Of a stretch of DNA of 64,000 nt, positions 1 through 64,000 are shown in pieces (the first letter of the stretch is position 1; every line of letters begins with the position of its first letter). The notes beneath the pieces are model-generated. The model saw nothing but the letters and a program-made list of their open reading frames with translations, did no database searches and was not told where the DNA came from. The stretch is from Kaistia dalseonensis (GTDB lineage: Bacteria > Pseudomonadota > Alphaproteobacteria > Rhizobiales > Kaistiaceae), in contig NZ_JAUSVO010000005.1 of assembly GCF_030814715.1 (NCBI RefSeq), forward strand, positions 186,001-250,000. The letters run 5' to 3'. The translations under genes and the position numbers were made by a program.

Positions 1-47
1 AGCATGATATCGGTGCGGCCGAGTTGCCGGCGCTCGAATGGATCCAT
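1..47 (-). CDS. Aldo/keto reductase, N-terminal fragment
   Basis: Only the first 15 or so codons are in the window; the gene runs off the left edge. They encode MDPFERRQLGRTDIM, and the QLGRTDI stretch matches the first beta strand of aldo/keto reductases of the D-threo-aldose (L-fucose) dehydrogenase type. A ribosome site GGAGG (56-60, read leftward) lies 8 nt before the ATG at 47 and only 2 nt before an alternative ATG at 53, so 47 is preferred. The gene is divergent from the LacI regulator and is a plausible target of it. The family call rests on very few residues. Confidence 0.5.
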   Translation of the reverse strand, partial: MDPFERRQLGRTDIM

Positions 48-149
48 CGTCATGTCCTCCCTGACACGGCGCCCCGTAGGAACGGCCGACATCAAGGCGT
101 GAGTCGGCCGCCCTTGGCGTGGGGCATGGACCCATCAAATGCCATGATC

Positions 150-165
150 GTGTAAACGTCAACAC
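150..165. promoter_or_regulatory. Putative LacI-family operator 1
   Basis: An imperfect palindrome, GTGT-N2-ACGT-N2-ACAC, has a central CG, as LacI-family operators usually do. The 9-mer TGTAAACGT inside it recurs at about 317-325, just before the LacI start codon. Its place between the divergent reductase and regulator genes suggests control of both. No binding evidence. Confidence 0.45.
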
Positions 166-316
166 GCTCGTTTCGATCCACTGTCGCATGGCCCGCTTTT
201 GGTCGCTGACATGATCTTCCTTGATTAATCAGGGACTCAATGGCAGTTTGGCACGAAGGAAGCCCGCATGCGATCGATGATCCATGCTGCCTGATCGGCA
301 AAAGTCAGGGCAAGGA

Positions 317-329
317 TGTAAACGTTATG
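317..329. promoter_or_regulatory. Putative LacI-family operator 2 (autoregulatory)
   Basis: This is the second copy of TGTAAACGT, here extended as TGTAAACGTTATG, and it overlaps the proposed start codon of the LacI-type gene. A repressor bound here would block its own translation-start region, so autoregulation is the natural reading. It is inferred from the repeated motif only. Confidence 0.4.
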
Positions 330-1367
330 TCAGTCAAGACGCCCGCCGGCGGCCGGCGCCAGCCGACCATTCATGAGGTCGCGGCATCGGCCGGCGTCTC
401 GATCGGGACGGTTTCGCGCGTTGCCGGCGAGAGCCCGCGCGTGGCGCCGGAGACGCGGGCCCGCGTGCTGGCCGCCATGGCCGAGCTCGGCTACCAGCCG
501 AATGCTGCGGCGCGCGCCATGCGCACCAACCAGACCAAGACGATCGGCTTTCTCATCCCGGACATGACCAACCAGGTCTTTGCCCGCGTCGCGCAGGGCG
601 CCGAGACCGTGCTGGCGCCGGAGGGCTACATGCTCTTCGCCTTCTCCTCGAACCGCTCGCCGGCCCGCGAGGTCGCGTTCCTGCAGGCGGCGCGGCAGCG
701 CCAGATGGACGGGCTGATCGTGACGCTCTCCGACGAGACGGCCACCGCCACGATCGAGGAGATCGGCCGCATGGGCGTGCCCGTCGTGGTGCTCGACCGC
801 GAGGTGCCGGTCGAGGCCGACGTCGTCTATAGCGAGCACATGCAGTCGATCGAGACTGTGGTCGGGCAGTTGCTGGAACTCGGCCATCGCCGCATCGGGC
901 TCGTCACCGCCTCGCAGAATATCCGCCCCGGCCGCGACCGCGTCGCGGGCTTCCGCCGCGCGCTGGAACGGGCCGGCCTGCCGGTCGACGACTGGCTGAT
1001 CCGTGCCAATCGGCAGAGCGCCGAATATGGCGCCGCCGAAACGCACGACCTGCTGACCGGCGCCAATCCGCCGACGGCGATCCTCGCGGCGGGCAGCGAC
1101 ATCTTCTATGGCGCGCTGCGCGCCGTGCGCCTGCTCGGCCTCACCATTCCCGACGACATCTCCTTCGTCGGCGCCGATGATCCGCTGCTCGGCGATCTGG
1201 TCTATCCGCCCATCACCGTGATCGACCGCGACATGGTCGAAGTCGGGCGGCAGGCGGCCGGGCTGCTGCTCGACCGGCTGCGCGGCCTCGACATGCCGCC
1301 ACGCCGCATCATGCTCGGCAGCAATGTGCTGCTGCGCCGTTCCATCGCCGCGCCGCGGCACCGCTGA
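327..1367 (+). CDS. LacI family transcriptional regulator
   Basis: A 346-residue repressor-type regulator. An N-terminal LacI helix-turn-helix (about residues 15-40, TIHEVAASAGVS then TVSR) is followed by a hinge and a periplasmic-binding-protein-like sugar domain (residues 70-340, beginning KTIGFLIPDM). The reading frame is open back to 240, but the extra N-terminal residues do not resemble the family. The ATG at 327 places the helix-turn-helix at the usual distance from the start and has an AAGGA-like ribosome site about 10 nt upstream. It stands divergent to an aldo/keto reductase and 31 nt upstream of a 2-hydroxyacid dehydrogenase, so it probably controls use of a sugar or sugar acid. The effector cannot be read from the sequence. 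Confidence 0.9.
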   Translation: MSVKTPAGGRRQPTIHEVAASAGVSIGTVSRVAGESPRVAPETRARVLAAMAELGYQPNAAARAMRTNQTKTIGFLIPDMTNQVFARVAQGAETVLAPEGYMLFAFSSNRSPAREVAFLQAARQRQMDGLIVTLSDETATATIEEIGRMGVPVVVLDREVPVEADVVYSEHMQSIETVVGQLLELGHRRIGLVTASQNIRPGRDRVAGFRRALERAGLPVDDWLIRANRQSAEYGAAETHDLLTGANPPTAILAAGSDIFYGALRAVRLLGLTIPDDISFVGADDPLLGDLVYPPITVIDRDMVEVGRQAAGLLLDRLRGLDMPPRRIMLGSNVLLRRSIAAPRHR

Positions 1368-1398
1368 ACAAAAAACCAACACGCTCAGGGAGTTCATC

Positions 1399-2433
1399 TT
1401 GTCTTCGCGCCTACGCCTCTTCACGCCCGACGCCCAGTATCCCGACGATGGCACCATCGAGCGCCAGACTGCCGGTCCTGATGTCGACTGGACGATCTGC
1501 CGCGAACGGGCGCCGGAAAGCCTGCCCGACGCGGCGCTCGCGGAGGCGGACGGGATCGTCGTCTGGCACGAGATGAAGATCAACGCGGACTTCCTGGCCC
1601 GCATCCCGAAATGCCGGATCATCGCGCGGGCCGGCGTCGGCTTCGATCACATCGATCTCGAGGCGACGGGGCGCGCCGGCATACCGGTCTGCAACACGCC
1701 CGACTACGGCACCAGCGAGGTGGCCGACCATGCGATCGCGCTGATGCTGGCGCTGACGCGCGGCATCGTCAGCTATCACGAGCATCTGGTGCAGGACCCG
1801 ATCCAGGGCTTCAACAGCGCCCTCGCCCCGCTGGTGCGCCGTTCACGCGGGCGCACATTCGGCGTCGTCGGCTTCGGCCGCATCGGCACCGCGACGGCGC
1901 TGCGCGCCAAGGCCTTCGGCTTCCGCGTCGTCGGTTATGATCCCTATGTCTCGCCGGGAACGGAGATCGCGCTCGGCATCGAGCGCGTGCAGACGCTGGA
2001 AGCGCTGCTGGCGACGAGCGACATCGTCAGCCTGCACTGCCCGCTCACGACCGAAACCCGGGGCATGATCGGCAAGGCGGCGCTGCAGCGCATGAAATCC
2101 AACGCGATCCTGATCAATACCGCGCGCGGCGCCATCGTCGACGTGCCGGCGCTGATCGCGGCGATCCGGGACGGCGAGATCGCAGGCGCAGGCATCGACG
2201 TGCTGCCGGTCGAGCCGCCACGCGCCGATGATGCGATCGCCCTCGCCTATCGCGACCTGAAGGCTGCCGGTGTCGCGGACCGCCTGCTGCTGACACCGCA
2301 CGCGGCCTGGTCGAGCCCGGAAAGTGCGGCCGATGCACGCCGCCTCGCGGTCGAGACCGTGATGCTCTACCTGCAGGACGGCAAGCTGCGCAATCTCGTG
2401 AATGGCGACTATCTCGCCGCCACGCGCCGCTGA
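1399..2433 (+). CDS. D-isomer-specific 2-hydroxyacid dehydrogenase (C-terminal-binding-protein/SerA-like)
   Basis: A 344-residue NAD-dependent dehydrogenase. The substrate-binding half is split by a Rossmann domain with GFGRIG near residue 157. The catalytic arginine lies in NTARG, and the histidine lies in TPHAAW near the C-terminus. The start is taken as TTG at 1399 because AGGGAG lies 6 nt upstream and the protein then begins MSSRLRLFTPD; a longer open frame begins inside the LacI gene. The family oxidises or reduces 2-hydroxy/2-keto acids; the annotation 'C-terminal binding protein' is common for this subgroup. Co-directional placement after the LacI gene suggests one transcription unit for sugar-acid breakdown. 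Exact substrate unknown. Confidence 0.85.
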   Translation: MSSRLRLFTPDAQYPDDGTIERQTAGPDVDWTICRERAPESLPDAALAEADGIVVWHEMKINADFLARIPKCRIIARAGVGFDHIDLEATGRAGIPVCNTPDYGTSEVADHAIALMLALTRGIVSYHEHLVQDPIQGFNSALAPLVRRSRGRTFGVVGFGRIGTATALRAKAFGFRVVGYDPYVSPGTEIALGIERVQTLEALLATSDIVSLHCPLTTETRGMIGKAALQRMKSNAILINTARGAIVDVPALIAAIRDGEIAGAGIDVLPVEPPRADDAIALAYRDLKAAGVADRLLLTPHAAWSSPESAADARRLAVETVMLYLQDGKLRNLVNGDYLAATRR

Positions 2434-2434
2434 A

Positions 2435-2467
2435 ACGAAAACGCCGCCCTCACCATGTGGGGGCGGC
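2435..2467 (-). terminator. Rho-independent terminator of the OmpA-like gene
   Basis: A GC-rich stem, GCCGCCC (2443-2449) pairing with GGGCGGC (2461-2467), is followed on the minus strand by GTTTTCGTTT. It lies between convergent genes and fits termination of leftward transcription best. Confidence 0.6.
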
Positions 2468-2491
2468 GCATCAGAAACGGGGCCGTGCCGA

Positions 2492-3085
2492 TTACGGCGT
2501 CGGCAGGAACTTGCCGACGTTGATCAGCTGGACGCGACGGTTGATCGGGTCCTTCGGATTGGCGGTATCGAGCAGCGATTCCTCGCCGAGACCGACCGCC
2601 TCGAGGCGGCGCGGATCGACGTTGAACGTCGTCGTCAGCGCCTCGACGATCGCGTCGGCGCGCGCCTGGCTGAGCTTCATGTTGTCGGCGCGGTTGCCGG
2701 TCGTGTCGGTATTGCCGACGACCAGGAACTTGTAGCCGCCCAGGATCGGGTTGTGGATCGCATCCGCCATCGAGCCCACAGCCGCATAGGATTCCGGCTT
2801 GATGATCGCCGAATTGAGCTGGAACTGGATCTGGATGTTGATCTGCGCCAGGCTGTCGAGCTTGACCGGCAGCGGCTGCGTCACGCCGGATTCACCGGGG
2901 AACTGCTTCATGTGCTGAAGCGCCATCGCCTGGAGCACGGCCGCCGAGATGACGGGCGCGTCGGAGGTGACGTTCTGGAGGCTCTGCGCAATCTGGTCTG
3001 AGGTCAGCATGGTCTGGGCCGAGGCGGGGCCTGCCAATGCGAGCAGGGAGACGGCCAACGCCATGCCGGCGGTGCGGAGTGTCAT
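2492..3085 (-). CDS. OmpA family lipid-free envelope protein
   Basis: A 197-residue protein with a clear signal peptide (basic start, hydrophobic run, cleavage after PASA near residue 23) and a C-terminal OmpA-type peptidoglycan-binding domain. In that domain, VVGNTDTTGN, the series SQARADAIVEAL and GLGEESLL resemble the usual NxxLSxxRA and GxGE motifs. The likely role is anchoring or spacing the outer membrane against the cell wall. ATG at 3085 has AGGAA 10 nt upstream; an in-frame ATG at 3115 lies only 5 nt after the stop of the upstream gene and would add ten charged residues, so coupling from that gene is possible. It shares a direction and probably a transcript with the cysteine-rich protein gene. 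Confidence 0.82.
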   Translation of the reverse strand: MTLRTAGMALAVSLLALAGPASAQTMLTSDQIAQSLQNVTSDAPVISAAVLQAMALQHMKQFPGESGVTQPLPVKLDSLAQINIQIQFQLNSAIIKPESYAAVGSMADAIHNPILGGYKFLVVGNTDTTGNRADNMKLSQARADAIVEALTTTFNVDPRRLEAVGLGEESLLDTANPKDPINRRVQLINVGKFLPTP

Positions 3086-3120
3086 GATGCGTGCATTCCT
3101 ATCGCGTTTCGACATAAGGC

Positions 3121-3543
3121 CTACCGATAACCGGCGTCGGTAATCACCTGGTTGCACTTCTTGCTGACGACGCGCGCGGCCGTCACGAGGCAGGACAGGA
3201 GATGCCCATCGCCGGGAACCATGCCCTGGCAACGGTTGGCCGCGTCGTTGGCGCAGACCTTCTCGATCGAGTTCTGCGCGGCGACGCGCTTGGCGATCGA
3301 AGCGACAGCGACCTTATAGTCGGTGACGCACTGCGGATTGATCTGGCTCTCATGCTGCAGCAGGCACTGGCGCAGCTGATCATTGCCCAGATTGACCGTC
3401 GAACAGAACTTCTGGATGTCAGGGCCGCAGCTCTTGGCGAGCATCGCGCCGGCATCCGAATAGCTCAACGTTTGCGCGGAAGCAGCGATGGAACCTGCGC
3501 TCATGAGAAGCGCGGCACCGATCGCCATAAACTTGAATTTCAT
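3121..3543 (-). CDS. Secreted cysteine-rich repeat protein
   Basis: A 140-residue protein with a signal peptide (residues 1-23, ending AASAQ). The mature part carries eight cysteines spaced as in the bacterial 'cysteine rich repeat' family (related to Golgi apparatus protein 1): a CGPDIQKFC unit followed by QCLLQH, then CANDAANRC followed by SCLVTA. Such proteins are periplasmic or secreted and of unknown function; the regular cysteine pairs imply disulfides. It lies directly upstream of the OmpA-like gene in the same direction. No other partner is evident. Confidence 0.8.
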   Translation of the reverse strand: MKFKFMAIGAALLMSAGSIAASAQTLSYSDAGAMLAKSCGPDIQKFCSTVNLGNDQLRQCLLQHESQINPQCVTDYKVAVASIAKRVAAQNSIEKVCANDAANRCQGMVPGDGHLLSCLVTAARVVSKKCNQVITDAGYR

Positions 3544-3690
3544 GTCTAACTCCCCGAATTAGTCCTTCGACTGGCCCGGTTTATGACGAGAAAAACAAAA
3601 ATGTCCATCCCGACTCGGCCCAGGCAGGCATTACATAGCCTATAGTTCGGATAAATACGCCAGGTGACGTATGGGCCGGCCATCAATCCA

Positions 3691-4488
3691 TCAATCGGGA
3701 AGAACAACGCCGATCTTGGCGAGAAGACCGCCATCGACCTTATATTCGCCACCGGTGCAGAACGCCGCCCGGGGCCCGGCCAGGAAGGCGATCATGGCGC
3801 CGACATCATCCGTCGTGCCGACGCGGCCGATCGGATGCGCCGCGCCCCATTTGGCGATCACATCGTCCTCGGTCTCGCCGGGGCCGAGATTCTCGGAGGC
3901 CGCGAAGCGCAGCATCGGCGTGTCGATCGAGCCGGGGCAGACCGCATTGACGCGAATGCCGTGCTTGGCATGGTCGAGCGCCATAGCGCGGGTCAGCGCC
4001 AGCGCGGCGCCCTTGGACGCGACATAGGCGGCGACATTGGTCTGGCAGGCGATGCCCTGCACGGAGGCGACATTGACGATCGCGCCACCGCCACCCGCCC
4101 GCATCAGGGGAATGCCGTAATGGCCCGTCAGGTAGATGCCCTTGAGATTGACCGCGAGCACACGGTCCCAATCGGCCTCGGCCATGGTCTCGACCGTGCC
4201 ATAGGGCTGGATCGCGGCGCTGTTGACGATGATGTCGAGGCGGCCGAAAGCGCACTCGATCGTGTCGACCAGCCCGGCCACGGACGGGCCGGAGGCGACA
4301 TCGCCCTGCACGGTCCGCACCGTCGCGCCGATGGCGACGAGATCGGCCGCCGCCCGTTCGAGCGCGCCGACATCCGGCCCGAACAGGACCAGCGCCGCGC
4401 CCTCGGCCGCAAGCGCCCTCGCGGCGCCGAGGCCTATTCCTGTCGCGCCGCCGGTGACGAGCGCGACCTTTCCGGCGAGTTCCGCCAT
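3691..4488 (-). CDS. SDR family NAD(P)-dependent oxidoreductase
   Basis: A 265-residue classical short-chain dehydrogenase. The cofactor loop GGATGIG is at residues 13-19, NSAA follows beta 4, and the catalytic YVASK motif is preceded by a conserved serine in NVASVQG. Near the C-terminus CTGGEYKVDGG matches the usual dimer or substrate-loop region. It is the second gene of a leftward pair, 24 nt after the Ldh-type dehydrogenase gene, and both sit divergent to a FadR-type GntR regulator. This suggests successive oxidation steps on a hydroxy acid or sugar acid. Specific substrate not determinable. Confidence 0.88.
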   Translation of the reverse strand: MAELAGKVALVTGGATGIGLGAARALAAEGAALVLFGPDVGALERAAADLVAIGATVRTVQGDVASGPSVAGLVDTIECAFGRLDIIVNSAAIQPYGTVETMAEADWDRVLAVNLKGIYLTGHYGIPLMRAGGGGAIVNVASVQGIACQTNVAAYVASKGAALALTRAMALDHAKHGIRVNAVCPGSIDTPMLRFAASENLGPGETEDDVIAKWGAAHPIGRVGTTDDVGAMIAFLAGPRAAFCTGGEYKVDGGLLAKIGVVLPD

Positions 4489-4512
4489 GTTCTTGTCCTC
4501 CCCAGATGCAGC

Positions 4513-5607
4513 TCAGAGATAGGCGAGCGGCGGAACGGCGAGTTCGGCCGCGAGATTGTCGAATGCGATGGCAAGCGCCTCCGCAACCGGAATGCCATTC
4601 GCCGAGCGCTCCCGCTCGACCTTCCATTCGCGGTCGCCCGGCGCCATGACGCTGGTGCCCGGCCGAGCCCGCGCGGCACGGATATCCGCGAGATAGGCCG
4701 CCATGGCGGCATCGTAGAGCGGGCGCGGCACGAAGCGGGCGGGATCGATCACGATGAAGAAATGGCCGAGACGGCGCGGCGTCGACCAGTCGGGGCCGAC
4801 CATGCCGAGCAGTTCCGTGCAATGCGGGCTCCCGGTCATGACGGCGCTCAGGATCTCGAGCATCGAGGCCAGCGCCGCACCCTTGAAGCCGAAATGCAGC
4901 CCGCCGATCGGCAACAGCGCCGCCGCCTCGGCCGGCTGGCGCGTGATGGCGCCGCTCGAATCGACCGCGACGTCGTTGGGCAGGGTGAGACCCTTGGCCA
5001 TCATGTCCTGGACGCGGTTCCACGGCACCGTGCTCGTCGCCATGTCGAGCAGGAAGGGCCGCTCGCCAGCGACCGGCGCGGCGAAGCTGATCGGATTGGT
5101 GCCGTGAAACGGCTCGACGCTGTCATGGGCGAGCACGAAGGAATCGGAATTGGCGAAGGCGAAACCGACATAGCCGGAGGCGGCGGCGCGCAGCGAATAG
5201 CAGCCGGCAGCGCCGAAATGCGAGGAGTTGATCACCGACACGGCCGCGATGCCGGTCTCGGCAGCGAGCGCTACGCCCTCGTCGATCGCGGCGAAGCTCG
5301 CATGATGGCCAAAGCCATTATCGGCGTCGAGGATCGCGGTTCCGGGTCCTGTGCGATCGACCTTGAGCTGCGGGTTCGGATTGATGCGGCCCGTGCGCAC
5401 CACCTTGGCGTAGTGAACGGCAAGGCGGACGCCATGGCTGTCGACACCGCGCAACGACGCCTCGGTCAGAGCCGACGCCACCGAGCGGGCATGTCCGGTC
5501 TCGGTTCCTGCGGCACGCAGAACGCTCTCGACGAACGCGGACAGGGTTTCGGCCGAGGCGCGGCCGCGCACGTCATGACCAAGCTTCGACAATTCTGCCT
5601 CAGCCAT
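4513..5607 (-). CDS. Ldh family (malate/L-lactate/ureidoglycolate-type) oxidoreductase
   Basis: A 364-residue member of the LDH2/malate-sulfolactate dehydrogenase family, which is structurally unrelated to ordinary Rossmann dehydrogenases. Typical motifs are GVDSHGVRLAVHY near residue 54, DADNGFGHHASF and GTNPISFAAP; the histidine of DSHG is the family's catalytic candidate. Members reduce or oxidise 2-keto/2-hydroxy acids (malate, sulfolactate, ureidoglycolate, delta-1-piperideine-2-carboxylate) with NAD(P). It is the first gene after the divergent promoter shared with the GntR regulator and probably forms an operon with the SDR downstream. Confidence 0.85.
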   Translation of the reverse strand: MAEAELSKLGHDVRGRASAETLSAFVESVLRAAGTETGHARSVASALTEASLRGVDSHGVRLAVHYAKVVRTGRINPNPQLKVDRTGPGTAILDADNGFGHHASFAAIDEGVALAAETGIAAVSVINSSHFGAAGCYSLRAAASGYVGFAFANSDSFVLAHDSVEPFHGTNPISFAAPVAGERPFLLDMATSTVPWNRVQDMMAKGLTLPNDVAVDSSGAITRQPAEAAALLPIGGLHFGFKGAALASMLEILSAVMTGSPHCTELLGMVGPDWSTPRRLGHFFIVIDPARFVPRPLYDAAMAAYLADIRAARARPGTSVMAPGDREWKVERERSANGIPVAEALAIAFDNLAAELAVPPLAYL

Positions 5608-5632
5608 TCTCGATTCCTCCCGACACTCAAAC

Positions 5633-5678
5633 TGGCATAACAGCCTGACAGCACGTAATCACTTATGCCATAAAGTGA
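5633..5678. promoter_or_regulatory. Putative GntR operator region in a divergent promoter
   Basis: The 8-mer TTATGCCA occurs twice here: on the plus strand at 5663-5670 and on the minus strand at 5633-5640 (as TGGCATAA). The second copy is embedded in an inverted repeat TCACTT-N8-AAGTGA (5659-5678). The sites lie between the Ldh-type gene and the FadR-type regulator, the expected place for an operator controlling both. Confidence 0.5.
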
Positions 5679-5728
5679 CAAGCGCAGACGCGTGAAAGAC
5701 GAAGACCGACAGGCCGGAGGAACGTCGC

Positions 5729-6493
5729 ATGCCATCAGGCGGTAAGAACGAGCAGGCCCCCGCGCGACCGCTGGATCTCGCGCCAGGACCCATTCACCGC
5801 CCGAAACTGCACGAGCTGGTCGCGAGCCGGCTCGAGGCGCTCATTCGTTCCGGCCAGCTGAAGCCGGGCGACAGCCTGCCCTCGGAGCGCGATATCATGG
5901 CGGCCTTCAACACTGGCCGCCCCGCCGTGCGCGAAGCCTTCCTGTCGTTGCAGAACAAGGGGCTGATCGTCACCGAGTCAGGCCGGCGCGCCCGCGTCCG
6001 GCAGCCGAGCGTCGACAATGTCATGACCACACTGGACGGCGTGGTCAGCATGATCATCGACGACCGGAAGAGCCTGAAGGATCTCTTCGATGCCCGCGTC
6101 TTCATCGAGGCGGCGATGGCCCGTCATGCCGCGCAGTACATCAACGCGGATCAATTGCGCGCGCTCGAGGAGGCGCTGGCGCAGAACCGCCGCGCGATCG
6201 GTGACCGGCAGGGCTTCGACGCCAGCGACATCGTCTTCCACCGCATCCTCTTCGCCGTCGCCGGCAACCCGGTCTTCGATTCGGTCCACAGCGCGCTTGT
6301 GAGCTGGCTCATGGATCGCTGGGCACGGCTCGTGCGCAACGAACAGACCGAGACCGCCGCCTATGAAGGCCATGCCGCGATCTTCGCGGCCGTCAGCCGG
6401 AAAGACCCCGACCAGGCGGAGGCGGCGATGCGCGATCATCTCGGCGCCTCATGGGCCGTCTGGGCGGAACAGCTGGCGCAGACGGCCGGCTGA
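5729..6493 (+). CDS. FadR/GntR family transcriptional regulator (FCD domain)
   Basis: A 254-residue regulator. The winged helix-turn-helix (about residues 27-95) has LHELVASRLEALI, SERDIMAAFNTGRPAVREA and the wing GLIVTESGRR. The all-helical FCD effector domain follows, with D (DARVFIE), H (IVFHRIL), H (YEGHAAIF) and H (RDHLGA) in the positions that bind a metal and a carboxylate ligand in this family. It is transcribed away from the Ldh/SDR pair with a 121-bp shared promoter region containing repeated TTATGCCA sites. It most likely represses that pair until an organic acid is present. Confidence 0.88.
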   Translation: MPSGGKNEQAPARPLDLAPGPIHRPKLHELVASRLEALIRSGQLKPGDSLPSERDIMAAFNTGRPAVREAFLSLQNKGLIVTESGRRARVRQPSVDNVMTTLDGVVSMIIDDRKSLKDLFDARVFIEAAMARHAAQYINADQLRALEEALAQNRRAIGDRQGFDASDIVFHRILFAVAGNPVFDSVHSALVSWLMDRWARLVRNEQTETAAYEGHAAIFAAVSRKDPDQAEAAMRDHLGASWAVWAEQLAQTAG

Positions 6494-6576
6494 TCAACGC
6501 GGATCGCGCTTGATCTGGCGCAAGCCATCGCCCCTCGCGCGCGCTATTCTAATCCAAATCGGCGAGGAGACGGCCC

Positions 6577-6996
6577 ATGTACAAGCACATACTGATCGCG
6601 ACCGACGGCTCGGAACTCGCCGACAAGGGCGTCGACAGCGGACTGGCGCTCGCTGCGGCGCTCCACGCCAATGTCACCGCCGTGACCGCGACCCGACCGC
6701 CACTGGAGTTAGCCGGCGATGTCGACCCGATCGACCGCGCGACGCTGGATGAGAACGCGACGGAAATCCTGAGCGCGGTGGCGGCCAAGGCCTTCGCGCT
6801 CGGCGTCTCCTGCGCCGGCGTCAAGATCAGCACGGCGAACCCGGCCGAGGCGATCATCGACACCGCCATGGTGCGCGGCTGCGACCTGATCGTCATGGCC
6901 TCGCACGGCCGCCGTGGCCTTCAACGCATGATCCTCGGCAGCCAGGCTTCCAAGGTTCTGCTCGGCACGACGCTGCCGGTGCTGGTGATCCGCTGA
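6577..6996 (+). CDS. Universal stress protein (UspA family)
   Basis: A 139-residue single-domain Usp. It begins with YKHILIATDGS and ends with the nucleotide-binding signature GSHGRRGLQRMILGS followed by SKVLLGTTLPVLVIR. The G-2x-G-9x-G(S/T) pattern implies that it binds ATP. Such proteins are cytoplasmic and help cells survive starvation or redox stress. GAGGAG lies 5-10 nt before the ATG. It stands alone between the GntR regulator and the convergent acetyltransferase. Confidence 0.92.
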   Translation: MYKHILIATDGSELADKGVDSGLALAAALHANVTAVTATRPPLELAGDVDPIDRATLDENATEILSAVAAKAFALGVSCAGVKISTANPAEAIIDTAMVRGCDLIVMASHGRRGLQRMILGSQASKVLLGTTLPVLVIR

Positions 6997-7006
6997 GCGC
7001 GGCCCG

Positions 7007-7513
7007 TCAGCTCCGCGATTCCGACACGCCGTCCGGCGAGGCAATCGGCAGCATGTTGGCATAGATGCCCGGGATCGAACCCTCGATCGGGATCGCGCCG
7101 ATGCTGCGGGCATAGAAATCGGTCGGTCCGGCGCCGCCGATAATGCCGTAGCCATAACCCTGATTGCGCAGGTCGAGCAGCGTCGCGAGCAGAAGCGCAT
7201 GGCCGACGCCCTTGCCGCGCATCGACTCGTCCACGCCGGTCGGGCCGAAAAAGCCGCGCGCGGTCGCGTCATAGCAGGCGAAGCCGGCGATCTGTCCGTC
7301 CCTGACGGCGATGAAGCAGGAGGCCGGCTGATGGGCGACGGCGACGGTCGCCTCGCTCACCCAGCCCTCGCCGAAGCGCGGCCCGATCCAGGCCGTCAGC
7401 GCGCGCAGCTCGGGCGGCAGGACGCGGCGGATGACGAAGCCCTGATCCGCCATGCGCTTGTCGAGCGCCGGATCGGGCTTCAAGTCGTAAAGCTTGACGA
7501 GCATGTCGACCAT
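7007..7513 (-). CDS. GNAT family N-acetyltransferase
   Basis: A 168-residue acetyltransferase with a GNAT core. The acetyl-CoA loop appears as RGKGVGHALLLA (about residues 98-109), preceded by GPTGVDES and an IAGFACYD strand. The order of strands and the C-terminal GGAGPTDFYARS fit a small-molecule acetyltransferase. It is the last gene of the leftward sugar ABC transporter operon (31 nt after the permease), so it may acetylate an imported sugar, amino sugar or derivative. Ribosome site AAGGG is 7 nt before the ATG. Confidence 0.82.
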   Translation of the reverse strand: MVDMLVKLYDLKPDPALDKRMADQGFVIRRVLPPELRALTAWIGPRFGEGWVSEATVAVAHQPASCFIAVRDGQIAGFACYDATARGFFGPTGVDESMRGKGVGHALLLATLLDLRNQGYGYGIIGGAGPTDFYARSIGAIPIEGSIPGIYANMLPIASPDGVSESRS

Positions 7514-7544
7514 GATCGAACCCTTGTTGGAGAGGCGTCTGCCG

Positions 7545-8432
7545 TCAGCCCTTGATTGCGCCGGCCGTCAGGCCCGACACGATCCGGCGCTGGAAGATCA
7601 GCACGAGAATGATGAGCGGCAGCGTGACGGTGACCGACGCCGCCATGATCTGCCCGAAGGGGTATTCATAGCGGCTGCTGCCGCCGAGAAGCCCGATCGC
7701 GACTGGAACGGTGCGGTTGGCGTCCGTCAGGATGAAGGTCAGCGCGAAGAGGAACTCGTTCCACGACAGGATGAAGGCAAGGATGCCGGTGCTGGCCAAT
7801 GACGGCCCCATCAGCGGCAGCAGGATCTTCATCAGGATGCGGAAATGCGAGCAGCCATCGATGATCGCCGCCTCCTCCAGCTCGCGCGGAAACTCGCGGA
7901 TGAAGGTGGTCAGGATCCACGTCGTGAACGGCACCGTCGCCAGCAGGTAGGTCACGACCAGCGCGCTCGGCCGATTGTAGAGGCCGAGCCAGTTGATCAG
8001 CTCGAACATGCCGGAGAGCACCACGACCTGCGGGAAGATGGAGATCATCAGGATCGCCATCAGCACGAAACGGCGCTGCGGAAAATCGATGCGACCGAGC
8101 GCATAGGCGGCGGACAGGCCGAGGATGAGCGAGATCGCCGTGGTCGACACCGCAACGAAGGTCGAATTGACGAGCGAGCCGAGGAAGACGGGGTTCTCGA
8201 ACAGCGAACGGTAATAGGTGAAGTTCAGCGCCGGAACAAAGGCGTTCTGGTAGAGTTCGGCGCCCTGCTTGGTCGAGGAGACGATCGCCCAGTAATAGGG
8301 AAAGAGCACATAGACCAGCACGACGAGAACGGCGAGGCCGAGAAAGCCCTGGCGCACACGGCGCCAGAATCGGTAGCTGGCCGAGGAACGCCGGCGCGTC
8401 GTGGCGCTGCGAATTGCGACATCGGCCATCAT
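7545..8432 (-). CDS. Carbohydrate ABC transporter permease (MalG type)
   Basis: A 295-residue inner-membrane permease with six predicted helices and the cytoplasmic EAA loop (REFPRELEEAAIIDGCS...LPLMGPSL) that docks onto the ATPase. It overlaps the first permease gene by 4 nt (ATGA), indicating translational coupling. It forms the heterodimeric channel of the importer with its partner at 8429-9322. The C-terminal GLTAGAIKG is typical of MalG-like proteins. Confidence 0.93.
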   Translation of the reverse strand: MMADVAIRSATTRRRSSASYRFWRRVRQGFLGLAVLVVLVYVLFPYYWAIVSSTKQGAELYQNAFVPALNFTYYRSLFENPVFLGSLVNSTFVAVSTTAISLILGLSAAYALGRIDFPQRRFVLMAILMISIFPQVVVLSGMFELINWLGLYNRPSALVVTYLLATVPFTTWILTTFIREFPRELEEAAIIDGCSHFRILMKILLPLMGPSLASTGILAFILSWNEFLFALTFILTDANRTVPVAIGLLGGSSRYEYPFGQIMAASVTVTLPLIILVLIFQRRIVSGLTAGAIKG

Positions 8433-9322
8433 GCGGCTCCCGCGGAACGATCGAGGCGCAGCACGCCGATGATCAGGATGGCGACGAAGGCGACCAGCAG
8501 GAAGACGCAGCTCGCGGCGGCCGAGCCGACACCGAGCTCCTGATAGCTGATCAGCCGATCGCGAGCATAGATCGAGACCGTCATGATGTTCTCGTTGCTG
8601 GCCGAAAGCACATAGGCGAGATCGAACATGCGCAGCGCATCGAGCGCGCGGAAGAGCACGGCGACGCCGATCGCCGGCGTGAGCAGCGGCAGCGTGATCG
8701 ACCAGAAGCGCTTCCAGGCCGGAATGCCGTCAACATGGGCGGCTTCAAAGATCTCGCCCGGCAGCAATTGCAGGCCGGCGAGAATGAGCAGCACCATGAA
8801 GGGTGTCGTCATCCAGACATCGATGAAGATCACGACGCCCATGATCAGCGAACTGTTTGCCGTCCAGGCGATGCCATGGTCGGAGAGGCCTAGACCGACG
8901 ATCAGCGCATTGATGACGCCGAACTGGTCGTTCAGCATCCAGTCCCAGATCTTGGTCGCGACCACGACGGGGATCGCCCATGGCACCAGGATCGCGGCGC
9001 GCACCAGCCCGCGGCCAGGGATCGCCTCATTGATCAGCAGCGCAATGGCGAGGCCCAGCACGGTCTCGATCGCGACCGAGATCGAGGTGAAGACCAGCGT
9101 GTTGCGAACGACATGCCACCAGCCGCTATCGGTGAGCACTTCGATGAAATTATCGATGCCGACCATGGAATAATTGGTCGGGTCGTCGAGATAGGCGTTG
9201 GTGAACGCGAAGAAGACCGTCCGGCTGAGCGGCCAGACCGCCACGAGCAGCATGACCAGCGCCAGCGGCGTCAGGAACAGCCATGCGGCGCGGTGCTCGC
9301 GGCGAGCGAGGCGCGTGCTCAT
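8429..9322 (-). CDS. Sugar ABC transporter permease (MalF/UgpA type)
   Basis: A 297-residue permease with six helices; the family motif EAAHVDGIPAWKRFWSITLP marks the EAA loop near residue 194. The N-terminal stretch LFLTPLALVMLLVAVWPL is the first membrane segment. Gene overlaps of 4 nt at both ends place it inside a tightly coupled ATPase-permease-permease block. It pairs with the MalG-type subunit; the transported sugar is set by the binding protein encoded upstream. Confidence 0.93.
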   Translation of the reverse strand: MSTRLARREHRAAWLFLTPLALVMLLVAVWPLSRTVFFAFTNAYLDDPTNYSMVGIDNFIEVLTDSGWWHVVRNTLVFTSISVAIETVLGLAIALLINEAIPGRGLVRAAILVPWAIPVVVATKIWDWMLNDQFGVINALIVGLGLSDHGIAWTANSSLIMGVVIFIDVWMTTPFMVLLILAGLQLLPGEIFEAAHVDGIPAWKRFWSITLPLLTPAIGVAVLFRALDALRMFDLAYVLSASNENIMTVSIYARDRLISYQELGVGSAAASCVFLLVAFVAILIIGVLRLDRSAGAA

Positions 9323-10446
9323 CGCCGTGCCTCACGGAACTGCGCCGCGCTGGCCCGCTCATGACTCTCGTGATGATCGAGCCGGCGGCCATCGCCGTCG
9401 AAGACGAACAGGTCGGCATCGCGGAAGGCGAGACCGACCATGCGACCCTTCAGTTCGAGCGGCGGGCGGCCGGCGACGCGCACGACCCAGACGGAATCAT
9501 CGGCAAGGCGCGCATAGGCGAAATGCTCGTGGCCGAGATCCTCGATGCGTTCGAGCAGGCCGGAAAGCCGTCCCTCGCCTTCGCCCGTGATCGCGATCGC
9601 TTCCGGGCGCACGCCGATCGAGGCGGCGCCGGCACCCTGACCGCTGAAGGCAAGGTCGATCGCGAAGCCGCCGGGACCCGAGAGATGCTTGGTCTCGCCG
9701 GCGCCCTCGACGCTGACGGGCGCGAAGTTCATACGCGGGCTGCCGATGAAGCCGGCGACGAAGCGGCTGTCGGGCGTGTGATAGAGTTCCTGCGGCGTGC
9801 CGACCTGTTCGATCAGGCCATGATTGAGCACGACGATCCGGTCGGCCAGCGTCATCGCCTCGGCCTGGTCATGCGTCACATAGATCATGGTGGTGCCGAT
9901 ATCGGCATGGAGCTTGGCGATCTCGACGCGCATCTCCATGCGCAGGTCGGAATCGAGGTTGGAAAGCGGCTCGTCGAACAGGAAGACATCGGGCTTGCGC
10001 ACGAGCGCGCGGCCGATGGCGACACGCTGGCGCTGGCCACCGGAAAGTTCGCGCGGACGGCGATCGAGCAGGTGATCGACCTTCAGCATCTTCGCGACGT
10101 CGCGCACCTTGGTGCGGATCGCGTCGCGGCCAATGCCGAGTGTCTCGAGCGCAAAGCCGATATTCCGCGCGACGCTCATATGCGGATAGAGCGCATAGGA
10201 CTGGAAGACGAAGGCGATGCCGCGTTTGGAGGCCGGGACGTCGGTGACGTCCTCGCCATCGATCGCCACCACGCCGCTCGAAACCGGGATCAGCCCGGCG
10301 ACGAGGCGCAGCAGGGTCGACTTGCCGCAGCCGGAGGGGCCGACGAAGACGACGAATTCACCATCCTTGATATCAAGGTCGACGCCGCGAATGACGGCAT
10401 TGGTGCCGTAGCTCTTCGAGACGGATTTGAGCGTAACCGATGCCAT
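9319..10446 (-). CDS. Carbohydrate ABC transporter ATP-binding protein (MalK/UgpC type)
   Basis: A 375-residue ATPase. Walker A is GPSGCGKST (about residues 36-44), the signature is ELSGGQRQR, and Walker B is VFLFDEPLSNLD; the switch histidine lies in YVTHDQ. A C-terminal TOBE/MalK regulatory domain (about residues 235-375) distinguishes it from amino-acid or peptide transporters. It couples ATP hydrolysis to the two permeases encoded downstream. It lies 254 nt from the binding-protein gene, separated by an inverted repeat pair that may attenuate expression. Confidence 0.94.
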   Translation of the reverse strand: MASVTLKSVSKSYGTNAVIRGVDLDIKDGEFVVFVGPSGCGKSTLLRLVAGLIPVSSGVVAIDGEDVTDVPASKRGIAFVFQSYALYPHMSVARNIGFALETLGIGRDAIRTKVRDVAKMLKVDHLLDRRPRELSGGQRQRVAIGRALVRKPDVFLFDEPLSNLDSDLRMEMRVEIAKLHADIGTTMIYVTHDQAEAMTLADRIVVLNHGLIEQVGTPQELYHTPDSRFVAGFIGSPRMNFAPVSVEGAGETKHLSGPGGFAIDLAFSGQGAGAASIGVRPEAIAITGEGEGRLSGLLERIEDLGHEHFAYARLADDSVWVVRVAGRPPLELKGRMVGLAFRDADLFVFDGDGRRLDHHESHERASAAQFREARR

Positions 10447-10551
10447 TTGGTTCCCGGTCTTCGATTGGGAAGAAGCGGCCGTTCGGGGAAAGCAATCGTC
10501 CCGGAACAGCGGAAACAGGCACGCGCCAATGGTTCGGCCCGCAATGCCCGA

Positions 10552-10690
10552 TTTCCCTCCCCTTTGTGGGGAGGGCTAGGGAGGGGTACCGCCTCGGTCC
10601 CTCCGGATAGACTTAGTATCGCGACGCCTCAACAGGCAGCGTCGGTGCCCCTCCCCGGCCCCTCCCCACAAGGGGGAGGGAGAAGGAAGG
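10552..10690. repeat. Inverted pair of GC-rich hairpin repeats inside the sugar ABC operon
   Basis: Two inverted copies of one element lie here. Copy A (about 10552-10590) has a CCCTCCCCTTTGTGGGGAGGG core; copy B (about 10646-10690) has CCCCTCCCCACAAGGGGGAGG on the other strand sense. Each can fold by itself and the two can pair. They fill most of the gap between the binding-protein and ATPase genes. Such an arrangement commonly lets the binding protein be made in excess over the membrane subunits. Relatives with a different core occur near 59.7 kb and 61.2-61.7 kb. Confidence 0.7.
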
Positions 10691-10700
10691 GGCGAACCGA

Positions 10701-11960
10701 TCAGCGGCTTTCCTTGAGCTTCTCGAGCTTGGCGGCGAGGCTCGTCAGGTCCGCCTTCACGTCGGCTTCGCCCGAGAGCATGTCGTGCACGGCGCGGTAG
10801 AAGGCCTGCGAGACGCGGTTATAGCTCGTGCCGGTATAGCCCGAGGGGCGCGCGGCGCTGTCGGCGAAGGCCGGTGCGGTGTCCTTCAGGAAGGGCAGCT
10901 TGGCCAGCACGTCGGGATCGGAATAGAGCGCGGAGATGGAGGGGCTATAGGCACCCTCGACGGCGCGCATCTTCTGCATTTCCGGGCCGGTGATGAAGGC
11001 GATGAACTCGGCCGAGAGCTCGGGATGCGTCGTATATTTCGAGGCGCCGAAATACATCGGGCCGAGGCAGCCGCTCGACTTCTGGCCTTCCTTGCCGACC
11101 GGAAGCGGCATCATGCCGACCTTGCCGACGATCTTGCCGCCAGCGGTCTGCGAGGTGCCCCAGACATAGGGCCAGTTGCGGTGGAAGACCGAATTGCCGG
11201 CCTCGAAGACCGCACGGGAGGCCTCTTCGTCATAGTTCAGCACGCCTTCCGGCGTGATCGTGCCGATCCAGCCCTTGGCGCGCGTGATCGCCTCGGCGGC
11301 TTCGGGATTGTCGATCGTGACCTTGCCGTCATCGGAAATGATGGTGCCGCCACCGTTCGAGGCGATCAGCTCGATCGCATCGCAGGTCAGGCCCTCATAG
11401 CTCTTGGCCTGCCAGGTGTAGCCCCACATGTCGCCATTGCCGGCGGCGCGTTCCTTGTCCTGGATCTCCTTGGCGGTTGCCGCCAGTTCGTCCCAGGTCT
11501 TCGGCTCGGGCTTGCCGTACTTCTCCAGAAGATCCTTCCGGTAGAACATCAGCCCGACATCCATATAGGCCGGCATGGCGATCAGCTCGCCATTGATCTC
11601 GCCCGCGCCGACGGTCGACTTGAAATGCGCGTCGATATCGGCCTGCGGAATCTTGCCCTTGAGATCGAGCAGGTTGTTCTTGAACATGCCGAGCCAGATG
11701 ACGTCGAGGAAGAGCACGTCGACATCGGGCGACTTGGCGGCGAGGAGCTGCTGATAGAGCGGGATCGCGTCATCCAGCAGCGCCGGCATCTTGTTGATCT
11801 TGGCCTCGTTGCCGGTCTTCGCCTTCCAGGCATCGGCCGCCTTGACACAGAGATCGTAATCAGTGGCTCCGCAGAACACGGAGATCGACTCGGCCTGAGC
11901 CGCGCCGGCCATCATCGTCAAGAACATGGTCGCGCCGAGCGCGATCGACTTTATCGACAT
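10701..11960 (-). CDS. Extracellular sugar-binding protein of ABC transporter (ThuE/MalE-like)
   Basis: A 419-residue periplasmic binding protein of solute-binding family 1. The signal peptide spans residues 1-22 (MSIKSIALG...GAAQA). The mature protein shows DVDVLFLDVIWLG, MPAYMDVGLMFYRKDLLEKYGKP and WGTSQTAGG, all typical of trehalose/maltose-type binders. ATG at 11960 has GAGGGG 9 nt upstream; a longer open frame to 12050 adds a non-signal extension. It is the promoter-proximal gene of the leftward importer operon and is controlled from a 16-bp palindrome near 12049. Ligand not determinable, probably a di- or oligosaccharide. Confidence 0.92.
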   Translation of the reverse strand: MSIKSIALGATMFLTMMAGAAQAESISVFCGATDYDLCVKAADAWKAKTGNEAKINKMPALLDDAIPLYQQLLAAKSPDVDVLFLDVIWLGMFKNNLLDLKGKIPQADIDAHFKSTVGAGEINGELIAMPAYMDVGLMFYRKDLLEKYGKPEPKTWDELAATAKEIQDKERAAGNGDMWGYTWQAKSYEGLTCDAIELIASNGGGTIISDDGKVTIDNPEAAEAITRAKGWIGTITPEGVLNYDEEASRAVFEAGNSVFHRNWPYVWGTSQTAGGKIVGKVGMMPLPVGKEGQKSSGCLGPMYFGASKYTTHPELSAEFIAFITGPEMQKMRAVEGAYSPSISALYSDPDVLAKLPFLKDTAPAFADSAARPSGYTGTSYNRVSQAFYRAVHDMLSGEADVKADLTSLAAKLEKLKESR

Positions 11961-11980
11961 TCGCTTATTCCCCTCGTTCT

Positions 11981-11988
11981 CTGGATAT
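11981..11988. promoter_or_regulatory. Possible half-site of the GntR/UTRA operator
   Basis: CTGGATAT at this position repeats one arm and centre of the perfect palindrome at 12049-12064. It lies within the leader of the sugar-binding-protein gene. One half-site by itself is weak evidence. Confidence 0.25.
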
Positions 11989-12048
11989 GACGCTGCCGTC
12001 ATTGGATGGGACGGCGCTCTTGTGGCGCCTGTCCGATGGGCTATTACC

Positions 12049-12064
12049 ACTGGATATATCCAGT
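12049..12064. promoter_or_regulatory. Perfect 16-bp palindromic operator (ACTGGATATATCCAGT)
   Basis: A perfect 16-bp palindrome sits in the divergent promoter region between the sugar-binding-protein gene and the GntR/UTRA regulator. Perfect dyads of this size in such a place are typical operators for GntR/HutC regulators. A repressor bound here would control both directions. Confidence 0.7.
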
Positions 12065-12145
12065 CATGTCAATAAGCCGTCTTTCGTGACATCATGTCCG
12101 TGAGGAGGCCGGCCAGCGAAGCCGGGGCATGATACAGGGGACGAT

Positions 12146-12970
12146 ATGGGACCGATGGGGAGCACGGATTTGGAGACTGCCGCCTCCGACGAGAATGCAG
12201 CCGCCGTGGCGCATGGCAGCATCAGCCGCGAAGATCCGAGGCCGCTTCATCGCCAGGTGCATGGCGCCATACTCGCGGCGATCGAGGAGGGCCGGCTTCC
12301 CCGCAGCGGCAAGTTGCCGTCGGAACGCGAACTTGTGGATATATTCGGAGTAAGCCGGATCACCATCCGCCACGCGATGCGCGATCTCGTGCAGCAGGGC
12401 TTCCTGCAGAGCCAGCCGGGCAAGGGCTTCTATGTCGTCGAAGGCCATCAGGGCTTCGAATTGCACCTGCTCAAGAGCTTCACCAATACCGCGCTCGCCA
12501 ATAACCGCCGGCCCGGCCAGCGCCTGCTCGACGCCCGCATCTACCGGGCACCGCTCGAAATTACGCGCCCGCTGTTCCTGCCGCCCGGCGCCGAGGTGTT
12601 CGTACTGTCGCGCCTGCGCTTGCTCGACGACGTTCCGGTCGTGATCCAGACCGACTGGCTCTCTGCCGCGCGGGTGCCCGGCCTGATCGACCTCGACTGG
12701 ACGTCCGATAACCGCTCGCTCTATGCCGAGCTCCGAGAGCGCTTCCATATCCGCCCCGTGCGCGGACAAACCACGCTCAGCGCCCGGCTCGTGACCGAGC
12801 GCGAGGCCGACCTGCTTGATCTCGTTCCGCCGGCTGCTGTCCTGACCGTGGACCAGATCGCCTTCGACGGACGCAACCGCCCCGTCAACATGACGATGCT
12901 GGCGCATCACCCCGAGCGCTATCCGCTCACGCTCGCCCAATCCGAAACCGGCGACATCGAACAGATATGA
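12146..12970 (+). CDS. GntR family transcriptional regulator with UTRA domain
   Basis: A 274-residue HutC-subfamily regulator. The winged helix-turn-helix covers about residues 35-95 (PLHRQVHGAILAAIEEG, LPSERELVDIFGVSRITIRHAM, then QPGKGFYVV). The UTRA ligand-binding domain fills residues 110-265. AGGGGA lies 6 nt before the ATG at 12146. It is divergent from the sugar ABC transporter and faces a perfect palindrome, so it most likely represses the importer until a sugar or sugar phosphate binds the UTRA domain. Confidence 0.9.
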   Translation: MGPMGSTDLETAASDENAAAVAHGSISREDPRPLHRQVHGAILAAIEEGRLPRSGKLPSERELVDIFGVSRITIRHAMRDLVQQGFLQSQPGKGFYVVEGHQGFELHLLKSFTNTALANNRRPGQRLLDARIYRAPLEITRPLFLPPGAEVFVLSRLRLLDDVPVVIQTDWLSAARVPGLIDLDWTSDNRSLYAELRERFHIRPVRGQTTLSARLVTEREADLLDLVPPAAVLTVDQIAFDGRNRPVNMTMLAHHPERYPLTLAQSETGDIEQI

Positions 12971-13092
12971 CGCCGCATTGATCGTCAAAGCGTGATCGAT
13001 CGAGGGATTCCGTTGCGTCGCGATCTGCGCTAAGTCTCCGCCCCCGGGCGCTGTCGATCATTGCGCATCTCTTCGCTGGCCTCATCGGATCA

Positions 13093-14343
13093 ATGACAGA
13101 ACACACCGACGTCATCATCGTAGGTGCGGGCATAGTCGGACTTTCCTCCGCTCTCCACCTGCAGGAACGCGGACTGAAGGTGATGCTGCTCGATCCGGGC
13201 GACGAGCGCCGCCGGGCCTCCTTCGGCAATGCCGGCGTGCTGAGCCGGAACTCGATCTTCCCCGTCGCGAGCCCCGATGTCCGCAAGCGGCTGATACGCT
13301 ATGCGCTCGGCCGCGACATTGCGGTTCGGGCGCGGCTGCGCTCGCTGCCGGCGCTGATGCCCTGGGTCGAGAAATTCCTCCTCGCCGCGAACGATACGGC
13401 CTGGCGCCGGAGCGCGGCGCTATTCGATGCGCTGGTCTCCAAATCCTTCGAGAGCCACATCGCGCTCGCGGATCTCGTCGGCGCGCGCCATCTGATCCGG
13501 CGTAATGGCTGGATGCGGCTCTATCGCAGCGAGGCTGCCTTTTCGGGCAGCGCGATCGAGCGCAGCGTGCTGGCGCAATATGGGATTGCCGCCGAACCAT
13601 TGACCGCCGCCGATATCGATGCGCTCGAGCCCTGCCTGGCGCGGCGCTTCACGCACGGCCTCTTCTTCAGCGACAGCGGCTCCGTCGAGAGCCCCGGCAC
13701 GCTGGTCCAATATTACCGCAAGGCCGTGACGGCGCGCGGCGGTCGCTTCATTGATGCCAAGGCCGATCGAATCGTGCCGCGCGACGACGGCGTCACCGTG
13801 TATGGCTGCGAGCGAACGATCGAAGCGCGCTTTGCCGTGCTCGCGGCCGGAGCGTGGTCGGGCACGCTCGCACGGACGCTCGGCTACCGCATCCCACTGG
13901 CCGCCGAGCGTGGCTATCACCGCCATTTCCGCCTCGGCGAGGGCGTGGAACTGCGCCGGCCGATCCATGATGCGGCCGGCGGCTATGTCATGTCGCCGAT
14001 GAACGGCACCGTGCGGCTGCTTTCCGGTGTGGAACTGGCCCGGCCGGACGATCCGCCGAACTACCGCCAGATCGAGGCCGTGACGCGCGACGCCGCCGGC
14101 ACGATCGCGCTCGGCTCGATGCTTGACGAGACGCCCTGGATGGGCAGCCGGCCATCGACGCCCGACGGGCTGCCGGTGATCGGCCTCGCGCCTCGCCATC
14201 GCCGGCTCGTCTTCGCCTTCGGCCATGGCCATATCGGCTTCGCCAATGGCCCGATCACCGGACGGATCGTCGCCGCGCTGATCGCGAACGAAACACCGCC
14301 CGTGGCCATCGAGGGCTTCAGCCCGGCGCGCTTCGGCGCCTGA
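13093..14343 (+). CDS. FAD-dependent amine/D-amino-acid dehydrogenase (DadA-like)
   Basis: A 416-residue flavoprotein of the DAO fold. The dinucleotide-binding motif GAGIVGLSSALHLQERG lies at residues 11-27, and the C-terminal FAD motif is GHGHIGFANGPITG. SFGNAGVLSRN after the first domain is characteristic of DadA-like enzymes, which oxidatively deaminate D-amino acids or related amines and pass electrons to quinone. It follows the GntR/UTRA gene by 122 nt in the same direction and converges on an SDR gene 4 nt away. A link with the sugar importer is possible but unproved; the substrate could be an amino sugar or opine-like compound. Confidence 0.8.
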   Translation: MTEHTDVIIVGAGIVGLSSALHLQERGLKVMLLDPGDERRRASFGNAGVLSRNSIFPVASPDVRKRLIRYALGRDIAVRARLRSLPALMPWVEKFLLAANDTAWRRSAALFDALVSKSFESHIALADLVGARHLIRRNGWMRLYRSEAAFSGSAIERSVLAQYGIAAEPLTAADIDALEPCLARRFTHGLFFSDSGSVESPGTLVQYYRKAVTARGGRFIDAKADRIVPRDDGVTVYGCERTIEARFAVLAAGAWSGTLARTLGYRIPLAAERGYHRHFRLGEGVELRRPIHDAAGGYVMSPMNGTVRLLSGVELARPDDPPNYRQIEAVTRDAAGTIALGSMLDETPWMGSRPSTPDGLPVIGLAPRHRRLVFAFGHGHIGFANGPITGRIVAALIANETPPVAIEGFSPARFGA

Positions 14344-14347
14344 ACGA

Positions 14348-15112
14348 TCAGGGCAGCGTCAGCCCGCCATTGACGTGGACCGCCTGCCCCGTGATCTGGC
14401 CGGCACCGCGCGACAGCAGGAAGGCTATCGTCGCGGCGACATCCGCCGGCTCGGTCAGACGGCCGGTCGGCGTCACGGATGCCGCCGTCTTCAGCGAGTC
14501 CGTGGTCGCCGCGAGATGGCCGCCACCCTGCTTGCGCGTGAAGCCCGGAACCACGGCATTGGCCGTCGCGCCGACCGGGCCGAGTTGCACGGCGAGCGAC
14601 TTGACCAGCGCCTCGAGGGCGGCCTTCGCGGCCGAGGTCGCGGGGAAATTCAGTCCGGCCGTGCCGAAGATATGCGCCACGAAGGAGCTGACGGCGACGA
14701 TCCTGCCCCATGACGAGGCCTCGATATCGGGAAGCGCGGCCGTCACCATGCGCAGGAAGGCGATCGGCATCGAATTGAACGCGGCCTGCAGATCGTCAGG
14801 CGACAATTCGCCGAAGCGTGAGCGGGCGGCCTGCCCCGCATTTGAGACGATCTGGTCGACGCGGCCGAAATGCGAGCGCGCGGCCTCGACGATCGCCACC
14901 GGCACGTCGGCATCGCCGAGGTCACCGAGCGCGATTTCCACCGGCGAGCCGAGCGCGCGACACGCCTCGGCGACTGTCTCCAGCCCCGCGCCGTTCTTGC
15001 GCGTATGGAGCAGCAGGGCCGTGTCGGCACCAGCCAGGGCGCGGGCAGTCGCCGCCCCGATGCCGCTCGCGGCGCCTGTTACGATCACGACACGGTCGAA
15101 AACTGCAGTCAC
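14348..15112 (-). CDS. SDR-fold protein lacking the catalytic tyrosine
   Basis: A 254-residue SDR-fold protein with an intact cofactor loop (VTGAASGIGAATA, residues 11-23), NAG motif (91-93) and catalytic-site serine (SS at 142-143). At the place of the YxxxK dyad, however, it reads TSAAK (159-163). The codon is ACC (minus strand, 14638-14636), so the essential tyrosine is replaced by threonine while the lysine remains. Either the enzyme uses another acid/base or it is a non-catalytic binding protein. It is divergent from the flavin monooxygenase gene and shares the promoter region containing two GTATAC motifs, so it may belong to the same catabolic regulon. Confidence 0.85.
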   Translation of the reverse strand: MTAVFDRVVIVTGAASGIGAATARALAGADTALLLHTRKNGAGLETVAEACRALGSPVEIALGDLGDADVPVAIVEAARSHFGRVDQIVSNAGQAARSRFGELSPDDLQAAFNSMPIAFLRMVTAALPDIEASSWGRIVAVSSFVAHIFGTAGLNFPATSAAKAALEALVKSLAVQLGPVGATANAVVPGFTRKQGGGHLAATTDSLKTAASVTPTGRLTEPADVAATIAFLLSRGAGQITGQAVHVNGGLTLP

Positions 15113-15207
15113 GCTTCTGTCTCCTGTGGGATTGGGCGAGGATCTTGCATGAAGGATGGCGGCCCTGATGCCGCCGGAACGCAGCCTAACGCGGCCGTCG
15201 CATTTTC

Positions 15208-15233
15208 GGTATACAAAATTCCATCAGTATACC
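15208..15233. promoter_or_regulatory. Putative MarR-type operator, GGTATAC-N12-GTATACC
   Basis: Two perfect 7-bp inverted arms are separated by 12 bp and lie just upstream of the proposed -35 of the flavin monooxygenase gene. The same 7-N12-7 geometry appears at 18835-18860 with different arm bases. GTATAC motifs recur at several promoters in the 15-37 kb island. The MarR gene at 18014 is the obvious candidate binder. Confidence 0.6.
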
Positions 15234-15242
15234 TCCTTTTTA

Positions 15243-15270
15243 TTGACACGCGGCCGCCGCTGGTTGCTAA
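15243..15270 (+). promoter_or_regulatory. Sigma70-type promoter of the flavin monooxygenase gene
   Basis: TTGACA (15243-15248) is followed after 16 bp by TGCTAA (15265-15270). The -35 is a perfect match and the -10 moderate. Transcription would begin about 30 nt before the ATG at 15309, leaving a short leader. Confidence 0.5.
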
Positions 15271-15308
15271 TCGCCTTCAGGATCTCTCGCTTTCGGATGG
15301 AGCAGGCC

Positions 15309-16556
15309 ATGGATGTCATCATCGTCGGCGCGGGCATAGGCGGCCTGACGCTTGCCCTCATGCTGCAGCGAAAGGGCATTTCAACAAGGGTTTACGAGAG
15401 CGCCTCGGAAATCAGGCCGATCGGCGTCGGCATCAGCGTCCTGCCGCATGCGAGCCGGGAACTCTGCGAACTGGGCCTCAAGGACGCGCTCGCAGAGGTC
15501 GCGATCACGGCGCAGGAATCCTGCTTCTTCAACCGCTTCGGGCAGTTTGTATACAAAGAGCCCGTCGGCACCTATGCCGGCTATGAATGGCCGCAATTCC
15601 AGATCCATCGCGGCGACCTGCAGCAGATCCTCTACAAGGCCTATATCGCCGAAGCCGGGGCGGATCGCGTGATCACCGGCCGCCGCTGCCTGCGCGTCGA
15701 CCAAGGGAATGGCAAGGCGACCGCGACCTTCGCCATCGGCGGACCGGACGGGCCGACCGAAATCGTCGAGGGGTCGGCGATCATCGGCTGCGACGGCATC
15801 CATTCGGTGATCCGCAAGCAACTGCACCCGAATGATGGCGGCCCGATCTATTCCGGCGTCAACATGTGGCGCGGCGTCACCCGCTGGAAGCCGTATCTGA
15901 CCGGCGCGAGCTATGTTCGCGCGGGCTGGCTGACGCATGGCAAGATGGTCATCTACCCGATCCGCAACAATATCGACGCCGAGGGCAACCAGCTCATCAA
16001 CTGGGTCGCCGAGGTCGAGACGCCGAAGCATGATCGCCAGGACTGGAACAAGCAGGGCCGGACCGAGGACTTCATCAGCTATTTCGAAGACTGGCATTTC
16101 GATTTCCTCGACGTGCCCGCAATGATCCGCGCGGCGGATTCGATCCTCGAATATCCGATGGTCGACAAGGACCCGCTCGATCGCTGGAGCTTTGGTCGGC
16201 TGACATTGCTCGGCGATGCGGCCCATCCGATGTATCCGCGCGGCTCGAACGGCGCCGGCCAGGCAATCCTCGACGCACGCGCCTTGGCCGACGCGATCGC
16301 CGGGCATGACGACATCGAAACGGCGCTCAAGATCTATGAGGACCAGCGGCTCGGCGCGACGGCGAATGTCGTGCGCACCAACCGGACCACGCCGCCCGAC
16401 GCGATCCTGCGCGAAGTCTATCTCAGAAGCGGTGACAAGCCGTTCGACCGGATCGAGGATGTCATCGACCCGGCCGAGCTTGCCGCGATCACGAACAGCT
16501 ACAAGAAGGTCGCCGGCTACGACAAGCAGACGCTCGCAGGCAAGAAGGTGGCATAG
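15309..16556 (+). CDS. Class A FAD-dependent monooxygenase (PhzS-like)
   Basis: A 415-residue flavoprotein monooxygenase. The FAD motif GAGIGGLTLAL is at residues 7-17, the DG motif GCDGIHSVIRK near 162, and the GD motif GDAAHPMYPRGSNGAGQ near 302. SEIRPIGVGISVLPHA and WPQFQIHRGDLQ are characteristic of the PhzS-like subgroup, which hydroxylates N-heterocyclic or aromatic acids with NAD(P)H and O2. ATG at 15309 has GGAG 6 nt upstream; ATG at 15297 is an alternative. A tandem GTATAC operator and a TTGACA promoter lie upstream. The neighbours (GST-type isomerase, ABM-domain protein, MarR) fit an aromatic or heteroaromatic degradation unit. Substrate unknown. Confidence 0.88.
   Translation: MDVIIVGAGIGGLTLALMLQRKGISTRVYESASEIRPIGVGISVLPHASRELCELGLKDALAEVAITAQESCFFNRFGQFVYKEPVGTYAGYEWPQFQIHRGDLQQILYKAYIAEAGADRVITGRRCLRVDQGNGKATATFAIGGPDGPTEIVEGSAIIGCDGIHSVIRKQLHPNDGGPIYSGVNMWRGVTRWKPYLTGASYVRAGWLTHGKMVIYPIRNNIDAEGNQLINWVAEVETPKHDRQDWNKQGRTEDFISYFEDWHFDFLDVPAMIRAADSILEYPMVDKDPLDRWSFGRLTLLGDAAHPMYPRGSNGAGQAILDARALADAIAGHDDIETALKIYEDQRLGATANVVRTNRTTPPDAILREVYLRSGDKPFDRIEDVIDPAELAAITNSYKKVAGYDKQTLAGKKVA
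15546..15557. promoter_or_regulatory. Intragenic perfect palindrome TTTGTATACAAA
   Basis: This 12-bp perfect palindrome has the GTATAC core and lies about 80 codons inside the flavin monooxygenase gene, encoding part of FVYKEP. It could be a downstream auxiliary operator or simply chance codon use. Confidence 0.3.
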
Positions 16557-16627
16557 GCCACCGGACTGGCGACCATCGTCGCGCGACGCTGGCGGTATCG
16601 CCGGTGCCGTCCCGCCCAAGGCCGATA

Positions 16628-16664
16628 GATCATCTCATCGTTTCACGAGAACGATGGGATGATC
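16628..16664. repeat. Hairpin repeat (CATCGTTTCACG family), copy 1
   Basis: GATCATC-T-CATCGTT pairs with AACGATG-G-GATGATC around a 7-nt loop, giving about 15 bp with one T-G wobble. A close relative lies at 52730-52768. It sits between the convergent monooxygenase and GST genes, where it may also terminate transcription, although no T-run follows. Confidence 0.6.
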
Positions 16665-16726
16665 CAGCTCTTTGATTGGCCGTGCTTCCTTCACGCCAGC
16701 CGCTGTCGACTTCGCCCAGAAACGCT

Positions 16727-17368
16727 CTAAAAGGCGTCGGCCTGCGTCTGCGGCGCGACGGCCTGGATGGCCGGCAGGGCGGCCGCACGATCGGCGATGG
16801 CGACCGTGAGCGGATAGGCAGACAGGTCGCAATTGAAGCGCCTGGCATTGGCGATCTGGGGTACCAGGCAGATATCCGCCATGGTCAGTTGATCACCGAA
16901 GCAATAGGTGCCGTGCCGCGCTTCCTTGACCAGCGTCGCCTCGAAGGCCCGAAATCCCTCGACGACCCAATGCGCATACCATTCGTTGCGCTCCGAATCC
17001 GATACGCCCCACCGCTCTTTCAGCCATTTCAGCACGCGGACATTATTGAGCGGATGGATGTCGCAGCCGATGATCTGCGACAGACCGCGAATATAGGCCC
17101 TGTCGAAGGCGTCACCGGGCAGGAAGGGCGGCTCGGGATAGGTCTCGTCGAGATATTCGAGGATGGCGAGGCTCTGTGCGATCGCCCTGCCCTCCTCGAC
17201 CAGGGCCGGAACCAGACCCTGCGGGTTGAGGTCCATATAGTCCGGAGCGCGATGCTCCATCCTGGGCAGGCTGATATAATGCGCCTCCCAGTCGAGCCCC
17301 TTGACCGCGAGCGCAATGCGCACGCGGTAAGAGGTTGAGGACCGGAAGAAGGTGTAAAGTGCCCGCAT
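16727..17368 (-). CDS. Maleylacetoacetate/maleylpyruvate isomerase-like glutathione S-transferase
   Basis: A 213-residue zeta-class GST. The N-terminal thioredoxin fold has RSSTSYRVRIALAVKG (residues 9-24), which matches the SSxSxRVRIAL glutathione/active-site motif of maleylacetoacetate isomerases. NPQGLVPAL and the cis-proline region follow, and the helical domain has QIIGCDIHPLNN. Such enzymes isomerise the cis double bond of ring-cleavage products (maleylacetoacetate, maleylpyruvate), using glutathione as cofactor. Clustered with a class A hydroxylase and a MarR regulator, it suggests a gentisate- or homogentisate-like lower pathway, but no ring-cleavage dioxygenase of a known type is seen nearby. 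Confidence 0.85.
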   Translation of the reverse strand: MRALYTFFRSSTSYRVRIALAVKGLDWEAHYISLPRMEHRAPDYMDLNPQGLVPALVEEGRAIAQSLAILEYLDETYPEPPFLPGDAFDRAYIRGLSQIIGCDIHPLNNVRVLKWLKERWGVSDSERNEWYAHWVVEGFRAFEATLVKEARHGTYCFGDQLTMADICLVPQIANARRFNCDLSAYPLTVAIADRAAALPAIQAVAPQTQADAF

Positions 17369-17386
17369 GGCCGGCCCCGTCGTCGA

Positions 17387-17758
17387 TCAGCCGGCCGCGG
17401 CGGCGTTGAGGATTTCGTCCGGGGTCGAGGATACGACCTCGACATATTTCGGCACGAACTTGCGCCCCTCGATCAGGCCGACAAAGGCCGGCTTGATCTC
17501 TTCCGCCAGAACCTTGCGGATCTTGGCATGCTCGACGATGTCGGACCATTCGGCGATCAGGAAGAAACGCTGCGGATTTTCCGTGTCGCGACAGAGCACA
17601 CCGTCCTTCACCTGCGCCCATGACTTGTGCATGGGGTTGCCGTCCGAATAATCGAATTCCTCGAAAAGCTTGATGAACTCGTCCTCGCGGCCGACCTCGA
17701 CGATGAAATCATAAATGTGCAGGAAGTTTCCTTTAGTGGCGAGCGGCTCCTGGGCCAT
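17387..17758 (-). CDS. ABM-domain (dimeric alpha-beta barrel) protein
   Basis: A 123-residue protein resembling antibiotic-biosynthesis-monooxygenase (ABM) domain proteins. It starts FLHIYDFIVEVGREDEFIKLF and contains RFFLIAEWSDIVEHAKIRK, giving the beta-alpha-beta pattern of a ferredoxin-like barrel. Some family members are cofactor-free oxygenases acting on quinols, others are small-molecule binders. ATG at 17758 has AGGAGAG 6 nt upstream. It lies 18 nt upstream of the GST gene in the same direction, so the two are probably co-transcribed from the promoter near 17823. Confidence 0.72.
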   Translation of the reverse strand: MAQEPLATKGNFLHIYDFIVEVGREDEFIKLFEEFDYSDGNPMHKSWAQVKDGVLCRDTENPQRFFLIAEWSDIVEHAKIRKVLAEEIKPAFVGLIEGRKFVPKYVEVVSSTPDEILNAAAAG

Positions 17759-17822
17759 GAATTCTCTCCTGATGTGGGGTTGGTCTGGAAAGGGCTTGGG
17801 GAAAGCCATCGATCCGCTTAAT

Positions 17823-17834
17823 CATCAGTGTACC
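17823..17834 (-). promoter_or_regulatory. GTATAC-like operator upstream of the ABM-GST pair
   Basis: Read leftward the site is GGTACACTGATG, one base different from GGTATACTGATG at 15233-15222 (minus strand). It lies between the ABM gene and the divergent MarR gene, so it may control both. Confidence 0.45.
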
Positions 17835-18013
17835 GCCTTTTATCGGATCGACAACAGAAGACTGCGTCGATCTGCCCGAATTTTGAGCCTGCCTCCGATT
17901 CCCGCGCGCTGGGTCGGCACCGCAGGCCGGCGCGCCGCTGCATTCGACAGCAATTGCGATGTGTGCTGATGATCGACGGAACTCGACCGCAGAATCGGAA
18001 CAAGGCGGCTCAA

Positions 18014-18610
18014 ATGACGGAAAAGAAGCAGCGCGGCCGCGCGGCGCCCGACAGCAAGACCCCTGCTGTCACGGAGAAGATTGCCGAGACCGCGAGCGCG
18101 GACGATGCCGCATCGAACCCCGCTCTCAAGGCGCTCGCCGAGCGGCTGCCGCTCTGGCGCCGTCCCGGCTATCTGGTGCGGCGACTGCACCAGATTCACT
18201 ATGCGATCTTCTTCGAGGAATGCGACGGCTTCGGCATCACACCCGTCCAGTACGGACTGCTGACGATCCTCTCGACCAATCCGGACGCCGACCAGGTCAC
18301 GCTCGCCAATGCGCTCGGGATCGACCGGACCAATGTTGCCGATGTGCTGGTGCGGCTGGAGCAGCGCGGCCTCATCGCGCGCATGCGCAGCCAGAACGAT
18401 CGCCGCATGGTGCTGGCCCGGCTGACCAGTGTGGGCGAAGACCTCGTCGAGCGCATGCATCCGGCCATGGCCAAAGCCCAGGATCGCCTGCTCGAAGCGC
18501 TGGGATCAGAAGAGCGCGATCAGTTCCTCGCGACGCTGATGCGCCTGCTCGAGGCCAACAACAAATATGGCCGCGCGACGCTGGGCGCCTCGAAGATGGA
18601 TCACACCTGA
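18014..18610 (+). CDS. MarR family transcriptional regulator
   Basis: A 198-residue regulator. After a polar, alanine- and lysine-rich extension of about 45 residues comes a MarR winged helix-turn-helix: VTLANALGIDRTNVADVLVRL is the recognition region, with QNDRRMVLARLT as wing. The domain ends at about residue 175, and a C-terminal helical part serves dimerisation. ATG at 18014 has AAGG 8 nt upstream; an in-frame ATG at 17969 would only lengthen the disordered N-terminus. It is divergent from the ABM/GST genes and sits centrally among promoters carrying GTATAC motifs, so I propose it as the local repressor responding to an aromatic or related ligand. Confidence 0.88.
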   Translation: MTEKKQRGRAAPDSKTPAVTEKIAETASADDAASNPALKALAERLPLWRRPGYLVRRLHQIHYAIFFEECDGFGITPVQYGLLTILSTNPDADQVTLANALGIDRTNVADVLVRLEQRGLIARMRSQNDRRMVLARLTSVGEDLVERMHPAMAKAQDRLLEALGSEERDQFLATLMRLLEANNKYGRATLGASKMDHT

Positions 18611-18834
18611 TCCACGCCGGCGCATGAGGCCGCCAAGGCCCCTATCGCGGTGCCGGCCTGCCGATCATGATGGAAATAATGAGACTGAATGCGGTCGGCG
18701 CCTGCGCCGTGATCCGCTTCGGCACGGCCCATGCACGCCTTTCGCTATGCCGGCAAAATCCGCCGCCAGGATTTGCGTCCTGAGAGGGAACGTTCTGAGA
18801 GGCTGGAAAAGCTGGGGTGGGGACGCCGCGATCC

Positions 18835-18860
18835 ATTGTATTTAGTATGAGGTATACAAT
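18835..18860. promoter_or_regulatory. Inverted repeat ATTGTAT-N12-ATACAAT
   Basis: Perfect 7-bp arms have the same 12-bp spacing as the operator at 15208-15233. The right arm overlaps a GGTATAC motif (18851-18857). Probably a second MarR-type site. Confidence 0.5.
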
Positions 18861-19100
18861 TCGATTTGAGTAGCCGAAATATTGATCATGCCCTCGGATC
18901 ATGCCGGGGTCCTTCGGCCTATCATTTCAATGCCTAGGCGCGCCTGCCCAGGGGGTTGAGCATAAAGCCGGCAGTCGCTGCAAAATTCATCAGCAGCAAG
19001 GCTTTCACGATCCATACTATGTGATGGGAAGCCAAGCCGCTGTGCCGGTCGCGCCCTTCCAGCCGGTCCAGGCGCCGCGCGAGCGAATACGCGCCTCGCG

Positions 19101-19114
19101 TTGATCTAGATCAA
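19101..19114. promoter_or_regulatory. FNR/FixK/Anr-type box (TTGATCTAGATCAA)
   Basis: A perfect 14-bp palindrome exactly matches the TTGAT-N4-ATCAA consensus of FNR-family regulators. Its centre lies about 61.5 bp before the start point predicted from the TTGACA at 19134, a classical class I activator position. A second box occurs upstream of oxygenase copy 2 (36477). Confidence 0.65.
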
Positions 19115-19120
19115 TGCGCT

Positions 19121-19139
19121 GTATACTGACTGCTTGACA
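19121..19139 (+). promoter_or_regulatory. GTATAC motif and -35 element of the peptide ABC operon
   Basis: GTATAC (19121-19126) is followed 7 bp later by a perfect TTGACA (19134-19139). The matching -10 region (about 19156-19162) is poor, which suits a promoter that needs an activator such as the FNR-type box just upstream. Confidence 0.5.
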
Positions 19140-19247
19140 CGCGTTTAGAGAGTCTCCAATCTGGGCTTGGGGAATGCCGACGATCCGCACGGTCGTGCAG
19201 CGCAGGGCTGCATTGACAAACCTTGCTTTAAAGCAACGGAGCGGATG

Positions 19248-20735
19248 ATGACGTTGATAAGAAACTTACTTTCCGGCGTGGTATTTGCCGCTATGGCAGC
19301 GCTTCCGGCCGTTGCCGCGAGCGCATCTGAAGTGACGATCGCAATCGGCTCCGAGCCGTCCACCCTCGATCCGCAGCAGCGCGACGATGGCGGCGAACGC
19401 GCGATCAACGACAACATCTACGAGACGCTGATGGCGCGCACGCCGGCTGGCGAACTCGTCCCCGGCCTTGCGGCCGCGGCGCCGACGCAAATCGACGCGA
19501 CCACCTGGGAATTCAAGCTTCGTCCCGGCGTCACCTTCACCAATGGCGAGCCCTTCAACGCCGACGCGGTCGTGGCGAGCGTCACGCGCATCATCGATCC
19601 GGCGCTGAAGTCCGAGCAGATGTCCTATTTCGGCACGATCAAGTCGGCCGAAAAGGTCGATGACGTCACCGTCCGCATCATCACGACCGGCGCCGATCCG
19701 ATCCTGCCGTCGCGCATGTACTGGATGAAGATGGTTCCGGCCGCCTATTCCAAGGACCCGAACTTCGCGACCGCGCCCGTTGGCACCGGCCCCTATGAGC
19801 TGGACAGCTGGTCGCGCGGCGAAAGCGTCGTGCTCAAGGCCAACCCGAAATATTGGGGCGGCGCACCGGCGATCGACCAGGTCAACTACCGCTTCATCAG
19901 CGAGCCCGGCACGCGCATGTCCGGCCTGATGGCTGGCGAACTCGACGTCATCACCAACCTGCTGCCGGAATTCGTTGCCAGCGTGCCGAAGTCCGAGGCC
20001 GTCCAGGGCCTGGAGACCTCGGTCATCATCCTCTCGACCGAGAATCCGACGGTCAAGGATCTGAAGGTGCGTGAGGCGCTGAACCTCGCCGTCGACCGCA
20101 AGGCCCTCGCCGAGAGCCTCTTCTCCGGCTATGCGACGCCGACCAAGGGCCAGCTCGTGAACCCGCGCGCCTTCGGTTACAACAAGGCGCTCGAGCCCTA
20201 CCCCTATGATCCCGAGAAGGCGCGCGCGCTGATCAAGGAAGCCGGCGCCGAGGGCAAGACCATCACCCTCGTCGGTGAAGCCGGCCGCTGGCTCAAGGAT
20301 CGCGAACTGATCGAGGCCGTCGGTGCCTACTGGGATGCCGTCGGCGTCAAGACGGACATCCAGATCAACGAGTTCGGCGAATATCTGAACCAGCTCTTCG
20401 ACAAGGCCAAGCGTCCCGACGCCATCTTCGTCGTGAACTCGAACGAACTGCTCGACGCCGATCGCGAGACCAGCTTCGCCTATCAGGCCGGCGGCACCGC
20501 GACCTCGAACACCGACAAGGAATTGGCCGAATGGGTCATTGCCGCGCGGACCGAGACCGACGTCGCCAAGCGCCAGGCGCTCTATGACGAAGTGACCAAG
20601 AAGGCGCACGACAATTACTACCTGGTACCGCTGCTGAACCAGCAGGACATCTATGGTTTCTCCAAGCGCCTCGACTGGAAGCCGCGCGTCGACTCCAAGC
20701 TTCTCGTCAAGGAGATGAAGGTCACCGAGGAATAG
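19248..20735 (+). CDS. Peptide/opine-type ABC transporter substrate-binding protein
   Basis: A 495-residue periplasmic protein of solute-binding family 5. The signal peptide covers about residues 1-25 (TLIRNLLSGVVFAAMAALPAVAASA). The mature N-terminus VTIAIGSEPSTLDPQ and the lobe motif GTGPYELDSWSRGESVVLKANPKYWGG are hallmarks of dipeptide, oligopeptide, nickel or glutathione binders. GGAG lies 6 nt before the ATG at 19248; ATG at 19245 is too close to it. It heads the five-gene importer operon behind a composite promoter with an FNR-type box and GTATAC motif. Confidence 0.93.
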   Translation: MTLIRNLLSGVVFAAMAALPAVAASASEVTIAIGSEPSTLDPQQRDDGGERAINDNIYETLMARTPAGELVPGLAAAAPTQIDATTWEFKLRPGVTFTNGEPFNADAVVASVTRIIDPALKSEQMSYFGTIKSAEKVDDVTVRIITTGADPILPSRMYWMKMVPAAYSKDPNFATAPVGTGPYELDSWSRGESVVLKANPKYWGGAPAIDQVNYRFISEPGTRMSGLMAGELDVITNLLPEFVASVPKSEAVQGLETSVIILSTENPTVKDLKVREALNLAVDRKALAESLFSGYATPTKGQLVNPRAFGYNKALEPYPYDPEKARALIKEAGAEGKTITLVGEAGRWLKDRELIEAVGAYWDAVGVKTDIQINEFGEYLNQLFDKAKRPDAIFVVNSNELLDADRETSFAYQAGGTATSNTDKELAEWVIAARTETDVAKRQALYDEVTKKAHDNYYLVPLLNQQDIYGFSKRLDWKPRVDSKLLVKEMKVTEE

Positions 20736-20757
20736 TCCTCACCTCTCGACAGGGCAG

Positions 20758-20783
20758 CGAGGCGGACGGCGACGTCCGCCTCG
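20758..20783 (+). terminator. Stem-loop between binding-protein and permease genes
   Basis: A perfect 10-bp stem, CGAGGCGGAC (20758-20767) with GTCCGCCTCG (20774-20783), closes a 6-nt loop without a following T-run. It is more likely an mRNA-stabilising or partial attenuating hairpin, giving more binding protein than permease, than a full terminator. Confidence 0.5.
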
Positions 20784-20864
20784 ACGTCACGAGAAGGGCA
20801 AGGCGTTTCAACCCAGGATGCGGCCGGCGTCGCATCTTGCTTCCAAGAGATCAGAGGCTGCAGC

Positions 20865-21785
20865 ATGGGTGCATTCCTCCTGCGTCGCATTTTTCAGGGC
20901 ATGCTGGTCGTGCTCGGTGTGACGCTCGTCGTATTTGTCGCGACGCGCATGGTCGGCGATCCGGCCAAGGTCATGCTGCCGCTTTCGGCGACGGACGCGC
21001 AGCGCGCGGCCTTCAACCACCAGATGGGCCTCGACCGGCCGCTCGGCGCGCAGTTCATCACCTTTGTCGGTGACCTCTCGACGCTGGATTTCGGCGACAG
21101 CCTCTGGCAGCGCCGGCCGGCGATCCAGATCGTGTTCGAGCGACTGCCGAACACACTCGCGCTGATCGGCCTCGGCCTCGGCCTTGCCGTCACGCTTTCC
21201 CTGCCGCTCGGCGCGCTCGCGGCGCTGCGCCCGGGAGGCGTCGCCGACCGGGTCGTCGTCTTTGGCGGGCTGTTCGGCCTGTCACTGCCGCAATTCTGGC
21301 TCGGCCTCCTGATGATCATGTTCTTCGCGGTGACGCTGAAGATCTTGCCGACATCGGGCGTGGGCGGGCCATCGCACTATATCCTGCCGGCGGTCACGCT
21401 CGCCATTCCATCACTGGCGCGGCTGATGATGCTGGTGCGCTCGTCCGTCATCGACGAGCTGAACCAGCAATATGTGCGCACCGCGCGCGCCAAGGGGATG
21501 CGCTTCCACACCATCCTGTTCGGCCATGCGCTGCGCAACGCGCTGGTGCCGTTCCTGACGCTGGCCGGCTGGGAGTTCATCAGCGCGCTCGCCGGCTACA
21601 CGGTCGTGGTCGAGACGGTCTTTGCCTGGCCCGGCCTCGGCCTCACCGCCATGAAGGCGATCGAGCGCAGCGACTTGTTCCTGCTACAGGCGATCGTGTT
21701 CACCGTCGCGATCATGATCGTCATCGTGAACATCCTGCTCGACGTCCTCTACAAACTCATCGATCCTCGCATCAAGCTGGCTTGA
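20865..21785 (+). CDS. Peptide-type ABC transporter permease (DppB-like)
   Basis: A 306-residue inner-membrane permease. The N-terminus GAFLLRRIFQGMLVVLGVTLVVF is the first helix typical of DppB/OppB. The cytoplasmic coupling loop is YVRTARAKGMRFHTILFGHALRNAL, followed by the family ending DVLYKLIDPRIKLA. It forms the transmembrane channel with the DppC-like subunit encoded 3 nt further on. Confidence 0.95.
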   Translation: MGAFLLRRIFQGMLVVLGVTLVVFVATRMVGDPAKVMLPLSATDAQRAAFNHQMGLDRPLGAQFITFVGDLSTLDFGDSLWQRRPAIQIVFERLPNTLALIGLGLGLAVTLSLPLGALAALRPGGVADRVVVFGGLFGLSLPQFWLGLLMIMFFAVTLKILPTSGVGGPSHYILPAVTLAIPSLARLMMLVRSSVIDELNQQYVRTARAKGMRFHTILFGHALRNALVPFLTLAGWEFISALAGYTVVVETVFAWPGLGLTAMKAIERSDLFLLQAIVFTVAIMIVIVNILLDVLYKLIDPRIKLA

Positions 21786-21787
21786 AC

Positions 21788-22761
21788 ATGGCAGTCACCA
21801 CACACGCGGCGCCCCCGACCGCGGCCAAGCCCCGCTCCGGCTCGTTCCGTCCGATCGCGCTGGAACTCTGGCACGACAAGGCCGGGATGATCGGCTTCAC
21901 CGTCATCGTCCTCCTGATCCTGATGGCCGTCTTCGCGCCGCTGATCGCGCCCTATGATCCCGCGATCCAATCGGTTGCCGCGCGGCTGAAGCCACCGGCC
22001 TGGCTGCCCAAGGGAAGCTGGGAGCATGTGCTGGGAACCGACCAGCTCGGCCGCGACGTGCTCTCGCGTGTCATCTACGGCGCCCGCGCATCGCTGCTCG
22101 TGGGCACGTCGGTCGTGCTGCTCGCCGGCACGTTCGGCGTGCTGTTCGGGCTCTTCGCCGGATTCAAGGGCGGGCGGATCGATGATCTGATGATGCGCCT
22201 CGTCGATATCCAGGTCGCCTTTCCCGGCCTGCTCATGATCCTGCTCATCATCTCGGCCGTCGGCCCGAGCCTTTCGACCATGATCGTCGTGCTCGCGGTC
22301 ACCAACTGGATGATCTACGCCCGTGTCGTGCGCGGCATCGTTCTCTCCGTGCGCCAGACGCCCTATGTCGAAGCGGCGGAGATGATCGGCTGCAAGCCTG
22401 GCCGGGTCCTGTTCAAGCACATATTGCCGAACCTGACCTCGCCGCTGCTGACGCTCGGCATTCTCGAATTCACCAACATCGTTCTCGCCGAGGCGGCCAT
22501 GTCGTTCCTCGGACTCGGCGTGCAGCCGCCGGCGACGAGCTGGGGCTTGGATGTCTCGAACGGCAAGGACTACATTTTCGTCGCCTGGTGGCTGATCACC
22601 TTCCCCGGGCTCTCGATCTCGATCACGGTCCTTTCGATCAATCTCTTCGCCAACTGGCTGCGCGTCACCACCGATCCGCAGGAACGCGAAAAGCGCTTCG
22701 CCCGGCTGAAGGCGGTCGAGCGCCGCCGCAACGGTGCCCCGGCGGGCGCCCCCGCAAAGGC

Positions 22762-22765
<4 letters not shown>
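21788..22765 (+). CDS. Peptide-type ABC transporter permease (DppC-like)
   Basis: A 325-residue permease. The N-terminal OppC_N segment (LWHDKAGMIGFTVIVLLILMAVFAPLIAPYDP) is followed by LGTDQLGRDVLSRVIYGAR, a signature of DppC/OppC proteins. The coupling loop is YVEAAEMIGCKPGRVLFKHILPN. ATG at 21788 follows the previous stop by two bases; an overlapping TTG at 21782 is possible. Its end overlaps the next gene by 4 nt. Confidence 0.95.
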
Positions 22766-23793
<1,028 letters not shown>

Positions 23794-23800
23794 GGATCGG

Positions 23801-24805
<1,005 letters not shown>

Positions 24806-24822
24806 ACGCGGCGGCGAACCGA

Positions 24823-26295
24823 TCAGGCGCCGCGTGCGACGCCGTCCTTCCGCTTGTCCGACGCGCCGATGAGGCTGCCGTCGGATGCGCGCATGACGAT
24901 CTGGGCGCCGCCGAAATCGCTGCGACCGGCCAGTTCGCCGCTGCCGGCGGGATCGGTGAAGCCGGCGGCGCGGAACGCATCCACGATCGGCTGCGGCGTG
25001 CCGGCTTCGATCGCGAGCGCCGTGTCGGATTCGAGCCGCCAGCGCGGCGCGTCGAGAGCCGCCTGCAGCGGCTCGCCCCAGGCGGCGATGCGGAGCAGCA
25101 ACTGGACATGGCCTTGCGGCTGCATCGCGCCGCCGACGACGCCAAAGCCGGCATGGAAGCAGCCATCCTTCAGCGCGGCCGCCGGAACGACGGTGTGATA
25201 GGGGCGCTTGCCCGGAGCCGGCCCGTTGATGTGGCCCGGCTCGGCAAAGCCAGAGCCACGGTTCTGCAGCACGAAGCCGCAGCCCGGAACGCCGATGCCC
25301 GAGCCGAACCGCTTGAAGACGCTCGTCATCAGCGTGATGGCGAGACCGCTCGCATCGACGATCACCGTGCAGACCGTGTTGCCCGCCGGATCGGCGACCG
25401 TCTTCCTGGCGTGGGCGAGACCGGCCGCCATGGCGCGGGCGGCCAGCACCATCGTCTCGGGATCATCGCGCCGCAGGGCGAGCGGCTCGAGCGCCGAGAG
25501 CGCCTCGAGCACAGCGACACCATGCGTATTGGGCGGGCATTCGAGCACCGTCAGGCCACGGAACACAGCCGAGACGGGATCGCGGAAATCGCCGGTATGG
25601 GCACGGAAATCCGCCTCGGCGAGGACGCCGCCACTGGCCTTGCTGGCCTCGGCGGCAGCACGCGCGGGCTCGCCCTCATAAAAGGCGGCAGGCCCGTCGG
25701 CCGCGATCGCCTTCAGCACGGCAGCGAGTTCCGGATTGGTGAAGATGTCGCCAGCGGCAGGCACGGCGCCGGCACGATAGAGTTTCGCGCTGACCAGGTC
25801 CCGGGCGATCACCGGCTCGAACAGTTTCCACTCGCGCGCGCAGATCGGGGCGACCGCGAAGCCGCCTTCGGCGAGCGCAATGGCGGGGGCGAGCAGCCGG
25901 GCAAAATCGAGCCTGCCGAAGCGGGCATGGAGATCGAACCAGCCGCGCACGGCGCCGGGCGTCGTGACCGACAGCGCGTGCCGCTCCGGAATTCGCCGGC
26001 CGGGGAGTGCCTCGACCTGGTCGGCGGTCAGGGCCGCCGGCGCGCGTCCGGTGCCGTTATAGGTGATGGCCTTGCCATCGGACGGCACGATCATGGCGAG
26101 CAGATCTCCGCCGATTCCCGTCGCCATCGGCTCGACCACGCCGAGAATGGCATCGGCCGTAATCGCCGCATCGATCGCGCTGCCGCCTTCGGCCAGAACC
26201 TTCAGCGCCGCTTCGGCCGCAAGCGGGTGTCCCGTTGCCACCATGCAGTTCTGGGCACGGACGCCGTGCTCGGCCGCGTTGATGTGAAGATTCAT
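24823..26295 (-). CDS. Gamma-glutamyltransferase family protein without signal peptide
   Basis: A 490-residue Ntn-hydrolase of the Ggt/acylase family. The first part matches the large subunit (MVATGHPLAAEAALKVLAEGGSAIDAA; GIGGDLLAMI). The autoprocessing site is probably before Thr307 in GNTVCTVIVD, and FGSGIGVPGCGFVLQNRG follows in the small subunit. The substrate-binding RxPxSxxxP region of typical Ggt is not obvious. No signal peptide is present, so the enzyme should act in the cytoplasm, unlike standard Ggt (about 580 residues, periplasmic). It probably hydrolyses a gamma-glutamyl or other amide brought in by the adjacent importer, with which it converges. The promoter region contains GTATAC motifs. 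Confidence 0.85.
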   Translation of the reverse strand: MNLHINAAEHGVRAQNCMVATGHPLAAEAALKVLAEGGSAIDAAITADAILGVVEPMATGIGGDLLAMIVPSDGKAITYNGTGRAPAALTADQVEALPGRRIPERHALSVTTPGAVRGWFDLHARFGRLDFARLLAPAIALAEGGFAVAPICAREWKLFEPVIARDLVSAKLYRAGAVPAAGDIFTNPELAAVLKAIAADGPAAFYEGEPARAAAEASKASGGVLAEADFRAHTGDFRDPVSAVFRGLTVLECPPNTHGVAVLEALSALEPLALRRDDPETMVLAARAMAAGLAHARKTVADPAGNTVCTVIVDASGLAITLMTSVFKRFGSGIGVPGCGFVLQNRGSGFAEPGHINGPAPGKRPYHTVVPAAALKDGCFHAGFGVVGGAMQPQGHVQLLLRIAAWGEPLQAALDAPRWRLESDTALAIEAGTPQPIVDAFRAAGFTDPAGSGELAGRSDFGGAQIVMRASDGSLIGASDKRKDGVARGA

Positions 26296-26360
26296 GACCG
26301 CATGTTCCGCTTGTGGGGTGACGAACCAGCGCCGCGCGCGAGGGTCGCATGGGCAAGGCT

Positions 26361-26381
26361 GTATACTTTCATATACTGTAT
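26361..26381. promoter_or_regulatory. GTATAC/ATATAC cluster upstream of the Ggt-like gene
   Basis: GTATAC (26361-26366), ATATAC (26371-26376) and GTAT (26378-26381) lie within 21 bp. Read leftward they give ACAGTATA and GTATACAG, echoing the GTATACAGTAT core at the two oxygenase promoters. Confidence 0.45.
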
Positions 26382-26610
26382 GGAAGCGGCCGCCGTCCAT
26401 ATCGGACATGGTGCCCGCAGCGTTCCGGCGGCCAGGGCGATGCGCTTGAACGCCGGCAAAAGTGCCATCACCGACTGTCAGAACGGCAGTCATAATAATG
26501 TGATAGGTCTTGGACCCTGCTCGACGCCCGCGGGCCGGCCGGCGGGTGCGAACGCCGCCAAATTGGGCAGAATCCTGCCGCGCCTTTCGCCTTTTCAGGC
26601 AAGGCATCTT

Positions 26611-26622
26611 GGTATACAGTAT
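26611..26622 (+). promoter_or_regulatory. GGTATACAGTAT element of oxygenase copy 1 promoter
   Basis: This 12-mer is identical to the one upstream of oxygenase copy 2 (36472-36461, minus strand), although the sequences around it have diverged. Conservation of only this element plus the coding region and 22 nt of leader argues for functional importance. Confidence 0.55.
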
Positions 26623-26715
26623 TCTTTATCGATCGCCGCCGGATGTCGCCCACACTGGATTGGGTGCCGTCCGCTTCCTGTAGATGCCTTGGACCCCACG
26701 ACGAGGAGACGCCCG

Positions 26716-27453
26716 ATGAGCCAGACGGCAGTAATGAACCCTGACGAATTCCGCACGGCGCTTGAGAATGCGATCAAGGGCAAGAGCGCGAACAAGTCGC
26801 CTTTTTCGGTGGCCTGGGCGTCGGGCAAGCTCTCGCGCGAGCATTTGTCGCGCTGGGCCGAGAACCACTATCACTATGTCGGCCCCTTCGCCGACTACCT
26901 CGCCTATATCTACGCCCGCATGCCGGAGACCTATGTCGAGGCGAAGGATTTCCTGCTCGCCAACATGTATGAGGAAGAGATCGGCGGCGACCGCCACACC
27001 GACCTGCTGATCCGCTTCGGCGAGGCCTGCGGCACGACCCGCGAACGCATCACTGATACGGAAAACATGTCGGCGACGACGCGCGGCCTGCAGAGCTGGT
27101 GCTATGCGGTGGCGATGCGGGAAGACCCGATCGTGGCCGTGGCCGGCCTGGTCGTCGGACTGGAATCGCAGGTTCCCTCGATCTACCGCAAGCAGACGCC
27201 GACGCTGCGCGACACCTATGGCTTCACGGACGAGGAAGTCGAGTTCTTCGACCTGCACATCGTCTCCGACGAGATCCATGGCGAGCGCGGCTACCAGATC
27301 GTGCTGGAGCATGCGCGCACCGTCGAGATGCAGCAGCGCTGCCTGAAGATCTGCGAGATCGGCGCCCAGATGCGCCTGCTCTACACCACCGCTCTCTACA
27401 ACGACTATGTCGGAGCCGAACTCCCCCTCTCCGAACTCAACCTCGCCGCTTGA
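26716..27453 (+). CDS. Heme-oxygenase-like (PqqC/TenA-fold) putative diiron oxygenase, copy 1
   Basis: A 245-residue all-helical protein of the PqqC/TenA superfamily. Probable metal ligands follow the HDO diiron pattern: a glutamate at 86-88 with H94, E150, and H181-x3-D185-x2-H188. It was once annotated 'TenA regulator', but these ligands and the adjacent ferredoxin genes point to an O2-activating iron enzyme. GAGGAG lies 7 nt before the ATG. It heads a rightward operon with two ferredoxins, a small protein, an aldehyde dehydrogenase, a permease and an ornithine-cyclodeaminase-like enzyme. An identical protein is encoded inversely at 35622-36359; only silent DNA differences are seen. Substrate unknown. 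Confidence 0.82.
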   Translation: MSQTAVMNPDEFRTALENAIKGKSANKSPFSVAWASGKLSREHLSRWAENHYHYVGPFADYLAYIYARMPETYVEAKDFLLANMYEEEIGGDRHTDLLIRFGEACGTTRERITDTENMSATTRGLQSWCYAVAMREDPIVAVAGLVVGLESQVPSIYRKQTPTLRDTYGFTDEEVEFFDLHIVSDEIHGERGYQIVLEHARTVEMQQRCLKICEIGAQMRLLYTTALYNDYVGAELPLSELNLAA

Positions 27454-27468
27454 GGCGCCCCTCACCTT

Positions 27469-27503
27469 CTCCGTCATCCCGGTCTTTCTCTGGGGTGACG
27501 GAG
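27469..27503 (+). terminator. Hairpin between oxygenase copy 1 and ferredoxin 1
   Basis: CTCCGTCA (27469-27476) pairs with TGACGGAG (27496-27503), extended by CCC/GGG. No T-run follows, so it is probably a partial attenuator or processing site within the operon. It resembles GTCATCCC-type intergenic repeats. Confidence 0.45.
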
Positions 27504-27558
27504 AGATGGCCGTGACCCATGGCCGACGACCAATCAATTTGCTGGCGAAAGAGTTCGT

Positions 27559-27849
27559 ATGCCGACTGTGGTGTTTCACAAGAATGGCGAAATCTACCGG
27601 GACGAGGTCAAGGACAACACCAATCTCGTCGTCCGCGCCGGCATCAAGCAGTTCCCGTTTCCGCATCTGAAATATAGCTGCGGCATGGGAAAATGCGCGA
27701 CATGCACCTGCAAGATCCTGAGCGGCGCGGAGCATCTCGCCGCGCCGAACTGGAAAGAGAAAAAGCAGCTCGGCGAAAAGCTCGACCAGGGCTACCGCCT
27801 CGCCTGCCAGCTCTGGATCCACCAGGATATCGAGCTCATGCAGGAATAA
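27559..27849 (+). CDS. [2Fe-2S] plant-type ferredoxin 1
   Basis: A 96-residue ferredoxin. Cluster ligands are C41, C46, C49 (C-x4-C-x2-C in SCGMGKCATC) and C83 (LACQ). The family carries single electrons to oxygenases. It follows the oxygenase gene by 105 nt, separated by a hairpin, and precedes a second, distinct ferredoxin. The two ferredoxins differ strongly outside the ligand loop, so they may serve different redox partners. Electrons probably come from the reductase encoded at 33929-34930. Confidence 0.92.
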   Translation: MPTVVFHKNGEIYRDEVKDNTNLVVRAGIKQFPFPHLKYSCGMGKCATCTCKILSGAEHLAAPNWKEKKQLGEKLDQGYRLACQLWIHQDIELMQE

Positions 27850-27925
27850 CTGGGCGTCACCCGCATCGTCGATGCGGCGAACGCGTCTTGAAGATCACAT
27901 GACAACAACCCGATTGGATCGTGCG

Positions 27926-28219
27926 ATGTATCTCATCCTGACCACCAAGCCCGGACAGTTCAAGACCGAGATCACCGACGGACTGACAGCCGTCGAATCT
28001 TACGACTACATTTTCTACGGCCACAAGCGCGCCAATTTCACCATCGCCGAGATCAAGGATCCGGTCCGGATCACGATCATCGAGGATGCGCCGCCGCGGA
28101 TCGTGAACAAGGTGCCGTCCAAGCTGTTCGAGAAGTTCGAGACGCTGGATGAAGCCCGCCACGAGCTTCATACGCTGACGACCTATGGCAGCATGGACAT
28201 CGAGCTCCGTCCGGCCTGA
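27926..28219 (+). CDS. Small conserved-looking protein of unknown function
   Basis: A 97-residue protein starting MYLILTTKPGQFKTEI; I do not recognise the family. It contains a short beta-rich start, then SYDYIFYGHKRANFTIAEI and a helix FEKFETLDEARHELHTL, with no cysteines and no membrane segment. Being sandwiched between two ferredoxin genes, it may be a coupling or regulatory subunit of the oxygenase, or an accessory factor. GGAT lies about 6 nt before the ATG at 27926; an in-frame ATG at 27899 would add nine residues. Codon use matches the neighbours. Confidence 0.7.
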   Translation: MYLILTTKPGQFKTEITDGLTAVESYDYIFYGHKRANFTIAEIKDPVRITIIEDAPPRIVNKVPSKLFEKFETLDEARHELHTLTTYGSMDIELRPA

Positions 28220-28267
28220 TCGCGGCCTCTTCCCCCACACGACACGCAATGGACTGCCAGCCGGCCC

Positions 28268-28567
28268 ATGATCACGATCACCTTTGTTACCAATGACGGC
28301 AAGACCGCTACCGCGCCGGACAACAGCAACCTCCTGCGCGTCTCGCTGCGCGAGAAGGGCGGCATTCCGTTCAAATGCGGCGGCGGCATCTGCGGCACCT
28401 GCAAGTGCAAGATCGAAGACGGCATCGAGAATACCGACACGATCAAGCCGAAGGAGCGCAAGCACCTGACCGAAGCCGATTTCGCCGCCGGCTATCGCAT
28501 GGCCTGCCAGACCTTCGTCAATGGCGACATCAGCGTCTCCTGGATCCCGCTGGCCGATCGGCGCTAG
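28268..28567 (+). CDS. [2Fe-2S] plant-type ferredoxin 2
   Basis: A 99-residue ferredoxin with ligands C37, C42, C45 (CGGGICGTC) and C80 (MACQ). It resembles the ferredoxin domains found in PaaE-like and Rieske-oxygenase reductases. It is distinct from ferredoxin 1 but clearly in the same operon. Having two separate ferredoxins beside one oxygenase is unusual and suggests either a two-step relay or two client enzymes, for example the oxygenase and an unlinked partner. Confidence 0.92.
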   Translation: MITITFVTNDGKTATAPDNSNLLRVSLREKGGIPFKCGGGICGTCKCKIEDGIENTDTIKPKERKHLTEADFAAGYRMACQTFVNGDISVSWIPLADRR

Positions 28568-28711
28568 GGCATCTTCCCATGCCCCGGCTCTCTGTCTGGC
28601 CGCATTGCTTCATGCAAACCACGATTCCCTGCGCCTGAAACTGCTCCGACGCGGCCCTGCAACGACAGGCGATCGTCCATCGATTGCCGCGCACCACGAA
28701 AGCCCAATGGA

Positions 28712-30166
28712 ATGTCCTATCTGAATTATATCGGCGGCCAGTGGATCGGCGCTGCGAGCGGCGCGACCTTCGAGGACACGAACCCCGCCGATGAGCGCGA
28801 CCTGATCGGCGCCTTTCCCGATTCCGGCGCGGCCGATGTCGCCGCTGCGGTGAGCGCGGTCAAGGCCGCGCGCCCGGCCTGGTCGGCCGCCTCGCCGGAG
28901 GTGCGCGCCGACATCCTCTTCAAGGCCGCCGACATCATGTCGCGCCGAGCCGACGAGATCGCGGCCGAGCTGACGCGCGAAGAGGGCAAGACGATCAACG
29001 AGGCCCGCAACGAGGCCCGCCGCATCGCGGCGAATTTCCGCCTTTATGCGGGCGAGGCGCTGCGCCTCAACGGCGAGACCTATCCGAGCGAGGCTGGACA
29101 GCTGGTGCTCTCCGTCCGCCAGCCGGTCGGCGTTGTCGCCGTGATCACGCCGTGGAATTTCCCGCTCTCCATGGCCGCGCGCAAGATCGCCCCGGCGCTC
29201 GCCGCCGGAAACGGCGTCATCTTCAAGCCGTCCGAGATCACGCCGCTGATGGGCCAGCGGCTCGTCGAGGTGCTGCTCGAGGCAGGACTGCCGGCCAACC
29301 TGATCGCCCTGGTGCAGGGCCGCGGCCCGACCGTCGGCCAGGCGATCACGGCGGAACCCGGCATCGATGCGCTGACCTTCACCGGCTCGTTTGCCGTCGG
29401 CAAGCAGATCGCCGCCTCGCTTTCGACCGACACGCGCTGCCAGCTCGAAATGGGCGGCAAGAACGCGACGGTCGTGCTCGCCGACGCCGATATCGCCAAG
29501 GCAGCGGCAATCATCGAGCGCGGGGCCTTCGGCCTGACGGGCCAGGCCTGCACCGGCACCAGCCGCGTGCTCGTGGCGCGCCCGCTCTATGACGCGCTGG
29601 TCGAAAAGCTCGCCGGCGTCGCCAAGGCGATCAAGGTCGGCCCCGGCACCGCCGACGGCGTCAAGATGGGCCCGCTCGCAACGCGCGGCCAGTATGAGAA
29701 GGTGCTCGCCTATATCGAGATCGCGAAGAGCGAAGGCGCTCGGATCGTGACCGGCGGCGAGGCATTGCGCGAGAGCGGCGACGACGCGCTCGCCCATGGC
29801 TATTTCGTCAGCCCCGCCGTCATCGCCGATCTCCCGGCCGACAGCCGCCTGATGCGCGAAGAAATCTTCGGTCCGGTGGTCGCGATCCGCGCGATCGATT
29901 CGCTCGACGAGGCGATCGCGCTGGCCGACGAGACCGAATATGGCCTCGCCGTCTCGCTGGTGACCAACGACCTGAACGCCGTGATGCGGTTCACGCGCGA
30001 AACGCAACACGGGATCATCAAAGTCAACAGCCCGACAACGGGTGTTTCCTTGAACGCGCCCTTTGGCGGCTTCAAGCATTCGAGCAACCAGGCGGCCAAG
30101 GAACAGGGCGGCGCCAACGTCATGGACTTCTACAGCCGCATCAAGACGGTCTATCTCGGCGCGTAG
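28712..30166 (+). CDS. Aldehyde dehydrogenase (2-oxoglutarate semialdehyde / succinate semialdehyde type)
   Basis: A 484-residue NAD(P)-dependent aldehyde dehydrogenase. VVAVITPWNFPLSMAARKI marks the cofactor region, E246 lies in LEMGGK and the catalytic C280 in GLTGQACTG. The C-terminal GIIKVNSPTTGVSLNAPFGG with KHSSNQ is typical of 2-oxoglutarate (2,5-dioxovalerate) semialdehyde dehydrogenases, although related enzymes take succinate or glutarate semialdehyde. It oxidises an aldehyde to the acid, which would feed the TCA cycle. It is the fifth gene of the oxygenase-ferredoxin operon. Confidence 0.9.
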   Translation: MSYLNYIGGQWIGAASGATFEDTNPADERDLIGAFPDSGAADVAAAVSAVKAARPAWSAASPEVRADILFKAADIMSRRADEIAAELTREEGKTINEARNEARRIAANFRLYAGEALRLNGETYPSEAGQLVLSVRQPVGVVAVITPWNFPLSMAARKIAPALAAGNGVIFKPSEITPLMGQRLVEVLLEAGLPANLIALVQGRGPTVGQAITAEPGIDALTFTGSFAVGKQIAASLSTDTRCQLEMGGKNATVVLADADIAKAAAIIERGAFGLTGQACTGTSRVLVARPLYDALVEKLAGVAKAIKVGPGTADGVKMGPLATRGQYEKVLAYIEIAKSEGARIVTGGEALRESGDDALAHGYFVSPAVIADLPADSRLMREEIFGPVVAIRAIDSLDEAIALADETEYGLAVSLVTNDLNAVMRFTRETQHGIIKVNSPTTGVSLNAPFGGFKHSSNQAAKEQGGANVMDFYSRIKTVYLGA

Positions 30167-30171
30167 CGATC

Positions 30172-30930
30172 ATGCAGAGCCTGCCGTTCCTGTTGCCGGA
30201 AGGCTTTGCCTGGGGCCATTTTGCCGGCAGCGCGGCCATGGTCTTCGTCGCGGCCCTGCTGCAAGGCATAGGCGGGCTCGGCTTTGCCATGGTTTCGGCG
30301 CCGCTCGCGGTGCTGTTCTTCCCCGAGCTAGCGCCTGGCCCGTTGCTGGTGCTCGGCGCCGGCCTCGCTCTGCTCGGGCTCCTGCGTGAGCGCAGCGAAA
30401 TTGACTGGCCCGCCGCCGGCACCCTGATGGCCGGCCGGATCGGCGGAACACTGGTCGCCGGCGCGACGCTGACGATCCTGCCGACGACGCTGTTCTCGAT
30501 CGTCTTCGCCTTGCTGATCCTGACCGGCGTGACCTTCAGCCTGAGCGGCTGGCGGGTCGAGGCGACGCGGCCGAACATGATGCTCGCCGGCCTCGCTTCC
30601 GGCCTGATGGGCACGATCACATCGTCGGGCGCCCCACCCTTCGCGATCGTCATGCAGCATGTGGCCCCGGCCCGCCTGCGGGCGACGCTCTCCTGCGTGT
30701 TCTTCTTCGGCGCCATCCTGTCGCTGTTGATGCTCGCGATCGTCGGCCGCTTCAGCACGGCCCAGCTCTGGCTGGGGTTGATGCTGTTTCCCTTGATGAT
30801 TCTGGGCTTCATCGCCTCGAATCCGCTGACGCGCCTCTTTTCCCGCGAAGCCGTTCGCATGATGCTGTTGACGCTTTCCGCGCTCGGCGCGATCGGTATT
30901 CTCGTGCGGAGTTGGGTGCTCTGGTCCTGA
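30172..30930 (+). CDS. TauE/SafE family membrane permease
   Basis: A 252-residue integral membrane protein with about eight helices and two weakly repeated halves. The first half contains ALLQGIGGLGFAMVSAPL, the second SGLMGTITSSGAPPFAIVM; these GxxGxxxP-like repeats are characteristic of the TauE/SafE (DUF81) family. Members export or import sulfite, sulfoacetate or small organic acids. It starts 5 nt after the aldehyde dehydrogenase stop, so it is co-translated and may move a pathway product or substrate. Substrate not determinable. Confidence 0.86.
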   Translation: MQSLPFLLPEGFAWGHFAGSAAMVFVAALLQGIGGLGFAMVSAPLAVLFFPELAPGPLLVLGAGLALLGLLRERSEIDWPAAGTLMAGRIGGTLVAGATLTILPTTLFSIVFALLILTGVTFSLSGWRVEATRPNMMLAGLASGLMGTITSSGAPPFAIVMQHVAPARLRATLSCVFFFGAILSLLMLAIVGRFSTAQLWLGLMLFPLMILGFIASNPLTRLFSREAVRMMLLTLSALGAIGILVRSWVLWS

Positions 30931-30967
30931 ACGACCGGCGGCTCCGCATTCGACTGAAAGGACTTCC

Positions 30968-31882
30968 GTGCTCCACATCACCGACGACATGGTCGCCGAA
31001 GCCGTCACCATTGCCGAGGCGCAGGCCGTGATGCGCGACGCCTTCGAGAGCTTCGGACGCGGACGAGCCTCCATGCAAGAGCGCATCCGCACGGAGGCCG
31101 GCGGCGTCAAGCTCTCGACGCTCGGCGCTGTGATCCCGGATCTGGGCGTTACGGGGGCCAAGGTCTACACGACGATTGCCGGCCAGTTCTCCTTCGCGAT
31201 CTCGCTCTTTTCGACGGAGGACGGACGGCCGCTCGCCTCGCTCGAGGCGAACGCGATCACCCGGCTGCGCACGCCTGCCTGTTCGGTCCTGGCCGCACGC
31301 CACCTCGCCCGCGCTGACAGCCGGCGCCTCGCGCTGTTCGGCACCGGCGTCCAGGGCCGTGCCCATGCGATCCAGATGGCGAGCGCCTATCCGCTCGCGG
31401 AGATCCTGATCGTTTCCTCGCATCCGAACGCGATGGTCGCCGAAGCCATCGCGACCGAAAGCGGCGTCGCTGCCCGACTCGCCTCGGCGGAGGAGGCGGT
31501 CGCCAATGCGGATATCATCGTCACGGCTTCGCGCAGCAAGACAGCGCTCTTTGATGGGTCGTGGCTGCAGCCGGGAACGTTCATTTCGGCTGTGGGATCG
31601 AGCCTACCCAATACGCGAGAACTCGACGATCTGACGCTCGCCCGTTCATCGATCATCGCGGTGGAATGGCGGCCCCAAAGCCTGCGCGAGGCCGGCGATC
31701 TCGTGCTCGGCGCCCGATCCGCGCTGCCGGACGAGAAGATCGCAGAGCTCGGCGAACTCGTAACGGCACAGAAGGCGGGACGCACCGACCCGACGGAAAT
31801 CACACTCTACAAATCGGTCGGCGTCGGCCTCGAGGACATAGCGCTCGCCGGCCTTGCCTACCGAAAGATCGTCGGCGCCTGA
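30968..31882 (+). CDS. Ornithine cyclodeaminase / mu-crystallin family protein
   Basis: A 304-residue NAD(P)-binding enzyme of the OCD/mu-crystallin family. The substrate part has GGVKLSTLGAVIPDLGVTGAKVY, and the Rossmann motif is ALFGTGVQGRAHA (about residues 117-129), followed by the TASRSKTALFDGSWLQPGT region. Family members include ornithine cyclodeaminase, alanine dehydrogenase, ketimine reductase and opine-type dehydrogenases, all acting on amino or imino acids. GTG start at 30968 has AAAGGA 6 nt upstream. It is the last gene of the operon and implies a nitrogen-containing intermediate. Confidence 0.85.
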   Translation: MLHITDDMVAEAVTIAEAQAVMRDAFESFGRGRASMQERIRTEAGGVKLSTLGAVIPDLGVTGAKVYTTIAGQFSFAISLFSTEDGRPLASLEANAITRLRTPACSVLAARHLARADSRRLALFGTGVQGRAHAIQMASAYPLAEILIVSSHPNAMVAEAIATESGVAARLASAEEAVANADIIVTASRSKTALFDGSWLQPGTFISAVGSSLPNTRELDDLTLARSSIIAVEWRPQSLREAGDLVLGARSALPDEKIAELGELVTAQKAGRTDPTEITLYKSVGVGLEDIALAGLAYRKIVGA

Positions 31883-31889
31883 AGGCGGT

Positions 31890-32534
31890 TCAACCGTCCT
31901 GCGGTATCTGGGCGGCGTTATAGACATGGCGGGCCGCGAGCAGCGCCGCAAGCTCGGCGTCACCATCAATGACGGCCCGCAGGATCGCAGCGTGTTCCTG
32001 CCAGTTCTGCTTGCCGCGATGGCGGCTGATCGGTGCGAACAGCATGGCAGTCCGGTCGCGCAACGAGCGGATCATGTCCTGAAGGACAGAGTTCCCGCCA
32101 ATATTGCCGAGCGCCTCATGGAAGCGAAAATTCTGCTGCGAGAGCTGAATCGCATCTTCGCTCTCCGAAATGCCGGCGCCTTCGTCGAGAATCTGCTGCA
32201 GCTCGGCGATCTGGCTCGGATCATGGCGCTTGGCCGCGAGCTTGGCATTCAGCGCTTCCAGCGTGGCACGAACCTCAACCAATTCGCGCTTCTGCTCTTC
32301 GGTAAAGGTCGTGACCGACGCGCCGCGACGCGGTTCGATCGTCACCAGGCCCTCGGCCGCCAGTTCACGCAGCGCCTCACGCACGGGCATGCGCGAAACA
32401 CCGAGCTCCTCGGAGAGCTTGCCTTCGATCAACCGTTCGCCGAGCGGGATATCGCCCGAGAGAATGCGCTCCCGGAGAGCGGCGGTGACGAGTTTAGTCA
32501 GCGGGGCGTGGGTTGCCCCCAGAGCGATATTCAT
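31890..32534 (-). CDS. GntR family regulator (FCD domain)
   Basis: A 214-residue regulator. The winged helix-turn-helix is at residues 12-75 (LVTAALRERILSGDIPLGERL, LSEELGVSRMPVREALREL, GLVTIEPRRGASV), and an FCD helical domain follows, with histidine FHEAL and HAAILRAV. It is convergent with the cyclodeaminase-like gene and divergent from the M20 amidohydrolase, so it probably controls the latter. It is the second regulator type in the island besides MarR. Confidence 0.88.
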   Translation of the reverse strand: MNIALGATHAPLTKLVTAALRERILSGDIPLGERLIEGKLSEELGVSRMPVREALRELAAEGLVTIEPRRGASVTTFTEEQKRELVEVRATLEALNAKLAAKRHDPSQIAELQQILDEGAGISESEDAIQLSQQNFRFHEALGNIGGNSVLQDMIRSLRDRTAMLFAPISRHRGKQNWQEHAAILRAVIDGDAELAALLAARHVYNAAQIPQDG

Positions 32535-32762
32535 GATCCTACTGCCTCGGCGGCCCTTGCAAGCGCGGGCTCGGAAACGGTCCGCCCGACGGGTCTATTT
32601 CGCGATTGGATACAGAATGCAAGACCCTACTATGACATAGCCGATTCAGCATCGCCGCGCCATGCCACCAGCCCGGTGGCTGGTGTCGCAGGCGAGCCTC
32701 GGCCGTTTGTGGCGAGGTTACGAAACCGCCGGCTACCGTCGATGGCGGCCCCGAAGGATATG

Positions 32763-33920
32763 ATGAACGCTCCTGATATCGCCACGCTCACGGATTTTCG
32801 CCACGAGTTGCACCGCCATCCTGAGGTCTCCGGCGAAGAAGTCGAGACAGCGCGACGGGTTGCCGGTTTCATCGAAACGGCGGGGCCAGATCTCCTGTTG
32901 ACGGGACTTGGTGGCCATGGCGTCGCGGCGATCTTCGCCGGGGCGGAGCCCGGTCCAACGCTGCTGATTCGTTCCGAACTCGACGCCCTGCCGATCGAGG
33001 AGCTGAGTCATGCCGTCTACCGTTCGACGATTCCGGGCAAGGGTCATCTCTGTGGCCATGACGGGCACAGCAGCATATTGGCCGGACTCGCGCTCGAACT
33101 CGGACGCATGCGCCCGGCGAGAGGCCGCATCGTGCTGCTGTTCCAGCCTGCCGAGGAGGATGGTTCCGGCGCGGCGGCCGTGATCGCGGATCCGCGCTTC
33201 GACCAGATCCGTCCCGAACTGGCGCTGGCGTTGCACAACATGCCGGGACTTCCGTTCGGTGTCGCCGCGCTCGACGAGGGGCCATTCGCCTGCGCCTCGG
33301 CCGGCCTGCGGATCACGCTTGCGGGCAGAACCGCACATGCCTCCATGCCCGAGACAGGCCTTTCCCCACTGCAGGCCGTCTCGCGGCTATTGCCGGCGCT
33401 GACGGCGCTTGGCAGCGGCGCGCCGCTCGGCCCGGGTTTTTCGCTGGCGACCGTGACGCATGCACGAATGGGCGAGCCGACATTTGGTGTCGCCCCCGGC
33501 AGCGCCGAGATCCGCGTGACACTTCGTGCCATCACCAATGAGGACATGGCCAGTCTGATGGCGCGAGCGGAGGCCCTGGCAACCAACATCGCCAACGAAG
33601 AAGGCCTCGGTGTCTCGTTCAGCCATCACGATGCGTTCGACGCTTGCTTCAACGCCCCGGAGGCGACGGCGCTCCTGCGCCGTGCCCTGACCGATGCCGG
33701 CGTTCCGATCGTGACGACCGGACTGCCGATGCGGGCATCCGAGGACTTTGGCCGTTTCAGCCGCATCTGCCCGACGGCGATGTTCCTGCTCGGCGCTGGC
33801 GTGGATCGTCCGGCTCTGCACAATCCGGACTATGACTTCGTCGATGCCCTGATTCCGATCGGTATCGACGTGTTCTTGCGCGCCATCCGAACTACGCTCG
33901 GCGGCAGCGCGACCAAATAG
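32763..33920 (+). CDS. M20 family amidohydrolase (hippurate / N-acyl amino acid hydrolase-like)
   Basis: A 385-residue zinc-dependent amidohydrolase of the M20D group. FRHELHRHPEVSGEE starts the fold; metal-site motifs are LCGHDGHSSIL, PAEEDGSGA and LHNMPG, and the lid domain begins RITLAGRTAHASMPE. Such enzymes cleave N-acyl amino acids (hippurate, indoleacetyl-amino acids). AAGGA lies 4 nt before ATG 32763; in-frame ATGs at 32760 and 32742 are alternatives. Near the Ggt-like amidase, it gives the island a second amide-cleaving activity. The regulator is probably the divergent GntR protein. Confidence 0.88.
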   Translation: MNAPDIATLTDFRHELHRHPEVSGEEVETARRVAGFIETAGPDLLLTGLGGHGVAAIFAGAEPGPTLLIRSELDALPIEELSHAVYRSTIPGKGHLCGHDGHSSILAGLALELGRMRPARGRIVLLFQPAEEDGSGAAAVIADPRFDQIRPELALALHNMPGLPFGVAALDEGPFACASAGLRITLAGRTAHASMPETGLSPLQAVSRLLPALTALGSGAPLGPGFSLATVTHARMGEPTFGVAPGSAEIRVTLRAITNEDMASLMARAEALATNIANEEGLGVSFSHHDAFDACFNAPEATALLRRALTDAGVPIVTTGLPMRASEDFGRFSRICPTAMFLLGAGVDRPALHNPDYDFVDALIPIGIDVFLRAIRTTLGGSATK

Positions 33921-33928
33921 AGGTCCGT

Positions 33929-34930
33929 TCAGCGATTGTGCTGAAACAGAAAGCTGTCGGCGTAGATGTGATTGGCGCTCGCGCCCTTGGCCAGGAACTC
34001 GCTCTTGGCGGCTGCAACCATTTCGGGCGAGCCGCAGAGATAGATCGCATAATCCGACAGGTCGTCTATGTCCTCGAGAACGGCCTGCTGGACATAGCCG
34101 CGCCGGCCTTGCCAGCCTTCGCCGGCGCGCGACAGGACCGGCACATACTGGAACTCGTAGAGCCGCTCGCCCCAGGCAGGGATGTCGTGGTGGAGATAGA
34201 GATCGCCCTCGGTGCGCATGCCCCAATAGAGCGCGACGGGCGGACAATCCGGATCGTCCATCAGTGATTCGATCATGCTCTTGATCGGCGCGAGACCCGT
34301 GCCGGTCGCCACCATGAGCATGGGCCGGTAGTCTTCCTTGCGCAGGAAGAAGGCCCCATGGGGCAGTTCGACATCGAGCGTGTCGCCGGGCTTGAGCGCG
34401 GCGAGGCGGGCCTGTGTGAAACTGCCGCCCGGGATGCGGCGGATATGAAGGTCGATCAGGCCCGCGGCAGGCTGCGAGGCCATGGAGAAGGAACGTGGCG
34501 CGCCGTCGTCCGTGAGTATGTTGACGTATTGACCCGGCAGATAGGTGAATTCCGTGTCGTCGGGCAGTTCGAGCACCAGGTGCACGACGTCATTGCTGAG
34601 CGCCTCGATGGACTTGACCGTCGCGCGATGCAGTTCGGGGGTCGGCCGCGTCGACGGCAGCACCTCGGCGCTCGCCACGATGTCGCTGGTGGGCGTCGCC
34701 TGGCAGGCCAGGGCGAACCCCTCGCTCTCCTCTTCGGGCGAAAGCCCCATGGGTTCACCGGCATAGGCGACACCGCCTTCCACCAGCTTGAAGCGACATG
34801 AACCGCATGTGCCCGTCTTGCAATCATGTGGCAGGTTGACCTCGGCGCGAAGGGCCGCGGCGAGGATCGATTCATGCGGCTCGACGTCGAAAGCGATCAG
34901 GCTTTCGATGAGCGTCACGCGGTGCGACAA
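33929..34930 (-). CDS. NAD(P)H-ferredoxin reductase with N-terminal [2Fe-2S] domain (BenC/CDP-6-deoxyglucoseen reductase type)
   Basis: A 333-residue electron-transfer protein. An N-terminal plant-type ferredoxin domain with CKTGTCGSC and ALACQ is followed by an FAD-binding domain (about 100-200; PRSFSMASQP is the flavin-binding RxxS motif) and an NAD(P)-binding domain (MLMVATGTGLAPIKSMIE; YLCGSPEMV). Enzymes of this kind supply electrons to aromatic-ring or diiron oxygenases. It is the last gene of the operon headed by oxygenase copy 2. The start is assigned as TTG at 34930; no strong ribosome site is visible, and GTG at 34918 is an alternative. It converges on the amidohydrolase. Confidence 0.9.
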   Translation of the reverse strand: MSHRVTLIESLIAFDVEPHESILAAALRAEVNLPHDCKTGTCGSCRFKLVEGGVAYAGEPMGLSPEEESEGFALACQATPTSDIVASAEVLPSTRPTPELHRATVKSIEALSNDVVHLVLELPDDTEFTYLPGQYVNILTDDGAPRSFSMASQPAAGLIDLHIRRIPGGSFTQARLAALKPGDTLDVELPHGAFFLRKEDYRPMLMVATGTGLAPIKSMIESLMDDPDCPPVALYWGMRTEGDLYLHHDIPAWGERLYEFQYVPVLSRAGEGWQGRRGYVQQAVLEDIDDLSDYAIYLCGSPEMVAAAKSEFLAKGASANHIYADSFLFQHNR

Positions 34931-34984
34931 GGGACACCCGTCAATTGTGCGGTGAAAAGAACGAAGAGCGGTGATCGACCCCTC

Positions 34985-35464
34985 CTATTTCTTGATATCG
35001 GCCTCGACCAGAACCGTGTGTCCTTCCGAGGCGAGCAGATCGGCGAGCGCCTGAAGCGCCGCGAGACCCGCCTTCGTATCCTGTTCGCCATTGCCGCCCG
35101 ACAGACCGACGCCGCCGACGACGGCACCATTCACGACAACCGGAAAGCCGCCGACGAAGGCTGCAAAACGCCCCTCGAAAGAGAGCTGGATGCCGAAGGC
35201 TTCGTTGCCCGGCAGTGCCGGGCCATTGGGCGGCGTGGTGAAGAGATGCGTCGAGCGCTTGTGCCCGGCGGCTGTGAACGCCTTGTTCCAGGCGATCTGC
35301 GGACCCGTTATGCGCGCGCCGTCCATGCGCTCCATGGCGAGCGGAAAGCCGCCCTCATCGACGATGCAAACCGTCTCCAGAACGCCGATTTCCTCAGACT
35401 TCGCGATCGCCGCGGCGATCATGGCCCGTGCCTCGCGAAGCTCCAGCTTGAGCGCTGCTTTCAA
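34985..35464 (-). CDS. HbpS/GlcG family protein
   Basis: A 159-residue protein of the HbpS/GlcG (DUF336) family. LKLELREARAMIAAAIAKSEEIG is the first helix, VDEGGFPLAMERMDGA and FVGGFPVVVNGAVVGGVGLSGG are the conserved core. Some members bind heme or flavin-like ligands; others are encoded in catabolic operons with undefined roles (for example beside glycolate oxidase). The start codon TTG (35464-35462) overlaps the stop of the upstream 41-residue frame (TTGA), so translational coupling is likely. It lies between oxygenase copy 2 and the reductase. Confidence 0.83.
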   Translation of the reverse strand: MKAALKLELREARAMIAAAIAKSEEIGVLETVCIVDEGGFPLAMERMDGARITGPQIAWNKAFTAAGHKRSTHLFTTPPNGPALPGNEAFGIQLSFEGRFAAFVGGFPVVVNGAVVGGVGLSGGNGEQDTKAGLAALQALADLLASEGHTVLVEADIKK

Positions 35465-35586
35465 TTCGTAAATCCTATCACTTTGATCGTGTTGCCTTCT
35501 GCCGTCCAGGCGGAAAGGCTCGATGGATCCCCCTTATCAAGGGGCGCCCCGTTCTCATGGAGATGAAGGCGCGCGAGCCGAGCCAT
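35461..35586 (-). CDS. 41-residue peptide of unknown function, coupled to the HbpS gene
   Basis: A short open frame begins MARLARLHLHENGAPL and ends KVIGFTN; I recognise no family. It has a purine-rich GACGAGG just before the ATG at 35586, fills most of the gap after oxygenase copy 2, and its TGA overlaps the TTG start of the HbpS/GlcG gene. It could be a true small protein or a leader that couples translation. Confidence 0.45.
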   Translation of the reverse strand: MARLARLHLHENGAPLDKGDPSSLSAWTAEGNTIKVIGFTN

Positions 35587-35621
35587 TCGCCTCGTCCCAC
35601 GCGCCGAAATGCAGCCTCGCC

Positions 35622-36359
35622 TCAGGCGGCGAGGTTGAGTTCGGAGAGGGGGAGTTCGGCTCCGACATAGTCGTTGTAAAGAGCGGTGGTATAGAGCAGG
35701 CGCATCTGGGCGCCGATCTCGCAGATCTTCAGGCAGCGCTGCTGCATCTCGACGGTCCGCGCATGCTCCAGCACGATCTGGTAGCCGCGCTCGCCATGGA
35801 TCTCGTCGGAGACGATGTGCAGGTCGAAGAACTCGACTTCCTCGTCCGTGAAGCCATAGGTGTCGCGCAGCGTCGGCGTCTGCTTGCGGTAGATCGAGGG
35901 AACCTGCGATTCGAGCCCGACGACCAGGCCGGCCACGGCCACGATCGGATCTTCCCGCATCGCCACCGCATAGCACCAGCTCTGCAGGCCGCGCGTCGTC
36001 GCCGACATGTTCTCCGTATCGGTGATGCGTTCGCGCGTCGTGCCGCAGGCTTCGCCGAAGCGGATCAGCAGGTCGGTGTGGCGATCGCCGCCGATCTCTT
36101 CCTCATACATGTTGGCGAGCAGGAAATCCTTCGCCTCGACATAGGTCTCCGGCATGCGGGCGTAGATATAGGCGAGGTAGTCGGCGAAGGGGCCGACATA
36201 GTGATAGTGGTTCTCGGCCCAGCGCGACAAATGCTCGCGCGAGAGCTTGCCCGACGCCCAGGCCACCGAAAAGGGCGACTTGTTCGCGCTCTTGCCCTTG
36301 ATCGCATTCTCAAGCGCCGTGCGGAATTCGTCAGGGTTCATTACTGCCGTCTGGCTCAT
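35622..36359 (-). CDS. Heme-oxygenase-like putative diiron oxygenase, copy 2
   Basis: Encodes a 245-residue protein identical to the one at 26716-27453, with the same probable ligands (Glu86-88 region, H94, E150, H181, D185, H188). DNA identity also covers 22 nt before the ATG, including the GAGGAG ribosome site, then stops, and it ends again right after the stop codon. The silent differences seen include the bases matching 27126, 27159 and 27162. Here it heads a leftward operon with a short peptide, an HbpS/GlcG protein and the ferredoxin-reductase gene. Its promoter carries GGTATACAGTAT and an FNR-type box. One copy may serve aerobic and the other low-oxygen conditions, or dosage. Confidence 0.82.
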   Translation of the reverse strand: MSQTAVMNPDEFRTALENAIKGKSANKSPFSVAWASGKLSREHLSRWAENHYHYVGPFADYLAYIYARMPETYVEAKDFLLANMYEEEIGGDRHTDLLIRFGEACGTTRERITDTENMSATTRGLQSWCYAVAMREDPIVAVAGLVVGLESQVPSIYRKQTPTLRDTYGFTDEEVEFFDLHIVSDEIHGERGYQIVLEHARTVEMQQRCLKICEIGAQMRLLYTTALYNDYVGAELPLSELNLAA

Positions 36360-36460
36360 CGGGCGTCTCCTCGTCGTGGGGCTCGGGTCCGGGGCGATCG
36401 CAGCGGAGGGACGTCCCGGAAGAACGCCGCAACTCCGCATCAATCGATCACCAATAATGG

Positions 36461-36472
36461 ATACTGTATACC
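36461..36472 (-). promoter_or_regulatory. GGTATACAGTAT element of oxygenase copy 2 promoter
   Basis: It is identical over 12 bases to the element before copy 1 and lies 102 nt upstream of the ATG. Five bases upstream (in the direction of transcription) comes an FNR-type box, the same order as at 19101-19126. Confidence 0.55.
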
Positions 36473-36476
36473 GAGA

Positions 36477-36490
36477 TTGATCGAGATCAA
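36477..36490. promoter_or_regulatory. FNR/FixK/Anr-type box (TTGATCGAGATCAA)
   Basis: It matches TTGAT-N4-ATCAA exactly. It lies upstream of the GTATAC element of oxygenase copy 2, spaced much like the pair in front of the peptide ABC operon. It may instead, or also, act on the rightward isomerase gene at 36654. Confidence 0.6.
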
Positions 36491-36653
36491 TGCCGAAAAT
36501 CCCGTCAGACCGCATCATTTTCGGTCGCTCCTTCGATCAGCCCGTGCGCAGGGCGGTCGCCGGGCGGCTGGATCCATGATTGGATGGGCCGGTCGCGATT
36601 CGTCCCGCGGCCCGCCCCGAGAACCAGAACGCCGATCCGAAGAGACCGAGGAC

Positions 36654-37415
36654 ATGCGCCTTTCTGCCTGTATCGAATGGCTCTTCGCCGCCGAAGCGCC
36701 TGAATTTGCCGATCGAGTCCGCCTCGCCCATCGCGCGGGCCTCGACGCCGTCGAATTCTGGCTCTGGAGCAACAAGGATATCGATGCGATCGCCACGGCG
36801 CTCGACGAGACCGGGCTGCCGCTCGCCGGCATGGTGGCGGAACCGATGGTGCCGTTGACCGACCCGGCGCGGCATGGCGAATTCCTGGAGGGCCTGCGTC
36901 GCTCGATCGATGTCGCCCGCCGGCTTCGCGCACCCGTCCTGATCGCGCAGACCGGCGACGACCTGCCTGGGCACGACCGAGCCGAACAGCGCGCCGCGCT
37001 GGTCGAAGGCCTCGGCAAGGCGGCGCCGATCCTTGCGGGCTCCGGCGTCGTGCTCGCGATCGAGCCGCTCAACACGCTGGTCGACCACGTCGGCTATTTC
37101 CTGCCTTCCACCGCCGAGGGTCTCGATATCGTCGATGAGGTCGGCCGGCCGGAAATCGGGCTGATCTACGACATCTATCATTCGGCGGTCATGTCCGAGG
37201 ATATAGCCGCCGTTCTGGCCGGCCGCGTCGACCGGATCGCCCATGCCCATCTCGCCGATGCACCCGGCCGGCACGAACCCGGCAGCGGCGCTCTCGATTG
37301 GCGGCAACGGGTCGACTGGCTTATGGACAATGGCTATGCCGGGCTGATCGGGCTCGAATATCGACCGACGGGGACCACGGTGGATAGTCTTCGCGCCGTC
37401 TTGGGCGCGCGCTGA
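36654..37415 (+). CDS. Hydroxypyruvate isomerase-like sugar isomerase (xylose-isomerase-type TIM barrel)
   Basis: A 253-residue TIM barrel. SACIEWLF, AHRAGLDAVEFW, the metal/catalytic EPLN (glutamate) and IYDIYHS, HAHLAD and GLEYRP follow the order of the hydroxypyruvate isomerase (Hyi) family, where two glutamates and D/H bind a divalent metal. It probably interconverts small keto/aldo acids or sugars. GAGG lies 3 nt before the ATG at 36654. It stands 65 nt upstream of uxaC in the same direction, suggesting a sugar-acid operon separate from the oxygenase island. Confidence 0.85.
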   Translation: MRLSACIEWLFAAEAPEFADRVRLAHRAGLDAVEFWLWSNKDIDAIATALDETGLPLAGMVAEPMVPLTDPARHGEFLEGLRRSIDVARRLRAPVLIAQTGDDLPGHDRAEQRAALVEGLGKAAPILAGSGVVLAIEPLNTLVDHVGYFLPSTAEGLDIVDEVGRPEIGLIYDIYHSAVMSEDIAAVLAGRVDRIAHAHLADAPGRHEPGSGALDWRQRVDWLMDNGYAGLIGLEYRPTGTTVDSLRAVLGAR

Positions 37416-37480
37416 GGTCACGGCCAGCGATCATCTCGTTCTCCCCGGCTCGGGCCGGGTCATCGTTCTGGGAGGAATCG

Positions 37481-38884
37481 ATGCTGATTCATGAGGACCG
37501 TCTTCTTCCGGCCGATCCGGCGACACGCGCCGTCGCGCGCCGGCTCTACGACACGGTCAAGGCGCTGCCGATCATCTCTCCGCACGGCCATACCGATCCG
37601 AGCTGGTATGCGGAAAACCAGCCCTTTCCGAACCCCGCCCAGCTCTTCGTGGTGCCGGATCACTATGTCTTCCGCATGCTCTACAGCCAGGGCGTCAGGC
37701 TCGAAGATCTGGGCGTGCCGACGGTCGATGGCGCCGCGGTCGAAACCGACCCGCGGGCGATCTGGCGCCGTTTTGCCGGGCACTATCACCTCTTCCGCGG
37801 CACGCCGACGCGCATGTGGCTCGATCATGCCTTCGCCACGCTGTTCGATCTCGACCAGCGGCTCTCCGCCGTGACGGCCGACCTCTATTACGACCGTATC
37901 GCCGAGCGGTTGGCCCGGCCGGACTATCGTCCGCGCGCCCTGTTCGACCGTTTCAATATCGAGGTGATCGCGACGACCGAGAGCCCGCTCGACGAACTCC
38001 GCCATCATCGCACGATCCGCGAATCGGGCTGGGCTGGGCGCGTCATTACGGCCTACCGGCCCGATCCGGTGGTCGATCCAGATTTTGCGGGCTTCGTCGC
38101 CAATATCGACGCTCTGGGCACGCTGACCGGCTGCGACGTCACGACGTTTTCCGGCTATCTCGAGGCACATCGCGCGCGGCGTGCCTTCTTCAAGGCGCAT
38201 GGCGCCACCTCGACCGACCACGGCCACCCCACGGCCCTGACCGCCGATCTGGGGCCGGTAGAGGCTGAGGCGCTCTATCACGTCGTGCGGACAGGCCGGG
38301 CCACGGCGAGCGAAGCCGAATTGTTCCGCGCCCAGATGCTGACCGAAATGGCGGCGATGAGCCTCGATGACGGCCTCGTCATGCAGATCCATCCGGGCTC
38401 GATGCGCAACCATAATCCGGCGCTGCTCGCCCGCTTCGGCCGCGACAAGGGCGCCGACATCCCGACCCGGACGGATTACGTCCACGCGCTGAAACCTCTT
38501 CTCGATCGGTTCGGCAACGAGCGCGATCTCTCGATCATCCTGTTCACGCTCGACGAGACCGCCTATTCGCGCGAACTTGCCCCGCTCGCCGGCCATTATC
38601 CGGCGCTGAAGCTCGGTCCGGCCTGGTGGTTCTACGATTCGCCCGAGGGTATGCGGCGCTATCGCGAACTCGTCACGGAAACGGCCGGGTTCTACAACAC
38701 AGTCGGCTTCAACGACGATACGCGCGCCTTCCCGTCGATCCCGGCTCGCCACGACGTCGCCCGCCGGGTGGATTGCGGCTACCTGGCCGAACTGGTGATG
38801 ACCCATCGCCTCGACGAGGACGAGGCGCAGGAACTGGCGCACGACCTCGCATATGGCCTCGCCAAGGCGGCCTATCGGCTGTAG
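37481..38884 (+). CDS. uxaC: Glucuronate isomerase
   Basis: A 467-residue uronate isomerase of the amidohydrolase-like family. The N-terminal metal motif SPHGHTDP (HxH) follows KALPII, and later AWWFYDSPEGMRRYRE and GFNDDTRAF are conserved in UxaC. The enzyme converts D-glucuronate to D-fructuronate and D-galacturonate to D-tagaturonate in the cytoplasm. GGGAGG lies 6 nt before the ATG. No uxuA/uxuB or uxaB is in the window; those genes must be elsewhere if the pathway is complete. Confidence 0.95.
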   Translation: MLIHEDRLLPADPATRAVARRLYDTVKALPIISPHGHTDPSWYAENQPFPNPAQLFVVPDHYVFRMLYSQGVRLEDLGVPTVDGAAVETDPRAIWRRFAGHYHLFRGTPTRMWLDHAFATLFDLDQRLSAVTADLYYDRIAERLARPDYRPRALFDRFNIEVIATTESPLDELRHHRTIRESGWAGRVITAYRPDPVVDPDFAGFVANIDALGTLTGCDVTTFSGYLEAHRARRAFFKAHGATSTDHGHPTALTADLGPVEAEALYHVVRTGRATASEAELFRAQMLTEMAAMSLDDGLVMQIHPGSMRNHNPALLARFGRDKGADIPTRTDYVHALKPLLDRFGNERDLSIILFTLDETAYSRELAPLAGHYPALKLGPAWWFYDSPEGMRRYRELVTETAGFYNTVGFNDDTRAFPSIPARHDVARRVDCGYLAELVMTHRLDEDEAQELAHDLAYGLAKAAYRL

Positions 38885-38975
38885 CGCGCTTCGGCACGAC
38901 CAGTGCCGACGTTGACGCGCGGGCGTTCGGGGATCAAACCAGACGGACGATCTCGCCCAAAGACCGAGCGGCCCT

Positions 38976-40358
38976 TTGACGATCACAGCGCGCAACGCCT
39001 GCCCCACTTTGGCCGATCCGATGCGGACCGGCGATGGCTGGCTTGCGCGCCTGCCGCCCCTCGTCCGCCCGGTGACACCGGATCAACTGGCAGGGCTGGC
39101 CGAATTGTCCGCGGCCCACGGCAACGGGCTGGTCGAAATCTCGAAGCGCGGCAATATCCAGATCCGGGGTCTGCCCGACCCCGCCGCCGCGGTGCCGATC
39201 GCCCTAGAGCTCGATGCGCTCGGGTTTTTCCTGCCCACAGGCGTGCCGATTGCCGTCGATCCGCTCGCCGCGATCCTTGCACCCGAAATCGATATCGCCG
39301 GGATCATCGATGCGCTCCACGCCCGGCTCGACCAGACAGGGCTGACCGCTCGCCTGGCACCCAAGGTCGCGATCCTGCTCGATCTCGGCACGGCCTTTCA
39401 CGTCGGCGCGCTCACGGCCGATCTGCGCCTGCAATTCGATGGCGGATTGGCTCATATCGGGCTCGGCGGCAATGCGGCCACGGCGCGCTGGCTCGGCGCG
39501 GTGAAGGCGGAATGCGCTGTCGATGCCGCTGTCGCCATTCTCGAACGTCTCGCCACATTCGGCCCTCTCGCCCGTCTGGCCGGCTCGTCAAGCTTACGCG
39601 ACCAGCCCGCATTCGATGCGGCTATTGCGGACCTCATCGTCGCGAGGGGAGCCCCGGAAACGAGGGAAGCAGCGCGTTCGATCGGCCGAACCATTCTCCC
39701 GCCCGGCCGTGAGATCGAGGCCATCCAGGCCATCGCGTTCCCCTTCGGCCAGGCGACAGCGGCCGATCTTTCGGCGCTCGCTGAGGCCGCGCGCAATATC
39801 GGCATCCGCGCACTGGCGCCGGCGCCAGAGCGCAGCCTCCTGCTGGCGGGCCCAACCGCTCCGCTCGACGATGTGACCGCATTTGCCGGGCGGCGCGGCT
39901 TCATCGTCAGTGCCGATGATCGCCGCCGCTTCGTCTCGGCCTGCATCGGCAATGCCGGCTGTGCCTCCGGACATTGGCCGGCCCGCGCTATCGCATCCGA
40001 CCTCGCCCAAGTGGTGCCTGGCCTCTTCGACGGCTCATTTTCGCTGCATCTTTCCGGTTGCGCCAAGGGCTGCGCCCATCCGGAGCCGGCGCTGATCACA
40101 CTCGCGGGGATCGACAAAGGCGCCGCTCTTGTGCTTCAGGGTCGGGCGCGCGACGTTCCGAGCGGATTCGTGCCGATCGACGCCCTCTCCGACCGACTGA
40201 TCCGGCTCGGCGAGACCGTCGAGAGGCTGAAGCGGCCCGGCGAGACCGTGCGATCCGCACTCGAACGGATCGGCGAGCGCGCGATCATCGAGGCACTGGG
40301 CGAGCCAGTTGGGGACGGATCGGCACAATATGGCGGAAAGCCACGACTATTTGCGTAA
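38976..40358 (+). CDS. cobG: Precorrin-3B synthase
   Basis: A 460-residue CobG, related to sulfite/nitrite reductases. It shows the repeated N-terminal half (NGLVEISKRGNIQIRGL) and the iron-sulfur/heme-site cysteines CIGNAGC and SGCAKGCAHPEP. It hydroxylates precorrin-3A with O2, so its presence marks the aerobic cobalamin route. The start is a TTG with GAGCGG a few bases upstream. It is the first gene of the cob cluster, 91 nt after uxaC; no B12-box or cobalamin riboswitch is visible in that gap. Confidence 0.93.
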   Translation: MTITARNACPTLADPMRTGDGWLARLPPLVRPVTPDQLAGLAELSAAHGNGLVEISKRGNIQIRGLPDPAAAVPIALELDALGFFLPTGVPIAVDPLAAILAPEIDIAGIIDALHARLDQTGLTARLAPKVAILLDLGTAFHVGALTADLRLQFDGGLAHIGLGGNAATARWLGAVKAECAVDAAVAILERLATFGPLARLAGSSSLRDQPAFDAAIADLIVARGAPETREAARSIGRTILPPGREIEAIQAIAFPFGQATAADLSALAEAARNIGIRALAPAPERSLLLAGPTAPLDDVTAFAGRRGFIVSADDRRRFVSACIGNAGCASGHWPARAIASDLAQVVPGLFDGSFSLHLSGCAKGCAHPEPALITLAGIDKGAALVLQGRARDVPSGFVPIDALSDRLIRLGETVERLKRPGETVRSALERIGERAIIEALGEPVGDGSAQYGGKPRLFA

Positions 40359-40965
40359 AGGTCAGGCGATCTATGAGCGCTCCTTCGCCATCATCCGCGC
40401 CGAGGCCGATCTCGCCCGATTTTCCGACGCCGAGGCCCATATCGTCGTCCGCATGATCCATGCCGCCGGGCTGGTCCCCCTGGCCGATGTCATTGAATTC
40501 GGCCATGATTTTGCCCGTGTCGCACGCCGGGCGATCGAGGCCGGTGCGCCAATCTTCTGCGACGCGGAGATGGTCGAGCGTGGCGTGACGCGGGCCCGGC
40601 TGCCGGCACGCAACGATGTCGTCTGCACGCTGCGCGACCCACACGTGCCCGAAATCGCCGCGCGCCTGGGGACGACGCGCTCTGCCGCGGCCATTGATCT
40701 CTGGGGCGAACGGCTCGAAGGCGCGCTGGTCGTGATCGGCAATGCGCCGACCGCACTCTTTCACCTTATGGAACGGCTCGACGCCGGATTGCCACGTCCG
40801 GCGGCGATCATCGGCGTACCCGTCGGCTTCGTCGGCGCGGCGGAATCGAAGGATGCATTGGCCGCTGACGCGCTCGGCATTCCCTATCTGATCGTGCGCG
40901 GCCGGCTCGGTGGCAGCGCGATCGCGGCCGCCGCCGTCAATGCGCTTGCGAGCGACCTGATATGA
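40330..40965 (+). CDS. cobH: Precorrin-8X methylmutase
   Basis: A 211-residue CobH. YLRKGQAIYERSFAIIRAEADL and the active-site histidine region MIHAAGLV are conserved, and the C-terminal half has GNAPTALFHLMERL and GVPVGFVGAAESK. It rearranges precorrin-8X to hydrogenobyrinate. The ATG at 40330 lies 29 nt inside the end of cobG, so translation is coupled; the next gene overlaps by 4 nt. Confidence 0.96.
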   Translation: MAESHDYLRKGQAIYERSFAIIRAEADLARFSDAEAHIVVRMIHAAGLVPLADVIEFGHDFARVARRAIEAGAPIFCDAEMVERGVTRARLPARNDVVCTLRDPHVPEIAARLGTTRSAAAIDLWGERLEGALVVIGNAPTALFHLMERLDAGLPRPAAIIGVPVGFVGAAESKDALAADALGIPYLIVRGRLGGSAIAAAAVNALASDLI

Positions 40966-41690
40966 CCGTGCCCGGACGTTTGATTGGCGTCGGGGTCGGA
41001 CCGGGCGACCCCGAGCTCCTGACGCTGAAGGCCGTCAAGGCGATCGAAACCGCCGATATCGTCGCCTATTTCGCCAAGGCGGGAAATCTGAGCAACGCGC
41101 ATGCGATCGTGGCCGACCGGCTCGGCCATGTCGCGGAACTGCCGCTGCTCTATCCGGTGACGACGGAAATCCATCGCCATGACGAGCGCTACAAGAGCGC
41201 GATCCTCGACTTCTACGAAAAATCGGCCGCAGCCGTCGCCGCCCATCTCGATGCCGGGCGAACGGTCGCGGTGCTCTCGGAGGGCGATCCGCTCTTCTAT
41301 GGCTCCTACATGCATATCCATTGCCGCCTCGCCGATCGCTACCAGACCGAGGTGATACCGGGCATCACGGCCATGTCCGGGAGTTGGTCGGCCGCCGGGG
41401 CGCCGATTGCGCAGGGCGACGACATACTGGTCGTTGTGCCGGGAACGCTCGACGAAGCCGTGCTCGCCGTCCGCTTTGCGGAGGCCGACGCGGCCGTGGT
41501 GATGAAACTCGGCCGCAATCTGGCGAAAGTCCGCCGCGCGCTCGCGGCCGCCGGCAAGCTGGACCGCGCCATCTATGTCGAGCGCGCGACGACGGCGGCC
41601 GCGATCACCATGCGCCTTGCCGATAAGACCGATGATGTGGCGCCCTATTTCTCGCTCCTGCTCGTCCCCGGCTGGGAGACAAACTCATGA
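40962..41690 (+). CDS. cobI: Precorrin-2 C20-methyltransferase
   Basis: A 242-residue SAM-dependent tetrapyrrole methylase. The N-terminal GVGVGPGDPELLTLKA is the family signature, and PGITAMSGSWSAAG and EGDPLFYGS are conserved. It methylates precorrin-2 at C-20. It overlaps cobH by 4 nt and cobJ by 4 nt. Confidence 0.95.
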   Translation: MTVPGRLIGVGVGPGDPELLTLKAVKAIETADIVAYFAKAGNLSNAHAIVADRLGHVAELPLLYPVTTEIHRHDERYKSAILDFYEKSAAAVAAHLDAGRTVAVLSEGDPLFYGSYMHIHCRLADRYQTEVIPGITAMSGSWSAAGAPIAQGDDILVVVPGTLDEAVLAVRFAEADAAVVMKLGRNLAKVRRALAAAGKLDRAIYVERATTAAAITMRLADKTDDVAPYFSLLLVPGWETNS

Positions 41691-42448
41691 GCGGACGGCT
41701 CACGGTCATCGGGCTCGGGCCGGGCGACCCGCGCTTCCTGACGCCGGAGGCGGCCGAGGAACTGGGCCGGGCGGAATTCCTCTTCGGCTATGGTCCCTAT
41801 CTCGACCGCGTGGCGCTCAGGCCGGACCAGACCCGTCTCGCCTCGGATAATCGCGAGGAAGGGGCGCGTGCGCGCGCCGCGCTGGAAAAGGCCGTGGCGG
41901 GGGCGCAGGTGGCCATGGTCTCGGGCGGCGATCCCGGCGTCTTCGCCATGGCGGCCGCGGTCTGCGAGCAGGTCGAGAGCGGGCCGGAGGCGTGGCGCCG
42001 TCTCGAGATCAGGATCGTGCCGGGCGTTACCGCCATGCTGGCGGTCGCGGCCGCGGCGGGTGCGCCGCTTGGCCATGATTTCTGCGCGATCTCGCTCTCC
42101 GACAACCTAAAGCCTTGGGAAATCGTCGAAAAGCGCCTCGATGCCGCCGCTTCGGCAGGCTTTGTGATCGCGCTCTATAATCCGATTTCGCGCGCCCGGC
42201 CCTGGCAGCTCGGCGCGGCCTTCGAGCGGCTGCGCGCTCATCTCCCGGCCGAGACGCCCGTCATCTTCGGCCGCGCCGTCGGGCGGGACGACGAGAGCAT
42301 CGTGATCCGTCCGCTCGCCGAGGCCGATCCGACCCTCGCCGATATGGCGACTTTGGTAATGATCGGATCGCCCGAAACGCGGATCATCGAGCGGGGGGAA
42401 CTGCCGCCTCTGGTCTATTCGCCGCGATTTTTCGGGGCGAAGCCGTGA
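41687..42448 (+). CDS. cobJ: Precorrin-3B C17-methyltransferase
   Basis: A 253-residue tetrapyrrole methylase. GLGPGDPRFLTPEA begins the fold; VSGGDPGVFAMAAAV and IALYNPISRARPWQL are characteristic of CobJ. It contracts the ring while methylating C-17 of precorrin-3B. Its last 34 nt overlap, on the opposite strand, the end of cobK. Confidence 0.95.
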   Translation: MSGRLTVIGLGPGDPRFLTPEAAEELGRAEFLFGYGPYLDRVALRPDQTRLASDNREEGARARAALEKAVAGAQVAMVSGGDPGVFAMAAAVCEQVESGPEAWRRLEIRIVPGVTAMLAVAAAAGAPLGHDFCAISLSDNLKPWEIVEKRLDAAASAGFVIALYNPISRARPWQLGAAFERLRAHLPAETPVIFGRAVGRDDESIVIRPLAEADPTLADMATLVMIGSPETRIIERGELPPLVYSPRFFGAKP

Positions 42449-43179
42449 TCGAGCCAGGCCTGGACCTCGTCGAGCGTGGACACGGTCGGAATTGCGGGCG
42501 ACGGGGGGCGATCCAGCATCATGACCGGCAGGCCCAGATGACGCGCGGCCTCGATCTTGGCATAGGTGGCCTCGCCGCCGCTGTTCTTGCTGACCACGAC
42601 CTCGATGCCGTGGCGCTGCATCAGCGCGATTTCGGCAGCGATATCAAAGGGTCCGCGATCAAGGATGAGATCGGCATGCGGCAGGGCGAGCGGCGGATCG
42701 ATCGGATCGACGCTGCGGAAGAGATAGCGATGCTGCGGCGCGCGCTCGAAGGCATGGGCACCCTGCCGACCGATGGTCACAAAGACCCGTTTCGGAACCG
42801 GGCCGACCGCGTCGGCGAGAGCATCGAGGCTCGGCCAGTGGGTCCAGCAATCGCCGAGGGCAACGGCCCAAGGCGCGCGTTGCCAAAGGATTGCCAGTCG
42901 CCGGGTCTGGTTTGCCGCGCTTGCCACGTTCGCCGCGATCGCGCCGGCATAGGGATGCGTCGCCAGCACCAGCGCGTCGATCGCCTCGGATCGTATATAG
43001 TATGCAAGCCCCTCCACGCCGCCGAAGCCGCCGATCCTCGTCGGCAAGGCCTGTGGCGCCGGATGGGCGGTCCGGCCGGCAAGCGACAGGATCGCGCGGT
43101 AGCGGGAATCGCCGGCGAGCCGTTCGGCGAGCAGGCGACCTTCCGTCGTCCCGCCGAGAATGAGAATCGTGCGCGTCAT
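42415..43179 (-). CDS. cobK: Precorrin-6A reductase
   Basis: A 254-residue CobK, NADPH-dependent. It begins MTRTILILGGTTEGRLLAERL, contains LATHPYA and ends with VSKNSGGEATYAKIEAARHLGLPV, all typical. It is the only leftward gene inside the cob cluster, convergent with cobJ and facing cobL, whose TTG start at 43197 lies 18 nt away. An ATG at 43197 is an alternative start that would overlap cobL. It therefore needs its own promoter inside cobL. Confidence 0.94.
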   Translation of the reverse strand: MTRTILILGGTTEGRLLAERLAGDSRYRAILSLAGRTAHPAPQALPTRIGGFGGVEGLAYYIRSEAIDALVLATHPYAGAIAANVASAANQTRRLAILWQRAPWAVALGDCWTHWPSLDALADAVGPVPKRVFVTIGRQGAHAFERAPQHRYLFRSVDPIDPPLALPHADLILDRGPFDIAAEIALMQRHGIEVVVSKNSGGEATYAKIEAARHLGLPVMMLDRPPSPAIPTVSTLDEVQAWLDHGFAPKNRGE

Positions 43180-43196
43180 GACCGGAGCGTGAACCA

Positions 43197-44420
43197 TTGA
43201 GCGCGGACCCTGCCGCATCGGAGCGCTGGTTGTCCATCGTCGGCATCGGCGAGGATGGGGTCGACGGCCTGTCGCCGCTCGCCCGCCGCGCGATCGAGAG
43301 GGCGGCCTTCGTCTTTGGCGGCACACGCCATCTCGCGCTGGCGGCGGAGCTGATCACCGGCGAGGCGATCCCCTGGCCGTCCCCCTTCGCGATTGACGGC
43401 GTGCTGGCGCGGCGGGGCGCTGCCGTCACGGTGCTCGCCTCGGGCGACCCGTTCCTGCACGGCGTCGGCAATCTGATCGCCCGGCATGTTGCGCCGGCCG
43501 AAATGCTGGTCGTTCCCGCACCCTCCGCCTTCAGCCTGGCGGCAAGCCGGCTCGGCTGGCCGCTCGCGGAGATCACGACGCTGTCGCTGCATGGCCGGCC
43601 GCTCGACCTGATCCGGCCGCACCTCTTCGACGGCGCCCGCCTGCTGATCCTCACATCGGACGGTGCCGCGCCGGCCGAGATCGCGACGCTGATGGCGAAG
43701 GCCGGCTTCGGACCGTCGCGACTGACCGTGCTCGAAGCACTCGGCGGTCCCGCCGAAGCCATCCGGACGGCCACGGCCGCGCAGTTCAAGCTCGCGACCA
43801 TCCATCCGTTGAACGTGCTGGCGGTCGAGGTCGCAGCCGAGCCTGGCGCCCACATCCTGCCGCGCAGCGCCGGATTGCCGGATCAGCTCTTCGAAAATGA
43901 CGGGCAGATCACCAAGCGGGAAATCCGCGCGCTGACGCTCTCGGCGCTGGCGCCGCGCCCGGGCGAACAGCTCTGGGACATCGGCGCCGGGTCCGGCTCC
44001 GTCGGCATCGAATGGATGCTGGCCGATCGGCGCATGCGGGCGATCGCGATCGAGCCCAATGCCGGGCGCGGCGACCGCATCCTGCAAAATACCGCTGCCT
44101 TCGGCGTCCCTGGGCTTGAGCTCGTCCGGGGCAGCGCGCCCGAGGCGCTGGCCGGCCTGCCACGGCCGGACGCGATCTTCATCGGCGGCGGCGTGTCGCG
44201 GCCCGGCGTGATCGACACGGCGATCGCCGCCCTTCCCTCCGGCGGCCGGCTCGTGATCAATGCGGTGACGCTGGAGACCGAGGCGCTGCTGATCGCCCGC
44301 CATGGCACCCATGGCGGCGATCTGATCCGCATCAGCCTCGACCGCGCCCGGCCGCTGGCTGGCATGACGGGCTGGGAGCCGGCGCGGCCGGTCGTGCAAT
44401 GGAGCTGGGTGAAGCCATGA
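43197..44420 (+). CDS. cobL: Precorrin-6B C5,15-methyltransferase (decarboxylating)
   Basis: A 407-residue fusion protein. The N-terminal CbiE-like methylase (residues 10-200; VGIGEDGVDGL, ASGDPFLHGVG) is joined to a CbiT-like domain (about 230-400) with the SAM motif DIGAGSGSVGIEW. It methylates C-5 and C-15 and removes the acetate carboxyl. The TTG start at 43197 is right at the cobK start region. It overlaps cobE by 4 nt. Confidence 0.95.
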   Translation: MSADPAASERWLSIVGIGEDGVDGLSPLARRAIERAAFVFGGTRHLALAAELITGEAIPWPSPFAIDGVLARRGAAVTVLASGDPFLHGVGNLIARHVAPAEMLVVPAPSAFSLAASRLGWPLAEITTLSLHGRPLDLIRPHLFDGARLLILTSDGAAPAEIATLMAKAGFGPSRLTVLEALGGPAEAIRTATAAQFKLATIHPLNVLAVEVAAEPGAHILPRSAGLPDQLFENDGQITKREIRALTLSALAPRPGEQLWDIGAGSGSVGIEWMLADRRMRAIAIEPNAGRGDRILQNTAAFGVPGLELVRGSAPEALAGLPRPDAIFIGGGVSRPGVIDTAIAALPSGGRLVINAVTLETEALLIARHGTHGGDLIRISLDRARPLAGMTGWEPARPVVQWSWVKP

Positions 44421-44803
44421 TCGTTGCCGGGATCGGATGCCGCAAGGGCGCCTCGCGCGCCGACGTGCTCGCGGCGATCGCCGCCGCCGTCGAGGCCGCC
44501 GCGATCGATCCCGGATCAGTTGATCTCATCGCCACCGCCGCCGAAAAGGGCGGCGAGGACGGCATTGCCGAGGCGGCGGCCGTGCTCGGCCGCCCGCTGG
44601 TGCTGATCCCGTCCGACCGGCTCCAGGCGGCCGGCAGCCGCGCCGTCACCCATTCCGATCGCGTCGTCGCGCTCTTCGCCGTTCCCTCCGTCGCAGAAGC
44701 ATCGGCGCTCGCGGCCGCAGGCGTCGACAGCGCCCTCATCGTGCCGCGCCGCGTCGCCGGCGCCGCCACCTGCGCGCTCGCCGAGCAGAAAGGTCCGTTT
44801 TGA
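44417..44803 (+). CDS. cobE: Cobalamin biosynthesis protein CobE (CbiG C-terminal-like)
   Basis: A 128-residue protein. [20 protein letters not shown] and the region [18 protein letters not shown] match CobE, homologous to the C-terminal domain of CbiG. Its role in the aerobic pathway is accessory and not well defined. The start overlaps cobL (ATGA) and its stop overlaps the cobM start. Confidence 0.9.
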
Positions 44804-45564
44804 CCGTCCATTTCATTGGCGCCGGCCCGGGCGCTGCCGACCTCATCACCGTACGCGGCCGCGATATCATCGCCCGCTCGCCGGTCTGCCTCTACGCCGG
44901 CTCGATCGTGCCCGACGAATTGCTGGCCTATTGCCCGCACGACGCCAGGCTCGTGAACACCGCCGCGCTCGATCTCGACGCGATCGAGGCTGAATATGTC
45001 GCGGCCCATGCCGCCGGCCTCGACGTGGCGCGGCTCCATTCCGGCGATCTCTCGATCTATAGCGCGGTCGCCGAGCAGATCCGCCGGCTGGAGCGCCACG
45101 GCATCCCCTATACGCTGACGCCCGGCGTGCCGGCCTTTGCCGCCGCCGCCGCCGTGCTGGGCCGCGAGCTGACCGTGCCGGAAGTGGCGCAGAGCGTGGT
45201 GCTGACGCGCATGTCGGGCCGCGCCTCGAAAATGCCGCCACGCGAAACGCTCGCCGCGTTCGCCGCGACGGGAGCGACGCTCGCGATCCACCTCGCCATC
45301 CAGGCGATGGAGCGAATCGAGACCGAGCTGCTGCCCTTCTACGGCGCGGATTGCCCTGTCGCCGTGGTCTTCCGCGCGAGCTGGCCGGACGAGACGGTCC
45401 TGCGCGGAACGCTTGGTGATATCCGTTCGAAACTCGAGGGCACCGCGATCGAGCGGAGCGCGCTCGTCCTGGTCGGCCCCGCTCTGGCGCCGGCCGATTT
45501 CGCCGACAGCGCCCTCTACAGCCCCGATTATGTGCGTCGCTTCCGCGGCGCTGCGGGCGCATAG
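44800..45564 (+). CDS. cobM: Precorrin-4 C11-methyltransferase
   Basis: A 254-residue tetrapyrrole methylase. [18 protein letters not shown] starts the fold, and [15 protein letters not shown] and [11 protein letters not shown] are conserved in CobM/CbiF. It methylates C-11. The TTG start overlaps the cobE stop. A 139-nt gap with a promoter-like sequence follows. Confidence 0.95.
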
Positions 45565-45641
45565 GCCTCCTCCCTCGCGCCGCGCGGACAAGGCTGGACG
45601 GAGGCCAGCCGTTCATTCAGGCAATCGCGCGGCAAGCGGCC

Positions 45642-45668
45642 TTGCATCGCCTCCGTCTCGGCTATACT
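45642..45668 (+). promoter_or_regulatory. Possible promoter of cobA-cobB
   Basis: TTGCAT (45642-45647) and TATACT (45663-45668) are 15 bp apart; the -10 is near consensus although the spacer is short. It lies in the only gap of the rightward cob series, about 36 nt before the cobA ATG. Confidence 0.4.
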
Positions 45669-45703
45669 GCGACCTGCCGCTCCCGCCACGAACAGGTGTT
45701 GCC

Positions 45704-46516
45704 ATGGCCGCAAGCCGCTCCCTCGTCCTTCCCGCCATCGATCTGCCGGAGCTCGGTCGTGGCGAGGTCTGGCTGGTTGGTGCAGGCCCCGGCGCACCGG
45801 GACTCCTGACCCTCGAAGCGCTCAACGCCATCCAGCAGGCCGATGTGATCGTGCATGATGCGCTGATCGATCCGCGCGTGCTGGCGCTGGCGAAGCCGAC
45901 GGCGCGATTCGAGGCGGTGGGAAAGCGCGGCGGCCGACCCTCCGCCGACCAGGACGATATTTCCGAACGGCTCGTCGTCCTCGCCCGCAATGGCGAGCGG
46001 GTCGTTCGCCTCAAGGGCGGCGATCCCTTCGTCTTCGGGCGCGGTGGCGAGGAAGTGCTGACACTGGCGCAGAACGATGTCGCCTTCCGCGTGCTGCCGG
46101 GCCTGACGGCCGGCCTCGCCGGGCTCACCGCCTTCTCGATTCCGGCCACCATGCGAGGCCTCAACCAGGCGATCATCCTGGCGACGGGGCATCTCGGTGC
46201 CGAAGGCGGCCTCGATTGGCCGGCGCTGGCGCGGACCGGCCAGCCGCTGGTGATCTACATGGCGGTGCGCACCATTGCGCCGATCACCGAGGCGTTGCGC
46301 GCCGGCGGGCTCGCGCCCGAAACGGCGACCGCCATCATCTCCGCCGCCACGACGCCGGCGGCAAGCATCCTCGTCTCGACGCTGGCCGAAATCGCCGATG
46401 CGGCCGAGGCGGCGGCCGTCGCGGCGCCGGCCCTGCTGGTCGTCGGCTCCATCGTCAGCTTCCGCGACACGCTGGACCAACTCGCGACGACGCTGCAGAC
46501 CGAGGCCGACGCTTGA
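45704..46516 (+). CDS. cobA: Uroporphyrinogen-III C-methyltransferase
   Basis: A 270-residue SUMT. WLVGAGPGAPGLLTLEAL, VRLKGGDPFVFGRGGEE and GLTAFSIPATMRGLNQA are strongly conserved. It adds methyl groups at C-2 and C-7 of uroporphyrinogen III, the entry step to cobalamin (and siroheme). No CysG-like oxidase/chelatase domain is fused, so it is of the CobA type. Ribosome site ACAGG lies 8 nt before the ATG. Confidence 0.96.
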   Translation: MAASRSLVLPAIDLPELGRGEVWLVGAGPGAPGLLTLEALNAIQQADVIVHDALIDPRVLALAKPTARFEAVGKRGGRPSADQDDISERLVVLARNGERVVRLKGGDPFVFGRGGEEVLTLAQNDVAFRVLPGLTAGLAGLTAFSIPATMRGLNQAIILATGHLGAEGGLDWPALARTGQPLVIYMAVRTIAPITEALRAGGLAPETATAIISAATTPAASILVSTLAEIADAAEAAAVAAPALLVVGSIVSFRDTLDQLATTLQTEADA

Positions 46517-47829
46517 GCGCGCGCGGATTCATCCTCTCCGCGATCCGTTCCGGCGAGGGCAAGACGGTCCTGACGACGGCGCTGCTGGCGGCGCTCGCCC
46601 GGCGGGGCCATCGGGTCAGGAGCGCCAAGAACGGGCCGGATTATGTCGATCCCGCCTTCCACAGCACGGCCTCGGGCCAGCCGAGCGTCAATCTCGACAG
46701 CTGGGCGATGCCGCCGGCGCTGCTCGACGCCCTGGCGGCCGATGCGGCCGCCAATGCCGATCTTTTCATCGTCGAGGGCGCGCTCGGCCTCTTCGATGGC
46801 GTCGGCGGACCGGCCGATGCGCGCGGCGCCACCGCCGATATCGCCGTGCGCCTCGGCCTGCCGGTGGTGCTGGTGCTCGACGTGTCGGGCCAATCGCAGA
46901 CGGTCGCCGCGATCCTGCGCGGGCTGGCCGGCCATGATCCGCGCATCCGTGTCGCCGGCGTGATCCTGAACCGTGTCGCCAGCGAACGGCACCACAGGCT
47001 GATCGCCGATGCCGTCGCGCCGATCGGGCTGCCGATCCTCGGCAGCATGCCGCGCGACGCGGCGCTCGCCTTGCCCGAGCGCCATCTCGGCCTCGTCCAG
47101 GCCGGCGAACATCCCGATCCGGCCCGGCTGATAGCGGGCCTCGCCGACCAGGTCGAGCGCCATGTCGATATCGACGCGCTGCTGGCGCTCGCCCGTCCGC
47201 TGGCGGCCGCCACCACGGGACCCGAGGGACCCGCACTGCCGCCGCCGGGCAGCCGCATCGCGCTCGCCGCCGATATCGCCTTTTCCTTCATCTATCCGCA
47301 CGTACTGGCCGGCTGGCGGCAGGCCGGCGCCGAGATCGTGCCGTTCTCGCCGCTCGCCGACGAGGCGCCGCCCGACGATTGCGACGCCTGCTGGCTACCC
47401 GGCGGCTATCCCGAACTCCATGCCGGACGGCTCGCGGCGGCCAGCCGCTTCATGACGGGCCTGCGGCATTTCGCGCAGAACCGGCCCGTCCATGGCGAAT
47501 GCGGCGGCCACATGGTTCTCGGCCGCGTGCTGATCGACGCGCAGGGCGACGCCCATCCCATGGCCGGCCTGCTCGGCCATTCCACGAGCTTCGCCACGCG
47601 CCGGCTGCATCTCGGCTACCGCTCTGCCACGATCGCGAACGATTCTGCGCTCGGACCGGCCGGAACGCGGATCGCTGGCCATGAATTCCATTATTCGACG
47701 CTGGCCGAGGCCGGCCAGGACGCACCACTCGCAACGATCACCGATGCGCGCGGCGACCCTCTCGGCGAAACGGGCGGCGTGCGCGGCCGCGTCTCAGGCA
47801 GCTATTTTCACGCGATCGCGCGGCGATAG
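46513..47829 (+). CDS. cobB: Hydrogenobyrinic acid a,c-diamide synthase
   Basis: A 438-residue amidotransferase. The N-terminal ATP-binding P-loop region is SAIRSGEGKTVLTTALLAAL, followed by AKNGPDYVDPAFH. The C-terminal class I glutaminase domain carries the catalytic cysteine in HGECGGHMVLG. It amidates the a and c side chains with glutamine. The TTG start at 46513 overlaps the cobA stop. It is the last cob gene here; cobF, cobN/S/T and the later genes are not in the window. Confidence 0.94.
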   Translation: MSARGFILSAIRSGEGKTVLTTALLAALARRGHRVRSAKNGPDYVDPAFHSTASGQPSVNLDSWAMPPALLDALAADAAANADLFIVEGALGLFDGVGGPADARGATADIAVRLGLPVVLVLDVSGQSQTVAAILRGLAGHDPRIRVAGVILNRVASERHHRLIADAVAPIGLPILGSMPRDAALALPERHLGLVQAGEHPDPARLIAGLADQVERHVDIDALLALARPLAAATTGPEGPALPPPGSRIALAADIAFSFIYPHVLAGWRQAGAEIVPFSPLADEAPPDDCDACWLPGGYPELHAGRLAAASRFMTGLRHFAQNRPVHGECGGHMVLGRVLIDAQGDAHPMAGLLGHSTSFATRRLHLGYRSATIANDSALGPAGTRIAGHEFHYSTLAEAGQDAPLATITDARGDPLGETGGVRGRVSGSYFHAIARR

Positions 47830-47900
47830 GGATTTTTGCCAGGCGAGAGCCGCATCCGGCAGTATCGTCTTCAACGCGTCGAGAATTTTTGGAGGGAACC

Positions 47901-48017
47901 GTGGAAACCTATCTGCTTTTCATCGCCCCGGTCATCATGGGTCTGGCCGGTCTCGGCATCTTCGTGATGGCCCGTCGTGGCGATCGCCGCGACCGCCATT
48001 TGCACGCCGGCGAATAG
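47901..48017 (+). CDS. 38-residue single-span membrane peptide
   Basis: A GTG-started frame with a perfectly placed GGAGG (5 nt spacing) encodes METYLLFIAPVIMGLAGLGI then a basic tail ending RDRHLHAGE. It has one membrane segment (residues 4-23) followed by arginines and two histidines. No family is recognised; it is shorter than CbtB-type cobalt proteins, which also end in histidines. It lies 71 nt after cobB in the same direction. Confidence 0.6.
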   Translation: METYLLFIAPVIMGLAGLGIFVMARRGDRRDRHLHAGE

Positions 48018-48044
48018 TCACCGGCCGGGTGCGGCAAAGCCGCC

Positions 48045-48284
48045 CTATCCCATCTCTTCCGGCAGATTGCCGAAACGCGCCAGCGTGACGGGCTCGCCAT
48101 AGTCGCCCATTTCGGCATCGACGGCGATCTGGAAGGCGATCACGCCTTCGCGCGAGGCCGACAGCTTCTGGGCGCGGACCTTGGCGTTGTCGGCGGAACT
48201 TGCGGCGACGGCCGGCTCGGCCTCGAGCTTGCCGCGCTTGTTGAGCCGATAGGCCTGGACGACGAACTGTGTGGTGACGGCCAT
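48045..48284 (-). CDS. Small alphaproteobacterial protein of unknown function
   Basis: A 79-residue protein starting AVTTQFVVQAYRLNKRGKLEAEPAV; it has a beta-strand/helix pattern and SADNAKVRAQKLSASREGVIAF. The sequence has the look of a short conserved cytoplasmic protein, but I do not know a function. The start at 48284 has a weak purine-rich stretch (AAGAGAA) upstream; an open frame continues to 48425 but is arginine-rich and unlike protein. It is convergent with the small membrane peptide. Confidence 0.6.
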   Translation of the reverse strand: MAVTTQFVVQAYRLNKRGKLEAEPAVAASSADNAKVRAQKLSASREGVIAFQIAVDAEMGDYGEPVTLARFGNLPEEMG

Positions 48285-48550
48285 GGGGACGCGTTCTCTT
48301 CTGGGGCGGGGAGCACCGGACAGGCAGATGCCGGACAGGCTGATGGATGCACTCCTATCATCCATCGGCGCGCGCCGCGCGCGATTCCGGACGGCTTCGC
48401 GGCCCGGTGCGGCCCCTACTTCCATCCGGAATTTCGGCTCCCATATAAGTCCTCACCAACCTCCCCCGCCTGACCGCGATGCGGCGGTGCAAAATCGTCA
48501 AATTATGCGATTGCGCTGCGGCGGAATTCTCGGCAGGATTCCCAAATGCG

Positions 48551-48895
48551 ATGCACGAACGAGCCATGAGCAAAGATACGCGTCGATCGGATGACGGCGA
48601 CACCGGAATCGGAGTCGTCACCAAGACCCGGCCGAAAACCAAGCGGCCGAGCCTTTATCGCGTTCTGCTGCTCAATGACGACTACACGCCAATGGAGTTC
48701 GTCATTCACGTGCTCGAACGGTTCTTCAACAAGAACCGGGAGGAAGCGACGCAGATCATGCTGCATGTGCATCAGCATGGCATGGGGGAGTGCGGGGTCT
48801 ACACTTACGAGGTGGCCGAGACCAAGGTCACCCAAGTGATGGATTTCGCCCGCAAACACCAGCATCCGCTCCAATGCGTGATGGAAAGGAAGTGA
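48551..48895 (+). CDS. clpS: ATP-dependent Clp protease adaptor
   Basis: A 114-residue adaptor. A polar N-terminus is followed by the ClpS core ([28 protein letters not shown], then [29 protein letters not shown]). DDYTPMEFV and the histidine-containing pocket bind N-degron residues, and the core docks on the N-domain of ClpA. The start is ATG 48551 or ATG 48566. It lies 9 nt upstream of clpA, the standard arrangement. Confidence 0.95.
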
Positions 48896-48904
48896 GGTCC
48901 TAAC

Positions 48905-51361
48905 GTGCCGTCATTCTCCCGCAGCCTTGAAAAAGCTCTCCACCAGGCCCTCGCTTTCGCGAACGAGCGCCATCAGGAATATGCGACGCTCGAACATCTG
49001 CTGCTGGCCCTGATCGAGGACCAGGACGCGGCTGCCGTGATGCGCGCCTGCAATGTCGACCTCGACATGCTGCGCCGCAGCCTCGTCGACTATATCGACA
49101 CCGAACTCGCGAACCTGGCCCACGGGCCCGAGGAAGATTCCAAGCCCACAGCCGGCTTCCAGCGCGTCATCCAGCGCGCGGTGATCCACGTCCAGTCTTC
49201 CGGCCGCGAGGAGGTGACCGGCGCCAACGTGCTCGTCGCGATCTTCGCCGAGCGCGAGAGCCATGCGGCCTATTTCCTGCAAGAGCAGGACATGACCCGC
49301 TATGACGCGGTCAACTATATTTCTCATGGCATCGCCAAGCGGGCCGGCATGAGCGAGAGCCGCCCCGTTCGCGGCGTCGACGACGAGGCCGCGACAGTGG
49401 ATAATCGTGAGGACAGCAAGAAGAAGGCCGACGCGCTCGAAGCCTATTGCGTCAACCTCAACGAGAAGGCCAAGAAGGGCAAGATCGACCCGCTGATCGG
49501 CCGCGACATCGAAATCGCGCGTACGATCCAGGTCCTTTGCCGCCGGCAGAAGAACAATCCGCTCTTCGTCGGTGACCCCGGCGTCGGCAAGACGGCGATC
49601 GCCGAAGGCCTCGCCAAGCGGATCGTCGAGGGCGACGTTCCCGACGTGCTCGCCGGCTCCACCATCTTCTCGCTCGACATGGGCACGCTCTTGGCCGGAA
49701 CCCGCTATCGCGGCGATTTCGAGGAGCGGCTGAAGCAGGTCGTCAAGGAGATCGAGGAATATCCGGGCTCGATCCTGTTCATCGACGAGATCCATACGGT
49801 GATCGGCGCGGGCGCGACCTCGGGCGGGGCGATGGACGCCTCCAACCTGTTGAAGCCGGCGCTGGCCGGCGGCTCGATCCGCTGCATCGGCTCGACGACC
49901 TACAAGGAATATCGCCAGTTCTTCGAGAAGGACCGCGCGCTCGTCCGCCGTTTCCAGAAGATCGACGTCAACGAGCCGACGATCCCCGATGCGATCGAGA
50001 TCCTGAAGGGCCTGAAGCCGTATTTCGAGGACTTCCACCGCGTCCGCTACACCAATGACGCGATCAAGTCGGCGGTCGAACTGTCGGCGCGCTACATCCA
50101 TGACCGCAAGCTGCCGGACAAGGCGATCGACGTGATCGACGAGACCGGCGCCTCGCAGATGCTCATTCCCGAGGGCAAGCGGAAGAAGACGATCGGCGTC
50201 AAGGAGATCGAGGACACGATCGCCACCATGGCGCGGATCCCGCCGAAGACGGTATCGAAGAACGATGCGGAAGTGCTGAAGGGGCTCGAAACCACCCTGA
50301 AGCGCGTCGTCTATGGCCAGGACCGGGCGATCGAGCAGGTCACCTCGGCGATCAAGCTGGCGCGTGCCGGATTGCGCGAGCCGGAGAAGCCGATCGGTTC
50401 CTACCTGTTCGCGGGTCCGACCGGCGTCGGCAAGACCGAAGTCGCGAAGTCGCTGGCCGAAAGCCTCGGCGTCGAGCTGATCCGTTTCGACATGTCGGAA
50501 TATATGGAGCGCCACACCGTCTCGCGGCTGATCGGTGCCCCTCCCGGCTATGTCGGCTTCGACCAGGGCGGCCTCCTGACCGACGGCGTCGACCAGCATC
50601 CGCATTGCGTGCTGCTGCTCGACGAGATCGAGAAGGCGCATCCGGACCTGTTCAACATCCTGTTGCAGGTGATGGATCACGGCAAGCTGACCGACCATAA
50701 CGGCAAGCAGGTCGATTTCAGGAACGTCATCCTGATCATGACCACCAATGCCGGCGCGTCGGATCTCGCCAAGCCTGCCATCGGCTTCAAGAGCTCGGCG
50801 CGGGACCAGGACGACCAGGAGGCGATCAACCGCCTGTTCGCACCGGAATTCCGCAACCGTCTCGATGCGATCGTCCAGTTCGGCAACCTGCCGATCGAAG
50901 TGGTCCATAGCGTCGTGCAGAAGTTCGTGCTGCAGCTCGAGGCCCAACTGGCCGACCGCGGCGTCACGTTCGACCTGTCGCCGGAAGCGATCGATTGGCT
51001 CGCCAACAAGGGCTATGACCGCCAGATGGGCGCGAGGCCGCTCGGCCGCGTGATCCAGCAGAACATCAAGCAGCCTCTGGCTGACGAGGTCCTGTTCGGC
51101 AAGCTCCGCAAGGGCGGCACGGTCAAGGTCACGGTCGAGACCAAGGAGAATGGCGAGACCGGCCTGCATCTCGAGCCGATCGAGGATGGCCCGGTGACGC
51201 CGAAGCCCGAGCCGGAAGAGCCGAAGGCCAAGACGGCGACGCGGAAGCGCAAGCCGGCTGCCGCTACCACGGCGGCATCGGCCAAGAAGAGCGCGCCCTC
51301 GGACAAGAACCCGCCGAAGCGCGGCGGGCTCGTGCCGAAGGTTCCGCTGAAGACCGAATAG
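48905..51361 (+). CDS. clpA: ATP-dependent Clp protease ATP-binding subunit ClpA
   Basis: An 818-residue AAA+ unfoldase. The N-terminal repeat domain is followed by AAA-1 (Walker A GDPGVGKT near residue 223) and AAA-2 (GPTGVGKT near 505); the ClpP-binding loop should lie in AAA-2 near [16 protein letters not shown]. It unfolds substrates, including those delivered by ClpS, into ClpP. GTG start with GAGG 7 nt upstream. The protein is longer than typical ClpA (about 760) because of a lysine/alanine/proline-rich tail of some 55 residues after [11 protein letters not shown] strong terminator follows. Confidence 0.97.
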
Positions 51362-51388
51362 GGCTGAGGCACCTGACGCAGACATCGA

Positions 51389-51418
51389 AGCGAGGCGCGG
51401 AAACGCGCCTCGCTTTTT
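51389..51418 (+). terminator. Rho-independent terminator of clpS-clpA
   Basis: AGCGAGGCGCG (51389-51399) pairs perfectly with CGCGCCTCGCT (51404-51414) around a GAAA loop, followed by TTTTAT. It is a clear intrinsic terminator. Confidence 0.92.
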
Positions 51419-51433
51419 ATGCGTGGGGCTGCC

Positions 51434-52474
51434 TCAGGCGTAGACGAGCAGGCTGTGCGGCGCGGGCGGCATCGCCTCGATCGTGAGCCCCGAAAAGCCC
51501 GCCGCGCGGCCCATGGCTTCATATTCCCTGGCCGTATAGGCCTTGCCGTGCGGCGTCGTGCCCAGCATGAGGAATGAGAAGGCGGCCGGCCAGGGCGGCG
51601 CGAGGCCGTCCTCGTCGATGACGTTCTCGATCACCAGCACCTGGCCTCCGGGCGCGAGGCTGCCGCGCACCTTGCGCAGCAGGCCGGCGCAGGTTTCGGC
51701 GTCGAAATGATGCAGGAAATGCGGCACCAGAATCAGATCATAGCCCGTGCCCCAATCGACATCGAAGGCGCTGCCCGGGATGGTACGATAGCGCGTGCCG
51801 AGGCCGGCTTCGGCGGCGTTGCGCTCCGCGAGCTTCAGCACCTCGCGCCAGTCGACCGCGACGATTTCCGCGCCCGGCACCGCCCTCCCCACCGCGATAC
51901 CCCAGCGGCCATGGCCGGCGGCGATATCGAGCACCTTGCGCGGGGGATGCGGCCATGCGGCGACGCGGGCGGCGATCCCTTCGGCCGAGGGCGCCATCAT
52001 CGGCATCATGGCAGCGGCAAACTTGATCCAGACCGGATTGTCGGGCGCCATGTTGGCGAGGCCGACCGAGCCGCCATTGCGCACGAAGGCGGCGGGGTCC
52101 TGCACGAGCAGGCCGGTCATTTCCGGCGAGGCGAGGAAATCGACCACGCCGCCCAGATAGGCGGGCGACTTGCGGTCGAGAAAGACGGCGCTCGACGGCG
52201 TCAGGCCGTAGCGGCCGCCGGCCTTGGTCAGGAAACCGAGTACCGCGAGATAATCGGCGAGGATCTCGACACCGCGCCGGGCGGCCCCGGTCTCGCTCGC
52301 CAGGCGGTCGGCCGTGTCGGCACCGGCGCCAATGGCGCTGAACAGTCCGAGATCGACAGCGGCCTTGATTGCGGCTGTCTTCTGATAGGCCATCACCGTT
52401 TCAATGAAGAAAGCCGGCGAAGGCGCGGATTGCATTTCGCTTTCAGGTGACGTTGAACGCATCGGCGTTGACAT
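51434..52474 (-). CDS. SAM-dependent methyltransferase (plant OMT / hydroxyneurosporene-methyltransferase type)
   Basis: A 346-residue protein. An N-terminal winged-helix dimerisation domain (VMAYQKTAAIKAAVDLGLFSAI, GLTPSSAVFLD) is followed by a class I methyltransferase core with SAM motif VLDIAAGHGRWG near residue 186 and DLILVPHFLHHFD. The HFLHHF stretch stands where O-methyltransferases have their catalytic histidine. Substrate unknown, probably a hydroxylated small molecule or carotenoid/quinone-like compound. GGAGGAG lies 8 nt before the ATG. It is convergent with clpA and has no obvious operon partner. Confidence 0.85.
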   Translation of the reverse strand: MSTPMRSTSPESEMQSAPSPAFFIETVMAYQKTAAIKAAVDLGLFSAIGAGADTADRLASETGAARRGVEILADYLAVLGFLTKAGGRYGLTPSSAVFLDRKSPAYLGGVVDFLASPEMTGLLVQDPAAFVRNGGSVGLANMAPDNPVWIKFAAAMMPMMAPSAEGIAARVAAWPHPPRKVLDIAAGHGRWGIAVGRAVPGAEIVAVDWREVLKLAERNAAEAGLGTRYRTIPGSAFDVDWGTGYDLILVPHFLHHFDAETCAGLLRKVRGSLAPGGQVLVIENVIDEDGLAPPWPAAFSFLMLGTTPHGKAYTAREYEAMGRAAGFSGLTIEAMPPAPHSLLVYA

Positions 52475-52825
52475 ATTGGCTTCTCCTCCCGCTGAATATT
52501 CTCCGTCATTCCCAGTATTGACCGATAGACGATATAGAGACTCGACGTTATTGCTAGACACAGATCCGTGACCAGACACCGCCAAGTATTCTCGGATGAT
52601 TTGCGACGCGTACCCGCTCGATCGCCGGGGCTTGCGGCGAGGTCGGCGCGCAGGTCACCGGGGTCGCCCGATCGACACCATCGAGCCAGACAAGGCGCCC
52701 TGCCCGTCGCGAGGCGTGGCAACGGCGCCGGGTCATTTCATCGTTTCACGGAAACGACGAAATGACCCACAATTGCTTGGCCTCCGTCAAAAGACCGGAC
52801 CGCCAGAGCGGAGAGACCAACGCAA
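52475..52825. other. Intergenic region without genes
   Basis: These 351 nt contain no supported gene. The left part is the AT-richer promoter of the methyltransferase; the right part holds a strong hairpin repeat (52730-52768), which may mark the end of the leftward beta-propeller transcript. Confidence 0.6.
52730..52768. repeat. Hairpin repeat (CATCGTTTCACG family), copy 2
   Basis: GGGTCATTTC-A-TCGTTTC pairs with GAAACGA-C-GAAATGACCC around ACG, giving 17 bp with a single mismatch. The centre ATCGTTTCACGR is shared with the hairpin at 16628-16664, and a TTGGCC-like stretch follows both copies. It is probably a dispersed palindromic repeat. Confidence 0.65.
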
Positions 52826-54163
52826 TCAGCGCACGACGACCAGGGTGTGCACTCCGCGCTGAACCGGCACGGCCGTGCGCGTTCGCACCAGCGCGGTGCG
52901 GGAGGCGTAGTCGGGCTCGACCAGACGCCACAAGTCCACCGTGCCGCTTGCACTCGGATTGTCGAGATCGCCGTAATTGGCCACTATCAGCAATTCGCCG
53001 GTTGCGTCGAACACGGCCGATTCGGGCAACATGCCGTCGAAAGGAAAAGTGCGGACCGTGGCGAGGCCGCCATTTGTGGGGTCGATCCGTACCAGCGACA
53101 GCGAGGCATACCGAGTGCGGGCTGGATCACCCCAGGCCGGTGTCGTTCCCTCGAGATTGACCGTAACCGCAAAACGCCCGTCGGGTGAGATCGCAAGTCC
53201 CTCCGGCACGACGCCGACCTCGGACCGTGCCGCCACGAGGTTCTGAGGCACGCCGGCGGCATCGCGTCGCGCGTCCAGGCGGATGCTTACGAGGCTCCCG
53301 GGCTGTGGTCGATAGGGGAGTCCGCGAGGCGCCACGTCGGCATAGGCCGCGTTGGCAAGAAGATAGTTGCCGTCCGGCGTGAAGCGGATCAAGAACGGGT
53401 AATTCTCCACCTCCACCGGGTTGCCGAACATCGACAGCTCGAATGTCGCTGGATCGACATCGACAAAGCGCACCGCGCGGCCGGTCCAGTCGAGCAGAGC
53501 CAGCAGCGGGCGAGTCGGGTGGAACTCGGCGCCCATCAGGCGATGCCCCGCCGTCCATCCAGGCACGCTGACCGCCCTGCCTTCGTCGAGGCGGCCCTCG
53601 GCGAAGCGATAGAGCCAAAGCGGCGTCTCCACGCCGTCACCATCCGGATTGACTGCTATGGCAACGAGACTGCCGTCATGGCTGATCGACACCGAGTCCG
53701 CGAGCGCTGGTCCGGTCACCGTTTGGGCCACACGCGGAGCCGCCGGATCGGAAAGGTCCACCACGCTGATGGTGCGTCCAGGAGCAAGGTTGCCCAGTCC
53801 GACGTCGGCGCCGTCCGCTGGCCGGGCAACGAGCGTCTCGATCACAATGGCATATCGCCCATCCGGGGTCGCCGCCACGGCGGCCGGCGGACCCGCCACC
53901 GAATTGGTGACCGCGACGCTCGCGACGCGAGGCGCCACGGAGCGCTGGTCGAACGACAATACGCTGAGCGCGTCGGTGCCGACCGCAGGTCCGAGACGCC
54001 CGTCAATATAGGCGGACGGAACCATGTCGGCGTCGGAAAGCGCCAGCACCATCCGGGCCTGGAAAGCGTCTGGCGCGGCGGAGTTCGGAACGGATGGTGC
54101 CTGGGCATTGGCGAAGGACGGCAAAAGGAGGGCGGCTGCAAGACCGACAGAAAGGTATCTCAA
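52826..54163 (-). CDS. Periplasmic beta-propeller (YncE/lactonase-like) repeat protein
   Basis: A 445-residue secreted protein. The chosen TTG start (54163) has a perfect GAGGAG 8 nt upstream and gives a clean signal peptide, MRYLSVGLAAALLLPSFANA. The ATG at 54226 overlaps the GST stop but would bury the signal peptide behind a 21-residue polar extension. The mature protein has repeated blades of the type ATPDGRYAIVIE, SISHDGSLVAIAV, FTPDGNYLLANA and ISPDGRFAVTVN, as in seven-bladed YncE/lactonase propellers. No catalytic assignment is possible. It follows the GST gene in the same direction. Confidence 0.83.
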   Translation of the reverse strand: MRYLSVGLAAALLLPSFANAQAPSVPNSAAPDAFQARMVLALSDADMVPSAYIDGRLGPAVGTDALSVLSFDQRSVAPRVASVAVTNSVAGPPAAVAATPDGRYAIVIETLVARPADGADVGLGNLAPGRTISVVDLSDPAAPRVAQTVTGPALADSVSISHDGSLVAIAVNPDGDGVETPLWLYRFAEGRLDEGRAVSVPGWTAGHRLMGAEFHPTRPLLALLDWTGRAVRFVDVDPATFELSMFGNPVEVENYPFLIRFTPDGNYLLANAAYADVAPRGLPYRPQPGSLVSIRLDARRDAAGVPQNLVAARSEVGVVPEGLAISPDGRFAVTVNLEGTTPAWGDPARTRYASLSLVRIDPTNGGLATVRTFPFDGMLPESAVFDATGELLIVANYGDLDNPSASGTVDLWRLVEPDYASRTALVRTRTAVPVQRGVHTLVVVR

Positions 54164-54222
54164 GAGAAATGCTCCTCGTTCAATTTGCCTGAGTTTGCTG
54201 TCGAGCTGGGAGGCGGTCATGG

Positions 54223-54900
54223 TCATGCTTCCGGGCCGCCGGCATCAGCGCGAATGGCGCGAACGGGCTCGCATGCTGCGGCCACCGAGGGCCTTTCACT
54301 CATGCGCTTGAACCAGTCCGCGACGTTCGTCCGACCCGGCGGGTTCAACCACGGGATCGCTCCAATCATCGTGAACATGAAAGCAAAGAGCAGGATGTCC
54401 GCCATGCCCGGACGGTCGCCGAAGAGAAAGCTGCGGCCCGCGAGATCCTGGTCCAGCCGATTGAATCCCTGGTTGGCCATGAGCCGGTTGGCTTCGCGTC
54501 CTCCCGATTGGGTTACCCGATTGCCGCGATAGTACGTCTCGGCATCCTCGCTGCCGCGCCACCAATCGATGAAACGCTGCGCGATCTCCAGATCCACGCG
54601 GCGGGTCCACATACGCGTGGCCGCGCGCTGTTCGGCCGTATCGCCGATCAGGCTTTGGCCATTGATGGCGATCTCATCGAGATACTCGCAGATCGCGGTG
54701 ATCTCGGTCAGTGCGGTGCCGTCATCAAGCAGCAGGGCGGGTAGCTCACCACGCGGGTTTATCGACAAATAGGGCTCGTGACGATTGGCCAGGTTCAACA
54801 GATCGACGGCGCCTACATCGATGGACAAGAAACCGCGTTCGGCTATGAAAAAACGGACCGTAAAAGGGTTTGGTGCAATGCTGGAATCATACAGTTTCAT
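54223..54900 (-). CDS. Glutathione S-transferase family protein
   Basis: A 225-residue GST. The thioredoxin-like N-domain starts KLYDSSIAPNPFTVRFFIAERG, with S6/S7 in the catalytic area; NPRGELPALLLDDG contains the cis-proline and ALTEITAICEYLDE the glutathione-binding E/S loop. The helical C-domain contains FLFGDRPGMADILLF. It probably conjugates or isomerises a small electrophile. The promoter region is AT-rich and includes GTATAC at 54950. It is divergent from the frameshifted AraC gene, which may have controlled it. Confidence 0.88.
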   Translation of the reverse strand: MKLYDSSIAPNPFTVRFFIAERGFLSIDVGAVDLLNLANRHEPYLSINPRGELPALLLDDGTALTEITAICEYLDEIAINGQSLIGDTAEQRAATRMWTRRVDLEIAQRFIDWWRGSEDAETYYRGNRVTQSGGREANRLMANQGFNRLDQDLAGRSFLFGDRPGMADILLFAFMFTMIGAIPWLNPPGRTNVADWFKRMSERPSVAAACEPVRAIRADAGGPEA

Positions 54901-55094
54901 TGGGCTTTACCATCGCAATTCTTGATTTGATTTATTCGATATTGCTACCGTATACATATCGGCCCAGCCCAAGACCGTCGTGCTCAAATCCCTCGCTTTA
55001 GTGCACAATCCTCCAATTCTGTGATTTTCTAGGGCATCGCAGCGATGCCTGGCGTATCTGCTGTCTATCGAGGTGTCCGGCAGAGGAGACGATC

Positions 55095-55975
55095 ATGTTC
55101 GCCACATTGAAGGCTGCCGTGGAAGCCGCGCTGAAAGATCATGCGAGCAAGGACGGTCTATCGACGACACTATTGCCGGGCCTGACGGTCATCCGCTCGG
55201 AGAGCCAGTCGCTGCCAGCGCAAGTGCTCTACAAGCCAGTACTCGCGATCGCCATCCAGGGGACCAAGCAGGTTTGTGTCGGCGACAGCATTTTTCGCTA
55301 TGCCGATGGTCAGGCCTTGGTCGTCGGCATCGATGTGCCCGCATTTGCCAGCGTCACGGGTGCCAGCCCTGCCGAGCCATATATGGGGCTGGCCCTCGAA
55401 CTCGACTTCACGCCAATGCGCGAGGCGGCGGAAACGCTGGCGTCGCCGCCCAACTCGACCTCGTCGGCCGAAGGGGGATTTTCGTTTATGATTGTCCGGA
55501 TCAGGTGATCGGTTGCCTGATCCGGCTGCTTTCGCTGGCCAAGAACCCGGAAGCCATTCCGGCCATCCAGCCCCTCATCGTCCGCGAGTTGTGCTACTGG
55601 ATACTGTCCGATCCACAAGGACAGGACGTGCGGCGCCTGGTGTTGGCGAAAGGGGCCGTCGCGCGTGTGATCGAGGCCGTCCATTACCTGCGCGAGCACT
55701 ATCAGCACCCGCTTCGGATAGACGAACTCGCCGCGACAGCGGCCATGAGCCCAGCGTCCTTCTATCATCATTTCAAGGCACTGACCTCGATGACGCCGCT
55801 GCAATATCAAAAGCAGATGCGGCTGCTCGAGGCGCGATCGCTCCTTGCGGAGAGCAGCGTCAACATAGCCAATGTGGCCTACGCCGTGGGCTATGGCAGC
55901 GTTTCGCAGTTCCATCGCGAGTATAAACGAGCTTTCGGAGGCTCACCGAGAAGCGACGTTATAATACCGATGTGA
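55095..55975 (+). pseudogene. AraC family regulator, frameshifted
   Basis: Two adjacent frames encode the halves of one AraC-type regulator. Frame 1 (55095-55508) gives the N-terminal AraC_N domain (VLYKPVLAIAIQGTKQVCVGD, GIDVPAFASVTGASPAEPYM). The second frame, from about 55475, continues with CLIRLLSLAKNPEAIPAIQPL and the C-terminal DNA-binding domain (HYLREHYQHPLRIDELAATA, SPASFYHHFKALTSMTPLQYQKQMRL, VGYGSVSQFHREYKRAFG). The shift lies at a run of five G at 55473-55477; one extra base there would restore about 294 residues. It is a recent pseudogene, a sequencing error or, less likely, programmed slippage. Divergent to the GST gene. Confidence 0.8.
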
Positions 55976-56241
55976 TAGAGCGGCTCCAATTTCTATTCAT
56001 GAGGACCGCATAATCGGAATAGTCATAGAGCCTGTTGCCGCACGCGATGGAAGAATTTCCACTTCGCGAAATCAGTCTCTGGACCCAATCATCCTGTACC
56101 AGCCCGTGATCGCCGGAGCATTGCCGACCCCGACGCGGCCATTCGCTTGAAATCATGAATCCGGCAGCCCGTAGCTGACTTAGGCAGCGGTTGGCTCGCC
56201 GGCGCCCCGAAAGCCCGCCTCCACTTTTCAGTCCGCCGGCG

Positions 56242-57129
56242 CTATGCGAGCGCGACGGCCCTTGCCGCTTCCAGCTTGTCCGGATTACGGACAATGTAGA
56301 TCGCCGTGATCCGGCCGTCCGTGATCTCGAGCGCCGTCGTCTGGAGATTGCCCTTCGGGTCGCGCGAGACATAGCCGGGCAGGCCATTGATGAGCAGCGG
56401 GCGCGACCAGGGCATGGCCGCCCGGCCGAAGCGCCCGGCGAGCCCGACGAAGAAGCGCAGCACCTTGTCCTCGCCCTCGATGATGTTGAGGTTCGCGAGC
56501 ACCTTGCCGCCACCATCGCTGTGAAGCCGTGCGCCCTCGGCCAGCAGGTCGCGCAGCACGGCCGCGTCGCCAGTACGGATCGCGTCGAAGAAGGCGGTGG
56601 CGAGATGGGCCGCCTCGGCGCGGTCGACCGCATAACGGGGCCGCGCCTCGCCAATATGGCCGCGGGCACGGACGAGCAATTGCCGGCAGGCGGGTTCCGT
56701 CCGCTCGATCGCGATGGCGATCTCCGCGAAATCCATGTCGAACACGTCGTGCAGGATGAAGGCCGCGCGCTCCAGCGGCGACAACCGCTCCAGCGCCAGC
56801 ATGAGCGCGACCGGCGCATCGATCCGATCATCGATCGCGGTGTTCTCGGGCGCCGCCAGCGTCTCGATGATCGGCTCCGGCAGCCAGGGCCCGACATAAT
56901 CGACGCGCTGGCTGCGGGCCGCCTTCATGACGTCGAGGCAGAGCCGCGTCACGACCTGGGCGAGCCATGCGCGCGGGCTCGCGAGATCGGCCCGCGCCAC
57001 CTGATGCCAGCGCAGGAACGCATCCTGGACGATATCCTGCGCATCGGCGAACGAACCCAGCATGCGATAGGCGAGCCCGGTCAGGAAGCGGCGATGCTGT
57101 TCGAATTCGGCGGCGGATGCGTCCATCAC
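56242..57129 (-). CDS. ECF41-type RNA polymerase sigma factor with SnoaL-like C-terminal domain
   Basis: A 295-residue ECF sigma factor. Region 2 (HRRFLTGLAYRMLGSFADAQDIVQDAFLRW) and region 4 (ERLSPLERAAFILHDVFDMDFAEIA) are followed by an NTF2/SnoaL-like domain (about 172-290). All three ECF41 signatures are present: WLPEP (82-86), DGGGK (205-209) and NPDKL (282-286). In this group the C-terminal domain replaces a separate anti-sigma factor. It lies downstream of a carboxymuconolactone-decarboxylase-like gene, the classical partner, which has an exact ECF41 promoter. Confidence 0.95.
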   Translation of the reverse strand: MMDASAAEFEQHRRFLTGLAYRMLGSFADAQDIVQDAFLRWHQVARADLASPRAWLAQVVTRLCLDVMKAARSQRVDYVGPWLPEPIIETLAAPENTAIDDRIDAPVALMLALERLSPLERAAFILHDVFDMDFAEIAIAIERTEPACRQLLVRARGHIGEARPRYAVDRAEAAHLATAFFDAIRTGDAAVLRDLLAEGARLHSDGGGKVLANLNIIEGEDKVLRFFVGLAGRFGRAAMPWSRPLLINGLPGYVSRDPKGNLQTTALEITDGRITAIYIVRNPDKLEAARAVALA

Positions 57130-57500
57130 ACGCGCTTGGTCCTGTTCGTGCCTGGGATGGCGGTCGTCCTTCTACCCTGTCATGACCCGGCTCGTCCCGG
57201 CAATGACGAGGTCGGCGTCCGGCCGTCCATCGTGGCCGGCACCATCTCAGCAAGGCCCCTCGCCAGTTCCGTCATTCCGCCCGAGCGGAATTCCCATGCA
57301 GCCGAAACCTCTGCCATCAAGGCGATCGGCGCTTCGGCTGGATGGATCCCGGGTCTGCGCTCCGCTTCGCCCGGGATGACGGCGCCGATCGATCGGCTTC
57401 CGATCGAGCTCAGGACGAGGGCGATGGCCCCGCGCTCGTCCTCATCCCTCCCGGCTCTGGAAAGCGGAGGGCCAGGAAAGCCCTGCGCGGCGCGCACCCT
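57130..57500. repeat. Intergenic region with dispersed GTCATCCCGG-type repeats
   Basis: No gene is supported in these 371 nt between the decarboxylase-like gene and the sigma gene. Hairpins visible are CGTCAT...ATGACG near 57178-57210 and ATCCCGGG (57346-57353) with CCCGGGAT (57370-57377). These GGATCCCGGG...CCCGGGATGACG units look like common noncoding repeats of alphaproteobacteria. They may partly end the first gene's transcript. Confidence 0.55.
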
Positions 57501-57971
57501 TTACGCCGCCTTCAGCGCCGCACCCTTCCTGTCGTTCGGATGCACCGTGCGGAAGCCGACCGCGATGCGGTTCCAGCTGTTGATGACGCTGATCGCCAGT
57601 GTCAGGTCAACCTGCTCCTTCGGCGTGAACTCCGCCTTGACCGCCTCGTAATCCGCATCCGGCGCGCCGCTCTGCGGCAGCAGCGTCAGTGCTTCGGTCC
57701 AGGCGAGTGCGGCCCGCTCGCGCGGCGTATAGAGCAGCGATTCGCGCCAGGCGTTCAGGAGATAGATGCGCTCCTCCGTCTCGCCCGCCTTGCGGGCATC
57801 GGCGGTGTGCATGTGCAGGCAGTTCGCGCAGCCATTGATCTGCGAGGCGCGGATCTTGACCAGTTCCAGCAGCGCGTGCTCCAGCCCGCACTCATTGACG
57901 TAGTTGCTGACGCCCATCAGCGCCGCAACGGCCTCCGGCGCAGCCCCGTAGAACTTCAATCTCTCGGACAT
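57501..57971 (-). CDS. Carboxymuconolactone decarboxylase family (AhpD-like) protein
   Basis: A 156-residue protein of the AhpD/CMD superfamily. LLELVKIRASQINGCANCLHMHTADARKAG contains the CxxC pair and nearby histidine that make a peroxidase-type redox centre; the family's all-helical fold follows. ATG at 57971 is preferred (GGAG upstream); ATG 57986 is an alternative. Its promoter has the ECF41 hexamers, and the ECF41 sigma gene lies downstream in the same direction. The likely role is in detoxifying peroxides or reactive compounds. Confidence 0.92.
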   Translation of the reverse strand: MSERLKFYGAAPEAVAALMGVSNYVNECGLEHALLELVKIRASQINGCANCLHMHTADARKAGETEERIYLLNAWRESLLYTPRERAALAWTEALTLLPQSGAPDADYEAVKAEFTPKEQVDLTLAISVINSWNRIAVGFRTVHPNDRKGAALKAA

Positions 57972-58001
57972 GGCAGTCTCCATCATTGTCGATGAAGGCA
58001 A

Positions 58002-58028
58002 GACGAGCGAGGTGGGGCGTCTGTGACA
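58002..58028 (-). promoter_or_regulatory. ECF41-dependent promoter (TGTCACA-N16-CGTC)
   Basis: On the minus strand TGTCACA (58028-58022) is followed by CGTC (58005-58002) after 16 bp, which exactly matches the described ECF41 consensus. It lies 31 bp before the start of the decarboxylase-like gene, whose regulation by the neighbouring sigma factor is thus predicted. Confidence 0.85.
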
Positions 58029-58183
58029 CGGCCGATGCGTTTTTTCCGCGATGAGCCGCCTCGCCCTTGGCGGGCGCCGAGCGGCCACCTAACTCGGCAC
58101 AGGCTTGAAATCGCCATGCCGAATAGCCGAGACCGGGTTCTTCGGTGTAATGTGCCTGCATCTTTCGGAATCACAGCCTCAAA

Positions 58184-59629
58184 ATGGTGAATAGCGTGCA
58201 AGAACTGGCTGACATCGGCGTGTTTGGGCTCGCCGTCATGGGAGCGAATCTCGCCCGCAATGCCGCCCGCAAGGGCTTCGGCGTTGCCGTCTTCAACAGG
58301 AACGGCGCCCGCACGGACGAGTTGATTTCCGAACATGGTTCGGAAGGACGCTTCACCCCGTCCAAGGACATCGCGGCCTTCGTCGCCTCGATCAAGCGTC
58401 CGCGCCCGATCATCATCATGGTCAAGGCCGGCCAACCGGTCGACGACGTGATCGAGGAGTTGATCCCCTATCTCGAAGAGGGCGACATCATCATCGATGG
58501 CGGCAATTCGCTCTTCACCGACACCAACCGCCGCTTCCATTATCTGACCGGCAAGAAGCTCCGCTTCATCGGCATGGGCGTTTCCGGCGGCGAAGAAGGC
58601 GCGCTGGAAGGGCCGAGCATGATGCCGGGCGGCACGCTGGAAGCCTATCAGCGCATCGAGCCGATCGTCACCAAGATGGCCGCGCAGGTCGATGGCGAGC
58701 CGTGCTGCGTCTATATCGGCACCGAGGGATCGGGCCATTACGTCAAGATGGTGCATAACGGCATCGAATATGCCGACATGCAGCTGATCGCCGAGGCCTA
58801 TGACCTGTTCAAGACGGTCTATGGCCTCTCGGCCCCCGAAATCGCCGACATCTTCGCCGACTGGAAGACGGGCGATCTCGATTCCTACCTGATCGAGATC
58901 ACCGCCGCCGTGCTGCGCAAGACGGATTCGACCGGCAAGCCGCTGGTCGATTCGATCGTCGACGAAGCCGAGCAGAAGGGCACTGGCCGCTGGACGGCGC
59001 AATCCGCGCTCGATCTCGGCGTGCCGCTGACCTCGATCACCGAGGCCGTGTTCGCCCGCGCGCTTTCCGGCCGCCGCGCCCACCGCATCGAGGCGGAGAA
59101 GCTGCTGCCGCATCCCGAATTCCCGAAGCGCAAGCCGACGGCAGCCGATATCGAAGCGGTCAAGGATGCGCTCTACGCCTCCAAGATCGTCGCCTATGCG
59201 CAGGGCTTCGAGCAGATGACGGCGGCCGCCAAGGAATTCGGCTGGGAGCTGAAGCTCGGCGAGGTCTCCACCATCTGGCGCGGCGGCTGCATCATCCGCG
59301 CCGCCTTCCTGAACCGCATCCGCGAGGCCTATGAATCGGGCGTGGCCGCGCCGAACCTGATCCTGCAGGATTATTTCCGCGACGCGATCGTCAAGGCCGA
59401 GCCGTCCTGGCGCAAGGTCGTGTCGCTTGCGATCGAGGCCGGCGTGCCGGTGCCCGCCTTCACCTCGTCGCTCGCCTATTATGACGGCCTGCGCCGCGCC
59501 CGCGGCCCGGCCAACCTGCTGCAGGGCCTGCGCGACTATTTCGGCGCACACACCTATGCCCGCCTCGACAAGCCCGGCAAGTTCCACACGCGCTGGAGCC
59601 AGGACGGCTCGGAAGTGCAGACGTCGTAA
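58184..59629 (+). CDS. gnd: 6-phosphogluconate dehydrogenase (decarboxylating)
   Basis: A 481-residue enzyme of the pentose phosphate pathway. The Rossmann motif GVFGLAVMGANLARN is at residues 12-26; IIDGGNSLFTDTNRR, GMGVSGGEEGALEGPSMMPGG and the catalytic EGSGHYVKMVHNGIEY region are all present. The C-terminal part ends FHTRWSQDGSEVQTS. It decarboxylates 6-phosphogluconate to ribulose 5-phosphate with NADP or NAD. It is monocistronic, and strong hairpins follow. Confidence 0.96.
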   Translation: MVNSVQELADIGVFGLAVMGANLARNAARKGFGVAVFNRNGARTDELISEHGSEGRFTPSKDIAAFVASIKRPRPIIIMVKAGQPVDDVIEELIPYLEEGDIIIDGGNSLFTDTNRRFHYLTGKKLRFIGMGVSGGEEGALEGPSMMPGGTLEAYQRIEPIVTKMAAQVDGEPCCVYIGTEGSGHYVKMVHNGIEYADMQLIAEAYDLFKTVYGLSAPEIADIFADWKTGDLDSYLIEITAAVLRKTDSTGKPLVDSIVDEAEQKGTGRWTAQSALDLGVPLTSITEAVFARALSGRRAHRIEAEKLLPHPEFPKRKPTAADIEAVKDALYASKIVAYAQGFEQMTAAAKEFGWELKLGEVSTIWRGGCIIRAAFLNRIREAYESGVAAPNLILQDYFRDAIVKAEPSWRKVVSLAIEAGVPVPAFTSSLAYYDGLRRARGPANLLQGLRDYFGAHTYARLDKPGKFHTRWSQDGSEVQTS

Positions 59630-59670
59630 GTCTAGCGCCGTCTAGCGCGCTTCTCCGCCTTAACCCTTCC

Positions 59671-59845
59671 CTTGAGGGAGGGCCGAAAACGCGTCTATCG
59701 CGTTTTCGGGGCGGGGTCAGCTTCGGCGATCGCCGAAGCGTTCTTTCTGCATCGGCCGTCTCGGTGACCGCCACGAGCATTGCGCCCCCTCCCCAAAACC
59801 GCCATGCGGTTTTGACCCTCCCTCGAGGGTAGGGTTTAGGAAGGG
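59671..59845. repeat. Inverted GC-rich hairpin repeats after gnd
   Basis: Two related elements face each other. The first (59671-59716) includes CCGAAAACGCG/CGCGTTTTCGG (59683-59709) and the second (about 59785-59845) CAAAACCGC/GCGGTTTTG (59794-59814), both flanked by CCCTCCCTTGAGGG-like sequence in opposite orientation. They fill the gap between the convergent gnd and MgtC-family genes and could terminate both transcripts. Confidence 0.65.
59720..59748 (+). terminator. Likely terminator of gnd
   Basis: A perfect 20-bp palindrome, GCTTCGGCGA and its complement (59720-59739), is followed by GTTCTTTCT. It is stronger as a terminator than the flanking repeats. Confidence 0.55.
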
Positions 59846-59859
59846 CAGCGCCCGATCGC

Positions 59860-60576
59860 TCAGTCCTTCGTGCTGCTATCCCACGTCACATAGAGGACAT
59901 CGTCGATCTTCTCGAGATCGGCGGCAACGGCGTCAATTTCCTTCGCTTCGACAGAGCTCGACACCAGCGTCGCCGTAATCTCGACCGTGTGGCCGGCGCG
60001 GTCGACCGTTTCGACATCGCCAACCGGATATTTGGCCGCCTCCAGGCGTTCGACCAGCATGTCTCGTACAGACGGCAAGGCGTCGGCCGTCGTCAGCAGC
60101 TTGACCTCGAAGATCGCTTCCGCCGATTTGTCGTCGAGCGGCGCCCGGTCGATCCAATGCGCCAGCGGGTGGAGCAGCGTATTGCCGACGAGGACGAAGA
60201 CGGTCAGTAGCGCCCCTTCGGCGAGCATGTCGGTTCCCGTGCAGGCGCCGACGGCGGCCGAACACCAGAGCGTCGCCGCCGTGTTGAGGCCGCGCACGTT
60301 CATGCCCTCCTTCATGATCACGCCGGCGCCGAGAAAGCCGATGCCGGACACGACATAAGAGATGACGCGCACAGCCTCTGTCGTGCCGGCGATCCGCTGC
60401 GCGAGATCGACGAAGGCGGCGGCCCCGAGCGCGACGAGCACATTGGTGCGCAGCCCGGCTGTGCGCTGGCGGTATTGGCGCTCGGCACCAATCATCGCTC
60501 CGAAGATGAAGGCGGCGGTGAAGGAAATGATCGTATCGACGAACTGCATCAGATCGAACGCCTGAACGAATTTCAT
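59860..60576 (-). CDS. MgtC/SapB family membrane protein
   Basis: A 238-residue protein. Four or five hydrophobic helices (FTAAFIFGAMIGAERQYRQRTAGLRTN; GIGFLGAGVIMKEG; LNTAATLWCSAAVGA) carry the MgtC hallmark, and a cytoplasmic ACT-like C-terminal domain (about 155-238) follows. Family members modulate ATP synthase or membrane potential under Mg2+ limitation, or act in phosphate homeostasis. ATG at 60576 has GGGG 6 nt upstream; ATG 60594 is an alternative. It is convergent with gnd. Confidence 0.87.
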   Translation of the reverse strand: MKFVQAFDLMQFVDTIISFTAAFIFGAMIGAERQYRQRTAGLRTNVLVALGAAAFVDLAQRIAGTTEAVRVISYVVSGIGFLGAGVIMKEGMNVRGLNTAATLWCSAAVGACTGTDMLAEGALLTVFVLVGNTLLHPLAHWIDRAPLDDKSAEAIFEVKLLTTADALPSVRDMLVERLEAAKYPVGDVETVDRAGHTVEITATLVSSSVEAKEIDAVAADLEKIDDVLYVTWDSSTKD

Positions 60577-60713
60577 CGATGTCCCCGCCTTCATCGCATG
60601 CGCCGGCTGCCGGAAAGCGGCCCCGCCGATCGATCCGATCCCGTTCTAGCGCGCTGATCTGACAGTTTTCTTACGGGCGCAGGAGAATTTTCCCGGCAAA
60701 GCGAGGCGCGGCC

Positions 60714-61103
60714 TCACCCGGTCGGGGTCCAGGCGCCCTCGACCACATAGGCCTCCTGCACGCCCGGCCATGGCGGCATGGTCACGTCAACGGCGACCAG
60801 CGCCTCGTCGCCATCGGCACGGAACTGGAAGCGGGTGCCGACGGGGATCGAGATCGAGATTCCGGGGCCGACCTCGACGATCTCTTCACGGCCGTCCAGG
60901 GCCCGCCACATGCGGCCGCGCCCGGCGATGAAGAACCAGAGCTCCGAGACGGTGTGGTGGGCGACGGCCACGGAGACGGCGCCGGCCGGCAGGGTGAAAT
61001 GCGCCATGCTGCCGCCGGGGAGGCCGGCGAGGATGCGCACCTGCGAACCATCAGGCGCGATGTGGTCTGGTTCGTCGGTGAGGCGGGCGGTCTGGAACAG
61101 CAT
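60714..61103 (-). CDS. Small single-domain cupin protein
   Basis: A 129-residue cupin. The two cupin motifs are present as VAVAHHTVSELWFFIAGRGRMW (His, His, Glu as possible metal ligands) and GPGISISIPVGTRFQFR. The second motif lacks the usual histidine, so metal binding may be altered. Proteins of this kind act as isomerases, dioxygenases or sugar-binding regulators; no function can be assigned here. ATG at 61103 is chosen because upstream codons lie in repeat sequence. Confidence 0.75.
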   Translation of the reverse strand: MLFQTARLTDEPDHIAPDGSQVRILAGLPGGSMAHFTLPAGAVSVAVAHHTVSELWFFIAGRGRMWRALDGREEIVEVGPGISISIPVGTRFQFRADGDEALVAVDVTMPPWPGVQEAYVVEGAWTPTG

Positions 61104-61193
61104 GGATTTCCCGGTCGAGCGGATCGTGATCGACCGGGAGTGAAGCAAGCGCCGTGCCTGCAGATCCCGATGCCCGACGACACGGCGGCGGGC

Positions 61194-61706
61194 CCCCTCC
61201 CCGGCGCTCCCCCGCTGCGCGGGAGAGGGGGAAGGAAGGGGCGGTTGGCGGGGCCAGCCCTTGCCTTGAAGAGCTGCAAGTGGAGCTCTGCGCGAGTTGG
61301 GCGTGAGGCGAATCCCCTCTCCCGCGCAGCGGGAGAGGGTTAGGGAGGGCGCATCACGGCCGAGGCCGAAAGAGGCCCGGGTCACGCTACTAAGGGACGT
61401 CGACGACACGGCTGGTGGGCTCCCTCCCCGACCCTCCCCCGCTGCGCGGGAGAGGGGGAAGAAAGGGGCGGTTGGCGGCCATGGTCAGCGAACGCGGGCT
61501 CCGCCGTCCGCAATCCCCGGCTAACCATCGCGCGCCGGCGAGCGTGAAGGCTACAGCCTGGCCCTCTCTCCCGCGCAGCGGGGGAGAGTTGGAGAGGGGG
61601 CTCACCGCCGTGACATCGGGCGAACACGGACAGCCTTCTGAGATCCTGCAGGCGGCCCCCCTCCCCGGCCCTCCCCCGCTGCGCGGGAGAGGGGGAAGGA
61701 CGGGAC
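61194..61706. repeat. Array of five alternating inverted repeats (BIME-like)
   Basis: Within a 634-nt gap without genes (61104-61737), a module with core CCCGCTGCGCGGGAGAGGG occurs five times in alternating orientation: about 61194-61245 (+), 61314-61352 (-), 61420-61470 (+), 61558-61600 (-) and 61656-61706 (+). Each can form a hairpin, and neighbours can pair. GGGGCGGTTGGCGG follows the first and third. The array resembles REP/BIME clusters and may bind IHF-like or gyrase-type proteins or stabilise mRNA. Confidence 0.75.
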
Positions 61707-61737
61707 GCCGCGGTCGAGCGAAGGCGAAGTCGGTCGT

Positions 61738-62694
61738 CTACGCCTTCATCTTCATCAGATCCATGAAATCGCCCTCGAAGCGCGGCCGGTCGATCGCCAT
61801 GCAGACATTGCAGTTGCGCAGATGGTCGGCCGTGCGGCGGCGGTCGGCGACGGTCTGGCCGCGTGTCAACTCGCCATGCAGCTCGATGTCGATATACATG
61901 CGCTCCATCGTGGCGAGCGTCGGGTCCTCGGCGATCGCCACCGCGAGCGGATCGTGCAGGCCGCAGCCCTTTATGCCCGGATACATCTCCTTGTAGGAGT
62001 TCACATAGAACTCCGTGATCTGCATCAGCACCTGCGCCGCGTGGTCGCCCTCGCGGCTGATCTCGGCCATCATGTCGGTCGAAAGCAAGGTCGTCATGGT
62101 GACGTCCATGCCGACCAGCGTGACATTGGCGCCGGACTGCACGACGATGTGCGCCGCCTCGGGATCATTGGCGAAATTCGCGTCGACCATGGGCGGGATC
62201 GGGCCATGGATGCCGGGATGGAAGATCGTCGAACCCATGACGACGATCTCCTTCACCAGCTTCGCGATCTCCGGCGCCTTGGTCAGCGCCAGCGCGACAT
62301 TGGTGATCGGGCCGACGGGGCAGAGCGTGATCTCGCCGGGATTCTCCTTGATCATGCGGATCATCAGGTCGATCGCATGCTCGTCGATCGCCTTGATCTT
62401 CGGCGCCGGCAATTCGACATTGCCGAGCCCGTTCGAACCATGGACGTGGTCGGCCATCCGCTTGTAGGGCTTGATCAGCGAGCGGCCGACGCCGGGCGCG
62501 ACCGGGATCTCTGGCCGGCCGAGCAGTTCCAGGATCTTCAGCGTGTTCTCGGTCGCGATCACCGTGTCGGTATTGCCGAAGGTCGTCGTCAGCGCCTCGA
62601 GCTTAATGCCCGGGCGACGGATGGCGTAGAAGATCGCCATGGCGTCGTCGATGCCGGTATCGACATCGAGGATCATGCGGCAGGTTTCGGTCAC
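61738..62694 (-). CDS. Nucleoside hydrolase (inosine-uridine preferring type)
   Basis: A 318-residue hydrolase. The N-terminal calcium site DVDTGIDDAM lies at residues 9-18; GITL-like ITLCPVGPITNVALAL and the C-terminal GCGLHDPLAVAI complete the family signature. It cleaves ribonucleosides to base and ribose. The GTG start at 62694 has a GGAAAGG ribosome site; ATG 62727, overlapping the permease stop, is an alternative. It is the last gene of an ABC transport operon that, by context, imports nucleosides. Confidence 0.92.
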   Translation of the reverse strand: MTETCRMILDVDTGIDDAMAIFYAIRRPGIKLEALTTTFGNTDTVIATENTLKILELLGRPEIPVAPGVGRSLIKPYKRMADHVHGSNGLGNVELPAPKIKAIDEHAIDLMIRMIKENPGEITLCPVGPITNVALALTKAPEIAKLVKEIVVMGSTIFHPGIHGPIPPMVDANFANDPEAAHIVVQSGANVTLVGMDVTMTTLLSTDMMAEISREGDHAAQVLMQITEFYVNSYKEMYPGIKGCGLHDPLAVAIAEDPTLATMERMYIDIELHGELTRGQTVADRRRTADHLRNCNVCMAIDRPRFEGDFMDLMKMKA

Positions 62695-62719
62695 GATCGG
62701 GCCTTTCCTTCTTGTGGCG

Positions 62720-63643
62720 TCATGCATGCGCCGTGATCGTCTCGCTCACGCGGCTCCTGCGCCGGCGATGGCTGATCACCAGCGCGATCAATGTCACGAC
62801 ATAGGGTACGACATCGGTGAGCTGGTTGGGGAGGCCCTGGCCCTGGAGGCGCACCGAAAACGCATCGGCGAGACCAAAGAGCACGCAGGCGAGCGCCGCC
62901 CAGAGCGGATGGTTGCGACCGAGCATGACCGCGACGACGGCGATCCAGCCGCGGCCGGCGCTCATATCCTCGGAGAAGATGCTGACCGTGCCGAGCGAGA
63001 GCTGCGCGCCGCCGAGGCCCGTCAGCGCGCCGGCGACGAGCACGGTGACGACGCGGTAGCGCGTCACGTCGATGCCCATGGTCTCCGCCGCGCTCGCATC
63101 TTCGCCGACGCCGCGCAGGCGCAGGCCGAGCGGGGTGCGAAACATCACGATGGTCACGATCGCCGTCAGGATCCAGGCGAGCCAGGTGATCGCCGTCTGG
63201 CGCGAGAAGATCCAGCCGATCCACGGAATGGTGTTGATCGCCGCGATCCTGATCTTCTCCAGCCCGACAATGCCGGGATCGCTGAACGTGCCGGAGACGC
63301 CGAACATCTGGCGGAGCAGATAGGCGGTGAGCCCCGAGGCGAGCAGGTTCATGCCGATGCAGATGACGACGGAGTCGCCGCGGAAGACGGTTGCGCCATA
63401 GGCGAGGATCAGCGAGAAGCCGACGGTCGCCACGATCGCCACGATGACGCCGCCGAGCGCGCTGCCGGTATAGAAGCTGCCGACGACGGCTGCGAAGGCG
63501 CCGACGAGCAACTGGCCTTCCATCGCCATGTTGAACACGCCGACGCGGCCGCAAAGCGTGCCGGCCAGCGCCGCGAGCAGGATCGGCGTGATCGCCTGGA
63601 CGGCGGAATTGATCAGGAACGGGGTGATGAAGCCGCCCATCAT
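62720..63643 (-). CDS. Nucleoside-type ABC transporter permease (YufQ/BmpD family)
   Basis: A 307-residue membrane protein with 8-10 helices. The GRVGVFNMAMEGQLLVGAFAAV motif and GLRLRGVGEDASAAETMGIDV coupling region are typical of branched-chain/nucleoside (NupQ-like) permeases of the BMP transporter class. It starts inside the end of the upstream permease (4-nt overlap) and is followed by a nucleoside hydrolase gene, supporting nucleoside import. Confidence 0.93.
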   Translation of the reverse strand: MMGGFITPFLINSAVQAITPILLAALAGTLCGRVGVFNMAMEGQLLVGAFAAVVGSFYTGSALGGVIVAIVATVGFSLILAYGATVFRGDSVVICIGMNLLASGLTAYLLRQMFGVSGTFSDPGIVGLEKIRIAAINTIPWIGWIFSRQTAITWLAWILTAIVTIVMFRTPLGLRLRGVGEDASAAETMGIDVTRYRVVTVLVAGALTGLGGAQLSLGTVSIFSEDMSAGRGWIAVVAVMLGRNHPLWAALACVLFGLADAFSVRLQGQGLPNQLTDVVPYVVTLIALVISHRRRRSRVSETITAHA

Positions 63644-64000
63644 GATGCCCGCCTCCCGACGCCGTGGCGGATCGCCAGGAACAGGATGATGATCGCCTGC
63701 AGCACCATGGTCAGCACGCGCGGGATGGCGGTTTCACGCTGCATGGCGAAGCCGCCGGTCTGGAGGGCGGCGAAGAACAGGCCAGCCCCAGTCGCGCCGA
63801 GCGGCTCGCCGCCGGCGAGCAGCGCCGCCATCAGGCCCGACCAGGTGTAGCCCGGCGAGAGCAGCGCGCCATCCTGGAAGCGATATTGCGAGCCGAGCAC
63901 GATGATCGCGCCGACGAGGCCGGCGATCGCGCCGCTCGCGAACATGATCCGCACCGTCTGCGGCCCGAGGCTGACGCCGCCATAGCCGGCGAATTTCGCG
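63640..64000 (-). CDS. Nucleoside-type ABC transporter permease (YufP-like), C-terminal part
   Basis: The last 119 residues are in the window; the gene continues past the right edge. It reads KFAGYGGVSLGPQTVRIMFAS followed by helices (GAIAGLVGAIIVLG; WSGLMAALLAGG) and ends AIRHGVGRRAS. The pattern matches the first permease of BMP-type nucleoside transporters. The ATPase and binding protein are expected further right. It overlaps the next permease by 4 nt. Confidence 0.88.
   Translation of the reverse strand, partial: AKFAGYGGVSLGPQTVRIMFASGAIAGLVGAIIVLGSQYRFQDGALLSPGYTWSGLMAALLAGGEPLGATGAGLFFAALQTGGFAMQRETAIPRVLTMVLQAIIILFLAIRHGVGRRAS

What the first reader, a model, noticed from the sequence alone, without database searches (positions are those of the whole stretch)
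26716..34930. A complete but unassigned oxygenase electron chain: HDO enzyme, two different ferredoxins and a [2Fe-2S]-FAD reductase
HDO-type enzymes usually need two electrons from a reductant, and dedicated ferredoxin/reductase partners are seldom encoded beside them. Here copy 1 has two ferredoxins and an unknown 97-residue protein, and copy 2 has the reductase and an HbpS/GlcG protein. Downstream enzymes (aldehyde dehydrogenase, cyclodeaminase-like, M20 amidohydrolase) suggest oxidation of an amine- or amide-containing substrate. This is the best candidate for an undescribed pathway in the window.
Basis: partly seen in the sequence, partly recalled or inferred. Interest (0 to 1): 0.82.

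Follow-up and report, generated by a model that had tools for sequence, protein, structure and literature searches.

The report
Ferredoxin-fed catabolic HDO oxygenase cassette
The window carries a conserved gene cassette in which a small metal-dependent, oxygen-using enzyme travels with two ferredoxins, a reductase and a small protein of unknown fold, apparently to break down an unidentified small molecule; the characterised members of this enzyme family mostly make natural products.

Summary
Two copies of one HDO protein (identical; 13 synonymous differences in 738 nt) head two gene runs: HDO-Fdx1-P97-Fdx2-ALDH-TauE-OCD and HDO-HbpS-reductase. In 82 homologous loci, Fdx1, P97 and Fdx2 lie near the HDO in 81, 80 and 79; the absences are contig ends or a second HDO copy. 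A linked reductase is in only 51. In 398 genomes sampled from the phylum, the four holding P97 are the four holding this HDO clade. A GTATAC box, probably the operator of the linked GntR regulator, precedes the HDO in 21 of 27 taxon representatives (shuffles give 0.6), a putative permease in 14 of 14 and the gamma-glutamyltransferase in 4 of 6. Six HDO metal ligands are invariant; CADD's sacrificial Tyr and Lys are absent. P97 folds confidently in silico with no convincing PDB match. Best reading: a reductase/ferredoxin-driven multicomponent HDO for catabolism of an amide- or gamma-glutamyl-linked small molecule. The substrate stays unknown; M20 and SorAB are not supported partners. A dedicated HDO redox partner has been reported (MboA/MboB, 2026, called possibly the first); ten paper searches listed no description of this cassette. 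New variant of a known kind.

The parts
19111..19136 (.). GTATAC box upstream of the ABC transporter (hexamer at 19121)
   Evidence: the same box upstream of SBP in 3 of 5 copies, 0 of 2 among representatives
19245..24805 (+). oligopeptide/dipeptide-type ABC transporter: SBP, two permeases, two ATPases
   Evidence: SBP_bac_5, BPD_transp_1, OppC_N, ABC_tran + oligo_HPY; a close SBP (66-73% identical) near the HDO in L020, L021, L025, L026, L041
24823..26295 (-). gamma-glutamyltransferase (GGT), start taken at 26295
   Evidence: PF01019 355.8 bits; NCBIfam g_glut_trans 258.6 bits, cut-off 357.85; GTATAC at 26361 upstream
26608..26626 (.). box GGTATACAGTATTC, copy-1 promoter
   Evidence: GTATACNRTAT has 4 places in the 5.18 Mb genome, two of them before the two HDO genes; reversed control 1
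26716..27453 (+). HDO copy 1 (CADD-like heme-oxygenase-like dimetal oxidase)
   Evidence: PF14518 124.7 bits; E87 H94 E150 H181 D185 H188 invariant in 83 of 83; model best hit CADD 8va9 TM 0.79/0.90
27559..27849 (+). ferredoxin 1, [2Fe-2S] plant type
   Evidence: Fer2; the four cluster Cys in 82 of 82
27899..28219 (+). P97, small protein of unknown family (97 aa from 27926)
   Evidence: no family match; no significant PDB-sequence match; AF2 pLDDT 92, pTM 0.82; best PDB fold match E 0.13
28268..28567 (+). ferredoxin 2, [2Fe-2S], CxxCxC with an extra invariant Cys47
   Evidence: Fer2; C47 in 79 of 79
28712..30166 (+). aldehyde dehydrogenase; best NCBIfam models are dioxovalerate/KGSA dehydrogenases, below cut-off
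   Evidence: in 63 of 82 loci
30172..30930 (+). TauE/SafE-family permease
   Evidence: PF01925 70.3 bits; homolog in 47 of 82 loci
30968..31882 (+). ornithine cyclodeaminase/mu-crystallin family protein
   Evidence: PF02423; nearest PDB 3hdj 317.9 bits; in 26 of 82 loci
31890..32534 (-). GntR/FCD regulator, proposed reader of the GTATAC box
   Evidence: PF00392 + PF07729; in 72 of 82 loci
33929..34930 (-). [2Fe-2S]/FAD/NAD(P) reductase, BenC-like
   Evidence: in 51 of 82 loci
34985..35464 (-). HbpS/GlcG-like protein
   Evidence: PF03928; in 78 of 82 loci, 74-85% identical, invariant Cys33 His68 His73
35622..36359 (-). HDO copy 2, protein identical to copy 1
36455..36475 (.). box GGTATACAGTATCC, copy-2 promoter

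Best explanation
A dedicated multicomponent HDO oxygenase system for catabolism. Electrons pass from NAD(P)H through the FAD/[2Fe-2S] reductase to one or both small ferredoxins and on to the HDO's dimetal site, which activates O2 and oxidises a small molecule. P97 works with the HDO or ferredoxins, most likely as a coupling or docking protein (inferred from strict linkage; unproven). The substrate enters by a dedicated putative permease in most genomes, or, as here, probably as a gamma-glutamyl or peptide conjugate by the ABC transporter; GGT or an amidase frees it. The HDO product is then handled by ALDH and, in some lineages, OCD; HbpS has a tightly conserved but unknown role. GntR-FCD controls the set through GTATAC boxes. 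Shown by sequence: components, linkage, ligand residues, boxes. Inferred: electron path, oxygenase role, catabolic role, P97 role, regulator-box pairing. Unknown: substrate and product.
For: Of 82 loci, Fdx1 in 81, P97 80, Fdx2 79, HbpS 78, GntR 72, ALDH 63, reductase 51; the 82 evidently include one contig twice (L020 and L084). P97 in 4 of 398 phylum genomes; the HDO clade (>500 bits) in the same 4. Six ligand positions invariant in 83 of 83 and kept in all 16 outgroup copies aligned. Model fold: CADD 8va9 rmsd 2.4, TM 0.79/0.90; UndA, FlcD and HrmI also hit. GTATAC in 27 representatives: HDO 21 of 27, putative permease 14 of 14, GGT 4 of 6, other genes 9 of 305; first of 64 palindromic hexamers; shuffle mean 0.6, maximum 3. 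In all 82 loci: HDO 78 of 86 copies, permease 58 of 59, amidase 9 of 10, GGT 7 of 11, other 40 of 796. The nearest outgroup HDO (44%, G066) keeps HbpS and GntR homologs and has a Rieske protein divergently next to it. [quoted passage not shown] MboB uses NAD(P)H, flavin and Fe2S2 (PMC13185094, passages).
Against: No biochemistry, substrate or expression data. A linked reductase is missing from the held stretch in 31 of 82 loci, among them nine Bradyrhizobium loci; ALDH is missing in 19 of 82. Some Acetobacteraceae loci show only HDO-Fdx1-P97-Fdx2-HbpS plus regulator and permease. Flanks of at most 10 kb (14 kb for plasmids) could hide parts. The 77 main loci were the best-scoring by HDO identity, so the 83-92% identity and the linkage are partly a matter of selection; the more distant HDO of G066 has no P97. 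The HDO model came from 29 near-identical sequences (mean pLDDT of five models 87, 76, 75, 74, 68). Box counts fall in the representatives for TauE (33 of 46 overall, 2 of 9), ALDH (27 of 64, 2 of 16), SBP (3 of 5, 0 of 2) and amidase (9 of 10, 1 of 2). The box is absent before 8 of 86 HDO copies. M20 is not conserved.
Confidence: 0.68

Rival explanations
1. Ferredoxins and reductase serve assembly or maintenance of the HDO metal cofactor (as YfaE does for the class Ia ribonucleotide reductase, recalled) and not electron supply in each turnover.
For: Fdx2 and the reductase have weak YfaE-model matches, 18.9 and 39.6 bits, cut-off 75; HDO clusters are described as labile in many HDOs (PMC13108848, section 4).
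Against: Two ferredoxins plus a BenC-type reductase exceed a maintenance need (inference); MboB is needed for full turnover of MboA (PMC13185094, passages).
Confidence: 0.14
2. The substrate is an organosulfur compound; TauE exports sulfite or a sulfonate and SorAB oxidises sulfite.
For: TauE homolog in 47 of 82 loci, box 33 of 46; a SorA/SorB pair near the HDO in 14 loci, all Achromobacter (families tested on L028 only); OCD has a weaker match to thiomorpholine-carboxylate dehydrogenase 4bv8, 106 bits.
Against: SorA carries the box in 0 of 14 and its cluster occurs only in those Achromobacter loci among the 82; in representatives TauE has the box in 2 of 9; TauE-type permeases export several anions (recalled).
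Confidence: 0.13
3. A ferredoxin-dependent heme or tetrapyrrole oxygenase, with HbpS as heme handler.
For: Heme oxygenase fold; some bacterial and plant heme oxygenases use ferredoxin (recalled); HbpS family name.
Against: The 3-His/3-carboxylate set is fully conserved; the closest relatives are CADD and PqqC, then other HDOs; GGT, amidase, ALDH and a GntR-FCD regulator do not suggest heme uptake; PDB relatives of this HbpS include EfgA and NahX beside heme-binding proteins.
Confidence: 0.03
4. A self-sacrificing p-aminobenzoate synthase (CADD/NePabS type).
For: CADD is the nearest PDB relative and nearest fold; NCBIfam CADD model 98.7 bits.
Against: Below that model's cut-off of 200; Tyr27 is Ser31 and Lys152 is Gln160 (alignment; residues named in PMC11965152 passages); catabolic-type neighbours.
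Confidence: 0.02

Closest known systems
MboA/MboB (mangotoxin HDO and its reductase; PMC13185094, passages read)
   Same: HDO with a dedicated NAD(P)H-flavin-[2Fe-2S] reductase encoded with it
   Different: MboA is biosynthetic (desaturations on a peptide) and its described partner is one reductase; here two separate ferredoxins and P97 are added, the HDO is CADD-like and the neighbours look catabolic. MboA did not appear in the PDB sequence search (E up to 1) or among the 50 listed fold hits, but its entries may be missing from those copies
CADD / NePabS self-sacrificing pABA synthases
   Same: nearest fold and sequence, same six-ligand set
   Different: sacrificial Tyr and Lys absent; ferredoxin partners; GntR-linked box
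Soluble diiron monooxygenases (sMMO, T4MO type)
   Same: similar division of labour: metal oxygenase, ferredoxin and/or reductase, small coupling protein (analogy; recalled)
   Different: different oxygenase fold (recalled); coupling role of P97 untested; no such entry among the 50 listed fold hits of P97
Benzoate dioxygenase-type reductase BenC
   Same: Fer2-FAD-NAD domain order, 212.8 bits
   Different: below the equivalog cut-off of 430; linked to an HDO

Membership tests
HDO (heme-oxygenase-like dimetal oxidase) | seven-helix heme-oxygenase fold | tested here: met
   AF2 model; Foldseek CADD, UndA, FlcD, HrmI
HDO (heme-oxygenase-like dimetal oxidase) | 3 His / 3 carboxylate ligand set | tested here: met
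   E87 H94 E150 H181 D185 H188 invariant in 83 of 83; ligand numbering of CADD recalled; geometry not measured
HDO (heme-oxygenase-like dimetal oxidase) | metal binding and O2 activation | not testable with these tools
   needs protein
CADD-type pABA synthase | sacrificial Tyr27 and Lys152 | tested here: not met
   Ser31 and Gln160 in alignment; residues named in PMC11965152 passages
CADD-type pABA synthase | NCBIfam TIGR04305 cut-off | tested here: not met
   98.7 of 200 bits
PqqC | NCBIfam TIGR02111 cut-off | tested here: not met
   52.6 of 240 bits
[2Fe-2S] plant-type ferredoxin (Fdx1, Fdx2) | Cx4Cx2C...C cluster cysteines | tested here: met
   Fdx1 82 of 82; Fdx2 first three Cys 79 of 79, last 78 of 79 with one gap
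HDO with dedicated redox partner (MboAB-like) | partner encoded with the HDO and conserved with it | tested here: met
   ferredoxins near the HDO in 81 and 79 of 82 loci, reductase in 51 of 82
HDO with dedicated redox partner (MboAB-like) | partner needed for turnover | not testable with these tools
   needs enzyme assay
Multicomponent monooxygenase coupling protein (P97) | fold of the known effector proteins | tested here: inconclusive
   no such entry among the 50 listed of 825 Foldseek hits, all E 0.13 or worse; no direct comparison made

The most novel reading that the evidence does not exclude
A second, independently evolved class of multicomponent dimetal oxygenase: an HDO takes the place of the ferritin-like hydroxylase of methane/toluene monooxygenases, with its own reductase, two ferredoxins and a small effector (P97) of a new fold. 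It would be the first HDO system shown to serve growth on a compound and not natural-product or cofactor synthesis, and part of a wider set of catabolic CADD-like HDOs, seen here next to UbiD, molybdenum-hydroxylase and racemase/isochorismatase-type genes.
Probability: 0.4. Interest if true: 0.8.

Novelty: new variant of a known kind. Interest (0 to 1): 0.62.

Why it matters
About a dozen HDOs are characterised, predominantly on fatty or amino acids (PMC13108848, section 4), and how they get electrons is a gap: the MboA paper presents MboA/MboB as possibly the first characterised dedicated pair. This cassette gives a highly conserved HDO with a nearly complete proposed electron chain and a promoter-box-defined gene set, so the electron-supply question and a possible new catabolic reaction become directly testable in a laboratory strain such as Cupriavidus metallidurans CH34, which holds the cassette (L017).

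Tried and rejected
Sulfite/organosulfur reading: raised by SorAB near Achromobacter HDOs and by TauE; weakened because SorA has the box in 0 of 14 loci and its cluster is confined to Achromobacter among the 82 loci. pABA synthase: rejected on Tyr27/Lys152 and the NCBIfam cut-off. M20 as a partner: rejected as not conserved. Other genome sites of the box (two places): neighbours read by eye gave no evident link; not pursued. Naming the putative permease (58 of 82 loci): no Pfam, NCBIfam or PDB-sequence match for the one copy tested. Naming P97: family searches empty, PDB sequence and fold searches without a significant match. Motif search for ferredoxins near outgroup HDOs: none in 12 outgroup loci, but the filter is crude; in 6 core loci it found only one or two ferredoxin-type proteins each, so it is weak evidence. 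Ferredoxin- and reductase-type tblastn hits were also absent in the 11 outgroup stretches (E up to 1e-4). Substrate from literature: ten paper searches listed no title or abstract describing this cassette or a catabolic HDO; only three papers were opened, in part (PMC13108848 outline, section 4 and passages; PMC13185094 and PMC11965152 passages), so listed papers could hold more; most subscription papers are not held. HDO geometry could not be measured, as model coordinates are not exposed.
Full report
What is there. Families are from Pfam and NCBIfam. The two HDO proteins are identical; their genes differ at 13 of 738 positions, all synonymous, and similarity fades beyond about 20 bases before the start and just after the stop codon, which looks like duplication or gene conversion with strong purifying selection (inference). 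Four Aminobacter genomes also have two copies (91-92% identical proteins; L021 with L022 is one of these genomes), and Cupriavidus basilensis L038 has two with identical proteins over the 240 residues compared.

Is it a unit? One scan of genome contigs counted 492 relatives of the HDO and returned the best 77 loci, 83-92% identical. To these I added three plasmid loci and two loci of unnamed same-order genomes (L020 is evidently the contig of L084), 82 in all. Counts by tblastn with window proteins: Fdx1 81, P97 80, Fdx2 79, HbpS 78, GntR 72, ALDH 63, reductase 51, TauE 47, OCD 26, M20 14, GGT 13 of 82. Absences of Fdx1, P97 or Fdx2 are L022 (a second HDO copy; ferredoxins on the same contig in L021) and L093 and L096 (contig ends). 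The 31 loci without a reductase in the stretch include nine Bradyrhizobium loci (names). These loci were picked by HDO identity, many are Achromobacter, and they are related. A less biased check: in 398 genomes drawn from the phylum, P97 occurs in 4 and HDO matches above 500 bits occur in the same 4 (apparently the same draw). Three more genomes had weaker HDO matches and no P97 match; the best, G066, is 203 bits. In the class sample P97 (single-sequence query) was found in 1 of 385, the window's own genome. In the order sample 13 of 397 genomes matched the HDO, three of them at 86% or more, own genome included; the other 10 are 22-25% identical. None of the 10 other genomes of the window's genus in that sample matched, so horizontal acquisition is likely (inference).

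Promoter boxes. GGTATACAGTAT lies before both HDO genes. GTATACNRTAT has four places in the 5.18 Mb genome, two of them these; the reversed control has one. GTATAC also lies before GGT (26361) and before the ABC transporter's binding protein (19121), and at five other places in the window. Over 82 loci, counting -350 to +90 of each start given by my own gene caller: HDO 78 of 86, putative permease 58 of 59, TauE 33 of 46, amidase 9 of 10, GGT 7 of 11, SBP 3 of 5, ALDH 27 of 64, GntR 32 of 71, Fdx1 8 of 80, reductase 0 of 50, SorA 0 of 14, other genes 40 of 796. With one locus for each of 27 taxa: HDO 21 of 27, permease 14 of 14, GGT 4 of 6, GntR 13 of 22, ALDH 2 of 16, TauE 2 of 9, amidase 1 of 2, SBP 0 of 2, remaining core genes 11 of 119, other 9 of 305; GTATAC ranks first of 64 palindromic hexamers and shuffles give 0.6 of 27 on average, 3 at most. 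Divergent neighbours share boxes. That GntR reads the box is inferred from linkage.

The HDO. Nearest PDB sequences are CADD/CT610. The AlphaFold2 model (best mean pLDDT 87, other four 68-76) matches CADD 8va9 with TM 0.79/0.90. From the alignment, CADD's ligands E81 H88 E142 H174 D178 H181 (ligand list recalled) fall on E87 H94 E150 H181 D185 H188, all invariant in 83 of 83 sequences; sixteen outgroup HDOs of 26-45% identity keep them too. CADD's sacrificial Tyr27 and Lys152 (PMC11965152, passages) are Ser31 and Gln160, so it is not a pABA synthase of that type.

The electron chain. Fdx1 and Fdx2 keep the cluster cysteines; Fdx2 also keeps Cys47 in 79 of 79, Fdx1 its Cys51 in 56 of 82. The reductase has the BenC domain order. 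[quoted passage not shown] The 2026 HDO review has no occurrence of the word ferredoxin in its main text (PMC13108848, term search). The nearest outgroup HDO found (44%, G066) has an HbpS homolog (53%), a GntR homolog (56%) and a Rieske protein divergently beside it: HDO, HbpS and GntR may be the older core, with a changed Fe-S partner (one case).

P97. No Pfam or NCBIfam match; PDB sequence searches gave only E 0.22 (single) and 0.99 (45-sequence profile). Its model is confident (pLDDT 92, pTM 0.82, mostly strands with one helix) but the best PDB fold match has E 0.13 and TM 0.31. This is a candidate new fold; no library of predicted cellular structures was on hand. Its place between the two ferredoxins suggests a coupling or docking role (inference).

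Pathway. The boxed genes suggest import, release by GGT or an amidase, oxidation by the HDO, then ALDH and, in some lineages, OCD. One Azospirillum locus (L085) has MFS, amidase, GGT, GntR, HDO, Fdx1, P97, Fdx2, ALDH, HbpS and reductase in one run (amidase and MFS families tested on the L057 members of the same clusters). L080 fuses Fdx2 to an alpha/beta hydrolase. Acetobacteraceae loci such as L036, L059 and L075 show, of these genes, only regulator, permease, HDO, Fdx1, P97, Fdx2 and HbpS, so ALDH, OCD and linked reductase are not universal. Against my reading: substrate and reaction are unknown, and a sulfur compound cannot be excluded. More distant HDOs (22 of 385 class genomes at E 1e-20, own and G066 included; stretches of 10 of those genomes besides G066 fetched) lie beside UbiD, amidohydrolase, isochorismatase-type and racemase-type genes (L149) or molybdenum-hydroxylase and TRAP genes (L155), which again looks catabolic.

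Verdict. Observation confirmed, interpretation partly supported. A new variant of a known kind (HDO), with a possible new multicomponent class if P97 and the ferredoxins prove essential. No paper describing this cassette was seen in the listings of ten searches.

Noticed in passing
26716-27453 and 35622-36359: Two HDO copies with 13 synonymous and no amino-acid differences, flanks dissimilar beyond about 20 bp: duplication or gene conversion with strong selection.
   Followed up: yes
L017:11106-12644 (cluster in 58 of 82 loci): A ~510-aa putative permease carries the GTATAC box in 58 of 59 copies; the L017 copy has no Pfam, NCBIfam or PDB-sequence match.
   Followed up: partly
34985-35464: HbpS/GlcG-like protein is 74-85% identical in the loci compared, with invariant Cys33, His68, His73; median identity 79%, above both ferredoxins. 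PDB relatives include EfgA and NahX.
   Followed up: partly
L080:7708-9036: Natural fusion of Fdx2 with an alpha/beta hydrolase (BD-FAE/Abhydrolase_3).
   Followed up: no
L155, L159: Genomes G157 and G255 hold 7 and 6 CADD-like HDO matches, several clustered; in G157 some lie near molybdenum-hydroxylase and TRAP transporter genes.
   Followed up: partly
L149, L151, L154: CADD-like HDOs lie beside UbiD, amidohydrolase, isochorismatase and racemase genes in L149, with similar-looking genes by eye in L151 and L154.
   Followed up: partly
L029:4101-9892: Rhodospirillales MAG locus has molybdenum-hydroxylase subunits and a PRK04334-family protein just upstream of HDO-Fdx1-P97-Fdx2-HbpS; the same clusters recur in four similar loci.
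   Followed up: no
L028:7789-9346: A SorAB sulfite dehydrogenase pair lies near the HDO in 14 Achromobacter loci, with the GTATAC box before SorA in 0 of 14.
   Followed up: yes
15209-15549: Three further GTATAC hexamers near an SDR gene at 14348-15112; role unknown.
   Followed up: no
37481-42448: A glucuronate isomerase (UxaC) gene and precorrin/cobalamin genes (NIR_SIR_ferr-domain protein, CbiC) follow the cassette; the next two genes look like cobalamin methyltransferases by eye only.
   Followed up: partly
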